From NCBI RefSeq assembly GCF_014084105.1, contig NZ_CP048289.1:4597922-4661921 (forward strand): a stretch of DNA of 64,000 nucleotides, given 5' to 3'. The stretch's first letter is position 1. Every line of letters begins with the position of its first letter. Below the pieces are notes generated by a model. The model did not search any database. It was not told the DNA's origin and saw nothing but the letters and a program-made list of their open reading frames with translations. Shown here one piece after another: positions 1-64,000 of the stretch. This DNA comes from Streptacidiphilus sp. P02-A3a (lineage in GTDB: Bacteria > Actinomycetota > Actinomycetes > Streptomycetales > Streptomycetaceae). The position numbers were made by a program, and so were the translations under genes.

Positions 1-537
1 ACAGGCCGACGATCCCGACAGTGGTCTTGCCCTTGAGGATCGCGCCCAGGCACAGCAGCAGGTTGACGCCGAGGGCGATACCGAAGGCCAGGTGGCTCTC
101 GCCGTCCGGGTGCTGAACGGGTTGCCGCCGATCAGCAGGAAGAGCCCGGCGGCGGCCGCGACGAACACCGCGTCAACGGACTTGCGGCCCTCGCGCGCCC
201 AGTAGACGTCCTCCAGGTGCAGCCAGAGCGCGAACTCGTCCAGCGTCAGCGCCGCACCGGCCCCGAACAGCGCGCCGAGGATCTGCGCGCCCGGCGTCTG
301 CGGCCGGTAGGCGAACTCGACCGCCCCGGAGACCAGCATCGCCATGATCCCGTACACCTCGTGGTGCACATGGGTCCCGCCGACCTCGACGTTGCCGAAG
401 GGGCCCCGGCCCGCGCGGATCAGACGGGTGATCAGCCGGGTGAGCACGAAGGTGACGACGAAGGCCAGCAGCATCCAGGAGGCGACCGCGTGGTCGGCCG
501 CGGTGAGGACCACGGTGACACCGGAAGCGTGGTCCAT
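1..537 (-). CDS. Integral membrane protein, partial, frameshifted
   Basis: Reading leftward from ATG at 537, the protein starts MDHASGVTVVLTAADHAV and has a hydrophobic segment (SWMLLAFVVTFVLT), then a histidine-rich loop THVHHEVYGI and further hydrophobic stretches. The frame continues to about position 110, where a one-base loss breaks it. The adjacent frame then reads DGESHLAFGIALGVNLLLC and KGKTTVGIVGL up to the window edge, so the gene is cut by the window as well as by a frameshift. It resembles uncharacterised actinobacterial membrane proteins with a conserved HxHH motif. I know no function for it, and the histidines suggest but do not prove metal binding. Confidence 0.6.
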   Translation of the reverse strand, partial: MDHASGVTVVLTAADHAVASWMLLAFVVTFVLTRLITRLIRAGRGPFGNVEVGGTHVHHEVYGIMAMLVSGAVEFAYRPQTPGAQILGALFGAGAALTLDEFALWLHLEDVYWAREGRKSVDAVFVAAAAGLFLLIGGNPFSTRTARATWPSVSPSASTCCCAWARSSRARPLSGSSAC

Positions 538-852
538 GCCTGATCCGTCCGTGGTCGCTCCTGGTCGGGCCCCGTCCTCGGACAGCTTCACCCGACACCG
601 GGACGGGGCAACCGCAGACCGGCGACCGCGGCGCCGGTACCCGGGCGGCGATACCGGAGCCTGGGCACGGCTGTGCACGCTCGACCCGTTCCGCCGTCGG
701 GGTGGACGGCCACGCGGGCGCCGACGCCGACCGCCCGCCCACCGGCCCCGGGCCCAGGTCGGACGCGTTGTCAGTACCCGTCCCAGGGTGGTGACAACGC
801 TGGAGGGGACGCCGGAAAGGCGCCGACAGGCGTGGGGAAACGGGGTGGAGCC
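538..852. other. Intergenic stretch with no convincing gene
   Basis: This lies between the start of the leftward membrane protein and the rightward VWA remnant, so it should hold both promoters. I could not pick out a convincing -35/-10 pair, and reading frames across it lack homology or sensible codon bias. Confidence 0.4.
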
Positions 853-1026
853 ATGTCCGCGAACAGGATCAAGCACAAGGTCAACCACGTCTCGCTGGTG
901 GTCGGCAAGTCCGGTTCGATGCGCCAGCACGAGAAGCAACTCGTCCGCGTGGTCGACGAGTTCGTCCAGTCGACCTCGGTCAACCGCACGCTGGTGCCCG
1001 GCACCAAGCTGCTCGTCCTGCTGTAG
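853..1026 (+). pseudogene. VWA-domain protein, N-terminal remnant
   Basis: ATG at 853, with GGGTGGAG just upstream, opens a 57-codon frame: MSANRIKHKVNHVSLVV, then GKSGSM, then QHEKQLVRVVDEFV. This matches the beginning of actinobacterial von Willebrand A proteins, which normally read DKSGSM at the metal-ion (MIDAS) site and run for several hundred residues. Here the MIDAS aspartate is Gly and the frame stops after about 57 residues, in sequence that also forms the 3' end of the opposing HEAT-repeat gene. A deletion joining two convergent genes would explain this. I call it a non-functional fragment. Confidence 0.6.
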
Positions 1027-2065
1027 CGCTGTCCACCGGCGGCAGGTCGGAGGCGACCAGCTCGGCGGCGCGGGCGGGATCGCCGTGCGCGCGTTCGAGC
1101 AGACCGGCGACGTCGTAGCCGCCGCAGTCGCGGGCGCCGTCCAGGCCCAGGGTCATCCCGTGGTCGAACACCGCCATGGAGAGTGAGGCGTCCAGGTCGG
1201 GGCGCAGGCGGTGGAGCGTCAGGACCAGGTCCCAGGCCGAGCTGTCCAACCGGGCCCGCCGCAGCGGATCGCAGGAGCGCACGGCGGCGGTCACGCCGAC
1301 GTCGTCGGGCTCGTACTCCAGCAGGGCCGGCAGCAGTTCGGGCACGCCCATGATCTGCGCCGCGCTGAACGTCAGGACGTGCGCGCCCTCGGGGCGGCGA
1401 GCAGTTCCACCAGCAGCGGGACCGCGCGCGGGTCGTGTCGCCGGGCGAGCCCGTGGATGCCCTCCTCGCGGGCGTCCGGATGGGCGTCGGTGGTCCGCTC
1501 CCACAGCGCGGCCCGGATCGCCCGGCTGTCGACCTCGCTCTGGAAGCCCAGCGTGAACGTCGCCAGTCGCGGACCTCCGGGTCCCGGTCGCGGGTCAGGG
1601 CGATGAGCGCGCGGATGTCCGGCCCGTCCGGCAGGCCGGTGGCCACCCCCGCGAAGGAGCCGGCCACCTGACGGCGGACCCCGGCGTCGGGTGCGCGGCG
1701 AGTTCCACGAGCACCGGGACGGCGCGTTGGTCGTACGTCCGCTCGATCGCGCCCGCCAGGGAGCACAGGACGCAGCTCTCGCTCTCCCGCCGCGCGAGCC
1801 CCACCAGCGCGGCGGCCGCCCGCCCGCGCACCGCCTCGTTCTGGTCGCTGGTGTTGCCCAGCAGGTCGCAGCCGGTGGCCCGGTCGACCGGATCGGGCGA
1901 ACCGATCAGCTCCAGGGCGAGCGGCAGCGACCCCGGTCCGTCGGCCGCCGCCCGCCACAGCAGGCGCCGGTACTCGTCCCAGTCGTCGGTCTCCTCGGCG
2001 ACCCGCGCGGCCGCCAGCGCCCGCTCGACCAGTTCCGCCGACTCGCCCGACCCACCCGTGTCCAT
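980..2065 (-). CDS. HEAT-repeat protein, frameshifted
   Basis: From ATG at 2065 the product begins MDTGGSGESAELVERALAAA and consists of short helical repeats typical of HEAT/PBS-lyase-like scaffolds, for example RAAAALVGLARR, AHPDAGVRRQVAGSFAGVA, and DAREEGIHGLARRHDPRAVP with LLVELL following. The frame changes near 1685, 1565 and 1405, yet the repeats continue across each break, so these are single-base indels in an otherwise coherent gene of about 340 residues. The C-terminus ends with a motif around CGGYDVAGLLERA, then runs into sequence antisense to the VWA remnant, and its real end may have been deleted. HEAT proteins usually bind other proteins; no partner is evident here. Confidence 0.6.
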
Positions 2066-2104
2066 CCGCGAAGTGTGGCGTACCCGCCGCGAACGCGCGC
2101 GGAG

Positions 2105-3360
2105 TTACCGCCGCCCTGGGCGGGCGCGCCGGGCCGACGGCGACGCGGGTGGAGCGCGGCGTAGACGAGCGCGGCGAGGAGCTCGACCCCGGCGGCCACC
2201 AGCAGCGCTCCGGACAGCGACCAGGTCGCGATCGGCCCCGCGACCCCCGCTCCGATCGCGAACCCGGTGGTCTTCAGGCTCGCGCCGGTGGTGAACACCT
2301 GCCCGCGCACCCGCGCCGGAGCCTCCCGGTGGCGGATCGCGAACAACGCGGTGAGCTGGGGTCCGCCGCCGAGCCCGGCGACGAGCGCGGCCACCACGAC
2401 CGGCAGCGGCCCGCGGGTCGCCGCCAGCGCCATCGCCCCGGCCAGGACCACCGTGCCGCACCACAGCACGGTGTCGGGGCGGATGCCGTCGGGCCGCGAG
2501 GGCGCGCCGGGCGCGGCGCGCGGGCGGCGGGACAGCAGCGCGTTGGCCGCGAGCCCGGAGGCGGCCGTCGCCGACAGCAGGAGCGTGCCGCGCCCGGTGC
2601 CGCGAGGACCTGCCTGCCCAGCAGCGGGCAGCACAGCGTCAGCATGCCCTCGCCGACGCAGGACAGCACGGAGACGGCGGTGGCGCGCGCCAGCGGCCCG
2701 GTGCGCACGATGGCCCGCAGGCCGGTGCCCAGATCGGCGAGCAGCGCGGTGCGCGGGAGGTCCCGGGCGCCGGGCCGGCCCCGGGACGAGGGCGGCCCCG
2801 GCAGTGCCCAGGCCACGGGCACCGCCAGGCAGATCAGCGCGAGGGACAGCGACACGGCGGCCCTCGCCCCGGCCAGCGCCGCCACCGTCCCGGCCAGCGC
2901 GGGGCCCAGCAGCGCCGCGCCGTCGAAGGTCATCGCGTCCAGCGCGTTCGCGCGGGCGAGACCGCCGCGAGGACCGGCGTCGGCCACGACCCGGGGCAGC
3001 TGCGAGGTCCACCCGCCCGCCATCGCGGCCCCAGCAGCCCCGCCGCCGACCGCGATCGAGACCGTGCCCGCGAACGGCAGCCGTCCCAGCGCGGCCAGGA
3101 CCAGGGCCAGGGCCGCCGCGTAGCGGCCAGGGCCGCGGCCAGGAGGCGTCCCGGGGCGGCCGAGCGGTCCAGCAGCGCCCCGAAGACCGGCCCTCCCACC
3201 GCGGCGGCCACCATCAGGCCCCCGACAGCGCCGACGCGCGCGACGCCGAGCCGGTGGCCGCGAGCGCCGCCAACGCCAGGGCCGGACCGGCCATCTCGTC
3301 CCCGGCGCGCGCCGCCGTCGCCCCGGCCAGATAGGACCCCACGGCCCAGTGGTTCCGCAT
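2105..3360 (-). CDS. MFS-family transporter, frameshifted
   Basis: Leftward from ATG 3360 (MRNHWAVGSYLAGATAARAG), the pieces in three frames add up to about 415 residues with the N-terminal pattern of major facilitator exporters and around a dozen hydrophobic segments, for example GGPVFGALLDRSAAPGRLLAA and, near the end, GALLVAAGVELLAALVYAAL. Breaks occur near 3225, 3120, 2935, 2600 and 2300. It diverges from the CGNR regulator starting at 3417, a common arrangement for an efflux pump and its regulator. The substrate cannot be told. The pump lies just outside the peptide cluster and could serve resistance, but nothing in the sequence shows that. Confidence 0.6.
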
Positions 3361-3416
3361 GGCCCGCACGGTAGGGGAGTAACGGAAAACCGGGCCAGGT
3401 GCGTTACAGTGCGCGG

Positions 3417-3969
3417 GTGGCGCGCATCGAGGGGGTCCGGCCGGTCGGCACTCGCCGTCGGTCAACGCCCGCCGCACCGCCGCGCTGGTCAACGCCCTGT
3501 CGGCCGAGGACCCGACGGTCGAACAGGTCGCCGGGGTGCTGCGGGCGCACGGCGAGGGCGAGCCGCTGACGTTGCGCGCGCCGATGTCGCCGCGATGCGC
3601 GACGCCGCCGCGCTGCTGCGCGAGGTCTTCGCCGCCGAGGACGCCGGCCGGGCCGCGTCCCGGTGAACGACCTGCTGGTCCGGCACACCGGCCCCGCTCC
3701 GGCTGACCTCGCACGGTGGCTCCGCGCCGTTCCACCCCCACCTGGACCGCGACGACGACGGGCCCTGGGGCGAGTGGTTCCTCGCCTCGTCCTGCCTGGC
3801 GTTGGCGGTGCTGCTGTGGGGCGGCCAGCGCGCGCCCGGGGGACTGTGCGCGTCGCCGAGCTGCCGGAACGTGTACGTCACCGTGGGCAGCGGCCTGAAC
3901 CAGCGGTTCTGCTCGCGCCGCTGCGCGACCCGCGAGCGGGTGGCGGCGCACCGGCGCGGGAACGGCTGA
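3417..3969 (+). CDS. CGNR zinc-finger regulator, frameshifted
   Basis: The C-terminus carries the diagnostic finger CASPSCRNVYVTVGSGLNQ, followed by RFCSRRCATRERVAAHRR: two CxxxC half-sites with the CRNVY variant of the CGNR core. Upstream, in shifted frames, are NARRTAALVNAL and MRDAAALLREVF, matching the ABATE region of the family. The gene probably starts at GTG 3417, 57 bp from the divergent MFS gene, and stops at 3969. Breaks lie near 3440, 3590 and 3720. CGNR proteins are presumed DNA-binding regulators, and divergence from a transporter suggests local control of it. Function is inferred from the finger and context only. Confidence 0.65.
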
Positions 3970-4004
3970 ACCCGGCTCGCCGACGTCGCGGCGCACGGCG
4001 TGAC

Positions 4005-4046
4005 GACCGCCCAGTTTCACCCGTCGGTCAAAGACGTGGCTGCCTG
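4005..4046 (+). promoter_or_regulatory. Conserved cluster element, copy 1
   Basis: The sequence reads GACCGCCCAGTTTCACCCGT then CGGTCAAAGACGTGGCTG, about 70 bp before the oxygenase start. It shares GACCGCCC-NN-TTTC, TCAA and CGT-GCTG at matching spacing with segments upstream of the halogenase and of the first NRPS gene. TTTCACC and GGTCAAA also form an imperfect 7-4-7 inverted repeat, as an operator would. It may be a promoter or regulator site for the cluster; which protein binds it is unknown. Confidence 0.5.
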
Positions 4047-4112
4047 ACGGCGGTTTCGTCAGGCTCGGCCAGGTACCTCCTCGTCGACCGGCGGAACAGA
4101 AGGATGGTTCTC

Positions 4113-5072
4113 ATGAGAAGGCTTGTCCTTGAAACCCAACGAGCGCAGGCAGATCGAGTGGCTGGTCGACGAGGTGCTCGTCGAGTACGGCCCGTGGGAC
4201 CCGGCGCAGTTCGTGCCGCACGCCAGGACGGTGGCGGAGTCGCTGCCGATCCGGGTCCGCCAGTTCTTCCGGAAGGTCCAGGCGGACGAGACCGACCTGG
4301 CGGTGCTGTCGGGGCTGCCGCTGAGCCGGGACCTCGAACCGACCCCGACCGGCTGGGACATAGCCGAGAAGACCGGCGTCGGCGGCCGCGAGGAGGTCGT
4401 GCTCACGCTGTGCAGCGGCGGTCCTCGGCGAGCCGTTCGCCTGGGGCGACCAGCAGAACGGCCGCATGGTGCACGACGTGTGCCCGGCGCCCGGCAAGGA
4501 GCTCTCGGAGACCAGCGGCAGCAGCACGGCCCCGCTGTCCCTGCACACCGAGGACGCCTTCCACCAGTGCCGCTGCGACTACGTGGCGCTCTCCTGCCTG
4601 CGCAACCCGGACCGGATCGCCACCACGGGTGGTGCGCGCGGACCGGATCGCCCTGCCCGCGCGGCTGGCCGCGATCCTGTCCGAGAGGCGGTTCCACCAC
4701 CGCCCCGACCAGTCGCACATCGGGCCGCAGGGACACGCCAGTGAGGCGGCGGACAGGGACGCGATCCTGTTCGGCCGCCCGAATCGCGCTACCTGCGGAT
4801 CGACTTCGACGACACCTGCGCGGCGGACCCGGACGACCACGTCGCCCAGGAGGCCATCAAGGAGCTGTACACGTACGTGTGCGACGCCCAGGAGAAGGTG
4901 GTGCTGGAGCCCGGCGACGCGATATTCCTCGACAACTACCGCGTCGTGCACGGGCGGGAGCCGTTCCAGCCGAGGTACGACGGAACCGACCGGTGCTGAA
5001 GCGGGTCAACCTGATCCGGGACATCCGCCGGGTGTTCCTGACGACCGAGTCCCGCTCGCGGTCATCGAGTGA
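4113..5072 (+). CDS. Fe(II)/2-oxoglutarate amino-acid beta-hydroxylase (VioC/AsnO/KtzO-like), frameshifted
   Basis: Pieces in three frames form one protein of about 320 residues of the clavaminate synthase-like family. The iron site is seen as LHTEDAFHQ (His-x-Glu) and the distal His in NYRVVHGREPF, with the oxoglutarate-binding Arg in the conserved C-terminal block GTDR-LKRVNLIRDIRR. Known relatives VioC, AsnO and KtzO hydroxylate the beta carbon of Arg, Asn or Glu for nonribosomal peptides. The start is ATG 4113 or TTG 4123 (then LKPNERRQIEWLVDEV). Breaks lie near 4420, 4630, 4790 and 4995. As the first gene after the conserved upstream element, it probably supplies a beta-hydroxylated building block to the NRPS. 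The substrate is not readable from sequence. Confidence 0.75.
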   Translation: MRRLVLETQRAQADRVAGRRGARRVRPVGPGAVRAARQDGGGVAADPGPPVLPEGPGGRDRPGGAVGAAAEPGPRTDPDRLGHSREDRRRRPRGGRAHAVQRRSSASRSPGATSRTAAWCTTCARRPARSSRRPAAAARPRCPCTPRTPSTSAAATTWRSPACATRTGSPPRVVRADRIALPARLAAILSERRFHHRPDQSHIGPQGHASEAADRDAILFGRPNRATCGSTSTTPARRTRTTTSPRRPSRSCTRTCATPRRRWCWSPATRYSSTTTASCTGGSRSSRGTTEPTGAEAGQPDPGHPPGVPDDRVPLAVIE

Positions 5073-5237
5073 GACGGGCGCCGTCGGCGGTCCGGGCGGC
5101 AGGAGCGGGGCCCCCGGCCCTGTCCGCCCGACCGAGGCCGGCGCCCGGCGACGAACCCGCCCAGACCGGGCGGAACGACCCCGCGGCCCCCGGCCGGTCA
5201 ACCTTGTGAATCGTAAGGAAAGCTCCTGGCGGCGGCC

Positions 5238-6634
5238 TTGTACATGTGCACCGGCCGTGTTGGCTGTGGCTCGTGGACCTCTGTGCTGGCGTCATGCCTT
5301 GTTGATCTCAAGTCCGAGTGCCGGCCGGTCGGCGTCCGTGGAGGTGCGCCCGCCGGACGCGGCCCGCACCCGGCCCCGCTGAACTGCCGCCAGGCACTGC
5401 TGCGCGGCCCGGGCGCGCTGCTGACGTCCAGTTGGCCGTGGCGGTCGCTCGGCTACCTGCTCTGCGGCGCGCTCGTGGTGTTCGTGGCCATCGGCGCGGC
5501 CATGAAGGGACCGCTGCACATCGACAGGATGCCTGCCTACGCCCAACTGCTGGTCATGCTGCTGCTGCCGGCGGTGGTCGGCATGCCGGTCGCCGCGACC
5601 GAGCGGCTGCGGCTGCGGCTGGTGGACGCCGAGCCCGTCGGCAACCCGCACGTGACCCCGGACCAGCCCGGCCTGCGGGCGTGGCTGCGGCTGCGCGTCG
5701 GTGAGGCGGCGACCTGGCGGGAGTTCGGCTACACGATCGCCTGACGGTGGTGCTGCCGCTGATCGACCTCGGCGGCGTCCTGCTGGTGGGATGCGTGGTC
5801 CTGCTCATCGCCGCCCCGTTCGTGGCACCCTTCGCCGGCCTGGGCCCACTGGTCGTCTTCGGCTGCTGGCACATCCGCAGCCTGCCCGACCGGGCCCTGG
5901 TGGTGCTCTGGGGGTGGCCCTGCTCCCGGCGGCGCCTACACGGTGACCGCGCTGGCCGCGGGACGGGCGGAGTTCGTGCGCCTGCTGCTGGCCCCGCGCG
6001 AGTCCGAGGTCCTCGCCCGGGTCCAGGAGCTGACCCGCTCGCGGATCCGGCTGGCGGACGCCTTCGAGGCCGAACGCCGACGCATCGAACGCGACCTGCA
6101 CGACGGCGCGCAGCAGCGGCTGGCCGGGCTGATCATGACGCTGGGCATCGCGGAGCACGGGCTCCAGCAGGAGCGCTCCGACGGCGCGCGCCTGGTGGCC
6201 AGGGCCCGCAAGGAGGCCGAGGGCGTCCAGGCCGACCTGCGGGAGCTGATCCGCGGCATCTACCCGCGACTGCTGACCGACCGCGGTGTCCCGGCCGCGG
6301 TGGCCGAGGTCGCCGACCGGTGCCCGGTACCGGTCCGCGTCGACATCGCCATGGCGCAGCGCCTGGTGCCCGCGGTGGAGGCGGTGGCGTACTTCGCGCT
6401 GCAGGAGGCGCTCACCAACGTGGTCAAGCACAGCCGCGCCCGCACGGCGTGGGTGACCGGCCGCCAGGAGGGGGACAGCCTGGTGCTGCGCGTCGGCGAC
6501 GACGGCGTGGGCGGGGCCCGCTCCGAGGACGGCCGCGGGCTGCAGGGCCTGGCCGATCGCGTCGCCGTGGTGGGCGGCAGGCTCAAACTCTCCAGCCCGC
6601 CCGGCGGACCAACCGAACTAGTCGTGGAGCTGCC

Positions 6635-6659
<25 letters not shown>
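5238..6659 (+). CDS. NarL/DegS-type sensor histidine kinase, frameshifted
   Basis: The N-terminal half has four or so membrane segments (SLGYLLCGALVVFVAIGAAM, AQLLVMLLLPAVVGMPVA, DLGGVLLVGCVVLLIAAPFV), as in actinobacterial kinases with a membrane sensor domain. Residues after about position 280 carry the HisKA_3 dimerisation helix FEAERRRIERDLHDGAQQRL, with the phospho-accepting His encoded at about 6099. An HATPase lid follows (LQEALTNVVKHSRA, then GDDGVGG). Breaks lie near 5380, 5745 and 5935, and the true start is uncertain (GTG 5338 is possible). The end overlaps the response regulator by 25 bp, so the pair is translationally coupled. It is probably the signalling input to the peptide cluster. 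Confidence 0.75.
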
Positions 6660-8979
<2,320 letters not shown>

Positions 8980-9082
8980 ACACCGCCGAGTCCGCGGCCA
9001 GGGCCGGCCCCTGCCACACCCTGCTCGAACGAAGTTCGCCACGCCGCTGGAGGGTGGCGGCCCCGGTACTGGAAGGCGGCGG

Positions 9083-9634
9083 GTGACCATGACGGATTAC
9101 AGCGTGGAGGACGGCGTCCTGGGGGGCTCCACCACGGTGACGGCGGTCCCTGCCGCACAGTTCCGGTCCCTGATGTCGACCTTCCCCACCGGGGTGGCCA
9201 TCGTGACCGCCGCCGACCTCGACGGCCGGACCTGGGGGATGACCTGCTCGTCGGTGTGCAGCGTCGCGGTGGAACCGCCGACCCTGCTGGTATGCCTGCG
9301 CGAGGGCAGCCCCACCCTGGCGGCCATGCTGCGCCGCTCGACCTTCGCGGTGAACCTGCTGCACGCCCGGGCCAGGGCGACCGCGGACCTGTTCGCCTCC
9401 GGCGCCCCCCACCGGTTCGACCTGGTGCGCTGGTCCTGCGATCCGCAGGCCGCCGGCCCGCACCTGGCCGACGACGCGCACGCGATCGCCGACTGCCGGA
9501 TCAGCGGGACGGTCCGCGTCGGCGACCACACCGTGGTCTTCGGCGAGGCCTACCGGATCACGCACCCGGTGGCGGCCGACCGGTCGCCACTGCTGTACGG
9601 ACTGCGCACGTACTCGTCCTGGCCGGTCCGCTGA
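9083..9634 (+). CDS. Flavin reductase (halogenase partner)
   Basis: The FMN-binding flavin reductase domain fills the 183-residue protein: FRSLMSTFPTGVAIVTAADL near the N-terminus, then GMTCSSVCSVAVEPPTLLVC, FAVNLL and a C-terminal YGLRTYSSWP. Such enzymes use NAD(P)H to supply reduced flavin to two-component oxygenases and halogenases; KtzS does this beside the KtzQ/R halogenases. GTG 9083 is preferred because GGAAGG lies 6-7 bases before it; ATG 9089 is the alternative. It follows the halogenase by about 100 bp and is followed by a strong terminator, so the two form a transcription unit. Confidence 0.85.
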   Translation: MTMTDYSVEDGVLGGSTTVTAVPAAQFRSLMSTFPTGVAIVTAADLDGRTWGMTCSSVCSVAVEPPTLLVCLREGSPTLAAMLRRSTFAVNLLHARARATADLFASGAPHRFDLVRWSCDPQAAGPHLADDAHAIADCRISGTVRVGDHTVVFGEAYRITHPVAADRSPLLYGLRTYSSWPVR

Positions 9635-9664
9635 CGCGACGTGCGATGGCGGCCGACCGGGGAA

Positions 9665-9702
9665 CCGGTCCGCGCGGGGTCGGCGGACCCCGCGCGGACC
9701 GG
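9665..9702 (+). terminator. 17-bp perfect hairpin after flavin reductase
   Basis: CCGGTCCGCGCGGGGTC (9665-9681) pairs with GACCCCGCGCGGACCGG (9686-9702) around a GGCG loop. It lies 31 bp after the flavin reductase stop. There is no U-tract, which is usual for actinobacterial terminators. Confidence 0.75.
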
Positions 9703-10056
9703 CCTTCGCGGCCTCCCCGTGCCGTTGGGGAACCGCGACCGGTCAGCCGTACGGGGGAAGCCGACCGGGGACCGCGGCGTGCTGTGGTGTGCTTCCAGTG
9801 AAGCACCGCACCACCGCGCCGCGCGGTAGTCCTGGTTGTAAGAACCCGGTATCGCTGGGTATATCCCCATCCGGCGGACAAGCACCGGATGACCCATCTG
9901 TCGTACGGGAAACCAGAGTTGACGAACACTCAGCACCGTGCGCCAGGCCGCGCGAACCGGGCCCGGACATGGGCGGTGCCCCCGCGCCGGAAGGGCAGGA
10001 CTCATGCCGGAGCCCTGCTCTGCCCACCCGAGGGCACGCCTGTGGTGCACCTGGCC

Positions 10057-10080
10057 CCCGCCGGACCGCGTTCCGGCGGG
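10057..10080 (-). terminator. Hairpin downstream of MbtH gene
   Basis: CCCGCCGGA (10057-10065) pairs perfectly with TCCGGCGGG (10072-10080) around a 6-base loop. It lies just past the leftward MbtH stop at 10090. Confidence 0.65.
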
Positions 10081-10089
10081 AGCGCGCGA

Positions 10090-10305
10090 CTAGCGCTGGT
10101 CCATCACCGCCACCAGGCTTCTGGGCCGAAGGTCGGTCCAGTGCGCCTCGACGTAGTCGAGCGCCGACTGCCGGTCGGTCTCGGCCAGAACCGTCGTCCA
10201 GCCCGCCGGCGTCTCGGCGAAGGAGGGCCAAAGGGAGTGCTGGCCCTCGTCGTTGACCAGCACACGGTACGTGCTGTCCGGGTCCTCGAACGGATTGGTG
10301 CTCAT
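10090..10305 (-). CDS. MbtH-family NRPS accessory protein
   Basis: The 71-residue protein has the family hallmarks in order: [20 protein letters not shown] near the N-terminus, [13 protein letters not shown], then the C-terminal WTDLRPRSL. MbtH proteins bind and stabilise NRPS adenylation domains, and clusters often carry one copy. Here it lies in a leftward unit downstream of the ArsR-type regulator at 10375, away from the NRPS genes. It is intact, at the normal length for the family, and probably serves the adenylation domains encoded at 18.7-32 kb. Confidence 0.95.
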
Positions 10306-10374
10306 CGTCTCGCCCTTCGTGGGTTGTGGTCGGTCCGTGGGTTCAGCCGCCGGTGGCCCGCGGTCGCGCCGGGC

Positions 10375-11268
10375 CTACGACGCCCTGGTCGAATGCTGCT
10401 GCCGCAGCAGCGCCACGCCGAGCGGCGTCAGCGAGTGCAGCGCCGTGTTGCGCCTGCGGGCCGTGGTGACCAGCCCCGCCTTGCGCAGCACCGTGGCGTG
10501 CTTGCTGGCACCCGCCAGCGAGATGTTCAGCCGCTGCGAGAGCTCACCGGTGGTGCAGTTCTCCGAGAGCATCTGCAGCGCGGCCGCGCGGGTGTGCCCG
10601 ACCAGGGCACTCAACGCCTGCTCACCGCCCTGGCTGCGCCCCCAGAACTCGGTCTCGGTCGCCGAGTCCACCGGCACCGAGAAGACCAGGATGGGCACCC
10701 CGATCCCCTGGACGTCCTCCAGGACCATGCACGCCCGGTCGGCCAGGAACAGCGACGGGCACAGCACCAGCCCGCGCCCGTTGAGGTACACATCGCGGTC
10801 CAGGTCACCGGCCACCTCCAGGACCGGCGCCTTCCAGTTCACCCGCGGGTGGAGGTTGTCCAGCAGGGCGTGCATTCCGTTGGCGATGCCGATCCGGCCG
10901 CACGCGTCCCGTACCGCGGCCGTGTGATCTCGTGTCTGCTGCCAGTGCGGCAGTACGGCCACCTGACAGAATTTGAGCAACGTGGCCCGTACCCGCTGCC
11001 GGGTCCGCTCGTCGGCCGCGTCCTGACTGCTGCCCGGATGCAACCTGAGCAGCGGAAGCAACTGCCTTACGTCGTACCGGTCGGCGAGCAACTCGACCTC
11101 GGCGACCCGGGTCCCGAGCTGCTCCCGGACGTTCTTGCGCCAGCCGTGGAAGCCGGCGCTGCCCTGCCTGCCGAACTGCTTCAGCGCGAATGCGCCTTCC
11201 GTGACAGGTCCTAAACTGTCGATCATACGTGATTGCGCGAGGTCGTCAACCGTGAAGTGGATTCTCAA
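10375..11268 (-). CDS. ArsR/winged-helix transcriptional regulator (DUF5937-like)
   Basis: The N-terminus LRIHFTVDDLAQSRMIDSLG has the pattern of actinobacterial ArsR-type regulators with a DUF5937 N-terminal part. The C-terminal winged helix reads ALSALVGHTRAAALQMLSEN, CTTGELSQRLNISLAGASKH and ATVLRKAGLVTTARRR. TTG 11268 is preferred over upstream in-frame codons because GGAGACGGGG lies just before it and the family starts at this point. It precedes MbtH in the same direction with a 70-bp gap, so the two may be cotranscribed. It is likely a cluster-situated regulator; the ligand is unknown. Confidence 0.7.
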   Translation of the reverse strand: MRIHFTVDDLAQSRMIDSLGPVTEGAFALKQFGRQGSAGFHGWRKNVREQLGTRVAEVELLADRYDVRQLLPLLRLHPGSSQDAADERTRQRVRATLLKFCQVAVLPHWQQTRDHTAAVRDACGRIGIANGMHALLDNLHPRVNWKAPVLEVAGDLDRDVYLNGRGLVLCPSLFLADRACMVLEDVQGIGVPILVFSVPVDSATETEFWGRSQGGEQALSALVGHTRAAALQMLSENCTTGELSQRLNISLAGASKHATVLRKAGLVTTARRRNTALHSLTPLGVALLRQQHSTRAS

Positions 11269-12038
11269 GTCCCCGTCTCCCACACACGTCAATGCTGGTG
11301 GGCTGGCATCTCGGCGTGACTACGATCCGCCGGGCGACGGCACGCGCCCGACGGTCCAGTGCCTGGGAAGCGCCCATGGGTGGCACTGCGGCGCACATCC
11401 CAAGCCGATCCGAGCTGTCCCCCGACCAGCGGCCCCAGTTGACCGTTACTGACCAAGACCCTAAGCCGACCGTGAGGATCCTCATAAGGGGACCGTGATA
11501 ATTCTTCCACGTAACGATCACCACACCGCTCTCTTGTTGACAAGCGGGACGCCCGCGATATATGGCACTCCAATGTCGGCGAACTTCGCGTCATTCGTCC
11601 ACGTCACCGCCGCCCCGGCGCTCCCCGCTGCGGCGCTCCGCGGGGCATCGTGATGCAGTATGCCATGGTTTGCCACAGCTATGATGACAGGCCATCAGAT
11701 CCGTGTCATCGCTGTCGGCGGTTTCGCCGCCGTTGTTTTCCGCAGCGGTGAAACTCCTTCCGCGAGGCAGTCGCTTTCGTGTAATGGCACTGCCGTCGCC
11801 GCCGGTCAGCGCGGGTCCCGGCGCTGGTCCTTGAACGACGAGGCAACTTCCTTGAGGGCGCTCACGGGCCGCGCATAGCTTCGTCTCGCGTAATTCGAAA
11901 GGGCTGGACTTCCCAGTCGCGGCCGAGCACTCCAGTCCTCTGCGTGCCGCTCCTCCGCGGCGCGAAAGACGGGTACGAATTCAGCTCGCATCGCGACTTT
12001 GTGTGACCCGCCCGTGGAGACGATGTGGAGATTGCGTG
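11269..12038. other. Long intergenic region between divergent units
   Basis: About 770 bp between the leftward regulator and the rightward methyltransferase. It holds a consensus-like promoter near 11537 and GGTCA direct repeats on the minus strand near 11437-11452. Short frames at 11660-11878 (+) and 11806-11991 (-) exist but have no recognisable family or ribosome site, so I do not call them. GC is lower here than in the flanking genes, as expected for regulatory DNA. Confidence 0.4.
11537..11564 (+). promoter_or_regulatory. Vegetative-type promoter candidate
   Basis: TTGACA (11537-11542), a 16-base spacer, then TATATG (11559-11564), a near-consensus housekeeping promoter that is unusual in such GC-rich DNA. 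It points rightward, toward the methyltransferase start about 475 bp away, so a long leader or an unseen small RNA could lie between. Confidence 0.45.
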
Positions 12039-13037
12039 ATGCTGCCCAGAGCGTTGGAAAAGGCCGTTTATGGCGTGTATGCCACCACTGCCATCCATTT
12101 GGCGGACAAACACGGCGTTTTCGGTTTTCTCGCCACCCAGGAAGCGCCCACCAGCAAGATCGCCACCGAGCTCGGGCTCGACGAGGAGACCCTGGACCGG
12201 CTGCTGGTCCTGCTCGACTCCTTCGGCGTCATCGAGCAGAACGAGCACGGCGCGTACCGCCTGCCCGCGCAGACGGCTCCCTTCCTCGACCCGCGCAGCG
12301 CGCGCTCCGTCGGCGGCTTCCTCAACCACGTGATGAACAGCACGCTCGGCCGACTGCCGCAACTGGACTCCTACCTGACGGACGGCAAGTCGGCGGTGGA
12401 CGCCGCCCTGCCGGCCCCGTTCGACGTCATGTACCGGACTCCGAAGCTCACGGAGGAGTTCCTGGCGGCCATGTGGCAGCTCACCTACGACGTCTCCCGC
12501 GAACTGGTGCCCATGGCCGGGCTGGAGCGGGTCCGGCACCTGGTGGACATCGGCGGCGCCAGCGGCCCCTTCTGCGTGGCCGCGCTGGAGGCGACACCCG
12601 GCCTGCGCGCCACCGTGTACGAGCTGCCGGAGGTCGGCCCGTACGTGGCCGACACCGTCGAGAAGTACGGCCTGCAGGGCCGGTTGGACTTCGCCGCGGG
12701 CGACTTCCACCACGACGAGTTCCCGCCGACCGAGTGCGTCGCGTTCGGCTACATCCTCTCCGGCTGGACCGACGAGACCGGCCTGGAGCTGTTGCGCAAG
12801 GCGCACCGCGCGTGCGCCGACGGCGGCCGGGTCCTGATCATGGACCGCCTGTTCGACGACGACCGGCGCGGACCGCTGCCCACGGCGGTGATGAACCTGT
12901 CGATGCACGTCGAGGCGAAGGGCCGGCACCGCACCGCCGCGGAGTACATCGGCCTGCTGGAGAGCGCGGGCTTCACCGACTGCGAAGTGCACCGGTCCAC
13001 TCAGGACAAGCAACTGGTCATCGGGTTCAAGAGGTGA
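12039..13037 (+). CDS. SAM-dependent methyltransferase (O-methyltransferase family 2 type)
   Basis: The start is ATG 12039 with GGAG 8 bases upstream; the product is about 332 residues. The N-terminal part is a winged-helix dimerisation domain (ATTAIHLADKHGVFGFLATQ, IATELGLDEETLDRLL). The SAM-binding Rossmann part has motif I as LVDIGGASGPFCVAAL, then motifs around YELPEVGPYV and FGYILSGWTDE, where plant-type O-methyltransferases read HDW. In saframycin and maremycin pathways methyltransferases of this broad class modify Tyr or Trp precursors on carbon or oxygen. Next to a TDO-like gene and a Trp halogenase, it probably methylates an aromatic precursor, but the target atom is unknown. Confidence 0.75.
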   Translation: MLPRALEKAVYGVYATTAIHLADKHGVFGFLATQEAPTSKIATELGLDEETLDRLLVLLDSFGVIEQNEHGAYRLPAQTAPFLDPRSARSVGGFLNHVMNSTLGRLPQLDSYLTDGKSAVDAALPAPFDVMYRTPKLTEEFLAAMWQLTYDVSRELVPMAGLERVRHLVDIGGASGPFCVAALEATPGLRATVYELPEVGPYVADTVEKYGLQGRLDFAAGDFHHDEFPPTECVAFGYILSGWTDETGLELLRKAHRACADGGRVLIMDRLFDDDRRGPLPTAVMNLSMHVEAKGRHRTAAEYIGLLESAGFTDCEVHRSTQDKQLVIGFKR

Positions 13038-13095
13038 AACGGCATGCCGCGGGTCGACGGCGACCCGTGGTTCTGAGCGCAGCCCTGGGGGTTAC

Positions 13096-14250
13096 ATGAA
13101 AGCCGAACTGGCGTCCTTACAGTTTCCGAGACGGTGCGACGAGGTCGCCCGGCTCCAAGAGCGGTCGGGCCGACAGGCGCTGACCGACAGCGACCACGAC
13201 CTGCTGGCCAAGCTCTACGAGGAGGCGTACGCCGAGCAGACCGCCGAGAGCGAGGTGATGCGGCTGCTGACCCGCTCGTTCAGCCGCGAACCCATCCCGC
13301 AGTACTACCGCTACGCCAACCTGCACGTCCACGCGTGGTACCTGGACCTGCACCAGACCGAGCCGGTGGCCGGCGCGGTGCTGGCCCTGGAGGCGACGCT
13401 GGCCGACCTGGACGCGGTCGAGCGCCGCGCCGCCGCGCAACTCACCGAGGCCGACAACACCGAGGAGCGGCTGCTGCGGCTGGAGGCGCTGCGCGAGCAG
13501 GTCGGGCGACTGCTGGTGGAGACCGGCGGCGACACGACCGCGGCCGAGATCATCGACCGGGCCCGCGACGACGCGCTGGCCCGCTGGCAGGCATCGGTGC
13601 TGACCCGCTGCTCCGGCTTCCTGGCCTCGGGCGACCACCACGAGAACATGTTCCTGCGGGCCGTGCAGGCATGCGAGTTGGCCTTCTACCTGATCCGCTA
13701 CTTCACCGTGCGGGCCCGGACGTCCATCGGCCGCGGGGACGACCAGGCGTACGCGCTGATGGCGCAGCTGGCCCAGTGCGCGGAACTGCCCAACCACATC
13801 TTCCACGTGCTCAAGACGCTCACCCCGGATCTCTTCCTGAGGTTCCGCGACGCCACCGGTGAGGCCAGTGCCGTCCAGTCGCTGAACTACCACATGATGG
13901 AACTGGTGCTCTACGGCTACGACGCGCGCAAGGTGGAGGCGTACTCGAAGTTCGACCACCTGCACCAGTTGACGATGCCGCCGCTGCGGTCCGTGCGTCC
14001 GCTGGGCGACGCGGTGCGCGAGGCGGGGGACCCGAGGCTGACCGAGGCGCTCGCCGAGGTCGAACGGACCCTGCTGACCTGGCGCGGCAGGCACTACGGC
14101 TTCGGTCGGCGCTACCTGCCGGGGATGGCGGGGTCCGGCGGCACCGAGGGCGCCGGCTACCTGCGGCGGTTCGTCCACAAGGACAACCTGGTCCCGGAGC
14201 CCATCACCACCGCACCCGGACTCGACCTGCTCGGGTTCGCGTTCCGCTGA
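13096..14250 (+). CDS. Tryptophan 2,3-dioxygenase-superfamily heme enzyme, divergent
   Basis: This 384-residue protein aligns by eye with tryptophan 2,3-dioxygenase (TDO). LKTLTPDLFLRFRDATGEAS then AVQSLNYHMMELVLYG matches TDO LETLTPxxxxxFRDxLGxxSGFQS, including the substrate-carboxylate Arg. TWRGRHYGFGRRYL then GMAGSGGTEGAGYLRR matches the heme-ligand RH and GTGGSSG motifs. The distal motif HQxxELWxK is instead VQACELAFY, so the active-site His (His55 in Xanthomonas TDO) is Val. Natural enzymes of this superfamily include true TDOs (daptomycin, taromycin kynurenine), PrnB and the monooxygenase MarE. The altered pocket favours chemistry other than simple kynurenine formation. It follows the methyltransferase by 58 bp and is probably cotranscribed. 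Confidence 0.75.
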   Translation: MKAELASLQFPRRCDEVARLQERSGRQALTDSDHDLLAKLYEEAYAEQTAESEVMRLLTRSFSREPIPQYYRYANLHVHAWYLDLHQTEPVAGAVLALEATLADLDAVERRAAAQLTEADNTEERLLRLEALREQVGRLLVETGGDTTAAEIIDRARDDALARWQASVLTRCSGFLASGDHHENMFLRAVQACELAFYLIRYFTVRARTSIGRGDDQAYALMAQLAQCAELPNHIFHVLKTLTPDLFLRFRDATGEASAVQSLNYHMMELVLYGYDARKVEAYSKFDHLHQLTMPPLRSVRPLGDAVREAGDPRLTEALAEVERTLLTWRGRHYGFGRRYLPGMAGSGGTEGAGYLRRFVHKDNLVPEPITTAPGLDLLGFAFR

Positions 14251-14285
14251 CCGGAACCGGAACCGGAGCCGGAGCCGGGACCGGA
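14250..14285. repeat. Hexanucleotide simple repeat
   Basis: Six near-identical units run from the TDO-like stop: CCGGAA twice, CCGGAG twice, CCGGGA, then CCGGAA. It is a low-complexity tract with no evident role. Confidence 0.6.
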
Positions 14286-15144
14286 AAAAGATGGCGCGAA
14301 GGCGACCCGGGGCGGGCGCCCGGCGCCCCGACCACGGTCGGCGGCCACCCGGGGAAGAAAGGCGGGAAATACCGGATGACCCCCGGCCGAGGCCTATCGC
14401 GACTCTTCCACGAGAAGGCACGGGACACGGTTCCGCGCCCCGCCCCGACAAAAAAAGGAGGTTTTTCCGGCACTGAATGCGCGACCCGCCCCGGCGGGCC
14501 GGGAACCAGGCTCCCGGTGATTTCCGGACCGCTTTCCGCGGGGATCAGGACGGGCCGCCGCCGGTGGCCCGCGATATCCCCGCCGGAGGCGGCCACGGAT
14601 TTCCCCGGGAATCGGGGTCCGCTCCCGGCGGCCACGGGGACGTTCCCCCGCGGGCCCGCCCGCGAGGGGGCGCTGAGCTGCGCCTCGGGGGAGTGCCCGG
14701 GCGTCGCCGCGCCGCCCGCGGCGGGCCGGGGCGGAGCGCCGGGGCAGTGGCCGAGCCGGAAATCGGTGCGGCTGTTGTCGAAGCGGCGGCGCGGGGCGCG
14801 ACGGTTTCGGGGCCGACCGTGACCGGGCCGGTCGCGCGGTGTTCATCGGCGCCCGCGGGAAGAGGGCGCCGGGAGTCGCTGGTCGGCCGGTTTTCCCGGC
14901 GCGCCGGTTTTCCCCGGCCCCCTCCCCGAGGGCCCGCGGAGCCGTCCCGGCGACGGGACGGACCCGCGGCCCCTCGCCTTCCCACCGGTGCCCGGGCAAT
15001 GGCGCTGGTGATTTCGTATACGCTGTTCCCGGGGAATTCTTTCCAGAAAAGCGGAATTCACCGGCGGCCGCCCGCGGCGTTTTCTCACGCGCTTCGAACG
15101 GAGGCGGGTGGCGCGGCGCGGTGCGGCCTCGGTAGGCTCCTGGC
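14251..15144. other. Gene-free 0.9-kb stretch
   Basis: No frame on either strand shows homology or a plausible start here; the many open frames follow from high GC. It begins with a six-unit CCGGAN/CCGGGA simple repeat (14250-14285) and includes a purine island AAAAAAAGGAGG near 14451. It should contain the ABC transporter promoter. Its length suggests a decayed gene or a structured leader, but I see no proof of either. Confidence 0.4.
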
Positions 15145-15903
15145 ATGCCTCGTTCTGCCTCGCGCACCAAGCCCACCGACTGGTCGATCCGCTTAGATTC
15201 GGTGTCTAAGGTGTACGAATCGACAAGAAGCCCGGTGCAGGCGCTGGATTCGGTGAGCATCCAATTGCGCCGTGGTACCTTCACCGCCGTGATGGGACCC
15301 TCCGGTTCCGGTAAGAGCACGTTCCTCAACTGCGCGGCCGGCCTGGACCGCCCGACCTCCGGCTCGGTCTGGCTGGGCGACATCGAGCTGTCGGGCCTCG
15401 ACGAGGTCAAGCTGACCGAGGTGCGGCGCGAGCGGATCGGCTTCGTCTTCCAGGCGTACAACCTGCTGGGCTCGCTGACGGTGGCGGACAACGTCACGCT
15501 GCCGCTGCGGCTCGCCGGCCGCAGGACCGACCGCGAGTTCCTGAACCAGGTCCTGACCTCGGTCGGACTCGGCGACTTCCTCAAGCGGCGCCCCAGCGAG
15601 CTCTCCGGTGGACAGCAGCAGCGGGTCGCGATCGCCCGCGCACTGATCACCCGCCCCGAGGCGGTGGTCGCCGACGAGCCGACCGGAGCGCTGGACACCC
15701 GATCCAGCAAACAGGTACTGGAACTGATGCGCCATGTGGTGGACGACATGGGGCAGACGGTGCTGCTGGTGACCCACGACCCGGTCGCCGCCTCCTACGC
15801 CGACTCCGTCGTGTTCCTGGCCGACGGCAAACTGGCGGGCGAACTGCCCCGGCCCACCTCCGAGGAGATCGCCTCACGCATGACGCACCTGGGCGAGTGG
15901 TGA
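15145..15903 (+). CDS. ABC exporter ATP-binding protein (MacB/LolD type)
   Basis: The 252-residue ATPase has Walker A GPSGSGKST (residues 51-59), Q-loop FVFQAYNLL, signature LSGGQQQRVAIARALI, Walker B AVVADEPTGALD and the switch His in LLVTHD. MacB/LolD-type ATPases pair with FtsX-fold permeases, and the partner starts inside its stop codon at 15897. The pair sits between the tailoring genes and the NRPS genes and is intact. It probably exports the peptide and gives self-resistance, as such pairs often do in peptide clusters. The N-terminal extension of about 15 residues is not essential to the fold. Confidence 0.85.
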   Translation: MPRSASRTKPTDWSIRLDSVSKVYESTRSPVQALDSVSIQLRRGTFTAVMGPSGSGKSTFLNCAAGLDRPTSGSVWLGDIELSGLDEVKLTEVRRERIGFVFQAYNLLGSLTVADNVTLPLRLAGRRTDREFLNQVLTSVGLGDFLKRRPSELSGGQQQRVAIARALITRPEAVVADEPTGALDTRSSKQVLELMRHVVDDMGQTVLLVTHDPVAASYADSVVFLADGKLAGELPRPTSEEIASRMTHLGEW

Positions 15904-18494
15904 TCCGCCGCGTCGGCCGGCTGATCCGCACCTTGGTGCCCTTCCCCAAGGACCTGTCGCTGGCCTGGAAGACCATCAAGGGACGCAAGGGCGGCTTCGT
16001 CGGCTCCTTCGTCGCGATCGCCGCGGGCTCGGCGGTGATCACCGCCTGCGGGATCCTGCTGATGTCCGGACTGAGCACCGGCGTCGCCCCCGAACGCTAC
16101 GCGGGCGCTGACGTCGTCCTCAGCGCGGGGCAGTCGTTCTGGCTGGACGAGAGCTCCGCCGTCCGCTACAGCGAGCGCGTCACCCTGCCCTCCGACAAGA
16201 TCGCCGCCGTCGCCGCGGTACCCGGCGTCAAGGCCGCCGTCGGCGACGTCGACATCGAACTGGGCGTGCTCGACTCCGGCGGCGGCGTGGTGGGCGGCCC
16301 GAACGGCTACCCGGTGTACGGGCACGGCTGGACGACCGCCGAACTCGGACCGTTCACGCTGGGCACCGGACACGCGCCCACCGCGTCCGGCGAGGTCGTC
16401 CTCGACTCCGGCCTGGCCTCGCGCGCCCACCTGTCGACCGGCTCCACGGTCCGGCTGGTGGTCGGCTCGATCGCCTCCTCCTACCGCGTCGTGGGCATCG
16501 CCGACCCGCCACCGGGCGGCCTGGACCGCCAGTCCGCGGTGTTCTTCACCGACGACCAGGCGACCAGCCTGTCCGGCCGCCCGGACCAGGTGGCCGCCAT
16601 CGGGGTCCTCGCCGACCCCGGCGTCACCCCCGACCGGCTGGCCAAGGCGATCACCGCCGCCGTCCCGGGCGTGGAGACCCACACCGGCACCGGACGCGGC
16701 GACGTCGAGTTCCTCGACGTCGGCGACGCCCGCAACCTGGTGGTCGACACCTCGGCGTCGTTCGGCGGCACGATGGTGCTGATCGTGGTCTTCGTGGTGG
16801 CCAGCACCCTGACCCTGTCGGTCCAGCAACGCCGCCGCGAACTGGCCCTGATGCGCGCCATCGGCGCCACCCCCAGACAGATCCACTGGATGATCGGCGC
16901 CGAGATGACCCTGGTCTCGCTGTCCGGCGCCCTGGCCGGCGCGATCCCCGGCATCATCCTCGCGTTCGTGATGCGCGGCGTGTTCATCCTGGCCGGCGCC
17001 ATGCCCTCGGACTACCAGATGGACGTGGGCATCCTGCCCATCCTCGCCTCACTGGTGCTGTGCGTGTTCAGCGCCCGGATCAGCGGCTGGCTGGTGGCCC
17101 GCCGCGTGGCCAGGACCAGCCCGGTCGAGGCGCTCGGCGAAGCCGCCGTCGAGCCCAAGAAACTCAGCCGGGCCCGACTGGTCATCGGCGCCCTGCTCAT
17201 CCCGGTCGGACTGCTGCTGACCCTGGGCAACGTCGCCGACTCGGGCGACTCGGTCGCCGACGTCGCCGCCAGCGCCGTCCTGTTCTTCGTGGTGGCCCTG
17301 GGCTGCCTGGGACCCGTACTGCTGCGCGCCGCCATCGCGCTGTTCGGCCCGTTCCTGAACAACCAGACCCGGGCCCACGGCTTCCTCGCCCAGTCCAACG
17401 CCCGGGCCAACGCCCGGCGGCTCAGCGCGGCGGCCACCCCACTGGCCATCGGCGTGACCCTGGCCGCCGTACAGATCTTCGGCGCCACCACCACGATCGC
17501 CGCCTCCCAGCAGCAGCTCAACGAAGGACTGCGGGCCGGCTACGTGCTGACCGCCTCGTCCGGCGCCGGAGTCTCCCCCCAGGTCACCGACGCCGTCAGC
17601 GGCGTCCCCGGAGTCGCCCTGGCCACCCCGGTGGCACGGATGCAGGTACTGCTGACCTTCGGCACCCAGACCGAGGTCTTCGCCGCCCAGGGCGTCACCC
17701 CCGACCGCCTCTCCGACACCATGGACCTGCAGGTCCTCAACGGCAGCATCGCGGACCTGAAGGACGGGACGGTCGCACTCAGCCAGGTGGCCGCCCGCCA
17801 GGTCGGCGCGAAACTCGGCGGGACGATCACCCTGCGGCTCGGCGACAGCACCCTGCTCACCCCCCGGGTGGTGGCGATCTACGAGCGCGGCCTGGGCTTC
17901 GGCGACGTTACCTTGCCCAACGACCTGGTCGTGGCCCACACCACCTCCCAGGTCGACTCCGCGGTACTGGTCGCGGCCACCGCCGGGACCGACCAGAAGA
18001 CGCTGGCCGCCGCACTGCGCAAAGCCGTCGCCCCCTACCCGACGGTCCAACTGGGCGGCCCCGCCGCCTTCGCGGTCGCACCCGCGGCCGGCGACTCGGG
18101 CGGCTGGGCCCTCAACCTCCTGTTCCAGACCCTGCTCCTGGGCTACATCGCCATCGCCGTGGTCAACACCCTGGTCATGGCCACCGCGGCCCGGGTACGC
18201 GAGTTCGCCATGCTGCAACTCATCGGCGCCAGCCGCGAACAGGTACGCGCCATGATGAACGGCGAGGCCAGGATCGTGATCTTCTCGGCGCTGCTGTTCG
18301 GCCTGCTGGCGGGAATCCCCTCGCTGGTCGGCATGAGCCTGGGACTGTCGAAGTCACCCGTCCCCAACATCTCCCTGCTCGGCCTGCTGGCGATCGTGGC
18401 GCTCACCGTCGCGCTCTCCTGGGGCTCGATCGCGACAGCCACCCGCTTCGCCATGCGCTCCGCGCCGGTCGACGCGATCGGCGGACGCGAGTAG
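15897..18494 (+). CDS. ABC exporter permease with two FtsX domains
   Basis: The 865-residue protein starts at GTG 15897 or 15900, overlapping the ATPase stop, so translation is coupled. Segment one is near residues 37-57 (FVGSFVAIAAGSAVITACGI), followed by an extracellular MacB-type periplasmic-core-like domain. Three segments in residues 290-410 include GTMVLIVVFVVASTLTLSV with the FtsX cytosolic motif RRRELALMRAIGATPRQI. A second extracellular region follows, and a second FtsX unit in about residues 740-860 includes REFAMLQLIGASREQVRAMM. This ten-segment layout is typical of actinobacterial peptide exporters. A hairpin follows it, separating it from the NRPS gene. Confidence 0.85.
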   Translation: MVIRRVGRLIRTLVPFPKDLSLAWKTIKGRKGGFVGSFVAIAAGSAVITACGILLMSGLSTGVAPERYAGADVVLSAGQSFWLDESSAVRYSERVTLPSDKIAAVAAVPGVKAAVGDVDIELGVLDSGGGVVGGPNGYPVYGHGWTTAELGPFTLGTGHAPTASGEVVLDSGLASRAHLSTGSTVRLVVGSIASSYRVVGIADPPPGGLDRQSAVFFTDDQATSLSGRPDQVAAIGVLADPGVTPDRLAKAITAAVPGVETHTGTGRGDVEFLDVGDARNLVVDTSASFGGTMVLIVVFVVASTLTLSVQQRRRELALMRAIGATPRQIHWMIGAEMTLVSLSGALAGAIPGIILAFVMRGVFILAGAMPSDYQMDVGILPILASLVLCVFSARISGWLVARRVARTSPVEALGEAAVEPKKLSRARLVIGALLIPVGLLLTLGNVADSGDSVADVAASAVLFFVVALGCLGPVLLRAAIALFGPFLNNQTRAHGFLAQSNARANARRLSAAATPLAIGVTLAAVQIFGATTTIAASQQQLNEGLRAGYVLTASSGAGVSPQVTDAVSGVPGVALATPVARMQVLLTFGTQTEVFAAQGVTPDRLSDTMDLQVLNGSIADLKDGTVALSQVAARQVGAKLGGTITLRLGDSTLLTPRVVAIYERGLGFGDVTLPNDLVVAHTTSQVDSAVLVAATAGTDQKTLAAALRKAVAPYPTVQLGGPAAFAVAPAAGDSGGWALNLLFQTLLLGYIAIAVVNTLVMATAARVREFAMLQLIGASREQVRAMMNGEARIVIFSALLFGLLAGIPSLVGMSLGLSKSPVPNISLLGLLAIVALTVALSWGSIATATRFAMRSAPVDAIGGRE

Positions 18495-18533
18495 CACCCG
18501 CCGCACCGCACCTGACCCACCGCGACACCACCC

Positions 18534-18565
18534 GACGGCGCCACCGGACCCCCGGCGGCGCCGTC
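18534..18565 (+). terminator. Hairpin after ABC permease
   Basis: GACGGCGCC (18534-18542) pairs with GGCGCCGTC (18557-18565); the loop can add CCGG/CCGG pairs. It is placed 40 bp after the permease stop. A 15-base direct duplication (CGCCCCGGCCACCAC) follows at about 18574-18603. Confidence 0.5.
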
Positions 18566-18628
18566 GGCCGCTCCCGCCCCGGCCACCACCGCCCCGGCCA
18601 CCACTGACCCGGCGTCAAAACCCCTGCT

Positions 18629-18671
18629 GACCGCCCTGTTTCGTTCTTCCTTCAAGTGCGTAGCTGGCGCG
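18629..18671 (+). promoter_or_regulatory. Conserved cluster element, copy 3
   Basis: GACCGCCCTGTTTCGTTCTT then CCTTCAAGTGCGTAGCTGGC, about 75-115 bp before the first NRPS start. GACCGCCC, TTTC, TCAA and CGT-GCTG fall at exactly the spacing of copy 1, although the inverted-repeat half TTTCACC/GGTCAA is degraded. Position and spacing suggest a shared promoter rather than chance. Confidence 0.45.
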
Positions 18672-18744
18672 CCGCCGCTCTGGGGAGACTGGGTGATCAG
18701 ACATGGCTTCCGCCGTGGAAGTGCAGCCGGAGGGGAGACCGCAC

Positions 18745-21700
18745 ATGACCCACGAGGGGCGCCCAGCAGCAGGACCGACGTCGGACCCGGCCGTCGGCCA
18801 TCCGCTGACCCGCTTTCCCGTAGACCGCCCACGACCCGCCGAGCCCGACGAGGCCACCGCCACCCACCGGTTCACCCTCGACCGCGCGCTCACCGCGGAC
18901 CTGCGCCGACTCGCCCGAGCGGCCGACGCCACCGTGCCCGGCGCACTGGCCGCCGCGGGCCTGGTCCTGGCCGCGGCGTACGCCGGACAGGACGAGGTGA
19001 CCGCGACCGTCCGCGCCCGCTCCACGGCGCCCGCCGACGCACCGGTCCCGCTGCACGCGACCGTCGACAGCACGATGCCGTTCGACCACCTCCTGGACCG
19101 GGCATCGCGCGCCGCGGGCACCGAACTGCCCACCGAGTTCGCCCTCGCCGACATCGTGCTGCGGTTCACCGAACGCGACGGCGCCCTGGACGCCGACGTC
19201 GACTACCACCCCGAGGTACTCGACGCGGCCACCATCGAGCACCTGGCCGCCACCTACCGCACCCTGCTGGCCGACGCCGTCGCCCGCCCCGGACGACCCC
19301 TGCGCGAACTGAGGCTGATACCCGACGCCGAGTCGCACCGCGTACTCCACGACTGGAACGACACCACCTCCGCGTTCCCCCCGCACTCCAGCCTGCCCAG
19401 CCTGTTCGCCGAGCAGGTACGGCTGTCCCCGGACAAACCCGCCGTCCTGTTCGGCGACGACCGGCTCACCTACGCCGAACTGAACGAGCGGGCCAACCGG
19501 CTCGCCCACCGCCTGCTCGCCGCGGGCGTCACCGCCGAGTCCCGGGTCGCGCTGCTGCTGGACCGGTCGGTGCACGTGGTCGTGTCCGTCCTGGCCGTGG
19601 TCAAAGCCGGCGCGGCCTACGTCCCGCTGCACGCCGCCTACCCCCAGGACCGCGTCCGCTTCGTCCTGGCCGACGTCGGCGCCCAGGTCCTGCTCACCGA
19701 CCGGGCCATGGCACCCAGGACCACCACCACCGACGTCCCGGTCCTGCTCGTGGACGACCCGGCCACCACCGCCGGCCAACCCGCCCACGACCCCGAACCG
19801 GACCCGGACGCCCAGCAGCTCGCCTACATCATGTTCACCTCGGGCTCCACCGGCACCCCCAAGGGCGTCGCCGTCACCCACCGCGACGTGGTCGCCCTGG
19901 CCTGGGACCGCCGCTGGCGCGAAGCGGCCCACCGGCGCATCCTCTTCCACTCCCCGCACGCCTTCGACGCCGCGACCTACGAACTGTGGGTACCGCTGCT
20001 GACCGGCGGCGACATGGTCATCGCCACCGAGGAACCCACACCCGCCCTGGTACGCGACCTGATCGCCGAACACGCCGTCACCGCCGTCTTCCTCACCTCC
20101 GCCCTGCTGCGCCTGTTCGCCGAGGAGGCCCCCGACTGCTTCAAGGGCGCGGCGACAGTGATCACCGGCGGCGAGGTGCCCTCACCCGAGGCCCTGGAAC
20201 AGGTCATCACCCACTGCCCCGGCACCCTGGTCATCAACGCCTACGGACCGACCGAGGCCACCACCTACGCCCTGTTCCAGGAACTCACCCTGGAACAGGT
20301 ACGCACCCGCGCCGTACCGATGGGCCGACCGCTCGACAACACCCGCCTGTACACCCTCGACGCGTGGCTGCGCCCGGTCCCGGTCGGCGCGCCGGGCGAA
20401 CTGTACATCGCGGGCGACGGCCTGGCGCGCGGCTACTTCGGCCGGGCGCCGCTGACCGCCGAGCGGTTCGTGGCCGACCCCTTCGGCACGGGGGAGCGGC
20501 TGTACCGCACCGGCGACGTCGTGCGCTGGCGCGCCGACGGGACGATGGACTTCCTGTACCGGGCCGACAAGCAGATCAAGATCCGCGGCTTCCGGATCGA
20601 GATCGGCGAGATCGAGGCCGCGCTCACCGCGCTCGACGGCGTCGCCGACGGCGTGGTCGCCGTCCACGAGACCCGCGGCGCCCGGCACCTGGTCGCCTAC
20701 GTGGTACCCGAACGCGGCCGGGCCGCCGAGGTGGCGCAGTGGCGCGAGGCCCTGGCCCTGCGGCTGCCGAGCTACGAGGTACCGTCCTGGTTCATCCCGA
20801 TGGAGGCCCTGCCGCTGTCGAACAACGGCAAGGTCGACCGCGCCGCCCTGCCCGCACCGCGGGTCGACCTGCTGACCGCGGGGGACCACGTCGAACCGCG
20901 CACCGACACCGAGCGGCTGCTGGCCCAGGTGTGGGCCGAGGTGTTCGGCGTCCAGCGGATCGGCGTCAACGACAACTTCTTCGCCTCCGGCGGCGACTCC
21001 ATCCTGGCCATCAAGGTCGTCTCCCGGGCCCGCGCCCACGGCCTGCGGCTGACCGCCAAGGACCTCTTCCTCACCCCGACCGTCGCGGAACTGGCCCGGG
21101 CCGCGACCCGGGACGACAGCGGACCCGACCCCACCCCGGCCCCCACCCCGCTCGTCCAGCTCACCGCCGACGAGGCCGAGCACATCGCCGCGGGCGGACC
21201 GGTCGAGGACGTCTACCCGCTGACACCGATGCAGAGCGGCATGCTCTTCGACGCGCTGATGACCGAGGACACCGGGCTGCACCTGATCCAGTTCGACCTG
21301 GTCCTCGACCACGTCGAGGACCCGGAACTCCTCGGCCGGGCCTGGCAGCGGACCGCGGACCGGCTACCGGCCCTGCGCACAGCCGTGCTCTGGACGGACG
21401 TCAGCACCCCGGTCCAGGTGGTGCGGGCCACGGCCACCGTGCCCGTCACCCAGCACGACTGGCGGCAACTGCCGCGGAGCGAACAGCGCGAACGCCGACA
21501 CGCGCTGCGCGCCGCCGACCGCGCGGCCGGAATGGACCTCGCCACCGCCCCCCTGGCCAGGGTCACCGTCATCCGGCTCACCGACACCAGCGTCCGCGTG
21601 CTGTGGTCGATGCACCACCTGGTGCTGGACGGATGGAGCAGCACCGAACTGCTCACCGAGGTGGCCGCCGACTACGCCCGGCTGCGCGACGGCGACGGAC

Positions 21701-24367
21701 CGGCGCCACGACCCCGGACACCGTTCCGGGACTACCTGCGATGGCTGGGCGACCAGGACCAGGCCGCGGCGGAGGCCCACTGGCGCGGCGTGCTCGGCCC
21801 CCTGACCACCCCGACCCGGCTGCCCTACGACGACCGGCCGCCCCGGGCTACCGCCCGCGCGCCACCGCAAGGGTGGAGGTGGACATCGCCCCCGACCTGT
21901 CCGCCCGGCTGACCGAGGCCGCCAAGCGCACGAAACTGACCACCAGCACCCTCCTGCAAGGCGCCTGGGCACTGCTGCTGGCGCGCTACAGCGGCAGCCC
22001 GGACGTCTGCTTCGGCGGCACCGTCTCCGGCCGGACCCCCGACCTGGCCGGCGTCGACTCGATCATCGGGATGCTGGTCAACACCCTGCCGGTACACGTA
22101 CGCGTGGACCGCGCCCAGGACCTGGAGACCTGGCTGGCCGACCTACAGGCGCGGCAGGCCCGGGCCCGGGACTTCGAGGCCGTCTCGCTGACCCCAGGCC
22201 CAGGCCTGGAGCGGCCTGTCGCCGGCGACAACCTGTTCGACAGCATCATCGTCTTCGAGAACTTCCCCTTCGACGAGCACGCCTTCACCGCCCACGGCCT
22301 GCGACTGAGCCACTTCGACCACGAGGTCGGCTCGGGCGCCGCACTCGGCGTCGTCGTACACCCCGGCGACGGGATCACCATGCGGGTCCACTACGACCCG
22401 GCCCTGTTCGAAGCGGACACCGTGCACCGGATGACGGGCCTACCTGCGGACCCTGCTGGAGGCCTTCGCCGACCACACCGCACGCACCGTCGGCGACCTG
22501 CCGGCCCACTCGACCGCCGAACACCAGGTGGTCATGGGCGACCCGGCCGCCACCGCCACCGGCCACCAGGCCGAGCACCGGATGCAGGACCTGGTCACCG
22601 CACAGGTACGGCTGCGCCCGCGGGCGGTCGCGGTGGAACTCGGACGACCAGCGGCTGACCTACGCGGAACTGGACGCGCGGGGCGAACCAGCTGGCGCAC
22701 CACCTCATCGAGCGCGGCGTCGGCAGCGACGTCCTGGTGGGCATCGCGATCGAACGCAGCCTGGACCTGTTCGTCGCCATCCTGGGATCCTCAAGGCGGG
22801 CGGCGCGTACGTGCCGCTGGACCCGGACTACCCGGCCGAACGCCTGGCCGTCACCGTGCCGAGACCCGCCCGCGGGTGGTGCTGGCCCACGAGCACGGCA
22901 TCGCCCGCTTCCCGCGGACCGACGCCGAACTGGTCTTCCTGGACCGGGACCGCCCGGCCATCGCCGCCCACCCGGACACCGACCCCGGACCGCGCGGCAG
23001 CGCCCGCGACCTGGCCTACGTCGTCTACACCTCGGGCTCCACCGGCCGACCCAAGGGCGTGATGGTCGAGCACCGCTCGCTCTACAACACCGTGACCGCG
23101 GTCGTCGGACCCTACGGGCTCACCCCCGGCAGCCGGGTGTTCCAACTGTGCTCCATGAGCTTCGACACCGGCGTCCAGGACCTGTTCACCACCTGGGCCG
23201 CCGGCGGCACGATGGTGGTCCCGGCCCCCGACGTCGCCCGCAACGGCGCCTACCTGGTCGAGCACCTGCTCGCCGGCAAGGTCACCACCGCCTCCATCCC
23301 GATCACCGTCCTGTCCTCACTCGACTCCGGCTCCCTGCCCGGGATGGACACCATCCGGGTCGGCGGCGACATCGTGGTGCCCGAGGTGCCGAGGCCTGGG
23401 CACGCCACCACCGGGTGATCAACAACTACGGGCCGACCGAGGCCGGGGTGACCGTGAGCCTGTTCGAGGTCGAGCAGGGAGCCGGCTACCGCAGCGTGCC
23501 CCTGGGCAGGCCCTGGCCAACACCCGCGCCTACGTCCTCGACGACCACCTGTCCCGGTACCGATCGGCGTGCCCGGCGAACTGTACGTCGGCGGCATCGG
23601 CCTCGCCCGCGGCTACGTCGACAACCGGGCCAAGACCGCCGAACGGTTCGTCGCCGACCCCTTCGGCCCGCCCGGCTCACGGCTCTACCGGACCGGCGAG
23701 TGGTGCGCTGGCAACCCGACGGCCTGCTGGACTTCGTCGGCCGCACCGACGACCAGGTCAAGATCCGGCTTCCGGGTCGAACCCGGCGAGATCGAGAGCG
23801 TCCTGCTGCGCCACCCCGCGGTCGCCGAGACCGCGGTGTCGGTGTGGCCGGACGACAAGGGCAACAAGCGACTCGTCGCCTACGTCGTGGCCCGGCCCGG
23901 GACACCGGCACGAGCGCGGACGAACTGCGCCGCCACCTCGGCGCCACCCTGCCCGGCTACATGATCCCGACCGCGATCGTCCGACTGGAGCGGATGCCGC
24001 TCAACCACAACGGCAAGCTCGACCGGTCCGCGCTGCCCGCACCGACCCGCCAGGACGGCGCCGGCGCCGCGTACGTCGCCCCCGGCGACCCGACCGAGGA
24101 GGCACTGGCCCGGATCTGGTCGCAGGTCCTGGGCATCGAACGGGTCGGCACCGCGGACGACTACTTCGCCCTCGGCGGCGACTCCCTCAACAGCCTGCGC
24201 ATCGTCGCCAGGATGCGCACCGCCTTCGGCGTCGAGGTCACCCCCCGGGACCTCTTCGAGGAACCCACGATCGCCGCCCTGGCCGCGACCATCCGCGACC
24301 GGATCCTGGCCGGGGTACTGGAGACAGCCGCCGGCACCGTCCTGAACGCGCCGGACCGCCCCTCTGA
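18745..24367 (+). CDS. NRPS, modules 1-2: (truncated C)-A-PCP-C-A-PCP, frameshifted
   Basis: ATG 18745 is chosen because GGAGGGGAG lies 7 bases upstream; ATG 18703 has no such site. Order: the C-terminal half of a condensation domain with no HHxxxDG (about 18.86-19.3 kb); A1 ([31 protein letters not shown]); PCP1 (FFASGGDSI, Ser codon near 20998); C2 with [10 protein letters not shown] near 21611; A2 ([31 protein letters not shown]); PCP2 ([10 protein letters not shown]). Hand-read codes are DAYFIGATYK for A1 and DTQSRGNVTK for A2; I know no exact match to either. The frame is clean to about 21840, then shifts a dozen times. The end is probably TGA 24365-24367, just before the next gene, although the uncorrected frame runs to 24620. 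Confidence 0.85.
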
Positions 24368-24385
24368 CATGGGAGAGAGAACAGC

Positions 24386-27300
24386 ATGGAACTGCCGTCC
24401 GTCGCGAAGGACCGGCTGTCGCAGCTGCCCGACCACGTGCGCGAACTCGTCCTGCGGCAGCTCGCCGGCGCGGCCGGGCCCGCACCCCAGGACCGCCCGA
24501 TCACCCCGGCGCCCCGCGACGGCGCACTGCCGCTGTCGGTGGGCCAGCAGGGACTGTGGTTCCTGGCCGAACTCAACCCCGACAGCGTCGAGTACAACGC
24601 GCCCAAGGTGCTGCGCCTGACCGGCGACCTGCACCCGCGGGCCCTGCGCGCCGCGCTCGACGACGTCGTCGCCCGGCACGAGGCACTGCGCACCACCATC
24701 GGCGAGGCCGACGGCCACGGCGTCCAGGTGGTGCACCCACCCGCCCCGGTACCGGTCGAGTACACCGACCTGACCGACCTGCCGGAACCCGAACGCGGCC
24801 GCCGCACTCGACCGCCGCCTGGAACACGAGGGCTCCACCCCGTTCGACCTGCGCCGCGGCCCCCTGTTCCGGGTGGCGCTGCTGCGGCTCGCCGCCGACG
24901 AACACGTCCTGGTCCTGGGCCTGCACCACATCGTCGGCGACGGCTGGTCCATCGGGCATCCTGACCGAGGAACTCAACGCCAGGTACACCGCCCACACCC
25001 GCGGCCAGGCCCCGGCACTACCGCGACTCCCGATCCAGTACGCCGACTTCGCCGCCTGGCAGCAGCAGCGCCTGGCCGGACCCGAGGTGGCCGGACAGAT
25101 CGACTACTGGCGCGGGCAACTGGCCGCACTGCCCCCGGTGGAACTCCCGGCCGACCGCCCGCGCCCCCCGGTCCTCGGCTCCACCGGCGCACTGCACCCG
25201 ATCACCGTGCCGCGACCACTGGCCCAGCGCCTGACCGACCTGGGCACCCGCGGCGGCGCCACCTTGTTCATGACCCTGGTCGCCGCGAGCCAACTGCTGT
25301 TCGCCCGCTACTCGGGACAGCAGGACATCGCCGTCGGCTCGGTGACCGCGGGCCGCGGCCGCGCCGAACTGGAACCCCTCATCGGCTACTTCAGCAACAC
25401 CGTCGTGCTGCGCTCCCAGGTACGCGAGGAACGGACCTTCACCGACTTCCTCACCGACGTCCGCTCCACCGTCCTGGACGCGTTCGCCAACGACGAGATC
25501 CCGTTCCAGCGACTGGTCGACATCATCCGCCCGGAACGCGACCCGAGCCGCCCGCCCCTGGTCCAGGTCATGGTCAACCTGCAACACCTGCCACCGGCGC
25601 ACAGCCACCTACCGGGCCTGCGGGTCACCGAGATCCCCCCACCCGTGCACGTGGCCAAGTTCGACGTCTCCTTCGACTTCTTCGAGCACGACGGCGCACT
25701 CACCGGCCACATCGAGTACAGCACCGACCTGTTCGACCCGCCCACGATCGAGCGGATGAGCGGCCACCTGCTGACCCTGCTCGACGGCATCGCCGCCCAC
25801 CCGGACGAACCGATGCGGGCACTGCCCATGCTCACCGAACCCGAACTACGGCAACTGGCCACCGACTGGAACGGCCCCCACCGTCGACTTCGGCCCTCCC
25901 GCTGCCTGCACGAACTCTTCGACGACCAGGCCGCGCGCACCCCCGACGCGGTCGCGGTCAGCTGCGCCGACCAGCGACTGACCTTCGCCGCCCTGGCCAC
26001 CCGCGCCAACCAGCTCGCACACCACCTGACCGGCCTGGGCGTGGGCCCGGGAACACTGGTCGGCGTGTGCGTGAACGCGGCGTCGAGGCGATGGTCGCCC
26101 TGCTGGGCGTGATGAAGTCCGGCGCCGCGTTCGTCCCCCTGGACCCGGACTACCCCGCCCAGCGGCTGAACATGATGCTGGACGACGCCGCCGCACCCGT
26201 GGTGGTCACCGAGACCGCCCTGGCCGACCGCGTCACCGCCCACCCGGCGACCGTGGTGTACCTCGACCGCGACCGGCCCACCTCGACACCTGCCGGGCAC
26301 CCCACCCGCCGTCCGGGGCCCACCGTGGACGACCTCGTCTACGTGATCTACACCTCGGGCACGACCGGCAAGCCCAAGGGCGTCCTGATCAACCACCGCA
26401 ACATCCACCACATCCTGCGGTCCTGGAACGCCCGCTACCGGCTCGACGAGATCCGCGGCCGGGCCCTGTGCGTGGCCAGCTTCGGCGTCGACCTGTTCCT
26501 CGGCGACTTCCTGTTCTCCGCGCTGTTCGGCGGCGAAATGGTGGTGTGCCCGGCGGACGTGGTGACCGACCCGCCCACCCTGGTCGACCTGATCGCCGAG
26601 GTCCGGCCGCAGATCCTGGCCACCACCCCCTCACTGGCCCGGGCCATCAGCACCGAACTCGGCTGGCGCGGCCTGACCCTGGACTCGCTGCGGCTGCTCT
26701 CCCTGGGCGCCGAGGGCTGGCTGGCCGGCGACGCCGCCGACCTGCTCGACCACGTCGGCCCCGACACCCTGGTGGTCAACGCCTACGGCGCGACCGAGAC
26801 CACCGTGGACTCCACCGTGTTCGCCCTGCGCGGCGACCCGGTCGAACCGTCGGCGTTCGTCCCCATCGGCACACGATGACCAACACCAGCGTGCACATCC
26901 TGGACGACACCGGCCGCCCGGTACCCGTCGGAGTACCCGGCGAGCTCTACATCGGCGGCGCGGCATCGCCCAGGGCTACTGCAGCGACCCGAACTGACCG
27001 CCGAACGCTTCCCCCACGACGTCCTGGGACCGGGCACCGGCCGCTTCTACCGCACCGGCGACGTGGTGCGCTGGCGCGGCGACGGCAACCTGGAGTACCT
27101 CGGCCGGGCCGACGACCAGGTCAAGATCCGCGGCTTCCGGGTGGAACTCGGCGAAGTCGAGACCGCCCTCGCCCGCCACCCCGAGGTGGCCACCGCGGCG
27201 GCCGTCGCCCGCCGCAACGGCTCCGGCCACACCCGGCTGTTCGGCTACGTGGTACCCGCCGGCACCCGGGCACCCGACCTCGCCGCCCTGCGGACCTTCC

Positions 27301-30300
27301 TCACCGCCCACCTCCCCAGCCAGGCCGTCCCCTCGGCGATCATGGTGCTCGACGCCCTGCCGATGACCCCGAACGGCACCCTGGACCGGCGCGCCCTGCC
27401 CGCCATGGACGAACCCGCCGCCGACCCCTCCCACCGCGTCCCGCCACGCACCCCCGTGGAAACCGCACTCGTCGAGGTCTGGGCGAAGGTCCTGGGCGTG
27501 GAACCCGACGGATCGGCGTCGAGGACAACTTCTTCAACCTCGGCGGCGACTCGATCCTCAGCCTCCAGGCCGTCTCCCTGGCCCGCCGCGCCAACCTCCG
27601 GCTGACCACCAAGCAGATGTTCCAGCGGCAGACCATCGCCGAACTGGCGGGCGAGGTCACCGTGCTCACCGCCACCGGCGCCGAACAGGGCCCGGTGACC
27701 GGCCCCGGTACCCCTGACCCCGGTCCAGCAACTGGTACTTCGAGGAGTTCCCCGAAGCCCCCGGCCACTTCAACCAGTCCCTGTACCTCGCACTCGACCC
27801 CGACACCGACCCCGACGCCCCTGCGCGCCGCCGTCACCGCCGTACTCGACCACCACGACATCCTGCGGATCCGGGCCGAACACGTCGCGGCCGCTGGCAG
27901 CAGCACCACCCGGCCACCACCGACCACCCGGCCCACCCCACCGTGTTCGAGCACCTGGACCTGTCCGCCCTCGACGACACCGCACAGGACCAGGCCGCCC
28001 GCACCGCGATCACCGCCGCCCAGACCGGATTCGACATCCGCACCGGCCCCGCTGTTCCAAGCCTGCTGCTCACCCAAGGCGGCGCCCACGCCCCCCGGCT
28101 GTTCCTCGCCGCGCACCACTACGTCGTCCGACCGCGGTCTCCTGGCGGGTGATCCTGGCCGACCTGGACACCGGCTACCGGGCAGGCGGCGCACGGCCGC
28201 CAGGTCGACCTGGCGCGAAGTCCACCTCGTTCCGCAGCTGGGCCCACCGCCTCACCGCACTGGCGGCCGAAGGCGGCTTCGACACCGAACTGGACTACTG
28301 GACACGGGTCGAGAAGGCCACCCTGGACGCCGCCGCCCTGCCGGTGGACCGCCACGGACACAACACCGCCGGCTCCGCCCGCACCCTGACCCGGCGACTG
28401 AACGCGGACCGCACCGACGCACTGCTGCGCAACGTACCCGAGGTGTACCGGACCCAGGCCAACGACGTACTGCTCAGCGCCCTCGCCCGGGTCCTGCGCG
28501 ACTGGGCCGGCGGCACCGTCCCGATCGAACTGGAGGGCCACGGACGCGAGGACCTGTTCGACGACGTCGACCTGTCCCGCACCGTCGGCTGGTTCACCAC
28601 CGTCTTCCCCCTCGTCCTGGAACTCCCCGAGGACCACGACTGGGGCACCACCGTGAAGGCCGTCAAGGAGGAACTGCGCGCCGTCCCCTCCCGCGGCCTC
28701 GGCTACGGCGCCCTGCGCTACCTCACCACCCCGGGCACACTCGGCGGCGGCCGCCAACCCCAGGTCGGATTCAACTACCACGGCCGCTTCGGACACCGAC
28801 CCCGGCGGCAGCGGACTCTTCCGCGGCTGGTGCCCGAACCCGGTCCCCGACCGCGGCCCCGACCAGGCCCGGCAGTGCCTGATCGAGGTCACCGGCATGG
28901 TCCGCGACGGCGAACTGGAATTCGGCTGGGAGTACTCCGGGAACGTCCACCACGAGGAGACCGTGGCCCAACTGGCCGAGGCGTTCCTCACCGCCCTGGA
29001 ACAGGTCATCGAACACTGCGCCCTGCCCGGCGCCGGCGGCTGCACCCCCTCCGACTTCCCGCTCGCCGCACTGGACCAGGCCGCCGTGGACACGATCGTC
29101 GGCGACGGCCGATCCGTCGAGGACCTCTACCCGCTCACCCCGATGCAGAGCGGCATGCTGTTCCACTCCCTCGACACCGACACCGACAACGGCGACGTCT
29201 ACCTCACCCACTTCGCCGCGATCCTGGACGGCGTGGACGACCCGCGGCAACTGGCCGACGCCTTCCAACACGTCGTGGACCGCACCCCGATCCTGCGCAC
29301 CGCGGTGGTCGGAACCGGCGCGGACACCCCCCTGCAGAGCGTCCACCGCGACGTGCGCCTGCCGGTGACCCACCTGGACTGGAGCACACTGACCCCCCAG
29401 GACCGCGACACCCGCTCCCGCACCCTGTGGCAGAGCCTGCCCGCCCTGCGACTCGACCTGACCCAGGCCCCGCTCATGCGGCTGACCATCGCCCGCCTGC
29501 CCGGAGCGAGCGTCCAGCTCTTCTGGTCCTCCCACCACCTGCTGCTCGACGGCTGGAGCTTCGCCGACGTCCTGGCCCAGGTCTTCGGGGAATGGGCCGC
29601 ACTGGGCGGCGCACCGACCCCCGCCCGCAAACCCCGCCGCCCCTACCGCGACTACGTGCAGTGGCTGGCCGACCAGGACGGACACCGCCGCCCGAACCCA
29701 CTGGCGCCGCACCATGCACGGCTTCACCGCCGCCACCCCACTGCCCTACGACCGGGCACCCCAGGCCGCCCACGCCACCCGCTCCGCACACGACACCCAC
29801 CTGCGGCTGCCCGCCGACCGCTCACACCGGCTCTACACGTTCGCCAAGAACGCCCGACTGACCGTCAACACCGTCGTCCAGGGCGCATGGGCACTGCTGC
29901 TCGCCGCCCACAGCGGCGAACGCGACGTGTGCTTCGGCGCCACCGTCTCCGGCCGACCCGAGAACCTCGCGGGCGCCGACGAGATCATCGGCCTGTTCAT
30001 CAACACCCTGCCGGTACGCACCACCCTGGACCGCGACCTCGACCTGGTGACCTGGCTGCGCCGGATCCAGGACGAACAGGTCGAGACCCGCCAGTTCGAA
30101 CACGTCTCACTGGCACAGGTCCGCGGCTGGAGCGAGACCCCCCGGGAGTCGAACCTCTTCGACAGCATCGTCATCTTCGAGAGCTTCCCCTACGACCGCG
30201 ACGCCGCCTCCCGGCACGGCCTCACGGTACGCGAGAGCAACGGCGCGGAGGAGACCAACTACGCGCTCGCGCTCACCGCCTACACCACCGACGAACTGCA

Positions 30301-33300
30301 CCTGCGCCTCGGCTACGACCCGCTCCTGTTCGACCGGGACACCGCCGAACGGCTCACCCGCCGCCTGTCGACCCTGCTCGACGCCTTCGCCGACCACCCC
30401 CACTCCCCACTCGCCTCGCTCCCGCTGCTGCCCGGCCACCGAACAGGCCCTGCTGCACGAGTGGAACGCCACCACCCGCCCCACCGGGACAACCCACCAC
30501 CATCGAACTGTTCGAACAACAGGCCGCGGCCACCCCCGGAACACCGCACTGGTGCACCGCGACACCCTCAGCTACGCCGAACTGGACACCCGCGCCAACC
30601 GGGCTCGGCCCACCACCTTGACCGCCCTGGGCCTGGGCCCCCGAGAAGATCGCCGCCCTGGCCTGCCCACGCACCCCCGACCTCCTGATCGCGATGCTGG
30701 CCGTCCTCAAGACCGGCGCGGCCTACCTGCCCCTGGACCTGGACCACCCCCGCGAACGCCTCGCCCCAATGCTGCGCGACGCGGCCCCGGCCCTGGTCCT
30801 GACCGCCGACAACCACCGTCCCCGACCTGCCACCGCACACCCCACCCTCTCCCTCACCGACCCGCCGTGACCGCCGCACTGGCCCACCACCCGGCCACCA
30901 GCCCCGACCGTCCACCCCCGCACACCCCGAGAACGCCGCCTACACGCTCTACACTCCGGCTCCACCGGCCAACCCAAAAGGCGTCGTGGTCACCCGGGCC
31001 AACCTGCGCAACTTCGTCCTCGACATGCGCGACCGCACCGCGATGACCCCCAGGACCGGCTGCTGGCCGTGACCACCCGTCGGCTTCGACATCGCCCACC
31101 TGGAGCTCTTCGTCCCCCTGATCAGCGGCGCGACCGTGGTACTCGCCGACAAGGGAACTGGTCCTCGACCCCCAGCAACTGCGCCGCACCGTCCCACGAC
31201 CAGCACATCACCGTGGTACAGGCGACACCGAGCTGTGGCGCGGCGTCCTGGAAGGCGCCCCCGACATCCTCACCCGGCTGCGGGTCTTGGTCGGCGGCGA
31301 GGCACTGCCCCAGGAACTCGCCACCGCCCTGACCGCCGGATCCCCGTCGGTGACCAACGTGTACGGGCCGACCGAGACCCACCATCTGGTCGACCGCCGC
31401 GCACCTGACACCCACCACCACCGGCGCCCCGCCGATCGGCAGGCCGATCGCCAACACCCGCGTCCACGTGCTCGACGCCGACCTGCGCCCGACCCCGCCC
31501 GGCGTCCCCGGCGAGCTGTACATCGCCGGCGCCGGAGTGGCCCGCGGCTACACCAACCGCACCGCCCTGACCGCGACCCGCTTCGTGGCCGACCCCTACG
31601 GGCCCCCCGCCGAACGCATGTACCGCACCGGCGACGTGGTCCGCCGACGCACCGACGGGAACCTGGAATTCGTCGGCCGCGCCGACGACCAGGTCAAGAT
31701 CAGGGATTTCCGGATCGAACTCGGCGAGATCGAAACCGTCCTCGCCACCCACCCGCAGGTCGGCTCGGCCGTCGTGGTGGCCCGCGAGGACCACCCCGGC
31801 AACCAGCAACTGGCCGCCTACTTCGTCCCGACCACGGACACACCACCCACGGACGCGGACCTGAGGACCCACCTGGAACGCCTGCTACCGGGCTACATGG
31901 TGCCCGCGTTCCTGATCGCGACGGACACCTTCCCGCTGACCCCCAGCGGCAAGGTCGACCGACGGGCCCTGCCCGCCCCGAGCCCAGCGGCAACCGGCAC
32001 CGACACGCCACGAGTCGCCCCGAGCCAAGGCGCACAAGCCACCCTCGCCGCGATCTGGGCGGACGTCCTCGGCCTACCGGCCGACCGGATCGACGCGACC
32101 AGCGACTTCTTCGCCCTGGGCGGCAACTCCGTGCTGAGCGTCCAGGTCGTCTACCGCGCCCGACGCGCCGGATGGCACCTCGTCCCCAAGGACCTGTTCA
32201 CGCACCCCACCATCCAACGCCTGGCCACAGCGGCGGAACCGGCCACCGAACCCACCACCGAACCCACCACCGAACCCACCGCACCCCAACCGCACACCCC
32301 CCAGCAGACCGGCACCCCACCGGCCACCACCCCCGACACGGCAGGCCACCCGGCCCTGACCCCCGCCTTCCTGGCCACCCGCCTGACCGAACTGGCCCGC
32401 ACCCACCGGGTACCGGGCGCACAACTCGCCCTGCGCCACGCCGGCCGGCTGATCACCGTCGAAACGGGGGAGCGGACAGCGGGAACCGGCCTGCCGGTCA
32501 CCACGGACACCGTGTTCCCCATCGCCTCCCTGACCAAGCCGGTGACCGCACTGCTCGTCCAACTCCTGGCAACCCAAGGACGCCTCGACCTCGACGCCCC
32601 GATCGGCGCCTACCTGCCCGAACTCCCCGCCACCAGCCCGGTCGGCCGGATCACCACCCGCCAGGCCCTGAGCCACACCGGCGGACTGGTCGCCGCGATC
32701 GACGAACGGACACCCAGCACCGACCGCCGCACCTGGGTCCAACGGCACTGCGACGAAACCGCCGTCACCCACCAGCCGGACACCGCGTTCTCCTACTCCG
32801 ACGTCGGCTACGTACTCGCGGGCCGCCTGGTCGAAGCACTGACCGGCCTGGACTGGCGAACCGCCGTGCAATCGCTGCTGCTGCGCCCCCTGGCAATCAC
32901 CGCCGCCTTCAACGGGCAACCGGGACAACGCCCCGCCGCCCAGGGTCACCTGCTCCTCGACCGCCCGCTCCCGATACCCGAACAGACCTTCTCCCCACTG
33001 GACGACCCCGCCGTGGCACTGGCCGCCACCGCGGCCGACCTGCTGCGCCTGGCCGCCGTCCACGACCACACCGCACCCGGCGTACTCGACCCCGCGGCCG
33101 CCGACGCGATGCTCCACGACCGGACCGCAGACCTGGCCGTGGGACCCTTCGGCCTCGCCGACGGCTGGGGACTGGGCTGGGCCGTGTTCCACGGCGCGCA
33201 CGGCGACTGGCACGGCCACGACGGCAGCGGCGACGGCACCTGGTCCCACCTGCGCTTCGACGCCGCCACCGGCACGGCCGTCGCGCTCACCACGAACGCC

Positions 33301-33672
33301 GGCACCGGCGCCGCCCTGTGGGAGGACCTCCTCGCCGAACTCGGCGCGGCCGGCCTCCACGTGGCCAACCACTCCGCCCGCACCCTGTCCGCCCCCGCGG
33401 CACCGGTGGCCGCACCGGCCGAGTGCGCCGGACACTACGCCAACGGCGACTGGGACTGCCAGGTCCAGGCACACCCCGAAGGACTCACCCTGTCCGTCGG
33501 ACACGGGCCGCGCTCCACCCTGACCTGCCACGCCGACCTGCGGTTCACCACCCAGGGCGGCAGCGGGATACCGGGCACCGGCCGGTTCCTGCGCGACCCG
33601 GACACGGGCCGGATCGAGCTGCTCCAGCTCGCCGGGCGGCTGCTGCGCCGCACCGCGGCGACAGCGGGGTGA
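24386..33672 (+). CDS. NRPS, modules 3-4 with PBP-type cyclase: C-A-PCP-E-C-A(Gly)-PCP-TE, frameshifted
   Basis: ATG 24386 follows GGGAGAGAG. Order: C3 (LPLSVGQQGLWFL, LHHIVGDGWS); A3 (YTSGTTGKPKG); PCP3 (NLGGDSILSL, about 27540); an epimerisation domain (LTPVQQWYFEEFPEAPGHFN, HHYVV followed by VSWRVIL, near 28.12 kb); C4 of the type that follows E domains ([25 protein letters not shown]); A4 with code DILQLGVIWK, glycine type; PCP4 (ALGGNSVLSV); a Pro/Thr-rich linker; and from about 32355 a beta-lactamase/PBP-like domain. That last domain has SLTK (Ser codon 32527), YSD (Tyr 32794) and HDG (His 33217), plus LSHTGGL, instead of an alpha/beta-hydrolase thioesterase. Some twenty frame breaks fall before 31.45 kb; the part after that is one clean frame. 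Confidence 0.85.
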
Positions 33673-33694
33673 CCAGGCGACCTCGCGACCTCGT

Positions 33695-33757
33695 GACCTG
33701 AACGGGCCGCGTCCCCCCACCCCGGTGCCCGGTGGGGGGACGCGGCCCGTTCAGGTC
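33695..33757. terminator. 27-bp perfect hairpin, bidirectional terminator
   Basis: The left arm 33695-33721 is exactly complementary to the right arm 33731-33757, leaving a 9-base loop. It lies between the NRPS stop (33672) and the stop of the leftward glycosyltransferase (33756), which it overlaps. It can terminate both converging transcripts and marks the right boundary of the peptide operon. Confidence 0.85.
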
Positions 33758-35336
33758 AGGTCACCGAGCAGCCCGACTTGCTCTTGTCCGTGACCACCGT
33801 CGAGGTGTACGGGCACGCGACGCCGATCCAGGTGAGGTCGTTCCACAGTTGGGACCACGACTCCCGGGGATCGCGGCACACCAGGAACTGGGCGCCCTTG
33901 TCGGCGACCGGCACGCTGATCTTGAACGTGCCGCTGAGCGTGCAGCTCTGGAACAGGGGACTGAAGGTCGCCCGGTCCACGCCGACCGCGATGACGACGT
34001 CGGTGCCGTCGGCGGGCCTGCCGAAGTCGGCGTAGGAGTTCTGCGCGCTGTAGACGTGCGGGAGGCCGTACTGCGGACCGTACTTGTCCAGCGCGCCCGC
34101 GAGGCCGTAGTGGTTGGCGTAGATGACGGCGTGCGCCCGGTCCTGCGGGGACAGCGACTGGTCGACGCCGGCGACTTCCTGCGCCAACTGCGGCCAGCCC
34201 GCCTGGTCGAGCTGGGAGACCCCCAGTTCCTTCATGACCGGGTTCGACCCGTACCACGCGAGCGGCAGCACCGGCAGCATCATCACGGCCGACAGCAGCA
34301 CGTTGAACACCAGCGCGCTGCCGGTCACCGAGCGGCGGAAGGCGGTCTGCGCCCACCCCACGGCCACCACGGAGCCCGCCGCCAGCAGCACCACCTGGAG
34401 ACCGGCCGTGTACTCGGGGTCCCCGCCGATGATGATCAGCAGCACCGACATGAACAGGTAGCCCAGCGCGACCGACCGGTACGGCCGCCACTGCGGGCGG
34501 CGGAACAGCGCCACCAGCCCGGAGATCCACACCGGGGTGAGGAACAGGCCGATCATCAGGATCTGGAACGGCACGAAGGCGACCCGGGAGTCGGCTCCCA
34601 GCGCGATCGTCAACGCGGCGCTCATCTTGATCGCGGGCCAGCCGTGCGCGATCTGCCACGCCACCATCGGCGCCGAGATCAGCACGGCTATCGCGCACCC
34701 CGCCACGAAGAGCCGACCGCGCAGGATCGTGCGCGGACCCAGCACCAGCAGGCCCACCAGCAGGGCCAGGACCAGCAGCACGATGAGGTTCTTGGCGAGC
34801 ATGCCCACGCCGGTGACCGCGCCGATGGCCAGCCACAGCCGGTTGTCCGCGGTGCGCAGCAGGCGGATGAACAGCCAGCCCAACGTCACCCAGCTGAGCA
34901 GGTCGGGGCCGTTGGTGGTGAGCATGTGCCCGGCGTTGAGGGTGACGACCGACCCGGCCGTCGCGGCGGCGGCGAAGACCTGGGCGCCGCGCGCGCCGCC
35001 GAGTTCACGTGCGATCAGGCCCGACACCCACACGTCCAGGCAGGCCAGCAGGGCCGGCACGACACGCAGTCCGATCAGGTTGTCGCCGAAGAGGAAGGTC
35101 TCCACTCTGGCGATCACCGCGACCAGCGGGGGCTGGTCGACGTACCCCCACGCCAGGTGCCGACTGGACACCCGGTTGTACAACTCGTCGACGTGGTAAC
35201 CGTAGCGCCCCGAGAGGGACAGCAGCAGCACACCCACCACGACGGAGACGCTGAGCAGCGGCCATCGGTACAGCGCGGGGACTGTCGTTAAACGGTCCTG
35301 GGAAGATGCCGAGGGATTTCTGGTAGTGGTCGCCAC
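33756..35336 (-). CDS. GT39/ArnT-like membrane glycosyltransferase
   Basis: The product of about 526 residues has roughly a dozen membrane segments after a short cytoplasmic N-terminus. The first extracellular loop has the GT-C acidic motif in GRYGYHVDELYNRVSSRHLA, followed by WGYVDQPPLVAVIAR, as in PMT/ArnT-type enzymes that move sugars from polyprenyl phosphate. The C-terminal soluble tail holds five cysteines or so. GTG 35336 is preferred since AAAGGTG precedes it closely; an in-frame ATG lies at 35414. It is convergent with the NRPS and separated by a strong terminator, so it probably is not part of peptide synthesis, although peptide glycosylation cannot be excluded. The acceptor is unknown. 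Confidence 0.75.
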   Translation of the reverse strand: MATTTRNPSASSQDRLTTVPALYRWPLLSVSVVVGVLLLSLSGRYGYHVDELYNRVSSRHLAWGYVDQPPLVAVIARVETFLFGDNLIGLRVVPALLACLDVWVSGLIARELGGARGAQVFAAAATAGSVVTLNAGHMLTTNGPDLLSWVTLGWLFIRLLRTADNRLWLAIGAVTGVGMLAKNLIVLLVLALLVGLLVLGPRTILRGRLFVAGCAIAVLISAPMVAWQIAHGWPAIKMSAALTIALGADSRVAFVPFQILMIGLFLTPVWISGLVALFRRPQWRPYRSVALGYLFMSVLLIIIGGDPEYTAGLQVVLLAAGSVVAVGWAQTAFRRSVTGSALVFNVLLSAVMMLPVLPLAWYGSNPVMKELGVSQLDQAGWPQLAQEVAGVDQSLSPQDRAHAVIYANHYGLAGALDKYGPQYGLPHVYSAQNSYADFGRPADGTDVVIAVGVDRATFSPLFQSCTLSGTFKISVPVADKGAQFLVCRDPRESWSQLWNDLTWIGVACPYTSTVVTDKSKSGCSVT

Positions 35337-35570
35337 GTTACCCACACCTTTCTGTTTCTGTCTGCGGGTTCGGCTATGCGGATTGTCTCCGGCATCGCGC
35401 GTGCGGGCGACCATGTTGAATTGTAGGAAAACCTCGGCGAATCATCTTGTGTCTCCGCGCCCACGGCCCGACGCGTTTTCCGGACCCCCGCGCCGCCCAT
35501 GACCTGGCAGTTCGCCCCGGCCCCGGCCCTCACCCGGCCGCGGCGCCGCACCCGGGCGCCCCGGTCCGGC

Positions 35571-36092
35571 TCACGAGGTCACTGCCGCCGTGACCGGCTC
35601 CAGGAACCGCAGCAGTTCACCGGCGTCGATTTCGATGCTCTGGTCGGCGCGCCCACTGCCGCAGTAGACGCGGTCCATGTCGAGGACAGCCGAGTCGAAG
35701 ACCACCAGCACGCCGTCGCGACCGCAGACCGGGCTGGCGCCGCCGGGCTCCATGGCCAGCTGCCGCAACTCCTCCGGCTCGGCCTGGCGCAGCGACGCCC
35801 GGGGGACCCCCGCCGCCTTCGCCAGCCGCCCGTAGTGCACCCGGCGCTGCATCGGCAGGGCCGCCAGGATGAACGTCTGTCCGGTGCGGAAGACCATGGT
35901 CTTGAGCAACTGCTCCACCGGAAGGCCCAGTTCACGCTCGATGTCGGACTGCGTGCGGATCGGCACGTGCTCGTGGAGGGTGAAGGAGATCCCCGTCCGC
36001 TCCAGGACCTGGACCGGCGAGACGCAGTGCGGGACCTCGGGGCGGCATCCTCTGCCGACGTGGGAGTCATGTGAGCCAGGGTAACTGAGCAC
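35571..36092 (-). CDS. YbaK/EbsC-type aminoacyl-tRNA deacylase
   Basis: The YbaK fold covers nearly the whole protein: SPVQVLERTGISFTLHEHVP, then LLKTMVFRTGQTFILAALPM with the catalytic-type Lys, GRLAKAAGVPRASLRQAEPE and the substrate-loop motif EPGGASPVCG. Family members hydrolyse mischarged aminoacyl-tRNA such as Cys-tRNA(Pro). The start is unclear: ATG 36092 is in frame, but an attractive ATG near 36069 (MTPTSAEDAAP) lies in the next frame and would need a one-base indel near 36035. Single gene, no operon partner seen. Confidence 0.8.
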   Translation of the reverse strand: MLSYPGSHDSHVGRGCRPEVPHCVSPVQVLERTGISFTLHEHVPIRTQSDIERELGLPVEQLLKTMVFRTGQTFILAALPMQRRVHYGRLAKAAGVPRASLRQAEPEELRQLAMEPGGASPVCGRDGVLVVFDSAVLDMDRVYCGSGRADQSIEIDAGELLRFLEPVTAAVTS

Positions 36093-36427
36093 CTGTCACG
36101 GCCCCCCGCCATTGCCCGGAAGGGAGTTGCGGTCGCCGGCGCCGTGCGACGCGGCCGCGCGCACCTGGACCCGTGGGCGTCAAAGCGTCACCCCCGGGAC
36201 ATTCAGCCGTGCGTGGGGTTCTGGGAGCGCGGTTTTGACCAGTGCGCCACCGTGGCGGCCCCGTTGGGATGCCACGGACACCTTGTGGCGCCCGGAAAAC
36301 CGGGGTCGCGTCGCACGGACCGGGAGGACACGGGTTGCGCGGTGGCGTGAAGAGTGCCTCGAACTACTGATAGCGTTCACGCGATCACGTTGTGTAATCA
36401 CAGTTGTGTGCATGAAGGGCAAGGCAG
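36093..36427. other. Intergenic region upstream of secreted-protein genes
   Basis: A divergent space between the deacylase and the repeat protein. The AT-richer part, 36360-36427, is unusual for the window (GATCACGTTGTGTAATCACA at 36382-36401, itself partly symmetrical) and is the likely promoter of the repeat-protein gene. No credible coding frame was seen. Confidence 0.4.
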
Positions 36428-37168
36428 ATGCGCAAGCTTCACCAGATGGCATTTCTCACCGCGATGGTTGGTGGCCTGTCCGCCGTGAGCGGCGGCGTTG
36501 GCTTCGCTGACGCGCAGTACCCGGCGACGCAGTACGGAGGCCCGCAGCTGGCCACGCAGTACGCGGCCCCCCAGCAGACCGCGCAGTACATCGCTCCCGA
36601 GCAGGCCCCCCAGTACGCGGCTCCGCAGCAGGCGCCCCAGCAGGCGCCGCAGTACGCGGCCCCGCAGCAGGCCCCCCAGTACGCCGCTCCGCAGCAGGCC
36701 CCCCAGTACGCGGCCCCGCAGCAGGCGCCGCAGTACGCCGCTCCGCAGCAGGCGCCGCAGTACGCGGCCCCGCAGCAGGCCCCCCAGTACGCGGCGCCGC
36801 AGCAGGCTCCGCAGTACGCCGCTCCGCAGCAGGCGCCGCAGCAGGCCCCCCAGTACGCGGCTCCGCAGCAGGCCCCGCAGCAGGCGCCCCAGCAGGCTCC
36901 GCAGTACGCGGCTCCGCAGCAGCAGGGTCCGCAGGCGGCCCCGAACGCCACGCAGATCGCTCCGCAGGTCGCTCCGCAGATCGCGCCCACGGTCACCGCG
37001 CCGCCCCTGCCGTCGGCCCACCAGCTGGTGCCGCAGGTCTTCCACCCGGAGCAGGAGTGCGACCCGCAGACGGTGGTCCGGGCCGACTTCCCGATCGCCG
37101 TCCTCGGCGGGGAGTCCCACACCCAGGGTGACACCTGCTCCCAGACCAACAACGCCTTCCGGAGCTGA
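36428..37168 (+). CDS. Secreted repeat protein with QYAAPQQAP repeats
   Basis: The 246-residue product has a signal peptide (MRKLHQMAFLTAMVGG, cleavage near ADA-QY) closely related to those of the next three small genes. The middle, residues 35-170, is about a dozen QYAAPQQAP units with occasional extra APQQ, made only of Gln, Tyr, Ala and Pro. After a NATQIAPQVAPQIAPTVTAP spacer, the tail has two cysteines (EQECDPQTVV and QGDTCSQTNNAF). The tail resembles the C-terminus of the neighbouring small proteins (C-x-N-SAF). A purine-rich AAGGGCAAGG site lies upstream. Likely a surface or matrix protein; no known family recognised. Confidence 0.75.
   Translation: MRKLHQMAFLTAMVGGLSAVSGGVGFADAQYPATQYGGPQLATQYAAPQQTAQYIAPEQAPQYAAPQQAPQQAPQYAAPQQAPQYAAPQQAPQYAAPQQAPQYAAPQQAPQYAAPQQAPQYAAPQQAPQYAAPQQAPQQAPQYAAPQQAPQQAPQQAPQYAAPQQQGPQAAPNATQIAPQVAPQIAPTVTAPPLPSAHQLVPQVFHPEQECDPQTVVRADFPIAVLGGESHTQGDTCSQTNNAFRS
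36556..36925 (+). repeat. 27-bp coding tandem repeat
   Basis: A CAGTACGCGGCCCCGCAGCA-type unit plus GGCCCC recurs about a dozen times in frame, with synonymous differences between copies (GCG/GCC, GCT/GCC). These show that amino-acid sequence is being kept rather than recent DNA duplication alone. Short CAGCAGGCGCCC insertions break the phase of three units. Confidence 0.85.
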
Positions 37169-37255
37169 GCGAGCGTTAGCGAAGGCGCTCCCGCCCGCGC
37201 GGTGCCGCTGAACGGGCGGTTTCGCACGGCCCGGCCGGGCGGCGGGGGCCTTCGC

Positions 37256-37330
37256 CGTTCCGTGTACGACACGTGCGACAAAGGACCTCGCTGGGTCGGG
37301 TCCTTTGTCGTGCCTGCCGTACACGGAACG
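37256..37330. terminator. Nested double inverted repeat
   Basis: The outer arms CGTTCCGTGTACG (37256-37268) and CGTACACGGAACG (37318-37330) are perfectly complementary. Inside, CGACAAAGGACC (37276-37287) pairs perfectly with GGTCCTTTGTCG (37299-37310). The element sits between the repeat-protein gene and the first small paralogue. It may be a strong terminator or a structured RNA or binding site. Confidence 0.6.
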
Positions 37331-37488
37331 GTGCACGCGGGTGCCGGTCGTATAGGCGCACTTCCTCGACTTCCCGGTTGCAGCGAGCCGTTGCGGGCGT
37401 TGGCTGAGTTCAGCCATTAGCCTACGAATTGTCAGAAATGTGTAGGTCCGTCACGGGCCTTGTCCTCGCACGACACTTGGAGAAACAC

Positions 37489-37773
37489 ATGCGCAAGCTC
37501 CACAAGGCGGCTGTCGTCGTCGCCCTGCTCGGCACCATCGGCTTCACCGGCGCCGGGTCCGCCTCCGCCTGGGGCGGCTCGCACGGATCGAGCTTCGGCG
37601 TGCAGCAGAGCGCCTCGTGCCAGTCGCACGACCTGAACCTGGACCTCCTGGGCGAGGTCGGGATCCTCAACGGCCTGGCCGGCAACGCGCTGAACGGCGA
37701 GGGCAACCCCGGCGGGCAGGCGACCTCCCTCGGCTCCACCGCGGGCTGCAGCAACAGCGCTTTCGGGCACTGA
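37489..37773 (+). CDS. Small secreted two-Cys protein, paralogue 1
   Basis: ATG 37489 follows GGAGAAAC. The 94-residue protein has a clear signal peptide (MRKLHKAAVVVALLGTIGFT, cleavage after SASA) and a mature part of about 65 residues: VQQSASCQSHDLNLDLLGEV, then NGLAGNALNGEGNPG and CSNSAFGH. Two cysteines could form one disulfide. It is close to paralogues at 37977 and 38505, each with its own ribosome site and terminator, so they are separate transcripts. Small size and secretion recall chaplin-like surface proteins, but the chaplin motif is absent. I recognise no named family. Confidence 0.75.
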   Translation: MRKLHKAAVVVALLGTIGFTGAGSASAWGGSHGSSFGVQQSASCQSHDLNLDLLGEVGILNGLAGNALNGEGNPGGQATSLGSTAGCSNSAFGH

Positions 37774-37818
37774 TCAGCCCCCAGTAAACGCCTGGGGCAG
37801 GCAGGGCGTCGCCCGGCT

Positions 37819-37846
37819 GCGGGCCGTTCCCCCGGGAGCGGCCCGC
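37819..37846 (+). terminator. Hairpin after paralogue 1
   Basis: GCGGGCCGTTC (37819-37829) pairs with GAGCGGCCCGC (37836-37846) with one G-U pair, 45 bp after the stop. Confidence 0.6.
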
Positions 37847-37976
37847 CGCCCGGCCGGACTGCTTCGCCCCAGGTTGCCGTCACACAGCTGCGGCAAGTCG
37901 TTCCACTCTCTCCCAGGCCCCACGGACAGGGGTTTGGGTTCGTCATCGCCAACAGAGAAACCGTAGGAGAAGACAC

Positions 37977-38255
37977 ATGCGCAAGCTTCAGAAGGTTGCT
38001 GTCGTCGCGGCCCTGCTCGGCTCGGTCAGCTTCGCCGGCGCCGGCTCGGCCTCCGCCTGGGACGGCGGGGACCACTACAACGTGCAGCAGAGCACCTCGT
38101 GCAAGTCGCACGACCTGAACCTGGACATCCTGGGCGAGGTCGGGATCCTCAACGGCCTGGCCGGCAACGCGCTGAACGGCGAGGGCAACCCGGGTGCCCA
38201 GGAGACCGGTCTGGGCTCCCACCTGGGCTGCAACAACAGCGCCTTCGGCGGCTGA
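37977..38255 (+). CDS. Small secreted two-Cys protein, paralogue 2
   Basis: ATG 37977 follows AGGAGAAGAC. The 92-residue protein has signal peptide MRKLQKVAVVAALLGSVSFA (cleavage after SASA), then VQQSTSCKSHDLNLDILGEV, GILNGLAGNALNGEGNPG and the C-terminal LGCNNSAFGG. The mature part is nearly identical to paralogue 1 from SHDLNLD to GEGNPG, while the few residues after the signal peptide differ. This suggests recent duplication with a conserved core. No operon partner; a UUCG-type hairpin follows. Confidence 0.75.
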   Translation: MRKLQKVAVVAALLGSVSFAGAGSASAWDGGDHYNVQQSTSCKSHDLNLDILGEVGILNGLAGNALNGEGNPGAQETGLGSHLGCNNSAFGG

Positions 38256-38272
38256 CGGTCCGCCACGCACGC

Positions 38273-38312
38273 CCGGCGGTGGGCCGTCCCCTTCGGGGCG
38301 GTCCGCCGCCGG
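38273..38312 (+). terminator. UUCG-loop hairpin after paralogue 2
   Basis: CCGGCGGTGGGCCGTCCCC pairs with GGGGCGGTCCGCCGCCGG around TTCG, with one bulge and minor mismatches. Confidence 0.65.
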
Positions 38313-38504
38313 CCGGGTGAAGCCCGGCCCGCCGGCCGCGCTATCTGTCGGCTGAACGGGTGGCACTGCGCCCGGCTGCTTTACTTCAGTGGACCGCGAG
38401 ATATGTATGCGGTTGGTAGTTCGTATTCGATCTTTCCGGAGCTGAACGGATGACGGTCCTGGGGACCCTGTCCGTGCGGCAATGGATTCCAAAGAGGAGA
38501 GAAA

Positions 38505-38795
38505 ATGCGCAAGCTCCAGAAGATTGCCGTCGTCGCGGCCCTGCTCGGCTCCGTCGGCTTCGCCGGTGCCGGGACGGCGTTCGCCCACGGTGACGGCGGC
38601 TTCGGTGGCGACCAGTTCCAGGTCCAGCAGAGCACCTCGTGCAAGTCGCACGACCTGAACCTGGACGTCCTGGGCGAGGTCGGCGTCCTCAACGGCGTGG
38701 CCGGCAACCTGCTCGGCGGCGAGGGCAACCCCGGTGCCCAGGCCAGCAAGCTCGGCTCCAGCCTGGGCTGCAACAACAGCGCCTTCGGCGGCTGA
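38505..38795 (+). CDS. Small secreted two-Cys protein, paralogue 3
   Basis: ATG 38505 follows GAGGAGAG. The 96-residue protein has signal peptide MRKLQKIAVVAALLGSVGFA (cleavage after AFA), a Gly-rich start (HGDGGFGGDQ), then VQQSTSCKSHDLNLDVLGEV, GVLNGVAGNLLGGEGNPGA and LGCNNSAFGG. The core matches paralogues 1 and 2. About 70 bp upstream, AGATATGTATGCGG is unusually AT-rich and may be the promoter. Probably secreted at the cell surface; role unknown. Confidence 0.75.
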   Translation: MRKLQKIAVVAALLGSVGFAGAGTAFAHGDGGFGGDQFQVQQSTSCKSHDLNLDVLGEVGVLNGVAGNLLGGEGNPGAQASKLGSSLGCNNSAFGG

Positions 38796-38814
38796 CGCAC
38801 AGCTTCTAGTACCC

Positions 38815-38864
38815 GAGAACGGGTCCCGGATCCCGAGCTGCACCGGGCGCCGGGGCCCGTTCTC
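38815..38864 (+). terminator. Hairpin after paralogue 3
   Basis: GAGAACGGGTCCCGG (38815-38829) pairs with CCGGGGCCCGTTCTC (38850-38864) with one G-U, followed by TTC. Confidence 0.7.
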
Positions 38865-38939
38865 TTCAACTGCCCCACTCGGACGCCGGGCCCCTCGCGG
38901 CACGCGCGCTCCAACGCCGACCACAGAGGAACGCACCAG

Positions 38940-39287
38940 ATGTTCAGCCGCAAGAAGACCGCAGCCGTCGTGTTCGCCCTGAGCGGCATCGCCACGATCT
39001 GCACGGGCACCGCCGACGCGTACGCCGGGCAGACCCACACGTGCACGCAGGACAGCCAGGGAAACCTCGTCTGCGTCGACAAGGGTCAGAGTGACAAGAC
39101 CTTCACCACCAGTGACGGCACCTTCCACGTCAACCAGACGCGGGACTGCACCACGACCACGCAGCCGACCGCGTACACCCCGCAGATCGGGATCGGACAG
39201 CAGGGAACGACCCAGGTCGGGCCCACCGTCGACTGTTCCAACAACGCTCCGACGCCCCAGGGCTTCAGGCTCCCCAGCTTCCGCTGA
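38940..39287 (+). CDS. Small secreted Cys/Thr-rich protein
   Basis: ATG 38940 follows GAGGAACGCACC. The 115-residue protein has signal peptide MFSRKKTAAVVFALSGIATI (cleavage after ADA) and a mature Thr/Gln-rich part with four cysteines: HTCTQDSQGNLVCVDKG, then TRDCTTTTQP and VDCSNNAPTP. The C-x-NNA ending recalls the CNNSAF end of the preceding paralogues, so it may be a distant member of the same group. Neighbours are the paralogues upstream and a convergent hydrolase downstream. No family recognised. Confidence 0.65.
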   Translation: MFSRKKTAAVVFALSGIATICTGTADAYAGQTHTCTQDSQGNLVCVDKGQSDKTFTTSDGTFHVNQTRDCTTTTQPTAYTPQIGIGQQGTTQVGPTVDCSNNAPTPQGFRLPSFR

Positions 39288-39327
39288 CCCGGCACGACCG
39301 GCCCGCGCCGCCGCGTGGGCGTGCGGA

Positions 39328-39360
39328 CGGCCGGACCGGAACTGCTCACCGGTCCGGCCG
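39328..39360. terminator. Bidirectional hairpin
   Basis: CGGCCGGACCGG (39328-39339) pairs perfectly with CCGGTCCGGCCG (39349-39360) between the secreted-protein gene and the convergent alpha/beta hydrolase. Confidence 0.75.
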
Positions 39361-39390
39361 TCCCCGCGCCGCCGCGGCGGCGCGGCCGTG

Positions 39391-40388
39391 TCACAGCTGG
39401 GTCGGCCCCGGGATGACCGGCTGGCGCGCGGTGCCCAGCCACTCGACCGGGTTGCAGTAGGGCAGTTCCGACAGCGGCTGGTCGGTGCAGAACCTCACGA
39501 CCAGGTCGGAGAACTCGGCCATCCGCTCCACCGGGGCCAGGTGGTCCGCCTCCTTGATGGTGGTGAAGGCCGCGGACGGCAGCGCCGCGGCCACCTCGCG
39601 TCCCATGGCGGGGGTGCAGAGCGTGTCGTGCTCGCCGGTGCACACCAGGGCCGGTACCGCGGGCAGCGGCTCGTCCCGGTACCACTCGTGGTTCATCAGG
39701 CGGGTGTTGTGCTCGGCCGACATCATGATCTCCTCGTCGGACTGCGCCATGAACTGCGCGTAGAGCAGCCGGGAGACGACCTCGCGCTTGTGGACCGGGC
39801 CGACGTCGGGCGGCGACATGAACCGCTTGACCAGCTCGGTGGCGATCTGGGCGCGGTCCCCGAGTTCCAGCATCCGCACCCAGCGCGGTACGGCTTCGCT
39901 GTAGTCGTCGGGGATGGTCCGGGTCATGCCCACCAGGCCCAGCCGCTCCACGTGTTCGGGGTAGTGCTGGGCGAAGCGCACGGCGATGGCCCCGCCGAAG
40001 CAGCTGCCGATGAGGTTGACGCGCGGCATCGCCAGTTCCACCAGCATCCGCTGGACGTTGGCGGCCAGGAAGTCGATGCCGTGCTCGGCCGGCAGGAAGT
40101 CCGCGGTCCCGTAGCCGGGCAGGTCCACCGTCACCACCGTGCCGTGCTCGGCCAGCCACTTCTCGTGCCGCAGCCACGCGTAGCGGTTCTGAGAGGACCC
40201 CCCAGCATCACCAACGGCTCGGTCCGCGGCCGGTCCTGGTGGACGACACGGCAGTGGTAGGCGAAGCCCTCGAAGGACAGGGTCCGCTCCTCCACCCGTG
40301 TCGTCGCCTGCGCCGCGGTCCGCCCCCGCTGGCCGGGAGGGGGTCCCGGCAGAGATGCGTGGCGTGCCGTGCCAACGTCAGAGCGCAT
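39391..40388 (-). CDS. Alpha/beta hydrolase with Cys nucleophile, frameshifted
   Basis: From ATG 40388, the beginning (TLSFEGFAYHCRVVHQDRPR then EPLVMLGG) joins, after one break near 40200, a canonical alpha/beta-hydrolase: VVTVDLPGYGTADFLPAEHG, nucleophile elbow NLIGSCFGGAIAVRFAQHYP, acid in VCTGEHDTLC and His in KEADHLAPVERM. The nucleophile position usually reads GHSxGG; here it is Cys (codon 40000-40002). The full length is about 330 residues. It lies next to a leftward LysR gene and convergent with the secreted-protein genes. Hydrolase, transacylase and haloperoxidase-type activities are all possible; I cannot choose among them. Confidence 0.7.
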
Positions 40389-40546
40389 GGAATCCCCAGA
40401 AGTGAGAGAAAAAGTACAGAACACCAATATCCTCCATACCGTCACTCATCCCTCTACAGGTCACCCATGGCGGGCGTGTCGGCCCCCCGGGCGCGTGGAG
40501 CGACTCAACGGCTCTGTCCCGCAGTCGCCTTGTGACCCGATCCGCC

Positions 40547-41478
40547 TCAGCCGCCAAGGGCGCGGCGGACGGCCCGGCGGAGCCAGTGGTGCGCCCCGTC
40601 GGCCGTGTGCCGGGGTGCCAGGCCATGCCGATGGTCAGCGGCGGCAGCTCCAGGGGGATGTCCAGGAGCCGCAGTCCGAGGGCGGTGGCGTCCTCGGTCA
40701 GGGGCGAGGGGGCGGCGCCGGGGAGCGCGGCGGGTACCAGGCAGACGATGTCGCTGCGGGCGGCCAGGGCCATGGCGGCCAGGTGGCTGGGCAGCACGAC
40801 GCCGACCCGCCGCCGCAGGTCCTGCTCGGCCAGGGCGGCGTCGAGGGGACCGGTGAACCGGCCGCGGCGGCTGACCGCGACGTGCTGGGCGGCGGCGAGC
40901 CGGGCCGCGGTCAGCGGCCTCTCGGTGAGCGGATGGCCCGCCCGGACGGCCGCCATCATGCGCAGGCTCACCAGTTCCTCGACCCGGGTCTCGGGGTCCA
41001 CGTGGTCGATGGAGCCGACCTCCAGGTCGACCCGGCCGTCGCGCAGGGCGGTTCCGGCCTCCAGCTCCTCGGCCAGGAGCCGGAACGAGACCCCCGGCGC
41101 CTCCTGCTGGGCCAGCCGCGCCAGCCCGGGCGCCAGCGCCGCGCCGACCAGGTCGGCGGCCTGGAGGGTGAAGGTGCTGCGCAGGCCGGCGGGGTCGACA
41201 CCGGTGCCGGGACTGAGCAGCGCCCCCAGGCTGCGCACCACCGCGGCGGCCTCCTCGCGCAGCGCCTGGGCGCGCGGGGTGGGGACCATGGCCTGTCCGG
41301 CCCGGACCAGCAGCGGGTCCTGCAGGACGCGGCGCAGACGGGCGAGGGTGCGGCTCATGGCGGCCGGCGAGGTGTGCAGCCGGGCCGCGGCCCGGGTGAC
41401 GCTGTGCTCGGCCAGCAGGGCGTCCAACGCGATGGCGAGATTGGCATCGATGACCGGCTCCGGCTCGTCCACCAGCAT
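40547..41478 (-). CDS. LysR-family regulator, one frameshift
   Basis: The N-terminal helix-turn-helix reads IALDALLAEHSVTRAAARLH then TSPAAMSRTLARLRRVLQDP, followed by VRAGQAMVPTPRA, typical of LysR. The effector domain follows. Near 40615 one base is lost: the uncorrected frame wanders to 40378, while the next frame gives the expected LysR ending (ADGAHHWLRRAVRRALGG) with stop at 40547. It diverges from the NmrA-type gene at 41586, the classic LysR-target layout, with a 107-bp shared promoter region. It probably activates that neighbour. Confidence 0.8.
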
Positions 41479-41585
41479 TATTCCGTTTCAGTCAATGATT
41501 GCGTGCTGAAGTTCCCATTGTGGCAAGCCCGCTGCCCTCCGCAGGATGGGGGTCGTACCGATCCGGCACAACCCGCGAGGCTTAC

Positions 41586-42479
41586 ATGATCGTCATTACC
41601 GCTCCCACCGGGAACATCGGCCGCCACCTGCTCTCCCGGCTCCTGGAGTCCGCCCCCGCCGCAGGCGAGGAACTGCGCGTGGTCGTGCGCGACCCCGCCC
41701 GGCTCCCCGACGCGGCCCACGGACACGTCGAGGTGGTCACCGGCTCGCACGCGGACCCCGACGTCCTGGACCGGGCCTTCCAGGGCGCGGACGCCGTCTT
41801 CTGGCTCGTCCCCCCGGACGCCTCGCTGACCCCGCACGAGGCCTACAGCGGCTTCACCGGCCCCGCCGCGAAGGCACTCGCCACCCACGGCGTCGGCCAC
41901 GTCGTCGGCGTCTCCGCGCTCGGCCGCGGCACCCCGCTCGCCGACCGCGCCGGCCTGGTCACCGCCTCCCTGGCCATGGACGACCTCATCGCCGCCGCCG
42001 GCGTCGCCCACCGGGCCCTGGCCAACCCGTCCTTCTTCGAGAACCTCCTGGAGGAGACCGACTCGATCCGCGACCACGGCGTCTTCACCGACACCGTCGA
42101 CCCCGACCGCAAGGCCCCCCTCGTCGCCTGCGCCGACATCGCGACCGCCGCCGCCGGCCTGCTGCTTGACCGCTCCTGGAGCGGAACCGACAGCGTCCCG
42201 GTCCTCGGGCCGCAGGACCTGGCCCCCAACGACCTGGCCCGCATCATGACCGAGCAGCTCGGCCGCCCAGTCCGCTACCGACGCCAGCCGCTCGACGAAC
42301 TGCGCACCACCCTCGTCGGCTACGGCCTCAACGAGGCCTTCGTCCAGGGCATCGTCGACATGAAGCGGGCCAAGGACCAGGGCCTGGACTCCGGCGTCAC
42401 CCGCACCCCGGAGACCGCCTCCCCGACCGGCTTCGCGCAGTGGTGCGCCCGGACCCTCAAGCCCGCCCTCCAGCCCTGA
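41586..42479 (+). CDS. NmrA-like NAD(P)-binding SDR protein
   Basis: The 297-residue protein begins [20 protein letters not shown], the glycine-rich dinucleotide motif of atypical SDRs (TGxxGxx). [10 protein letters not shown] and [17 protein letters not shown] follow in the positions usual for NmrA/quinone-oxidoreductase-like (QOR2) proteins. The Tyr-xxx-Lys catalytic pair is not seen. ATG 41586 is the natural start, since conserved sequence begins there. It is divergent from the LysR gene, and darcynin follows 41 bp later in the same direction, so the two are probably cotranscribed. A redox-sensing or quinone-reducing role is usual for the family. Confidence 0.8.
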
Positions 42480-42520
42480 GCGCCCACCCCGCCACCACCC
42501 ACACCTTCGGAGGCACCCCG

Positions 42521-42915
42521 ATGCCCGCTGAGCCGACGCCCGCCGAGCCGACGCCCGCCGCGACAACCGAACCACCGGTCACCGCGTTCATCCTGGTCAA
42601 GACCACACCCGCCTGGCTCGCCCTGACCGTCCCGGAACGCGTCACCGCCTTCACCACCCAGGTCCTGCCCGCGATCGAAGCCCGGACCAGCGGCGTCCGG
42701 TCCCGCTTCTACGACACCGAGTTCTACTCCGCGCGCGTCACCGACGTCTGGGTGTGGGAGGCCGAGGACCACCACGCCTACCAACTCCTGATCGACGCAC
42801 TGCGCGAAACCCCGTTCTGGACCACTACTTCGAGGTCGTCGACCTGCTGGTCGGCACCGAGAACGGCTACGCCCGCAGCTACGGCCTCGAACCCGTCGCC
42901 GGCGTCACCACCTGA
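42521..42915 (+). CDS. Darcynin-family protein, one frameshift
   Basis: ATG 42521 follows GGAGGC. After a Pro/Thr-rich start, the conserved core reads [40 protein letters not shown] and [17 protein letters not shown] break near 42820 leads into (D)[19 protein letters not shown], which completes the darcynin family at about 130 residues. Darcynins are small alpha-beta proteins of unknown biochemical role, often near NmrA-type genes as here. Confidence in family is good, in function low. Confidence 0.75.
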
Positions 42916-42945
42916 CCCGCCGCGCACGACCGGTCCGCGAGCCGG

Positions 42946-43782
42946 TCAGCGGGGGCCGTCGGGCCAGGCGACGTCGTCGACCGTCAGCCACGGCTCGCGG
43001 GCCGCGGCCGACGGAGCGACCCCGGCGAAGGCCGCCACGTCACGGTGCAGGTGGGACTGGTCCGCGTAGCCGCCGTCCGCCGCGACCCGGGCCGCGCTGT
43101 CGCCCGCGGCCAGGCGGTGCACCGCCCTGTCGAAGCGCACGAGCCGCGCGGCGCGCTTCGGCGGCAGCCCCACCTGCGAACGGAACCGGGACCACAGGCG
43201 CTTGCGGCTCCAGCCCACCTCGGCCGCCAGCGCCTCGACGGCGACCCGGCCCCGCCCGGCGACGATCCGCCGCCACGTCCACGCCACCTCCGGATCGACC
43301 GGCGTCCTTTCCCGAAAGCCCCGTTCGAGCAGCGCCTCGGTCACGGCGAAGCGCTCCTGCCACGACGAGGCCTCGCCCAGCCGCTCGCGGATCCGTTCCG
43401 CCGCCCCGCCCCAGAGGTCGTCAAGGGCCACGAAGCCGTCCAGATCGGCCGGGGACACGCCCAGCACCGTGTGCGCGATGAGCGGGGACAGGCGAACCTG
43501 CAGGCACTCGACGTTCTCGCCGCGCACCCACACCGCTCCGCCCAGCCCGAGCCCGGCGGCGACACTGCCCCGGTGCCGCCGCCCGGCCGCATCGGTCACG
43601 ATCGGCGAATCCGCGCCGAACTCCACCGCCAGCATCAGGGACGGATGCGGGATCACCCGCTGGCAGACCGATGCCGCGCCGCCGTCCCGGAACCCGGCCA
43701 TGCGGACCCCCGGCAGCCGACCGGGCCCCGCCGGGGCCACGACATCCCACACCGGCGCCCGTCCATCCACGCTCGACCGCAT
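42946..43782 (-). CDS. AraC-family transcriptional regulator
   Basis: The 278-residue protein has the AraC DNA-binding pair in the last 100 residues: [20 protein letters not shown] then [19 protein letters not shown], and [20 protein letters not shown]. The N-terminal ligand domain ([16 protein letters not shown]) resembles the DUF6597-like domains found on many actinobacterial AraC regulators. It starts at ATG 43782 and is divergent from the GlxA-type regulator with about 160 bp between them. It is convergent with darcynin. Effector and targets are unknown. Confidence 0.8.
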
Positions 43783-43945
43783 GCCCCCAGGCTACGCGTC
43801 CCCGGCCGGGTAGCCGCGTCGGCGCTCCTCCCGTGACCGGCGGCCGCACCGTCGCCGGTGCGGCGAAGCGGTGCTTCTGAAGTCCGCGGAGGGCGAGCCG
43901 GGGCGCACCGGCCCGAACCCCCGCCGTCGCACGTAACCTCTTCCT

Positions 43946-44903
43946 GTGCCCGCACCCCGCCCGCATCATGTCGCCGTCCTGGTGCTCGAAGGTGCGAAGC
44001 CGCTCGATGTCGGAATCCCCGCGCAGGTCTTCACGACCCGCGCGAGCATGCCCTACGAGGTGCGGGTGTGCGGGGCGGCACCGGGCCTGGTGGCCGGCGG
44101 CGACGGCCTCGCCTACTCCGTCGCCCACGGCCTGGACGCGCTCGCGTGGGCCGACATCGTCTTCGTGCCCGGCTACCGGTTCCCGGACCGCGACGCCCCG
44201 CCGCGGGCCGTCGTCGAGGCCCTGATCGCCGCCCACGACCGCGGCGCGCGGCTCGCCGCCATCTCGACCGGCGCCTTCGCGCTCGCCGCCACGGGCCTGC
44301 TCGACGGCAGGCGCGCCACGACGCACTGGCACTACACCCGGGCACTGGCGGCCAGGCACCCGCTCATCCGGGTCGACGAGAACGTGCTGTTCGTCGACGA
44401 GGGCAGCATGCTCACCTCGGCCGGCGCCGCCTCCGGCATCGACCTGTGCCTGCACATCCTGCGCGGCGACCTCGGCGTGGCCGCGTCCAACCACGCGGCC
44501 CGGCGCCTGGTCGCCGCCCCCTACCGCAGCGGCGGCCAGGCCCAGTACGTGCCGCGCAGCGTCCCCGAGCCGCTCGGCGAGCGGTTCGCCGCCACCCGCG
44601 AGTGGGCGCTGCACCGGCTCGGCGAGCCGCTGACCCTGGACACCCTGGCGCGGCAGGCGGGAGTCTCGCCGCGCACGTTCTCCCGGCGCTTCGTCGAGGA
44701 GACCGGCTACACGCCCATGCAGTGGGTGATGCGCGCCCGCATCGACCTGGCCCGGGAACTGCTCGAACGCTCACAGCGCCGGTGTCGAGCAGATCGCCGC
44801 CGACATCGGGCTCGGCACCGGCGCGAACCTGCGCCTGCACTTCCAGCGCATCCTGGGCACCACACCGAGCGAGTACCGGCGCACCTTCACCCGGGGCGAG
44901 TGA
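43946..44903 (+). CDS. GlxA-type AraC regulator (DJ-1/PfpI plus HTH), one frameshift
   Basis: GTG 43946 starts an amidase-like DJ-1/PfpI domain (VAVLVLEGAKPLDVGIPAQV, FVPGYRF, LAAISTGAFALAATGLLDGR) where the usual nucleophile Cys is Thr or Ala, as in regulatory GlxA proteins. The AraC domain follows: LGEPLTLDTLARQAGVSPRT then FSRRFVEETGYTPMQWVMRA. A break near 44776 leads into VEQIAADIGLGTGANLRLHF and ends at 44903. Some 110 bp later comes the GAPDH gene in the same direction, which could be a target. Confidence 0.8.
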
Positions 44904-45010
44904 CCCCGCCCACGGGTGTGGCGTGATCCTTTTGAAACCATGGCGATCCCGCCACTGTCAGCGGCGCCGGCCGCGAGCGAGGCTGGTGGGGAAAGGAAGG
45001 GATACCACTC

Positions 45011-46008
45011 ATGACTCGCATCGCCATCAACGGATTCGGCCGCATCGGACGCAACGTGCTGCGCGCACTGCTGGAGCGCGACAGCACCCTGGAGGTCGTC
45101 GCCGTCAACGACCTGACCGAGCCCGCCGCGCTCGCCCGGCTGCTCGCCTACGACAGCACCGCCGGCCGGCTCGGGCGCCCGGTGACCGTCGAGGGGGACG
45201 CCCTCGTCGTCGACGGCCGCCGGATCACGGTACTGGCCGAGCGCGAACCGGCGCAGCTGCCGTGGGCCGAACTGGGCGTCGACATCGTCCTGGAGCCACC
45301 GGCCGCTTCACCTCGGCCAAGGCCGCCCAGGCCCACCTCGACGCGGGCGCCAGGAAGGTACTCGTCAGCGCGCCCTCCGACGGCGCCGACGTCACCCTCG
45401 CGTTCGGGGTCAACACCGACGCCTACGACCCGGCCGCGCACACGATCGTCTCGAACGCCTCCTGCACCACCAACGCGCTCGCGCCCCTGGCCGCCGTCCT
45501 GGACGAACTCGCCGGTATCGAGCACGGGTTCATGACCACGGTGCACGCCTACACGCAGGAGCAGAACCTGCAGGACGGCCCGCACCGCGACCCCCGTCGC
45601 GCCCGGGCCGCCGGCGTCAACATCGTGCCGACCACGACCGGCGCCGCCAAGGCGATCGGCCTGGTGCTGCCGAACCTCGACGGCAAGCTGACGGGCGACT
45701 CGATCCGGGTCCCGGTGCCGGTGGGCTCGATCGTCGAACTCAACACGACCGTCGCCCGCGAGGTCACCCGCGACGACGTGCTGGAGGCCTACCGCGCCGC
45801 GGCGCGGGGACCGCTCGCCGGCATCCTCGAATACTCGCAGGACCCGCTCGTGTCGTCCGACATCACGGGCAATCCCGCCTCGTCGATCTTCGACTCGGCC
45901 CTCACCCGCGTCGACGGCCGCCACGTCAAGGTGGTCGCGTGGTACGACAACGAGTGGGGCTTCTCGAACCGCGTGATCGACACGCTCGAACTCCTCGCCA
46001 CCCGCTGA
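45011..46008 (+). CDS. gap: Glyceraldehyde-3-phosphate dehydrogenase, one frameshift
   Basis: The NAD-binding start is MTRIAINGFGRIGRNVLRAL, the catalytic Cys lies in SNASCTTNALAPLA, and VKVVAWYDNEWGFSNRVID ends the protein. The enzyme converts glyceraldehyde 3-phosphate to 1,3-bisphosphoglycerate. GGAAAGGAAGGG precedes ATG 45011. One base is lost near 45300, breaking the TGRF(T) segment. Streptomycetes often hold several gap copies; this lone copy without pgk or tpi beside it is probably an accessory one, so the symbol denotes family, not the primary glycolytic gene. Confidence 0.85.
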
Positions 46009-46094
46009 CCGGACGCCGCAGCGGTGCCCGGAACCCGCGGGGCACCCCCGGCGCCGGGCCCGACCCCGGGGGGGGACCCGCTCGGGGCGCGGCG

Positions 46095-47279
46095 CTACTC
46101 CAGGGCCACGGCCATCGCCTCCGGGCCGCTGCCCGGGGTGTCGGTGCAGCGGAAGTGCCCTTCGGGCTCGGGCCGGTCGGCGGCCAGGGCCAGGCAGCGG
46201 CCCAGGGCGAGCTGGCCGTAGAAGTCCGGGTGCAGGCTCTCCTGGCGCTCGCCCTGGTGAGTCCGGTGACCAGGAAGCGGACCCACTCGCTGGTGGCGGG
46301 GGCGGGCGGCGCGGTGCCGGTGGCCTGCTGGGTGCCGGTGGCGCAGACCTCCCGGCCCTGGAAGGCCGCGGACAGGTCGAGGAACTCGGTGTGCTCCTCG
46401 GTGGCGACCTGGGCGAGTTCGGCGGTCATCTCGGGGACCAGGGTGTCGTGGGCCCAGTCGAGGTCGGTGTCGGAGAACGGGCAGCCGCCCACGGTGAAGC
46501 GGGTGTACCCCCGGGCCGGGTAGCGGTCCCGGGCGGCATCGGGCAGGGGAGAGGGGTAGGACTGCAGGACGAGCCGGTAGGAGCCGTCCTGGGCTCCCGT
46601 CCCACGCATCACCGCGCGGATGCTGCGCACCGCTTTGGCGACCTCCTCGCGCATCCGGGCGAACCGGCCTCCACCGCCTCCTGCTGCGCGGCGGCGCACG
46701 AGTGGCCGCTGCCCGGTTTCAGGAACTCCTTGGTGCAGGCGATGATGACGTCCTGGAAGCCGATGTCGTTGCCGCCCACGGACAGGGCGATCAGCCGCAC
46801 CCGGTGCCCGGTGGCCACCTCGCGCAGCTGGTCGGCCTGCGGGGGTTCGCTCTTGAAGGGCTGCCCGCCGTCCGCCTTCGTGTACACGGCGTTGGCCAGG
46901 GCCCCGGAGCAGGCGAGGTTGACGCGCTCGGGTCCACCAGCGGCTCGGTGAACCGGGCGGTGTCGATCTCCGCGGGTCGGAGCGGTTGCAGTGGTCGGCG
47001 TAGCTCTCGCCGTACACCAGCGCGGGCAGGTAGGCGCACCCTGGTAGGCGCGGTCCGTGCCGCTGCGGCTGCCGGTCACCGTGGTGCTGTTGCCCTGCCA
47101 GCGCCCGGCCTCGCCGGAGATGAAGCTGTCGCCATCGAGACCACCAGCCCCGGCTCCTCGGCCGCCCCCGCCCGCGGCCCGGCGTGCGCCGGGGTGCTGA
47201 GGCCCGCGGCCCCGACCGTCATCGTGCAGGCGGCCGCGGCCAGACCGACCGTCACCGCTCTTCGTGTACGTTGTTTCAT
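46095..47279 (-). CDS. Secreted SGNH-family hydrolase/lipase, frameshifted
   Basis: From ATG 47279, the signal peptide is MKQRTRRAVTVGLAAAACTM (cleavage after AHA). Block I appears as (D)SFISGEAGRW, block III as IALSVGGNDIGFQDVIIACT, and a late block as SLHPDFYGQLALGRCLALAA with the catalytic Asp-x-x-His replaced in order HPDFYGQ. The middle has CSGALANAVYTKADG. At least five breaks (near 47140, 47040, 46930, 46670 and 46265) split it. The full length of about 395 residues fits secreted Streptomyces SGNH esterases with several Cys pairs. Substrate probably lipid or ester; not assignable. Confidence 0.7.
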
Positions 47280-47448
47280 GCCTCGACTGGTACGCCACCC
47301 CGGGCCCGGCCGCCGCGCGACACGCCGCACCACCGGTCGACCAGCCGCGCGGCAGGGCCGAGCGCCCCACCGCGGCGCCGGCCACGGTGGCCGCCGCCCT
47401 CGGTGGGGCGCTCGTCAGCTCAGCGGGAGACCCCGCCGCGACAGGTCG

Positions 47449-50252
47449 TCAGGGCTGGGTCCAGGACTGGTTGGCCCCGCCGGTGCAGCTCCAGATCTGC
47501 GTCTGCGTGCCCGCGGTGGTCGACCAACCGGTGTCGTCCAGGCACTTTCCGGACTGCGGGTTGAGCAGCGCCCCGTCCGACTGCGGCACCCACTGCTGGG
47601 CGCCGTGCCGTTGCAGGTGTACAGGTCGACCAGGGCGCCGTTGGCGGTACCGCCGCGACCACGTCCAGGCAGTCGCCGTCGGCCTGGACCGTGCCGTTGC
47701 CCAGCTCGCTCCACTGCTGGCCGTCGGTGCCGTTGGCAGGGTAGACGTCCACCGCGGTACCCGGCGTGTTGTTGTCACTGGCGACGTCCAGGCACAGGCC
47801 CTGGTAGCCGTCCAGCGCGGCCGCCGGCAGGCGGTACTGGCGGGCTCGACGGTCCAGACGAACGAGCTGCTCGCCAGCGCCCCGTCGCCGTCCTTGGCGG
47901 TGACTGGACGGTACTGGTGCCCGGCGTGGTCGGGGTACCGGTGACCGTGCCGGAACCGGAATCGAGGTACGGCCGCAGCCCGGTGGCGGTGAACACCGGG
48001 CTCTGGCCGCTGGTCGAGTCGGTCGCCTTGACCGGCAGCGAGACCGGGACCCCGACCAGGCCTCCTGCGGCCCGGGGCGGTCACCGAGACCGGCTGGCCC
48101 AGCTGCGCCGAGGTCACCGGCAGCGTGGCCGGTCAGCGGCAGGCTCGCGTCCGAGTCACCCACGTCGATGCCGTAGCTGCCGGTACTGGTGGCCCAGGCA
48201 TTGCTGCCGGAGTTCCAGTAGCGCAGGTTGCTCTGGGTCAGCGGGAAGGTCACCGTCTGGCTGGCCCCCGGTTGCAGGCTGACCCGCGAGAAGCCCTCCA
48301 GCTGCTTGGGCGGCTGGCCGGAGGCGGCCGGGTCGGAGACGTAGAGCTGGGCCACGTCGGCCCCGGCCCGGCTGCCGGTGTTGGTGACGGTCGCGGTCAC
48401 CGTGGCCTGGCCGCCCGCGCTCAGCGTGCCGACGCGCAGGTTGCTGAAGGAGAAGCTGGTGTAGGACAGGCCGTAGCCGAAGGGGAACAGCGGCGTCAGG
48501 TTGTTGGCGTCGTACCAGCGGTAGCCGACGTCGATGCCCTCGGAGTACTGCACGGTCCGTTGGTGCCGGGCCACTGGGCCGCGGTGTCGGCCGGGACCTG
48601 GGACAGCGAGGTCGGGGAAGGTCACGGTCAGGTGGCCGGAGGGTCGGCGTTGCCGAACAGCAGCGCGGCGATGGCCGAGCCGTCCTCCTGCCCCGGGTAC
48701 CAGGCCTCAAGGACGCCCTTGACCGAGGAGAGCCAGGGCATGGTGACCGCCGAGCCGGTGTTGAGCACCACCACCGTGTTCGGGTTGGCCGCCGCCACCG
48801 CCGAGATCAGCGAGTTCTCCGAGCTGGACAGGTCGATGCTGCTCAGGTCGCTGCCCTCGGACTCGTCGTTGCCCGACGAAGACCACCGCGACCGAGGACG
48901 AGGCGGCCAGCGAGGCCGCCGAGCTGTTCGAGGTGCCCGCGTTGTAGTTGACCGTGACGCCGCCGGGCGCCGCCGCGGTGATCCCCTGCAGCGGGGTGAC
49001 CGTGCCGCTGGAGTTCACCGAGGCGCTGCCGCCGCCCGCGGTCAGCGGGCTGGTCGAGGCGTCCGCGCCGATCACCGCGACCGAGGAGTCGGCTGAGCCG
49101 AGCGGCAGCACGCCGCCGCTGTTCTTCAGCAGCACCGTGCCCTCCTCGGCCAGGTTCAGCGCGTCCGAGGTGTCGGTGCCGCTGGTGGCGCTCTGGTCGG
49201 GCGAGCCGGTCGGAGCCTTGTCGAACAGCCCGAAGCCGAACATCTCGGTGAGGATGCCGGAGACCGCCGTGTTCAGCGTCGCCTGGCTGACCTGGCCGGA
49301 GCTGATCGCGCTCTGCAGGGTGGCGCCGTAGTAGCCGTCGTTGCCCGGCATGTCCTGGTCCAGACCGGCGTCGGCCGAGGCCACCGTGGAGTGGGTGGCG
49401 CCCCAGTCGGAGGTGACGAAAGCCGCCGAAACCGAACTGCTGGCGCAGCACCGTGCTCAGCAGGTACGGATTCTGGCAGGCGGCAGTGCCGTTGACGCTG
49501 CTGTAGGAGCACATCACCGAGGAGGCCGCGCCCTGCTGGACGGCGTCCTGGAAGGCCGGCAGGTAGATCTCCTGCTCGGCCTGGGTGCTGACCACCGCGT
49601 TGTCGGAGGCGGTGTTCCGGTTGGTCTCCTGGTTGTACACCGCGAAGTGCTTGACCTGCGCCATCGTCCCGGTCGACTGGACACCCTGGATATCGGCCGC
49701 GCCCAGCGTCCCGTTCAGGTACGGGTCCTCCCCGACCGACTCGAAGGCCCGCCCCCAGCGCGGGTCGCGGACGATGTTGATGGTCGGCCCGAGGTCCACG
49801 GTGCTGCCCTTGGCGGCCTGCTCGGCACCGATCACCTGCCCGTAGGTCTGCTCGGCCGAGGTGTCCCAGGTCGCCGCGACGTCCACCGGGGCGGGCAGCT
49901 GGGTGACGTTGTTCATCCCGTCGCCGACGCCCGCCGGACCGTCCTCCAGGTTCATCGCCGGAATGCACAACGAGCCGATGGCGGGGGTGAAACCGACATA
50001 ACTCGAACCCGCGGAGCCGGTGACCAAGGAGATCTCCTGCGCCAGGGACATCTTGGCCAGGACCTCGCTCACCCGCTGGGAGACGGGCGCGGTGGAGTCG
50101 ACCCAGGGACAGGCCGCGGTGGCGGTCGCGGGAGCGGCGGCCGAAGCCGGTCCGGCGCCGACCCCGGCCGTCAGGCCGGACAGCGCGGTGGCCGCAGCCA
50201 GGCCCAGAACACGCCAGGACCGGAGTCTCGATGGGGTACGGGACAGGTGCAC
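47449..50252 (-). CDS. Secreted GH3 beta-glycosidase with ricin-type lectin tail, frameshifted
   Basis: GTG 50252 follows TCTGGAGGC and starts a signal peptide (VHLSRTPSRLRSWRVLGLAA, cleavage after ASA). GH3 N-domain: NLEDGPAGVGDGMNNVTQLP, INIVRDPRWGRAFESVGEDP, QVKHFAVYNQETNR, and the nucleophile in VTSDWGATHS (break near 49425). GH3 C-domain: EEGTVLLKNSGGVLPLG, then YPGQEDGSAIAALLFG. A fibronectin-III-like domain follows (GYGLSYTSFSFSNLRVG), then an Ig-like putative domain, and a ricin B-type lectin with Q-x-W repeats (GTDGQQWSEL, GANQSWTQP). Breaks cluster near 48865, 48640, 48560, 48130 and 47900-47600. Probably degrades plant or fungal beta-glucosides outside the cell. Total about 930 residues. 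Confidence 0.8.
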
Positions 50253-50499
50253 AGTGCCTCCAGACGTCCACGCGCCGCCACGCTCCCGAGCGCGCGGACC
50301 GCGGACTGAGCAGTGAGCGGGCCCTGTCGGGTGGCAGAACCCGCGGCCGCCGCCGTCCGCGGGCGACCACGGCGCGACAGGTTCCACTGGGACGGTGCGT
50401 TCAGGAGTTCAAGCGGGGGGCGACCAGCCGTCCACCACTTAATTCAAGACCTGATTGAACCCGGGCCGCATGACCCCGTCAACCCTCTGGACCAACCTC

Positions 50500-50546
50500 C
50501 CGGCAACCCGTGGGCCGCCCCAGCCCCTCCTTACGAGTAGAGAGCG
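50500..50546 (+). promoter_or_regulatory. ECF-type promoter candidate before sigma gene
   Basis: CCGGCAACCCG followed about 16 bases later by CTTACGAG fits the GGCAACC-type -35 often seen before SigE-family genes that control themselves. The -10 is weak. It lies about 45 bp before the sigma start. Confidence 0.35.
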
Positions 50547-50574
50547 GTACCACCGACCCAGAGGGGGCGAGACA

Positions 50575-51108
50575 GTGCCAAGTGAGGACACAGAGCTGCG
50601 CGAGTTCCTCAGCCACCGGCGCAACGCGCTGCTGCGCAGCGCCTACCTGATGTGCGGCGACGTCCACGCGGCAGAGGACCTGGTACAGAACACGCTGATC
50701 AAGGTGGTGATGGCGCACCGGGGACGGCGCCGGATCGACCACATCGACGCGTACGCCCGGCGCGTCCTGGTCACCACCTTCATCGCCTCCCGCAAACGCC
50801 TGTGGAACCGGGAGGAGCCGCACGACTCGCTGCCCGACGTCCCCGTCCAGGGCAGCGACACCGACCTGGGGCTGGCGGTGCGCGGCGCGCTGCAACGGCT
50901 GGCGCCACGTCAGCGAGCCGTCCTGGTCATGCGGTTCTTCGAGGACCAGAGCGTCCAGGCGACGGCCGAACTGCTGGGCGTGAGCGAGGGAACCATCAAG
51001 AGCCAGACCGCCCGTGGCCTGGCCGTGCTCCGCGAAGCCCTGGGCGGCGCGATCGGCACACTCGTGGAGGACGAGGAGGCATCGAAGATGCGCGAGGTGA
51101 TCCGGTGA
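50575..51108 (+). CDS. SigE-family ECF RNA polymerase sigma factor
   Basis: GTG 50575 follows GAGGGGGCGA. The 177-residue protein has sigma region 2 (REFLSHRRNALLRSAYLMCG, AAEDLVQNTLIKVVMAHRGR, and IDAYARRVLVTTFIASRKR) and region 4 (ALQRLAPRQRAVLVMRFFED, QATAELLGVSEGTIKSQTAR). This is the SigE subfamily widespread in actinobacteria. Its stop overlaps the next start (GTGA), so the partner is translationally coupled. A self-controlled promoter is plausible upstream. Confidence 0.9.
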   Translation: MPSEDTELREFLSHRRNALLRSAYLMCGDVHAAEDLVQNTLIKVVMAHRGRRRIDHIDAYARRVLVTTFIASRKRLWNREEPHDSLPDVPVQGSDTDLGLAVRGALQRLAPRQRAVLVMRFFEDQSVQATAELLGVSEGTIKSQTARGLAVLREALGGAIGTLVEDEEASKMREVIR

Positions 51109-51884
51109 CCGACTACACCGTGAAGGAACTGCTCGACCACGCCCTGAACGGCCTGGCCGTGCCCAGCGAGGACACCACCGAGACCGTGCTCGCGGACGCG
51201 GCCCGCCACCGGCGGCGCAGGCGTACCGCGACGCTGCTGGCCACCGGCGCCGGACTGGCGGCGGTCGCGGCCGGCGGCCTGGCGCTGCCGCACGCCACCG
51301 CCCCCGGCCGGGGACCGGTGACGGCCACGGCCACCGTGCCGCCCGCCGCCCGTCCCGCACCGGCGGCCGACCCCACGGCGACGATCGCGGCCCTGCTCCC
51401 GCGCGGCAGCGGCACCGTCGCCAGGCTCAAGGACCTGTCGCCCAGCCCCGGCGACTCCTCCAGCAGGGCCTACGCCACCTCCCGGTTCGACGGCAACTAC
51501 CTGATCACCAGGCACGGCCTCAGCGCGGGCCTGATGATCGAGTCGTACGACCCGGCAGCCAGTCCCGCCCAGCGGCCCTTCGGACCCTTCGGCGCCGACG
51601 CGTGCAGCGACGAACCGCCCGCCTGGAAGTGCGGCGCGACCAAGCTGGCGGACGGGGCCTGGCTCTACCTGCAGAACCTGCCCGTCGGCGCCTGGACCGA
51701 GAGCGGCACCATCGGCGTCGAGGCCGGCATCAGCTACCCCGACGGACGCACCCTCGAAGTGGTCGCCCTGGACAACGACGGCGGCCTCGCCGGTGCCGGG
51801 AGCCGGGTGCCCGGCTGGAGCGAGCCGCCGATGACCCGCGCCCAGCTGGCCGCGTTCGTGCAGAGCCAGGCCTGGTTCCCCTGA
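51105..51884 (+). CDS. Single-pass membrane protein coupled to sigma factor
   Basis: The 259-residue protein overlaps the sigma stop by 4 bases. Residues 1-40 are cytoplasmic (YTVKELLDHALNGLAVPSED), then an Arg-rich stretch (RHRRRRR), a membrane segment at about 41-58 (ATLLATGAGLAAVAAGGLAL) and an extracellular part with two cysteines (DACSDEPPAWKCGATK). This layout is typical of genes cotranscribed with SigE-family sigmas, which may act as anti-sigma or sensor proteins. No zinc anti-sigma motif is seen, so the anti-sigma role is inferred from context only. Confidence 0.65.
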   Translation: MTDYTVKELLDHALNGLAVPSEDTTETVLADAARHRRRRRTATLLATGAGLAAVAAGGLALPHATAPGRGPVTATATVPPAARPAPAADPTATIAALLPRGSGTVARLKDLSPSPGDSSSRAYATSRFDGNYLITRHGLSAGLMIESYDPAASPAQRPFGPFGADACSDEPPAWKCGATKLADGAWLYLQNLPVGAWTESGTIGVEAGISYPDGRTLEVVALDNDGGLAGAGSRVPGWSEPPMTRAQLAAFVQSQAWFP

Positions 51885-51966
51885 GCACACGACCGCACCG
51901 CGGGCCGCGCGGTCGCGCGAGGGGCCGCCGACGGTGATCCTGATCTGCGCCTCCCACCCGCCCGGG

Positions 51967-51994
51967 CATGGAGTACCGGTCATGGAGTACCGGT
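51967..51994. repeat. 14-bp tandem duplication
   Basis: CATGGAGTACCGGT occurs twice head to tail, ending exactly at the stop of the leftward DNA glycosylase. Confidence 0.8.
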
Positions 51995-52801
51995 TCAGGG
52001 GGAAACCGGGACGGCGGGCCCCGGTTGGCAGTTTCGGCACCAGAAGACGACGCGCTGCTGGGGCGGACTCCCGATCGTCGAGCGGGTGATGCGGGTGCCG
52101 CAGCGGCGGCAGGGGCGGCCCGCGCGGCCGTAGACCCAGTGACGCCGGTCCGGGTGGGTGTCGCCGGTGGTGGTGTGGCCGGGGCGCAGCCGGTTCAGTT
52201 CCATGACCCGGTGAGCCAGTTCGAGCAGCCGGTCGGGCCGCGGGACCTCGCCGAACGGGGTCCAGGGGCTGACTCGGCCAAGGAAGCACAGCTCGTTGGC
52301 GTAGACGTTGCCGATTCCGGCCAGGTTGCGCTGGTCCAGCAGAGCCAGGGCCAGCGGGCGCAGCGGATCATCGGACAATCGCCGCAGTGCCCGGGCGGCG
52401 TCCCAGTCGGGTCCCAGCAGGTCCGGGCCCAGGTGCCCGACGGCCTTGTGCTCGTCGCAGGTCGGCATCAGTTCCACCACGGGAAGCCGGTAGCCGACCG
52501 CGGTCCGCGCGGCATTGCCCAGGACGACCCTGATCTGGTGTGCCGCGCCGCCGGTCCAGCGTTCACCGGTGCTGTAGAGCCGCCAGCGGCCGTCCATCCG
52601 CAGATGGGTGTGGAGAGTCAGCCCGCCGTCGATCCTGGTGAGCAGGTGCTTGCCGCGCGGGACCACCTCCAGGACCCGCCGCCCTGCCAGGTCGGCGGTG
52701 GCGTGGGCCGGGACGCGCAGGTTGGCGCGGGTCAGGACACGATCCGCCAGGGCGCCGTGCAGTTCCGCGCAGATCCGGAAGACGGAGTCACCTTCGGGCA
52801 T
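51995..52801 (-). CDS. nei: Fpg/Nei-family DNA glycosylase (endonuclease VIII, Nei2-like)
   Basis: It removes oxidised bases and cuts abasic sites. The start MPEGDSVFRICAELHGALAD gives the catalytic Pro-Glu after Met removal and the conserved downstream Lys in VPRGKHLLTR. The helix-two-turn-helix is LALLDQRNLAGIGNVYANEL, and the C-terminal zinc finger is CRRCGTRITRS with RVVFWCRNCQ. Length is 268 residues, as for Nei2 of mycobacteria and Streptomyces. It is convergent with the sigma operon. Symbol given for family; substrate range not determined. Confidence 0.9.
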   Translation of the reverse strand: MPEGDSVFRICAELHGALADRVLTRANLRVPAHATADLAGRRVLEVVPRGKHLLTRIDGGLTLHTHLRMDGRWRLYSTGERWTGGAAHQIRVVLGNAARTAVGYRLPVVELMPTCDEHKAVGHLGPDLLGPDWDAARALRRLSDDPLRPLALALLDQRNLAGIGNVYANELCFLGRVSPWTPFGEVPRPDRLLELAHRVMELNRLRPGHTTTGDTHPDRRHWVYGRAGRPCRRCGTRITRSTIGSPPQQRVVFWCRNCQPGPAVPVSP

Positions 52802-52883
52802 CCGGGCCTCCCAGCCGACGGGGCAGCGTCACGACCCGGCTCCCCACCTGCGGTCGCTTCGACGGACCTCCACGGACGCCGTG

Positions 52884-53396
52884 CTACTGCCCGGTGTCGG
52901 GCCGGGACTCGGCTGTGGCGGCGTCCTCGACCGCTCGAACCTGGTGAGCCAGTTCCTCGGCGGGGATCCGCTCGGGAGCGGCATCGTGGCGAGCGGCGAA
53001 GCCGTCGACCGGACCGGGGGAGGACTCGTGCAGTTCCAGCACCAGCAAGGCGGAGCCCTCGGCCACGCGGGCACCCAGCACGATCAGGGCGGGAGTCTCG
53101 GCGAACTCACGGCGTTCCTCGGCCGTGGTGGCGAGTGCCGCGCCGGCGGTGAAGCCCACCATGGCTCCGGCCGGACCGGCGAGCAGCCCCACCAGCCCGC
53201 CGAGCACGCCTGCTCCCAGCGCGGAGGCGACCGCGCCGCGCGCGTAGCCCTCCACCGGGGCGATTCCCCCCTCCTGCGACCGCGCCAGGACCGCGGCCCG
53301 GCTCAGGCCCGGAAGATGCTTGGCCTCCTGGAACGCCGCGCGGCACCGGTCGGGGTCGGGGAAGCCGAGCAGCACCACGGTATGACTGGCGGCCAT
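52884..53396 (-). CDS. DUF1269-like membrane-associated protein
   Basis: The 170-residue protein begins AASHTVVLLGFPDPDRCRAA and has a glycine-zipper-like hydrophobic region (ALGAGVLGGLVGLLAGPAGA then MVGFTAGAAL), followed by an alpha-beta tail (TPALIVLGARVAEGSALLVL). This order matches DUF1269 proteins, which are predicted membrane-associated stress proteins. Leftward, single gene, next to the Nei gene. No catalytic residues are evident. An alternative is a related general-stress small membrane protein family. Confidence 0.55.
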   Translation of the reverse strand: MAASHTVVLLGFPDPDRCRAAFQEAKHLPGLSRAAVLARSQEGGIAPVEGYARGAVASALGAGVLGGLVGLLAGPAGAMVGFTAGAALATTAEERREFAETPALIVLGARVAEGSALLVLELHESSPGPVDGFAARHDAAPERIPAEELAHQVRAVEDAATAESRPDTGQ

Positions 53397-53453
53397 GGAG
53401 CCTCCTGGCGGTCGACGGCGCAGACACCGCCATTCTCCTGGAGGAACCTCCCA

Positions 53454-53726
53454 TCAGGGGGAGGACGCGCGGAGTCCGGGCGTCGCGGGGCGCGGGTGTC
53501 GTCGCTGCGGCGTCCCGTCAGTGCGAGCGGCGGGAGCGGGGGCGCGGCCGTCGGGCCGAAACCGCTCCACTCCGAGGATGTGCCGCAGCTTGACCGGGCG
53601 CACGATCACCGCGACCCGCCGCTCACCCGGCACGGTCCACTCGAAGCGCTCGACACCCAGGTACGTACGGGCTACCCGAGCGATGTGACGGATGAGCGGT
53701 GCGGCGCCGATCGAGCCGGTGATCAC
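53454..53726 (-). CDS. Hypothetical protein, small
   Basis: The 90-residue frame reads PLIRHIARVARTYLGVERFE, then WTVPGERRVAVIVRPVKLRH, then a disordered Pro/Arg tail. The N-terminal two-thirds look like a compact alpha-beta fragment, but I know no family. It borders the degraded transposase at 53755 and may be a leftover of a longer gene. Low confidence that it is expressed. Confidence 0.3.
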   Translation of the reverse strand: MITGSIGAAPLIRHIARVARTYLGVERFEWTVPGERRVAVIVRPVKLRHILGVERFRPDGRAPAPAARTDGTPQRRHPRPATPGLRASSP

Positions 53727-53754
53727 GGCTTGGAAGGCAGCGCGGCCCCCGGTG

Positions 53755-53990
53755 AGTGACCATCAGGGCCGTCACCGGACGCGCGAGATCGTCAACGCGA
53801 TCCGCTACCAGGGCCGGACCGGCTGCCAGTGGTCGTACATGCCGCCGACCTGCCCCTGCCCGGCGCGGTCAGGTACTACTTCTGCACCTGGCGTGACGAC
53901 GGCACCTCGCAGGCGCTCCACGAGATCCTGCGCTGCCCGGCCCGCGAGCGGTCCGGGCGGCTTCGTACGTGTACCCGGCTTCTTCGATAG
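53755..53990 (+). pseudogene. IS5-family transposase remnant
   Basis: Two frames read REIVNAIRYQGRTGCQWSYM, then DLPLPGAVRYYFCTWRDDGT and LHEILRC, the N-terminal DUF4096 part of IS5-type transposases (REIVNAIxYLxRTGCQWRxLP). A break near 53855 and loss of the catalytic part show decay. Confidence 0.7.
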
Positions 53991-54147
53991 CTGCGGCGAT
54001 CTGGTGGTTGGGAGTCTTTAGCGCTGTCAACTCACGCCCCCATTAACGACCATGAACCAGGCGAACTGATGGGTGGGGAATCACCGTACCGCCGGGTCGA
54101 GGGCGGGAGGTTCTGAAGCCGGAGAACGCCGCCTTCGGGTGTTCTAG

Positions 54148-55578
54148 TAGTACTTCGTTAAGTTTGGTTGATGTGGGTGCTGTTGATCGGGCATCATGGC
54201 CGACGTGGATTTGGGGGAGATCGAGCAACTCCGTGGTGAGCTGGCCGAGTTCGTCGGTGAGGTATTTGCGTCGGTGCGGCGTCGTGACGTGCGTGGGTGG
54301 GGTGACTGCTACCTGCGCGGGCTGATGCTGGACGGCCGTCGCAAGTCGGTCCAGCCGATGGCGGCGCGGTTGCCGGACGGGGACATGCAGGCGCTGCAGC
54401 AGTTCGTGAACCAGTCGCCGTGGGACCACGCGGCGGTGCTGCGGGCGGTGGCGCTCAAGACGGTGCCGGCGGTGGACCCGGTGGTGTGGGTGATCGACGA
54501 CGTCTCGTTCCCCAAGGACGGGCGGATGTCGGTCGGTGTGGCGCGGCAGTGGTGCGGGGCGCTGGGCAAGCAGTCCAACTGCCAGGTCGCCGTCAGCCTG
54601 CACGCCGCCTCCGACACCGCGTCCGTGCCGGTCTCCTGGCGGCTGTTCCTGCCCGAGGGGTGGCAGGACGACGCCGACCGGCGCACTCGCGCCGGTGTCC
54701 CCGAGGAGGCGGGACACCGTGAGAAGTGGCGGCTGGCCCTGGACCTGATCGACGAGGCTGTCGGCTGGGGCCTGGAGCCGAAGGTCATTGTCGCCGATGC
54801 CGGCTACGGACAGAACACCGCGTTCCGCCAGGGCCTGGCCGACCGGGGCCTGGACTTCGTCGTCGCCGTGCGCGCGGACGAGTCCGCACACCCGCAGCAC
54901 GCCGTTCCCACCGCCCCGCCCTGGTCCGGCACCGGCCGCGTCCCCGCCACCCGCTACCGCGCCAGGGCCGCCGCGCTGAGTGCACTGGCGGCCGACGGCG
55001 GGCGGGCCGCGTTCCGCCGCTCCACCTGGCGCCACGGCTCCAAAGGCCCGATGCACTCACGCTTTCGGACGCTGACCGTGCGCCCCGCCGGGGTCGCCGC
55101 CCGCCGCCACGCCATGGCCGCCGCCGGCGGCGCCGCGGCCTGGGACGGCGTACTGCCCGCCACCACCCTGCTGTGCGAGTGGCCCACCGGGGAGAAGGCC
55201 CCCACCGAGTACTGGCTGACCAGCCTGCCCGCCGACACCGCGCTGCGACACCTGGCCCGCCTGGCCAAGATGCGCTGGCGCATCGAGCACGACTACCGCG
55301 AGATGAAGCACGGCCTGGGCCTGGACCACTTCGAAGGCCGAACCTGGCGCGGCTTCCACCACCACCTCGCCCTGGTCACCGCCGCCCACGCCTTCCTCAC
55401 CCTGCGCAGACTCGACCCAAAAGCCCAAGCGCCGGCCTGACCCTCTACCAGGTCCTCGACCAGATACAGGACCTGCTGAACTGCTGGACCGGCACCTGCA
55501 CCACCTGCCAACGCCCCCTACCCGCAAGCACAACCACGCACAACGCCCGCCCACCAAACCAAACTTAACGAAGTACTA
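54148..55578 (+). mobile_element. IS701-family insertion sequence, copy 1
   Basis: A 1431-bp element with 22-bp perfect terminal inverted repeats (TAGTACTTCGTTAAGTTTGG plus TT), flanked on both sides by the 4-bp target duplication CTAG (54144-54147 and 55579-55582), as usual for IS701. It is identical to the inverted copy at 57642-59072 as far as I compared, including the same internal frame signal. Confidence 0.9.
54196..55440 (+). CDS. IS701 transposase, copy 1 (possible -1 frameshift product to 55568)
   Basis: The DDE transposase has DDVSFPKDGRMSVGVARQWC (first Asp region), IVADAGYGQNTAFRQGLADR (second Asp) and MRWRIEHDYREMKHGLGLDH (catalytic Glu region, YREMKxxLGLDHFEGR). The zero frame ends DPKAQAPA at 55440, giving 414 residues. 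Just before the stop, 55416-55422 reads C CCA AAA in frame, a canonical -1 slippery heptamer. Slipping there reads PKSPSAGLTLYQVLDQIQDL then a CTTCQRP tail, ending at 55568 inside the right inverted repeat. That tail resembles the ends of other IS701 transposases. Start is ATG 54196. Confidence 0.9.
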   Translation: MADVDLGEIEQLRGELAEFVGEVFASVRRRDVRGWGDCYLRGLMLDGRRKSVQPMAARLPDGDMQALQQFVNQSPWDHAAVLRAVALKTVPAVDPVVWVIDDVSFPKDGRMSVGVARQWCGALGKQSNCQVAVSLHAASDTASVPVSWRLFLPEGWQDDADRRTRAGVPEEAGHREKWRLALDLIDEAVGWGLEPKVIVADAGYGQNTAFRQGLADRGLDFVVAVRADESAHPQHAVPTAPPWSGTGRVPATRYRARAAALSALAADGGRAAFRRSTWRHGSKGPMHSRFRTLTVRPAGVAARRHAMAAAGGAAAWDGVLPATTLLCEWPTGEKAPTEYWLTSLPADTALRHLARLAKMRWRIEHDYREMKHGLGLDHFEGRTWRGFHHHLALVTAAHAFLTLRRLDPKAQAPA

Positions 55579-55685
55579 CTAGTGCTGCACCGCAGAAGTT
55601 CGTGGAGGGCCTCTGGCGGTGGTGCGTGCCTGCCGTCAGTGGTGTCTCAGGATCGCCGAGCGCGTTGTCAGTGACCGTTGCGAGG

Positions 55686-56120
55686 ATGCTCGTCGTGACG
55701 TTGCTTCTTATTGACATCGAGCGCGCCGTTCGCAGCAGTTGGGGCGCCGACACGTGCCCGCCGGAGGGCCGGCTGCGGTGGAGCGCGGACGACCCGGCCC
55801 GGGGCCAGTGCGGAGTTACCGCGATGGTCCTCAACGACCTGCTCGGTGGCGAGCTGATCCGCGGCGAGGTGCAGATCAACGGCGAGTTCAGGGACTACCA
55901 CTGGTGGAACCGCATAGGGCTGGGAGTCGAGATCGACCTTACCCGCGAGCAGTTCCGGCATGAGGAGATCGTCACTGGCGGCACTGTCATCCCTCGGCCC
56001 CCTGTGACCGATTGGCGTCGGCTCCGAGAGGAGTACGAGCTGCTCCGTGGCCGTGTGATGGAGGAGCTCGGCCGGTATCGGCGGCAAGCCGAAGCGCACA
56101 GGTCTTCCTGGGGCCGTTAG
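55686..56120 (+). CDS. YunG-like protein
   Basis: From ATG 55686 (codons upstream in frame lie in inverted-repeat DNA) the 144-residue protein reads SSWGADTCPPEGRLRWSADD, GQCGVTAMVLNDLLGGELIR, HWWNRIGLGVEIDLTREQF, matching the YunG family core (GQCxVTAxxxxDxxGGE and NRIxxxxxIDLTxxQF). The family is of unknown function, with a conserved Cys and His in papain-like positions. Its stop TAG overlaps the TA of the internal inverted repeat. It was probably picked up by the transposable element. Confidence 0.7.
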   Translation: MLVVTLLLIDIERAVRSSWGADTCPPEGRLRWSADDPARGQCGVTAMVLNDLLGGELIRGEVQINGEFRDYHWWNRIGLGVEIDLTREQFRHEEIVTGGTVIPRPPVTDWRRLREEYELLRGRVMEELGRYRRQAEAHRSSWGR

Positions 56121-56148
56121 TGCTGCCACGCAGAAGCTAGTGGAGGGG

Positions 56149-57231
56149 TCAGGCCGCTTCCTTGAGCGGGGTGCCGTCGTAGGTCCAGCGGAAGGGGCGG
56201 GCGTGCTTGTTCCGCTGGGTCGTCCAAGCGTCCATCTTCTCGATCAGATCGCTTCGGCTGGTGAAGTCGCCGTGCCGGAGGACGGCGCGGGTCAGGGCGG
56301 AGAAGACGAGTTCGACCTGGTTGAGCCAGGAGGCGTGGGGCGGGGTCCAGTGGATGTGCCAGCGCGGGTGGGCGGCCAACCACGCCTTGGTGTGCTTCGC
56401 CGTGTGGGAGGAGCCGTTGTCGAGGACCATGTGGATGTCCCTGTCGCGCGGCAGGAGCCGGTCGAGCCGGTCCAGGAAGGTGGTGAAGGTCGCCGCGTTG
56501 TTCCGTTCGATGGTCTCGATCAGGGTCTGGCCGGTGGTGATGTCGAGCGCGGCGACGATCGAGGCGGTGCCGTGGCGGCGGTACTCGAACTCGCGCCGGG
56601 CCGCTCGGCCCGGTTGGGCGGGCTGTGACGGGTAGCGGCGCTCGCGGGCCTGTATCGCGGTCTTCTCGTCGATGGACAGCACGAGAGCCCCGGTCGGCGG
56701 GTTGCGGTACAGCTTGCAGATGTCCTTGACGCGCTCCCAGAAGTCGAGGGTGTCGCGGCGGGTGAGCCAGCCGCTCACCTTGTGCGGCTTGAGGTCCAGG
56801 TCGGCAAGGATCCGGCCGACCTGGGAGGCGGAGATCGGCGCGAACACGGTGCCCGCGACCTGGTCGGCGATCGAGGCATGGGTCCAAGTCGCGGCGGGGC
56901 CGACCGGGACGCTGGTGGCTGCGGCGACCACCGCGACACGCACCAGGTCGCCGTAGCGGCGCGGTCGGCCCGAGCGGGCGCCGTCCTTGAGGCCTTCCAG
57001 GCCCAGCTCGGCTAACCGCCCGCGCCACTTGCGGACCGTGTTCACGCTCACCGCCAGCCGGCGGGCGATCGCCGCGTTGCCCGCTCCGTCGGCTGCCTTC
57101 AGCACGATCCGGACCCGCAGCACCTGCCGCACCTGCGCTTTCACCGAGGACGCGATCCGCTCCAGCTCACTGCGCGTCACCTCGTCCACTGCCACGGCCA
57201 CCGCCGCACACCGTCCCGAGCCCTCCGCCAT
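56149..57231 (-). CDS. IS630-family transposase
   Basis: A 360-residue DDE transposase. N-terminal helix-turn-helix: LRVRIVLKAADGAGNAAIAR and LAVSVNTVRKWRGRLAELGL. Catalytic residues: ALVLSIDEKTAIQARERRYP (first Asp), DIHMVLDNGSSHTAKHTKAW (second Asp), and WLNQVELVFSALTRAVLR (Glu). The stop at 56149 lies inside the internal inverted repeat, so the element is compact. ATG is at 57231. It appears intact, so the element may be or have been active. Confidence 0.9.
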   Translation of the reverse strand: MAEGSGRCAAVAVAVDEVTRSELERIASSVKAQVRQVLRVRIVLKAADGAGNAAIARRLAVSVNTVRKWRGRLAELGLEGLKDGARSGRPRRYGDLVRVAVVAAATSVPVGPAATWTHASIADQVAGTVFAPISASQVGRILADLDLKPHKVSGWLTRRDTLDFWERVKDICKLYRNPPTGALVLSIDEKTAIQARERRYPSQPAQPGRAARREFEYRRHGTASIVAALDITTGQTLIETIERNNAATFTTFLDRLDRLLPRDRDIHMVLDNGSSHTAKHTKAWLAAHPRWHIHWTPPHASWLNQVELVFSALTRAVLRHGDFTSRSDLIEKMDAWTTQRNKHARPFRWTYDGTPLKEAA

Positions 57232-57270
57232 GAGCGGTGATCATGGCGGAAGGACGGTCGGGGCGGCAGG

Positions 57271-57609
57271 ATGGGGCCCGTGCCGAAGAACCCGCCCGAG
57301 TCCATGCAGCACCACCTGCGCCACCGGCTGAACGCGCACGTCGGCGAGCACTGGCCGCAGCTGGCCCGGGTGCAGGTCCGCTTCCTCGCCGGATTCGCCT
57401 ACGTGGACGGCGAATTGAAGGACGGCAAACGGTTGCAGCTATGCCGCCTGCGCTTCACCGGTGTCCTGCACACCTGGGGCTTCGCGCTCTACCTCGCCAG
57501 CCGAGACGGCTACACGGACAACGTGCTACCCAGTGGCCTCCCTGCCGGCAGCCCCGAGGAATGCCTCGACTGTGCCTGCAGCCTCTACCTCGGCAGCCCG
57601 GTGGCCTGA
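57271..57609 (+). CDS. Passenger protein of the IS630-like element
   Basis: The 112-residue protein (start GTG 57280 or 57271) reads PKNPPESMQHHLRHRLNAHV, WPQLARVQVRFLAGFAYVDG, LCRLRFTGVLHTWGFALYLA and CLDCACSLYLGSPVA. It diverges from the transposase gene with about 40 bp between starts, and its stop lies in the right inverted repeat. Similar small proteins occur widely in Streptomyces, as far as I recall, without known role. Tight packing with the transposase suggests co-mobility. Confidence 0.65.
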   Translation: MGPVPKNPPESMQHHLRHRLNAHVGEHWPQLARVQVRFLAGFAYVDGELKDGKRLQLCRLRFTGVLHTWGFALYLASRDGYTDNVLPSGLPAGSPEECLDCACSLYLGSPVA

Positions 57610-57641
57610 ACCCTCTACGAACTTCTGCGGCGCAGCACTAG

Positions 57642-59072
57642 TAGTACTTCGTTAAGTTTGGTTTGGTGGGCGGGCGTTGTGCGTGGTTGTGCTTGCGGGT
57701 AGGGGGCGTTGGCAGGTGGTGCAGGTGCCGGTCCAGCAGTTCAGCAGGTCCTGTATCTGGTCGAGGACCTGGTAGAGGGTCAGGCCGGCGCTTGGGCTTT
57801 TGGGTCGAGTCTGCGCAGGGTGAGGAAGGCGTGGGCGGCGGTGACCAGGGCGAGGTGGTGGTGGAAGCCGCGCCAGGTTCGGCCTTCGAAGTGGTCCAGG
57901 CCCAGGCCGTGCTTCATCTCGCGGTAGTCGTGCTCGATGCGCCAGCGCATCTTGGCCAGGCGGGCCAGGTGTCGCAGCGCGGTGTCGGCGGGCAGGCTGG
58001 TCAGCCAGTACTCGGTGGGGGCCTTCTCCCCGGTGGGCCACTCGCACAGCAGGGTGGTGGCGGGCAGTACGCCGTCCCAGGCCGCGGCGCCGCCGGCGGC
58101 GGCCATGGCGTGGCGGCGGGCGGCGACCCCGGCGGGGCGCACGGTCAGCGTCCGAAAGCGTGAGTGCATCGGGCCTTTGGAGCCGTGGCGCCAGGTGGAG
58201 CGGCGGAACGCGGCCCGCCCGCCGTCGGCCGCCAGTGCACTCAGCGCGGCGGCCCTGGCGCGGTAGCGGGTGGCGGGGACGCGGCCGGTGCCGGACCAGG
58301 GCGGGGCGGTGGGAACGGCGTGCTGCGGGTGTGCGGACTCGTCCGCGCGCACGGCGACGACGAAGTCCAGGCCCCGGTCGGCCAGGCCCTGGCGGAACGC
58401 GGTGTTCTGTCCGTAGCCGGCATCGGCGACAATGACCTTCGGCTCCAGGCCCCAGCCGACAGCCTCGTCGATCAGGTCCAGGGCCAGCCGCCACTTCTCA
58501 CGGTGTCCCGCCTCCTCGGGGACACCGGCGCGAGTGCGCCGGTCGGCGTCGTCCTGCCACCCCTCGGGCAGGAACAGCCGCCAGGAGACCGGCACGGACG
58601 CGGTGTCGGAGGCGGCGTGCAGGCTGACGGCGACCTGGCAGTTGGACTGCTTGCCCAGCGCCCCGCACCACTGCCGCGCCACACCGACCGACATCCGCCC
58701 GTCCTTGGGGAACGAGACGTCGTCGATCACCCACACCACCGGGTCCACCGCCGGCACCGTCTTGAGCGCCACCGCCCGCAGCACCGCCGCGTGGTCCCAC
58801 GGCGACTGGTTCACGAACTGCTGCAGCGCCTGCATGTCCCCGTCCGGCAACCGCGCCGCCATCGGCTGGACCGACTTGCGACGGCCGTCCAGCATCAGCC
58901 CGCGCAGGTAGCAGTCACCCCACCCACGCACGTCACGACGCCGCACCGACGCAAATACCTCACCGACGAACTCGGCCAGCTCACCACGGAGTTGCTCGAT
59001 CTCCCCCAAATCCACGTCGGCCATGATGCCCGATCAACAGCACCCACATCAACCAAACTTAACGAAGTACTA
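57642..59072 (-). mobile_element. IS701-family insertion sequence, copy 2 (inverted)
   Basis: A 1431-bp inverted copy of 54148-55578, with the same 22-bp terminal repeats and CTAG on both sides (57638-57641 and 59073-59076). The left CTAG is formed by the last base of the IS630-like element, its TA duplication and one host base. Confidence 0.9.
57780..59024 (-). CDS. IS701 transposase, copy 2
   Basis: The translation is the same 414-residue protein as the copy at 54196, with the same catalytic regions and the same C CCA AAA heptamer (complement at 57798-57804). The -1 frame would extend to 57652. Identity of two copies implies recent transposition. Confidence 0.9.
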   Translation of the reverse strand: MADVDLGEIEQLRGELAEFVGEVFASVRRRDVRGWGDCYLRGLMLDGRRKSVQPMAARLPDGDMQALQQFVNQSPWDHAAVLRAVALKTVPAVDPVVWVIDDVSFPKDGRMSVGVARQWCGALGKQSNCQVAVSLHAASDTASVPVSWRLFLPEGWQDDADRRTRAGVPEEAGHREKWRLALDLIDEAVGWGLEPKVIVADAGYGQNTAFRQGLADRGLDFVVAVRADESAHPQHAVPTAPPWSGTGRVPATRYRARAAALSALAADGGRAAFRRSTWRHGSKGPMHSRFRTLTVRPAGVAARRHAMAAAGGAAAWDGVLPATTLLCEWPTGEKAPTEYWLTSLPADTALRHLARLAKMRWRIEHDYREMKHGLGLDHFEGRTWRGFHHHLALVTAAHAFLTLRRLDPKAQAPA

Positions 59073-59095
59073 CTAGACGAGTAGATCCGAAGTGA

Positions 59096-59987
59096 TTAGT
59101 GGTCGTAGGCGATCAGCGAGCGGGTGACCGGTGCGCCGATGAGGTTGTTGTGCCAGATGCCGGCGGCCATTGCGAGGACCCGCTGGGTCACCCGGACGGC
59201 AACGCCCTCGAAGGTCCGTCCGCCGTGGCGTTCCAGGTCAAGCTGCCCTTTGAGGGTGTCGTTGACCGACTCGATCAGCTGGCGGACCTTCTTGAGCATC
59301 GCTCGCCGTATCGCTTCTTCTCGCGCTTGAGCGACGGTCGCAGGAGCTCGATGCCCTGCTCGGCGAGGTCCTTCTCGAACGGCTTGGACGCGAAGCCCTT
59401 GTCCGTGACGAGCAGGATGCCCTCGCGCTCGGCGACCAGGTCGGCGTCGACTTCGAGCATCGCGGACAGGACCTCGCGTTCGCCGATCTTCGGGTTGGCC
59501 AGCGCCCACATGATCGGCATGCCGTCGGGGTGCACACCAGGTACAGGCGCAGGCCCCAGAAGAAGCGGGAGTGGGAGGCGCAGTAGCCGTAGCAGGCCCA
59601 TCCGGCCATGTTCGATCGCTGGACGGTCGGGCGGGACATGCCGCAGGGCACCGGGGTCGAGTCGGCGATCCAGACCGTGTCGGTCCAGAAGTCGCTGTCC
59701 ATGGCGAGTTCGCGGATCACGCGCTTGAGCAGTGGCAGTGCGGACTTCAACCGCTTGCTGTAGCCCAGCCGTTGGGGCAGCTAGGGGAACATGTCGGACA
59801 GGTTCTTGCGGGCATAGCGCAGCCAGCGGGCCTCGGAGTGGTAGCCGAGCAGGGCCTGGGCGACCGCGAGACAGACAAGTTCGGAGTCGCTGAGCAGGGG
59901 CGGTCGTCCCATCCATCGGGTTCCTCCGATCTCGTCGTCGATCTTCACGTAAAGTGCGGTCAAGAGGGTGTTCAGGTCGGTTGTCAC
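59096..59987 (-). pseudogene. IS982-family transposase, broken
   Basis: From ATG 59987: MTTDLNTLLTALYVKIDDEI, RPPLLSDSELVCLAVAQALL and ARKNLSDMFP, then an in-frame TAG at 59781-59783. The frame resumes LPQRLGYSKRL, then VWIADSTPVPCGMSRPTVQR (first Asp), WGLRLYLVCTPDG, LLVTDKGFASKPFEKDLAEQ (second Asp) and the C-terminal IESVNDTLKGQLDLERHGGR with the catalytic Glu. Additional breaks lie near 59530 and 59310. The element is inactive unless the defects are sequence errors; the amber codon is less easily explained that way. Confidence 0.8.
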
Positions 59988-60199
59988 AAACTGATCTTGG
60001 ACGCCCTCTACCCTTTGCCGGGCCGGAACTTGTGGATGAGCGCCCGAGTTGGCGTGTCCGCGCGAGGTACTTGGCGGCCAGTGCCACTCGACGATGGGAG
60101 CCGTGCCGCATAGGGTCGTGGGCGCGGCATCGCGTGTCGGTCACCGGCTGGGTGAGGCATGGAGGTGTCCGCGAGGTGCCTTACGGAGGCATTCCGCAC

Positions 60200-60607
60200 A
60201 TGTCAGTCGAGTTGAACCACACCATCGTTCACGCCCGGAACAACCGGGAATCCGCCGAGTTCCTGGCGAGGATCCTGGGCCTTGAGGTCGGGATCGAGTG
60301 GGGCCCGTTCGTTCCGGTCGCCACCGGCAACGGCGTCACCCTGGACTTCGTCAGCATCCCGGTCGAGTCGATCACCATGCAGCACTACGCCTTCCTCATC
60401 TCCGAGGATGAGTTCGACGCGGCGTTCGAGCGGATCCAGCAGGCCGCGATCACGTACTACGCCGACCCGCACATGAAGCAGCCGGGCGAGATCAACCACC
60501 ACCACGGTGGGCGCGGGGTGTACTTTTTCGATCCGGCTGGCCACGGCATGGAGATCATCACTCGTCCCTACGACAGCCATGAGGCGACACCCCGGCCGCT
60601 GAGGTAA
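60200..60607 (+). CDS. VOC-family (glyoxalase-like) protein
   Basis: ATG 60200 follows GGAGG. The 135-residue protein has paired beta-alpha-beta-beta-beta units: MSVELNHTIVHARNNRESAE then FLARILGLEVG, and later HHHGGRGVYFFDPAGHGMEI with the C-terminal Glu metal ligand. The His at residue 7, His in MQHYAF and Glu in MEI fit the metal-binding pattern of vicinal-oxygen-chelate enzymes (lyases, dioxygenases, resistance proteins). Substrate unknown. It sits alone between the IS982 remnant and a terminator. Confidence 0.8.
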   Translation: MSVELNHTIVHARNNRESAEFLARILGLEVGIEWGPFVPVATGNGVTLDFVSIPVESITMQHYAFLISEDEFDAAFERIQQAAITYYADPHMKQPGEINHHHGGRGVYFFDPAGHGMEIITRPYDSHEATPRPLR

Positions 60608-60634
60608 ACGTCCAGCACACCGCCACAGGGAAGA

Positions 60635-60669
60635 GTGGCCGTGCGGGGCTGAGCGCACCGCACGGCCAC
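60635..60669 (+). terminator. Hairpin after VOC gene
   Basis: GTGGCCGTGCGG (60635-60646) pairs perfectly with CCGCACGGCCAC (60658-60669), 28 bp after the stop. Confidence 0.75.
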
Positions 60670-60762
60670 CCCCAAAGGCGCTGGCCACCTTGGGCTCGCG
60701 GCTCGCTGAAGAGTTCATCCGCCAGCCCAAACGCTCCGTCACAGGACTTCGGAACCACTCGT

Positions 60763-61653
60763 CTAGACGATCGGGGGGCGTCCGGCGCGGGTCAGCCGCC
60801 AGACGGTGTTCCAGGCCATCGGGCGGCGCTCGCCGTGGCCGCCTCGCAGGCCTTCACCGAGTCCGGCGAACCAGGTGGCCAGGCTGGTGCGCGAGCGCAG
60901 CCGGGCGACGGTGATGACGATCCACGAGGTGATGTAGATCGGGACGAGCGGCGCGGGCAGGCGCCGGTAGGCGACCCAGACCCGGTTGCGGGCGACCAGG
61001 CGCAGGTAGAGGGCGTGGCGGGCAGGGTTGCTGGCGGGGTGGTGGACGATGATCTCCGGGCTGTAGAAACCTGTCCGCCCCTGGTCCCAGAGCCTCATCG
61101 CGAGGTCGAATCCTTCGTGGTAGAGGAAGAAGTGGCCCGGCCAGCGCCCGGCGTGCTCGAAGTCCGTCCGGCGGATCAGGACGACGCCCTCGGCCATCGC
61201 GGTGACGGTGCCGGGCCGGGTGGGGTCTGCGGCTCGTAGCCGGGGTACCCAGCGGCGGACGGTGACGCCGGTGTCGGGGTCGGCGATGCGCGGCTGGATG
61301 TAGGCCGCCTCGGGGTGGCGGCGGGCCTGGTCGACGAGCCGGGCCAGAATGTCGCGTTCGGGCAGGTCGGCGTCGTTGTCGTAGAAGAAGAGGAACTCGC
61401 CGGCGTCGGGGCCGGCCAGGGCGTCGGCTCCGACGTTGCGGCCCTCGGGGATCCCGAGGTTCTCCGGCAGGGTGACGACGGTGACGCCGTCGGGGACGTA
61501 GTCGGGTTCGCAGCCGTTGCCGACGATGACCACGCGCAGGTCAACGCCTGCCTGTTCGAGCAGCGAGGTCATTGCCCTGGGGAACTCGGCGGGGCGGTCG
61601 TTCATCGTCAGGACCACCGCGTCGACGGTGGGCCTGCTGGGGTCGCTGCTCAT
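60763..61653 (-). CDS. Family 2 glycosyltransferase
   Basis: From ATG 61653 (GGAG 5-8 bases before), the 296-residue protein has the GT-A fold: VDAVVLTMNDRPAEFPRAMT, ENLGIPEGRNVGADALAG, and the metal-binding acidic motif FLFFYDNDADLPERD. HEGFDLAMRLWDQGRTGFYS holds the catalytic-region acidic residues. A hydrophobic segment near residues 235-255 (LVPIYITSWIVITVARL) may anchor it to the membrane. Its start overlaps the stop of the damaged thymidylate-kinase-like gene (ATGA), so these were an operon. Sugar and acceptor unknown. Confidence 0.8.
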   Translation of the reverse strand: MSSDPSRPTVDAVVLTMNDRPAEFPRAMTSLLEQAGVDLRVVIVGNGCEPDYVPDGVTVVTLPENLGIPEGRNVGADALAGPDAGEFLFFYDNDADLPERDILARLVDQARRHPEAAYIQPRIADPDTGVTVRRWVPRLRAADPTRPGTVTAMAEGVVLIRRTDFEHAGRWPGHFFLYHEGFDLAMRLWDQGRTGFYSPEIIVHHPASNPARHALYLRLVARNRVWVAYRRLPAPLVPIYITSWIVITVARLRSRTSLATWFAGLGEGLRGGHGERRPMAWNTVWRLTRAGRPPIV

Positions 61654-61807
61654 GTGGGCTCCGGGGCGGGAACGGTTGACCGGGTGCGGTGCTCGATCAA
61701 GTCGCACAGGTCGGCGGCAAGCTGGGCGGGGGTGCGACGGTGATGCCGCTCTTCCCGCAGCCGTCCGCGCCTTCGAGGACGACGAACAGCCCTGGCAGCT
61801 CAGCCAC
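61650..61807 (-). pseudogene. Thymidylate-kinase-like P-loop protein, internally deleted
   Basis: GTG 61807, behind GGAGGAACG, gives VAELPGLFVVLEGADGCGKS, the P-loop start of thymidylate kinases. After about 22 residues the frame is lost, and the other frame continues QLAADLCDLIEHRTRSTVPA, the expected C-terminus, stopping at 61650 within the glycosyltransferase start. Some 150 residues between are missing, so this is a deleted remnant. Its start overlaps the phosphorylase stop by 8 bases, showing an ancestral three-gene operon. Confidence 0.65.
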
Positions 61808-62400
61808 GCCGTTCCTCCGGGCTCTGGTGCTCGCGACCGGTGCCCACCCTAGTGGCCGCGGTGCCCGGACCGGCGCTGGCGCAGGCGACGAGGGCGTCCA
61901 GTGCCGCGGCGAGCAGGAGGTCGAGGGAGCCGGAGGTTGACGGGTGGTCGGTGCGCGGTGCGCGCGTGACCAGGGAGTCGGCGACGGCGAAGGCAGCGGC
62001 CACGGGCAGCCGCCGGTACCGGCCGACGGCGAACAGAGCGGCCGCCTCCATGTCGGCGGTCAGGACGCCGTGTCGGGCGTACAGGCGGACCTCGGTCGCG
62101 CTCTCGCGGTAGAGAGCGTCGGTGGTCCACGTCCCTCCGAGGCGCGGGCGGGACCCGCGGTCGGCGACAGCGCGCGCGAGCGCGGCGGTGAGGTGGCGGT
62201 CCGGGTGGGCGTGGTCGCCCGGCGGCAGGTAGTGGGCGGAGGTGCCCTCGCCGCGCAGCGCCCGGTCGCACACCACCAGGTCGCCGGCTGCCAGGTCCGT
62301 GCGCAGGGCGGGGACATCCAGTGCACCGGCGAGCAGCCCGGGGGGAAGCGACTCGCCCTCTGCCCTCGGGCGTGGGGATGGGGCGAGACCACTTAACCGC
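61800..62400 (-). pseudogene. Nucleoside-phosphorylase-like protein, N-terminus missing
   Basis: The C-terminal part of the PNP/UDP phosphorylase fold is clear: GDLVVCDRALRGEGTSAHYL, GTWTTDALYRESATEVRLYA and VLTADMEAAALFAVGRYRRL, which is the diagnostic MEAAALF nucleoside-binding motif. Upstream of about 62350 the open frame (to 62579) has no resemblance to the family's first 60-70 residues, so the 5' end appears replaced or deleted, near an ISAzo13-like scrap. Probably non-functional. It leads the operon with the deleted kinase and the GT2 gene. Confidence 0.65.
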
Positions 62401-62578
62401 TTTGGAGCCGCCCGGCGGTACGCCCGCGCGTCGCAGACCTGTTCAGCCTGTTCATGATCAGACAGCAGGGGGCGGTGGACAGGTTGCCCCTGCCCCCGCC
62501 GCGGCCCGCGCCAAGTAGGGTCGGGGACTGGAAACGGAGCATCAGCCACCGCGTCAGTCCACGACCCTGGAGTCGTCA

Positions 62579-62672
62579 CGGGCGAAGTTCGAGGCGGTGA
62601 CGCCGCATTTGAACGAGCGGCAGCGCCGGATCCTGTACGTGGTACGCGACAGTCACAGACCGCGTAGATAAA
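62579..62672 (+). pseudogene. ISAzo13-like transposase scrap
   Basis: The frame reads RAKFEAVTPHLNERQRRILY and ends at a stop near 62672. This matches the N-terminus of ISAzo13-type transposases (KFEAxxPHLxERQRRL) and nothing follows it. It lies at the break in the phosphorylase gene. Confidence 0.55.
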
Positions 62673-62879
62673 TCAACCCACGGATTCATCTGCCCGCAGC
62701 CGGGCGCGGACCGTCTCGTCGAATGTCGCAGTCATGTCGGATGTCGCAGTCATCCTGGGAGGCTACCCACCCCAGGGGCGCGCCGCTCCGAGCGAAGCCG
62801 GCTGCGGCCGCCGGGGAACCTGTCAGTGGGTCGTCGTACGGTGGCCGGAAGCAGTGAGCCACTCAAGCCGGGAGCGAGC

Positions 62880-63449
62880 ATGACGACCTTGTCCGCACGA
62901 CCGAACACCGCGCTGCTTGTCATCGACGTCCAGAACGGAGTCGTGGGCGGTGCGCACAACCGCGAGGCCGTCGTGGCGAACATCGCCACCCTGGCCGCCA
63001 AGGCCCGGGCGCGGGACGTGCCCGTCATCTGGGTGCAGCACTCGAGCGAGGACCTGCCGATCGACAGCGACCAGTGGCAGTACGTGCCGGAGTTGGTCCG
63101 CGAGGGGACAGAGCCCCTGGTGCACAAGCGCTACCCCGACTCCTTCGAGGAGACCGACCTCGAAGCGGTACTGGCCCAGCACGGCATCGGCCGCCTGTTC
63201 GTCACCGGCGCCCAGACCGACCAGTGCGTCCGGGCCACCCTGCACGGCGCCCTCGTCCGCGGATACGACGCGACCCTGGTCGCTGACGCGCACACGACCG
63301 AGGACCTGACCGCCTACGGCGCGCCCGCACCGGAGCAGGTCATCGCGCACACGAACCTGTACTGGAAGTACCACACCGCCCCGGGCCGCACCGCCGGCGC
63401 GGTGGACACGGCAGCGGTGGACTTCACGCCCGCGGAACGCCGCCGCTGA
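62880..63449 (+). CDS. Isochorismatase-family cysteine hydrolase
   Basis: ATG 62880, after GGGAGCGAGC; 189 residues. The triad is seen as LLVIDVQNGVVG (Asp), EPLVHKRYPDSF (Lys) and VTGAQTDQCVRATLHGALVR (Cys), with the usual cis-peptide before the Cys. Such enzymes hydrolyse amides or vinyl ethers, e.g. nicotinamidase or isochorismatase. Single gene, intact, diverging from the phosphorylase remnant and convergent with the SDR gene at the window end. Confidence 0.85.
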   Translation: MTTLSARPNTALLVIDVQNGVVGGAHNREAVVANIATLAAKARARDVPVIWVQHSSEDLPIDSDQWQYVPELVREGTEPLVHKRYPDSFEETDLEAVLAQHGIGRLFVTGAQTDQCVRATLHGALVRGYDATLVADAHTTEDLTAYGAPAPEQVIAHTNLYWKYHTAPGRTAGAVDTAAVDFTPAERRR

Positions 63450-63489
63450 CCACCCCTGCCCGCGGCCGGTCCGGCAGTCGGCCGCTGTC

Positions 63490-64000
63490 TCAGGCTCCGA
63501 TGTTCTCCAGGTCGTCGAGCAGGCTCGGGTGCGTCGGCTCCCAGCCGAGGGCGGCGCGGGTGTGAGCGCTGGACGCGGGCTGGTCGGTCGCGAAGACCGG
63601 GCCGAGGGGACCGAAAACGTCCTGCGGCACCGACCTGACCGGCAGGCCGGTCCGCCGCCCGATGACAGCGGCGATGTCGCGTACCGCGTCACCTTCGTCG
63701 GCCACGGCGTGCCACGAGCTCCCGGCCGGAGCCCTCTCCAGCGCGAGCCGGAACAGGACCGCGGCGTCGAGCGCGTGGACGGCCGGCCAGCGCTGCGCGC
63801 CGTCCGCGGGGTAGCCGACGACGCCGGTGCGGCGGGCGATGTCGGTGAGCAGCCCGGCGAAACCGCCCAACCCCTGGTTGTGGACCGTGCGCGGCAGCCG
63901 CACCGCCGAGCTGCGCACGCCGCGCGAGGCGAGTTCGAGCGCGCGGGTCACCGACTGGCTGCGCCCGCCGACGGGCCCACCGGTGGGCAGCGGGTCGGCC
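63490..64000 (-). CDS. Extended SDR/NAD-dependent epimerase, partial at window edge
   Basis: Only the C-terminal part is inside the window: VRSSAVRLPRTVHNQGLGGF, AQRWPAVHALDAAVLFRLAL, GSSWHAVADEGDAVRDIAAV and ALGWEPTHPSLLDDLENI. These are the substrate-binding and C-terminal blocks of NAD-dependent epimerase/dehydratase-like proteins. The NAD-binding start lies beyond 64000. No function beyond the family can be given. Confidence 0.75.
   Translation of the reverse strand, partial: ADPLPTGGPVGGRSQSVTRALELASRGVRSSAVRLPRTVHNQGLGGFAGLLTDIARRTGVVGYPADGAQRWPAVHALDAAVLFRLALERAPAGSSWHAVADEGDAVRDIAAVIGRRTGLPVRSVPQDVFGPLGPVFATDQPASSAHTRAALGWEPTHPSLLDDLENIGA

Follow-up and report, generated by a model that had tools for sequence, protein, structure and literature searches.

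The window analyzed here is a 64,000-nucleotide stretch of the Streptacidiphilus sp. P02-A3a genome, corresponding to G000:C1:4597922-4661921 of a 9.33 Mb contig. A conserved block at ~4.1–35.3 kb of the window is syntenic with another genome, G176, and contains the following genes in order, the Bif names being those of the biffamycin cluster.

4123..5037, + strand: Fe(II)/α-ketoglutarate amino-acid β-hydroxylase, VioC-like (BifN-like); fragmented, with pieces (at least 52 residues) 65–81% identical to genes of G176 and G098
5337..7263, + strand: two-component pair (histidine kinase and LuxR-type response regulator); fragmented
7361..8976, + strand: tryptophan halogenase (BifK-like) in two pieces; PF04820, E = 1.8e-94; 79–87% identical to relatives
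10093..10317, − strand: MbtH-like protein; PF03621 on the G176 homologue
10378..11319, − strand: ArsR-like HTH regulator; weak family matches
12036..13034, + strand: O-methyltransferase; PF00891, E = 7.2e-33; 86–91% identical to relatives
13096..14247, + strand: tryptophan 2,3-dioxygenase (TDO)-like enzyme; PF03301, E = 5.6e-16; 83–90% identical to relatives
15145..18494, + strand: ABC exporter (ATPase, 15145-15900; FtsX/MacB-type permease, 15897-18494)
18697..24329, + strand: BifC-like NRPS gene, A1-PCP1-C2-A2-PCP2; indel-broken in the window copy
24341..33672, + strand: BifB-like NRPS gene, C3-A3-PCP3-E3-C4-A4-PCP4-cyclase; start approximate, indel-broken in the window copy
33759..35336, − strand: membrane mannosyltransferase-type protein (PMT_2), BifP-like; PF13231, E = 8.7e-21; 70–71% identical to genes in the corresponding position of three relatives

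The block contains the biffamycin-type set of a VioC-like hydroxylase, a Trp halogenase, a methoxylation pair, MbtH, and a mannosyltransferase. The hydroxylase gene of G176 matched TauD as well as the VioC and GntD models, for which its scores did not reach the equivalog cut-offs. The TDO-like enzyme probably performs the Trp hydroxylation step, and together with the O-methyltransferase it would correspond to BifE/F. BifA (MFS exporter), BifO (polyprenyl-P-mannose synthase), and BifI (flavin reductase) were not recognized among the Pfam-tested ORFs of the window, where frame fragmentation may conceal them. At 60766-61848, 25 kb from the cluster, lies a GT2-family protein whose family match is weak and below the cut-off; it is not assigned to the cluster.

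Several other features lie outside the block. A protein with a YbaK-type aminoacyl-tRNA editing domain is encoded beside the cluster at 35574-36095 (− strand). It is followed by an open frame at 36416-37165 with a signal-like N terminus (judged by eye) and many PQQAPQYAA repeats, for which no Pfam family was found; arrays of 27-base and related units occupy 36523-36922 inside this frame. Three blocks of ~290 bases, spaced ~500 bases apart and 79–84% alike, lie at 37479-38797. An element with a DDE_5 transposase occurs in two near-identical, mutually inverted copies at 54143-55609 (+ strand) and 57611-59077 (− strand), with a DDE_3 transposase gene between them at 56152-57240 (− strand).

The limits and domains of the BifB-like gene were assigned from tblastn with the intact G176 homologue, motif positions, and the Pfam domains of intact relatives. 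In the window, the NRPS coding sequence at ~21.8–31.4 kb is scattered over all three frames. The contig provides a second copy: positions 4582753-4744369 recur inverted as 4906000-4744430, with a spacer of ~60 bases, over at least 161.6 kb per side, a lower bound because the comparison was extended to 4906000. Since the whole window lies inside this inverted repeat, whose sides meet at ~4744400, the cluster is present twice in the contig. The two sides are probably terminal inverted repeats, with the ends of the linear actinomycete chromosome fused by the assembler; no plasmid record matched. Between the two copies there are 450 indel events (440 of one base) but only 31 substitutions, and 91 of the differences fall within 18650-33700 of the window. 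Breaks interrupt the BifB-like gene at different places in the two copies, and the BifC-like gene is a single 1865-residue frame in the second copy. The large excess of one-base indels over substitutions is typical of sequencing error. In the second copy, a stop-free stretch of 1004 residues spans A4, PCP4, the linker, and the cyclase up to the end of its N-terminal half, with separate breaks farther on in the cyclase. The PCP4-linker-cyclase junction is in frame in both copies. The E3 core motif was readable in the second copy only; the motif scan did not find it in the window copy. Across both copies, the motif order in one protein is C-A-PCP-E-C-A-PCP-SurE, as in the intact relatives, and that of the partner NRPS is A-PCP-C-A-PCP, as in BifB-type systems. 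The A4 pocket residues, read from the second copy, are D-I-L-Q-L-G-V-I-W, which we take to be a Gly-type code, the pocket positions being likewise assumed.

The C-terminal end of the BifB-like protein contains the following features, all in frame +1.

32041..32229, + strand: PCP4 (peptidyl carrier); GGNSV at 32119-32133; PF00550, E = 2.1e-14
32230..32349, + strand: Glu-Pro-Thr-rich linker; Glu-Pro-Thr stretch at 32236-32292
32350..33669, + strand: PBP-type thioesterase (SurE-like) domain; AmpC-fold catalytic part at ~32380-33309, C-terminal lipocalin-like β-barrel at ~33430-33654
32527..32538, + strand: SLTK; nucleophile Ser at 32527-32529 and Lys at 32536-32538, equivalent to SurE S63 and K66
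32668-32688, + strand: LSHTGGL
32794..32802, + strand: YSD motif; Tyr at 32794-32796, Asp at 32800-32802 at the position of SurE N156
33217..33225, + strand: HDG motif; His equivalent to SurE H305

The sequence-only reading had named these four motifs and a Glu-Pro-Thr-rich linker; the linker is present, and the motifs were found exactly where that reading had placed them. That reading also described one clean frame shared with A4 and PCP4. The frame is indeed free of stops from 31354 to 33669 and joins PCP4, linker, and cyclase; of A4, it includes just the C-terminal part (from ~31.38 kb). In this single frame, Pfam detected AMP-binding_C (E = 3e-13), PCP (E = 2e-14), and Beta-lactamase PF00144 (E = 1.6e-51), and the codon-position G+C values (0.77/0.57/0.89) show a coding-frame pattern. 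Because the catalytic motifs and the PCP share one stop-free frame, the cyclase domain is fused in frame to PCP4. The linker, predicted to be disordered (pLDDT < 50 at model residues 77-102 and 104-106), differs in sequence and length among relatives.

In a PDB sequence search, SurE and Ulm16 were by far the closest solved proteins, and class C enzymes scored far lower. The predicted structure, for which comparison with SurE had been suggested, also gave SurE (PDB 6ksu/6ksv) and Ulm16 (8fek) as the best fold matches, aligned over 401–421 residues and through residue 543. Strands at model residues 469-542 of the prediction form the lipocalin-like C-terminal domain that the two enzymes also possess. 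Besides the AmpC/PBP fold, the domain shares with them the Ser-x-x-Lys motif, the Tyr, and the His of HDG. We take the Asn of the PBP-type thioesterase (TE) tetrad to be SurE N156. According to a review, this tetrad consists of Ser, His, Asn, and Lys (PMC11735501). The window domain has Asp in place of the Asn of YxN, so the catalytic set is not identical to that of SurE; kinship to the SurE family is unaffected, as judged from the tree described below. SurE and Ulm16 are described as products of separate genes that act in trans (PMC11735501), unlike the window domain. PDB 8kem, 'PKS domains-fused AmpC EC2', is by its title an AmpC fold fused to an assembly-line enzyme, but to a polyketide synthase, and its fold match was much weaker (Foldseek E = 7.7e-16).

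Fused relatives were sought in genomes and proteins. A scan of genome contigs yielded five loci matching the cyclase domain. In three of them, from Streptomyces novaecaesareae, Actinoplanes sp. TFC3, and Kibdelosporangium philippinense, the cyclase ends one uninterrupted frame of 3030–3123 residues and is 68–76% identical to the window domain; the other two are 26–29% identical. These three long frames share the Pfam set of the fused proteins described next. From 5.8 billion proteins, those of NRPS size were searched and the best 2629 candidates by common words were scored. Among the matches listed, all 16 protein clusters had the same Pfam set and lengths of 3071–3131 aa, and their named organisms were Streptomyces, Kitasatospora, Couchioplanes, and Actinoplanes. 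A sample of 394 genomes from the family contained 11 with a match at 1e-100, comprising four fusions (the window's own included) and seven separate genes. A standalone SurE-type query matched 60 of the 394 genomes at 1e-50, and no fusion beyond these four was found among the matches with frames of readable length; the remaining matches were judged by open-frame length (at most 604 aa), and some were cut by contig ends. At the level of the class, 5 of 394 genomes matched at 1e-75, with a fusion only in the window's own. Up to four best candidates per genome were scored in the genome searches, and more divergent fusions may have escaped both these and the protein search.

Outside the bif type, the cyclase was a separate gene at all 14 loci examined (7 + 4 + 3). 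NRPS motifs were present in the fetched stretch of 12 of the 14, with a single motif in one of the 12, and none were found at L073 and L075 (8–9 kb fetched each). Long stop-to-stop frames in six genomes (G107, 3506 aa; G109, 2769 aa; G200, 1190 aa; G112, 961 aa; G309, 937 aa; and G125, 696 aa) were considered as further fusions and rejected as shadow frames of neighboring genes or leader sequence, the cyclase being its own gene in each. The window's own genome also holds a standalone SurE-type cyclase, L014 (G000:C1:5149117-5150415), which is 46% identical to the fused one. Standalone cyclases in G107 (G107:C5:34870-36129) and, similarly, in G192, G200, and G204 are 53–54% identical and belong to the closest nonfused relatives. 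These four start right where the upstream NRPS gene ends; unlike the fused domain, they have their own start codon, lie out of frame with the upstream gene, and carry YSN. An epimerase-type motif is the last NRPS motif before them; the fused NRPS instead ends with a PCP that receives its residue from a Gly-type A4. Epimerase-type ends are as expected at the four standalone loci because trans enzymes take D-residue substrates (PMC11735501). Their arrangement is possibly a picture of the prefusion state.

A careful tree was built from 79 sequences: 19 distinct cis domains, 56 trans cyclases, and, as the outgroup, four additional PF00144 proteins from the window's own genome. The trans set comprised 44 of 119 listed standalone proteins (themselves 119 of 413 reported), seven loci of the family sample, three from the window's own genome and genus, SurE, and Ulm16. 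G098, G176, and P0015 duplicate P0002 (nearly), P0004, and L017, respectively, and were omitted; P0018 and 23 further trans sequences (near-duplicates and others) were dropped beforehand. The 19 cis domains formed one clade (100/100), with a single change to the fused state in 100% of 200 bootstrap trees, nested in a well-supported larger clade together with 19 standalone sequences. The window domain was placed among NRPS-linked cyclases, away from the PF00144 outgroup, in the kind of phylogeny with in-cis and in-trans relatives that the sequence-only reading had proposed. A quick tree, which included P0018 and several wrongly oriented sequences, required two changes. The simplest reading is that a standalone cyclase gene was fused once and that the fusion then spread among actinomycetes. 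Together, the sequence, predicted fold, phylogeny, and intact fused relatives sustain the proposal of a SurE/Ulm16-type domain fused in cis to the terminal module of a small-peptide NRPS; its cyclase activity is a prediction.

The catalytic Ser, Lys, Tyr, and His are kept in all 75 cis and trans sequences. Twelve positions are alike in at least 18 of the 19 cis domains and shared by at most 2 of the 56 trans ones. The third residue of YxN is Asp in 19/19 cis domains, as opposed to Asn in 54 and Ser in 2 of the 56 trans sequences; the 119 listed standalone proteins have Asn there in 110 cases and Ser, Gly, or Thr in the other 9, with no Asp. The other fixed cis changes near the active site are Gly to Ala before the Ser and Thr/Asn to Ser after HDG. 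P0018, a truncated 376-aa protein on a 1,240-base contig from which its fusion state is not visible, is 75% identical to the window domain and grouped with the cis domains, within their clade, when the quick tree was built. As it has YSN, the YSD signature is strong rather than absolute. Bulkier residues at Gly235 let SurE accept a C-terminal Gly, according to the review (PMC11735501). SurE and Ulm16 have Gly at this pocket position, whereas the 19 cis domains carry Val (9), Ala (8), Ser (1), or Thr (1) and never Gly; the position is not diagnostic because Ala also occurs in 24/54 trans sequences. It is possible, if rather doubtful, that the cis cyclases are a distinct catalytic variant in which one fusion was followed by the Asn to Asp change and the other fixed changes near the active site, tuning an enzyme tethered to its own PCP for closure of a strained tetrapeptide ring at a C-terminal Gly. 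The Asn kept by P0018 weakens this idea.

The closest described system is that of biffamycin A, reported to be made in Streptomyces albidoflavus S4 by BifC (A-PCP-C-A-PCP) and BifB (C-A-PCP-E-C-A-PCP-SurE), and the embedded SurE domain of BifB was called unique among NRPS megaenzymes in that report (PMC13285481, May 2026). Our locus shares with it the module order of both NRPSs, the cis-embedded SurE domain, the VioC-like hydroxylase, Trp halogenase, mannosyltransferase, and MbtH, and the Gly predicted at position 4 (PMC13285481). It differs in the organism, in having an ABC exporter whereas BifA (MFS exporter), BifO, and BifI were not recognized among the Pfam-tested ORFs, and in lying inside a large inverted repeat, twice in the contig. 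The window NRPS pair fits the BifB/BifC kind, a kinship judged from architecture and gene content with the BifB sequence unaligned. A literature search, mainly of open-access text, revealed no further report recognized as describing an in-cis PBP-type TE, nor one among papers on PKS-fused AmpC or Asn156. The in-cis fusion is already published for biffamycin; what this analysis adds is a class of at least 19 members, apparently of single origin, with a catalytic-motif signature.

We propose that the domain is very probably the C-terminal cyclase of a BifB-type NRPS in a biffamycin-type cluster, releasing a head-to-tail cyclic tetrapeptide; the chemistry, product, and order of events given here are deduced from the architecture, gene complement, and catalytic motifs of the locus and from the predicted fold. 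The two NRPS proteins would assemble the tetrapeptide. Because the A4 pocket has a Gly-type code, PCP4 would present a peptidyl-Gly thioester, and the flexible linker would let the fused SurE-like domain reach PCP4. The Ser at 32527 would take the peptide as an acyl-enzyme, with the Lys as the putative general base. The free N-terminal amine of residue 1 would then attack the acyl-enzyme to give the ring by a putative macrolactamization. Having Asp rather than Asn in YxN could affect catalysis. Tailoring would involve chlorination and methoxylation of a Trp, hydroxylation of a basic residue, and mannosylation of the ring.

A domain of this fold could do something other than close a ring, as the AmpC/PBP fold also spans esterases, DD-peptidases, and β-lactamases. 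PBP-type TEs can hydrolyze small substrates, PenA giving a cyclization to hydrolysis ratio of 1:2.7 with a tetrapeptide (PMC11735501), and the Asp replacing the Asn of YxN would fit the release of a linear tetrapeptide by a hydrolase or a proof-reading thioesterase. We regard this as improbable: SurE and Ulm16 are by far the closest solved proteins, the lipocalin-like C-terminal domain is present, and biffamycin is reported to be a ring whose production was abolished when the SurE coding sequence of BifB was deleted (PMC13285481). It is barely credible that the domain is a self-resistance β-lactamase or PBP decoy fused by chance. The class C β-lactamase fold would suit such a role, but class C enzymes score far below SurE, and the domain is the last one of the fused NRPS in each of the 19 cis members used and is placed by the tree among cyclases encoded next to NRPS genes.

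The many frame breaks in the window copy, with some in the other copy, could instead mean that the NRPS gene has become a true pseudogene, with the cyclase left as a relic. This is very unlikely, given that the differences between copies are of the error type described above, the breaks are placed differently in the two copies with the BifC-like gene intact in the second, and the catalytic set and codon pattern are preserved.

The 19 distinct synthetases with the same fusion indicate a recurring class of one origin, with named members in Streptomyces, Kitasatospora, Actinoplanes, Couchioplanes, and Kibdelosporangium. They offer a panel of candidate cyclases for tetrapeptides, whose rings are difficult to close by chemical means, and the contrast of YSD with YSN would provide a sharp test of the role of the third motif.
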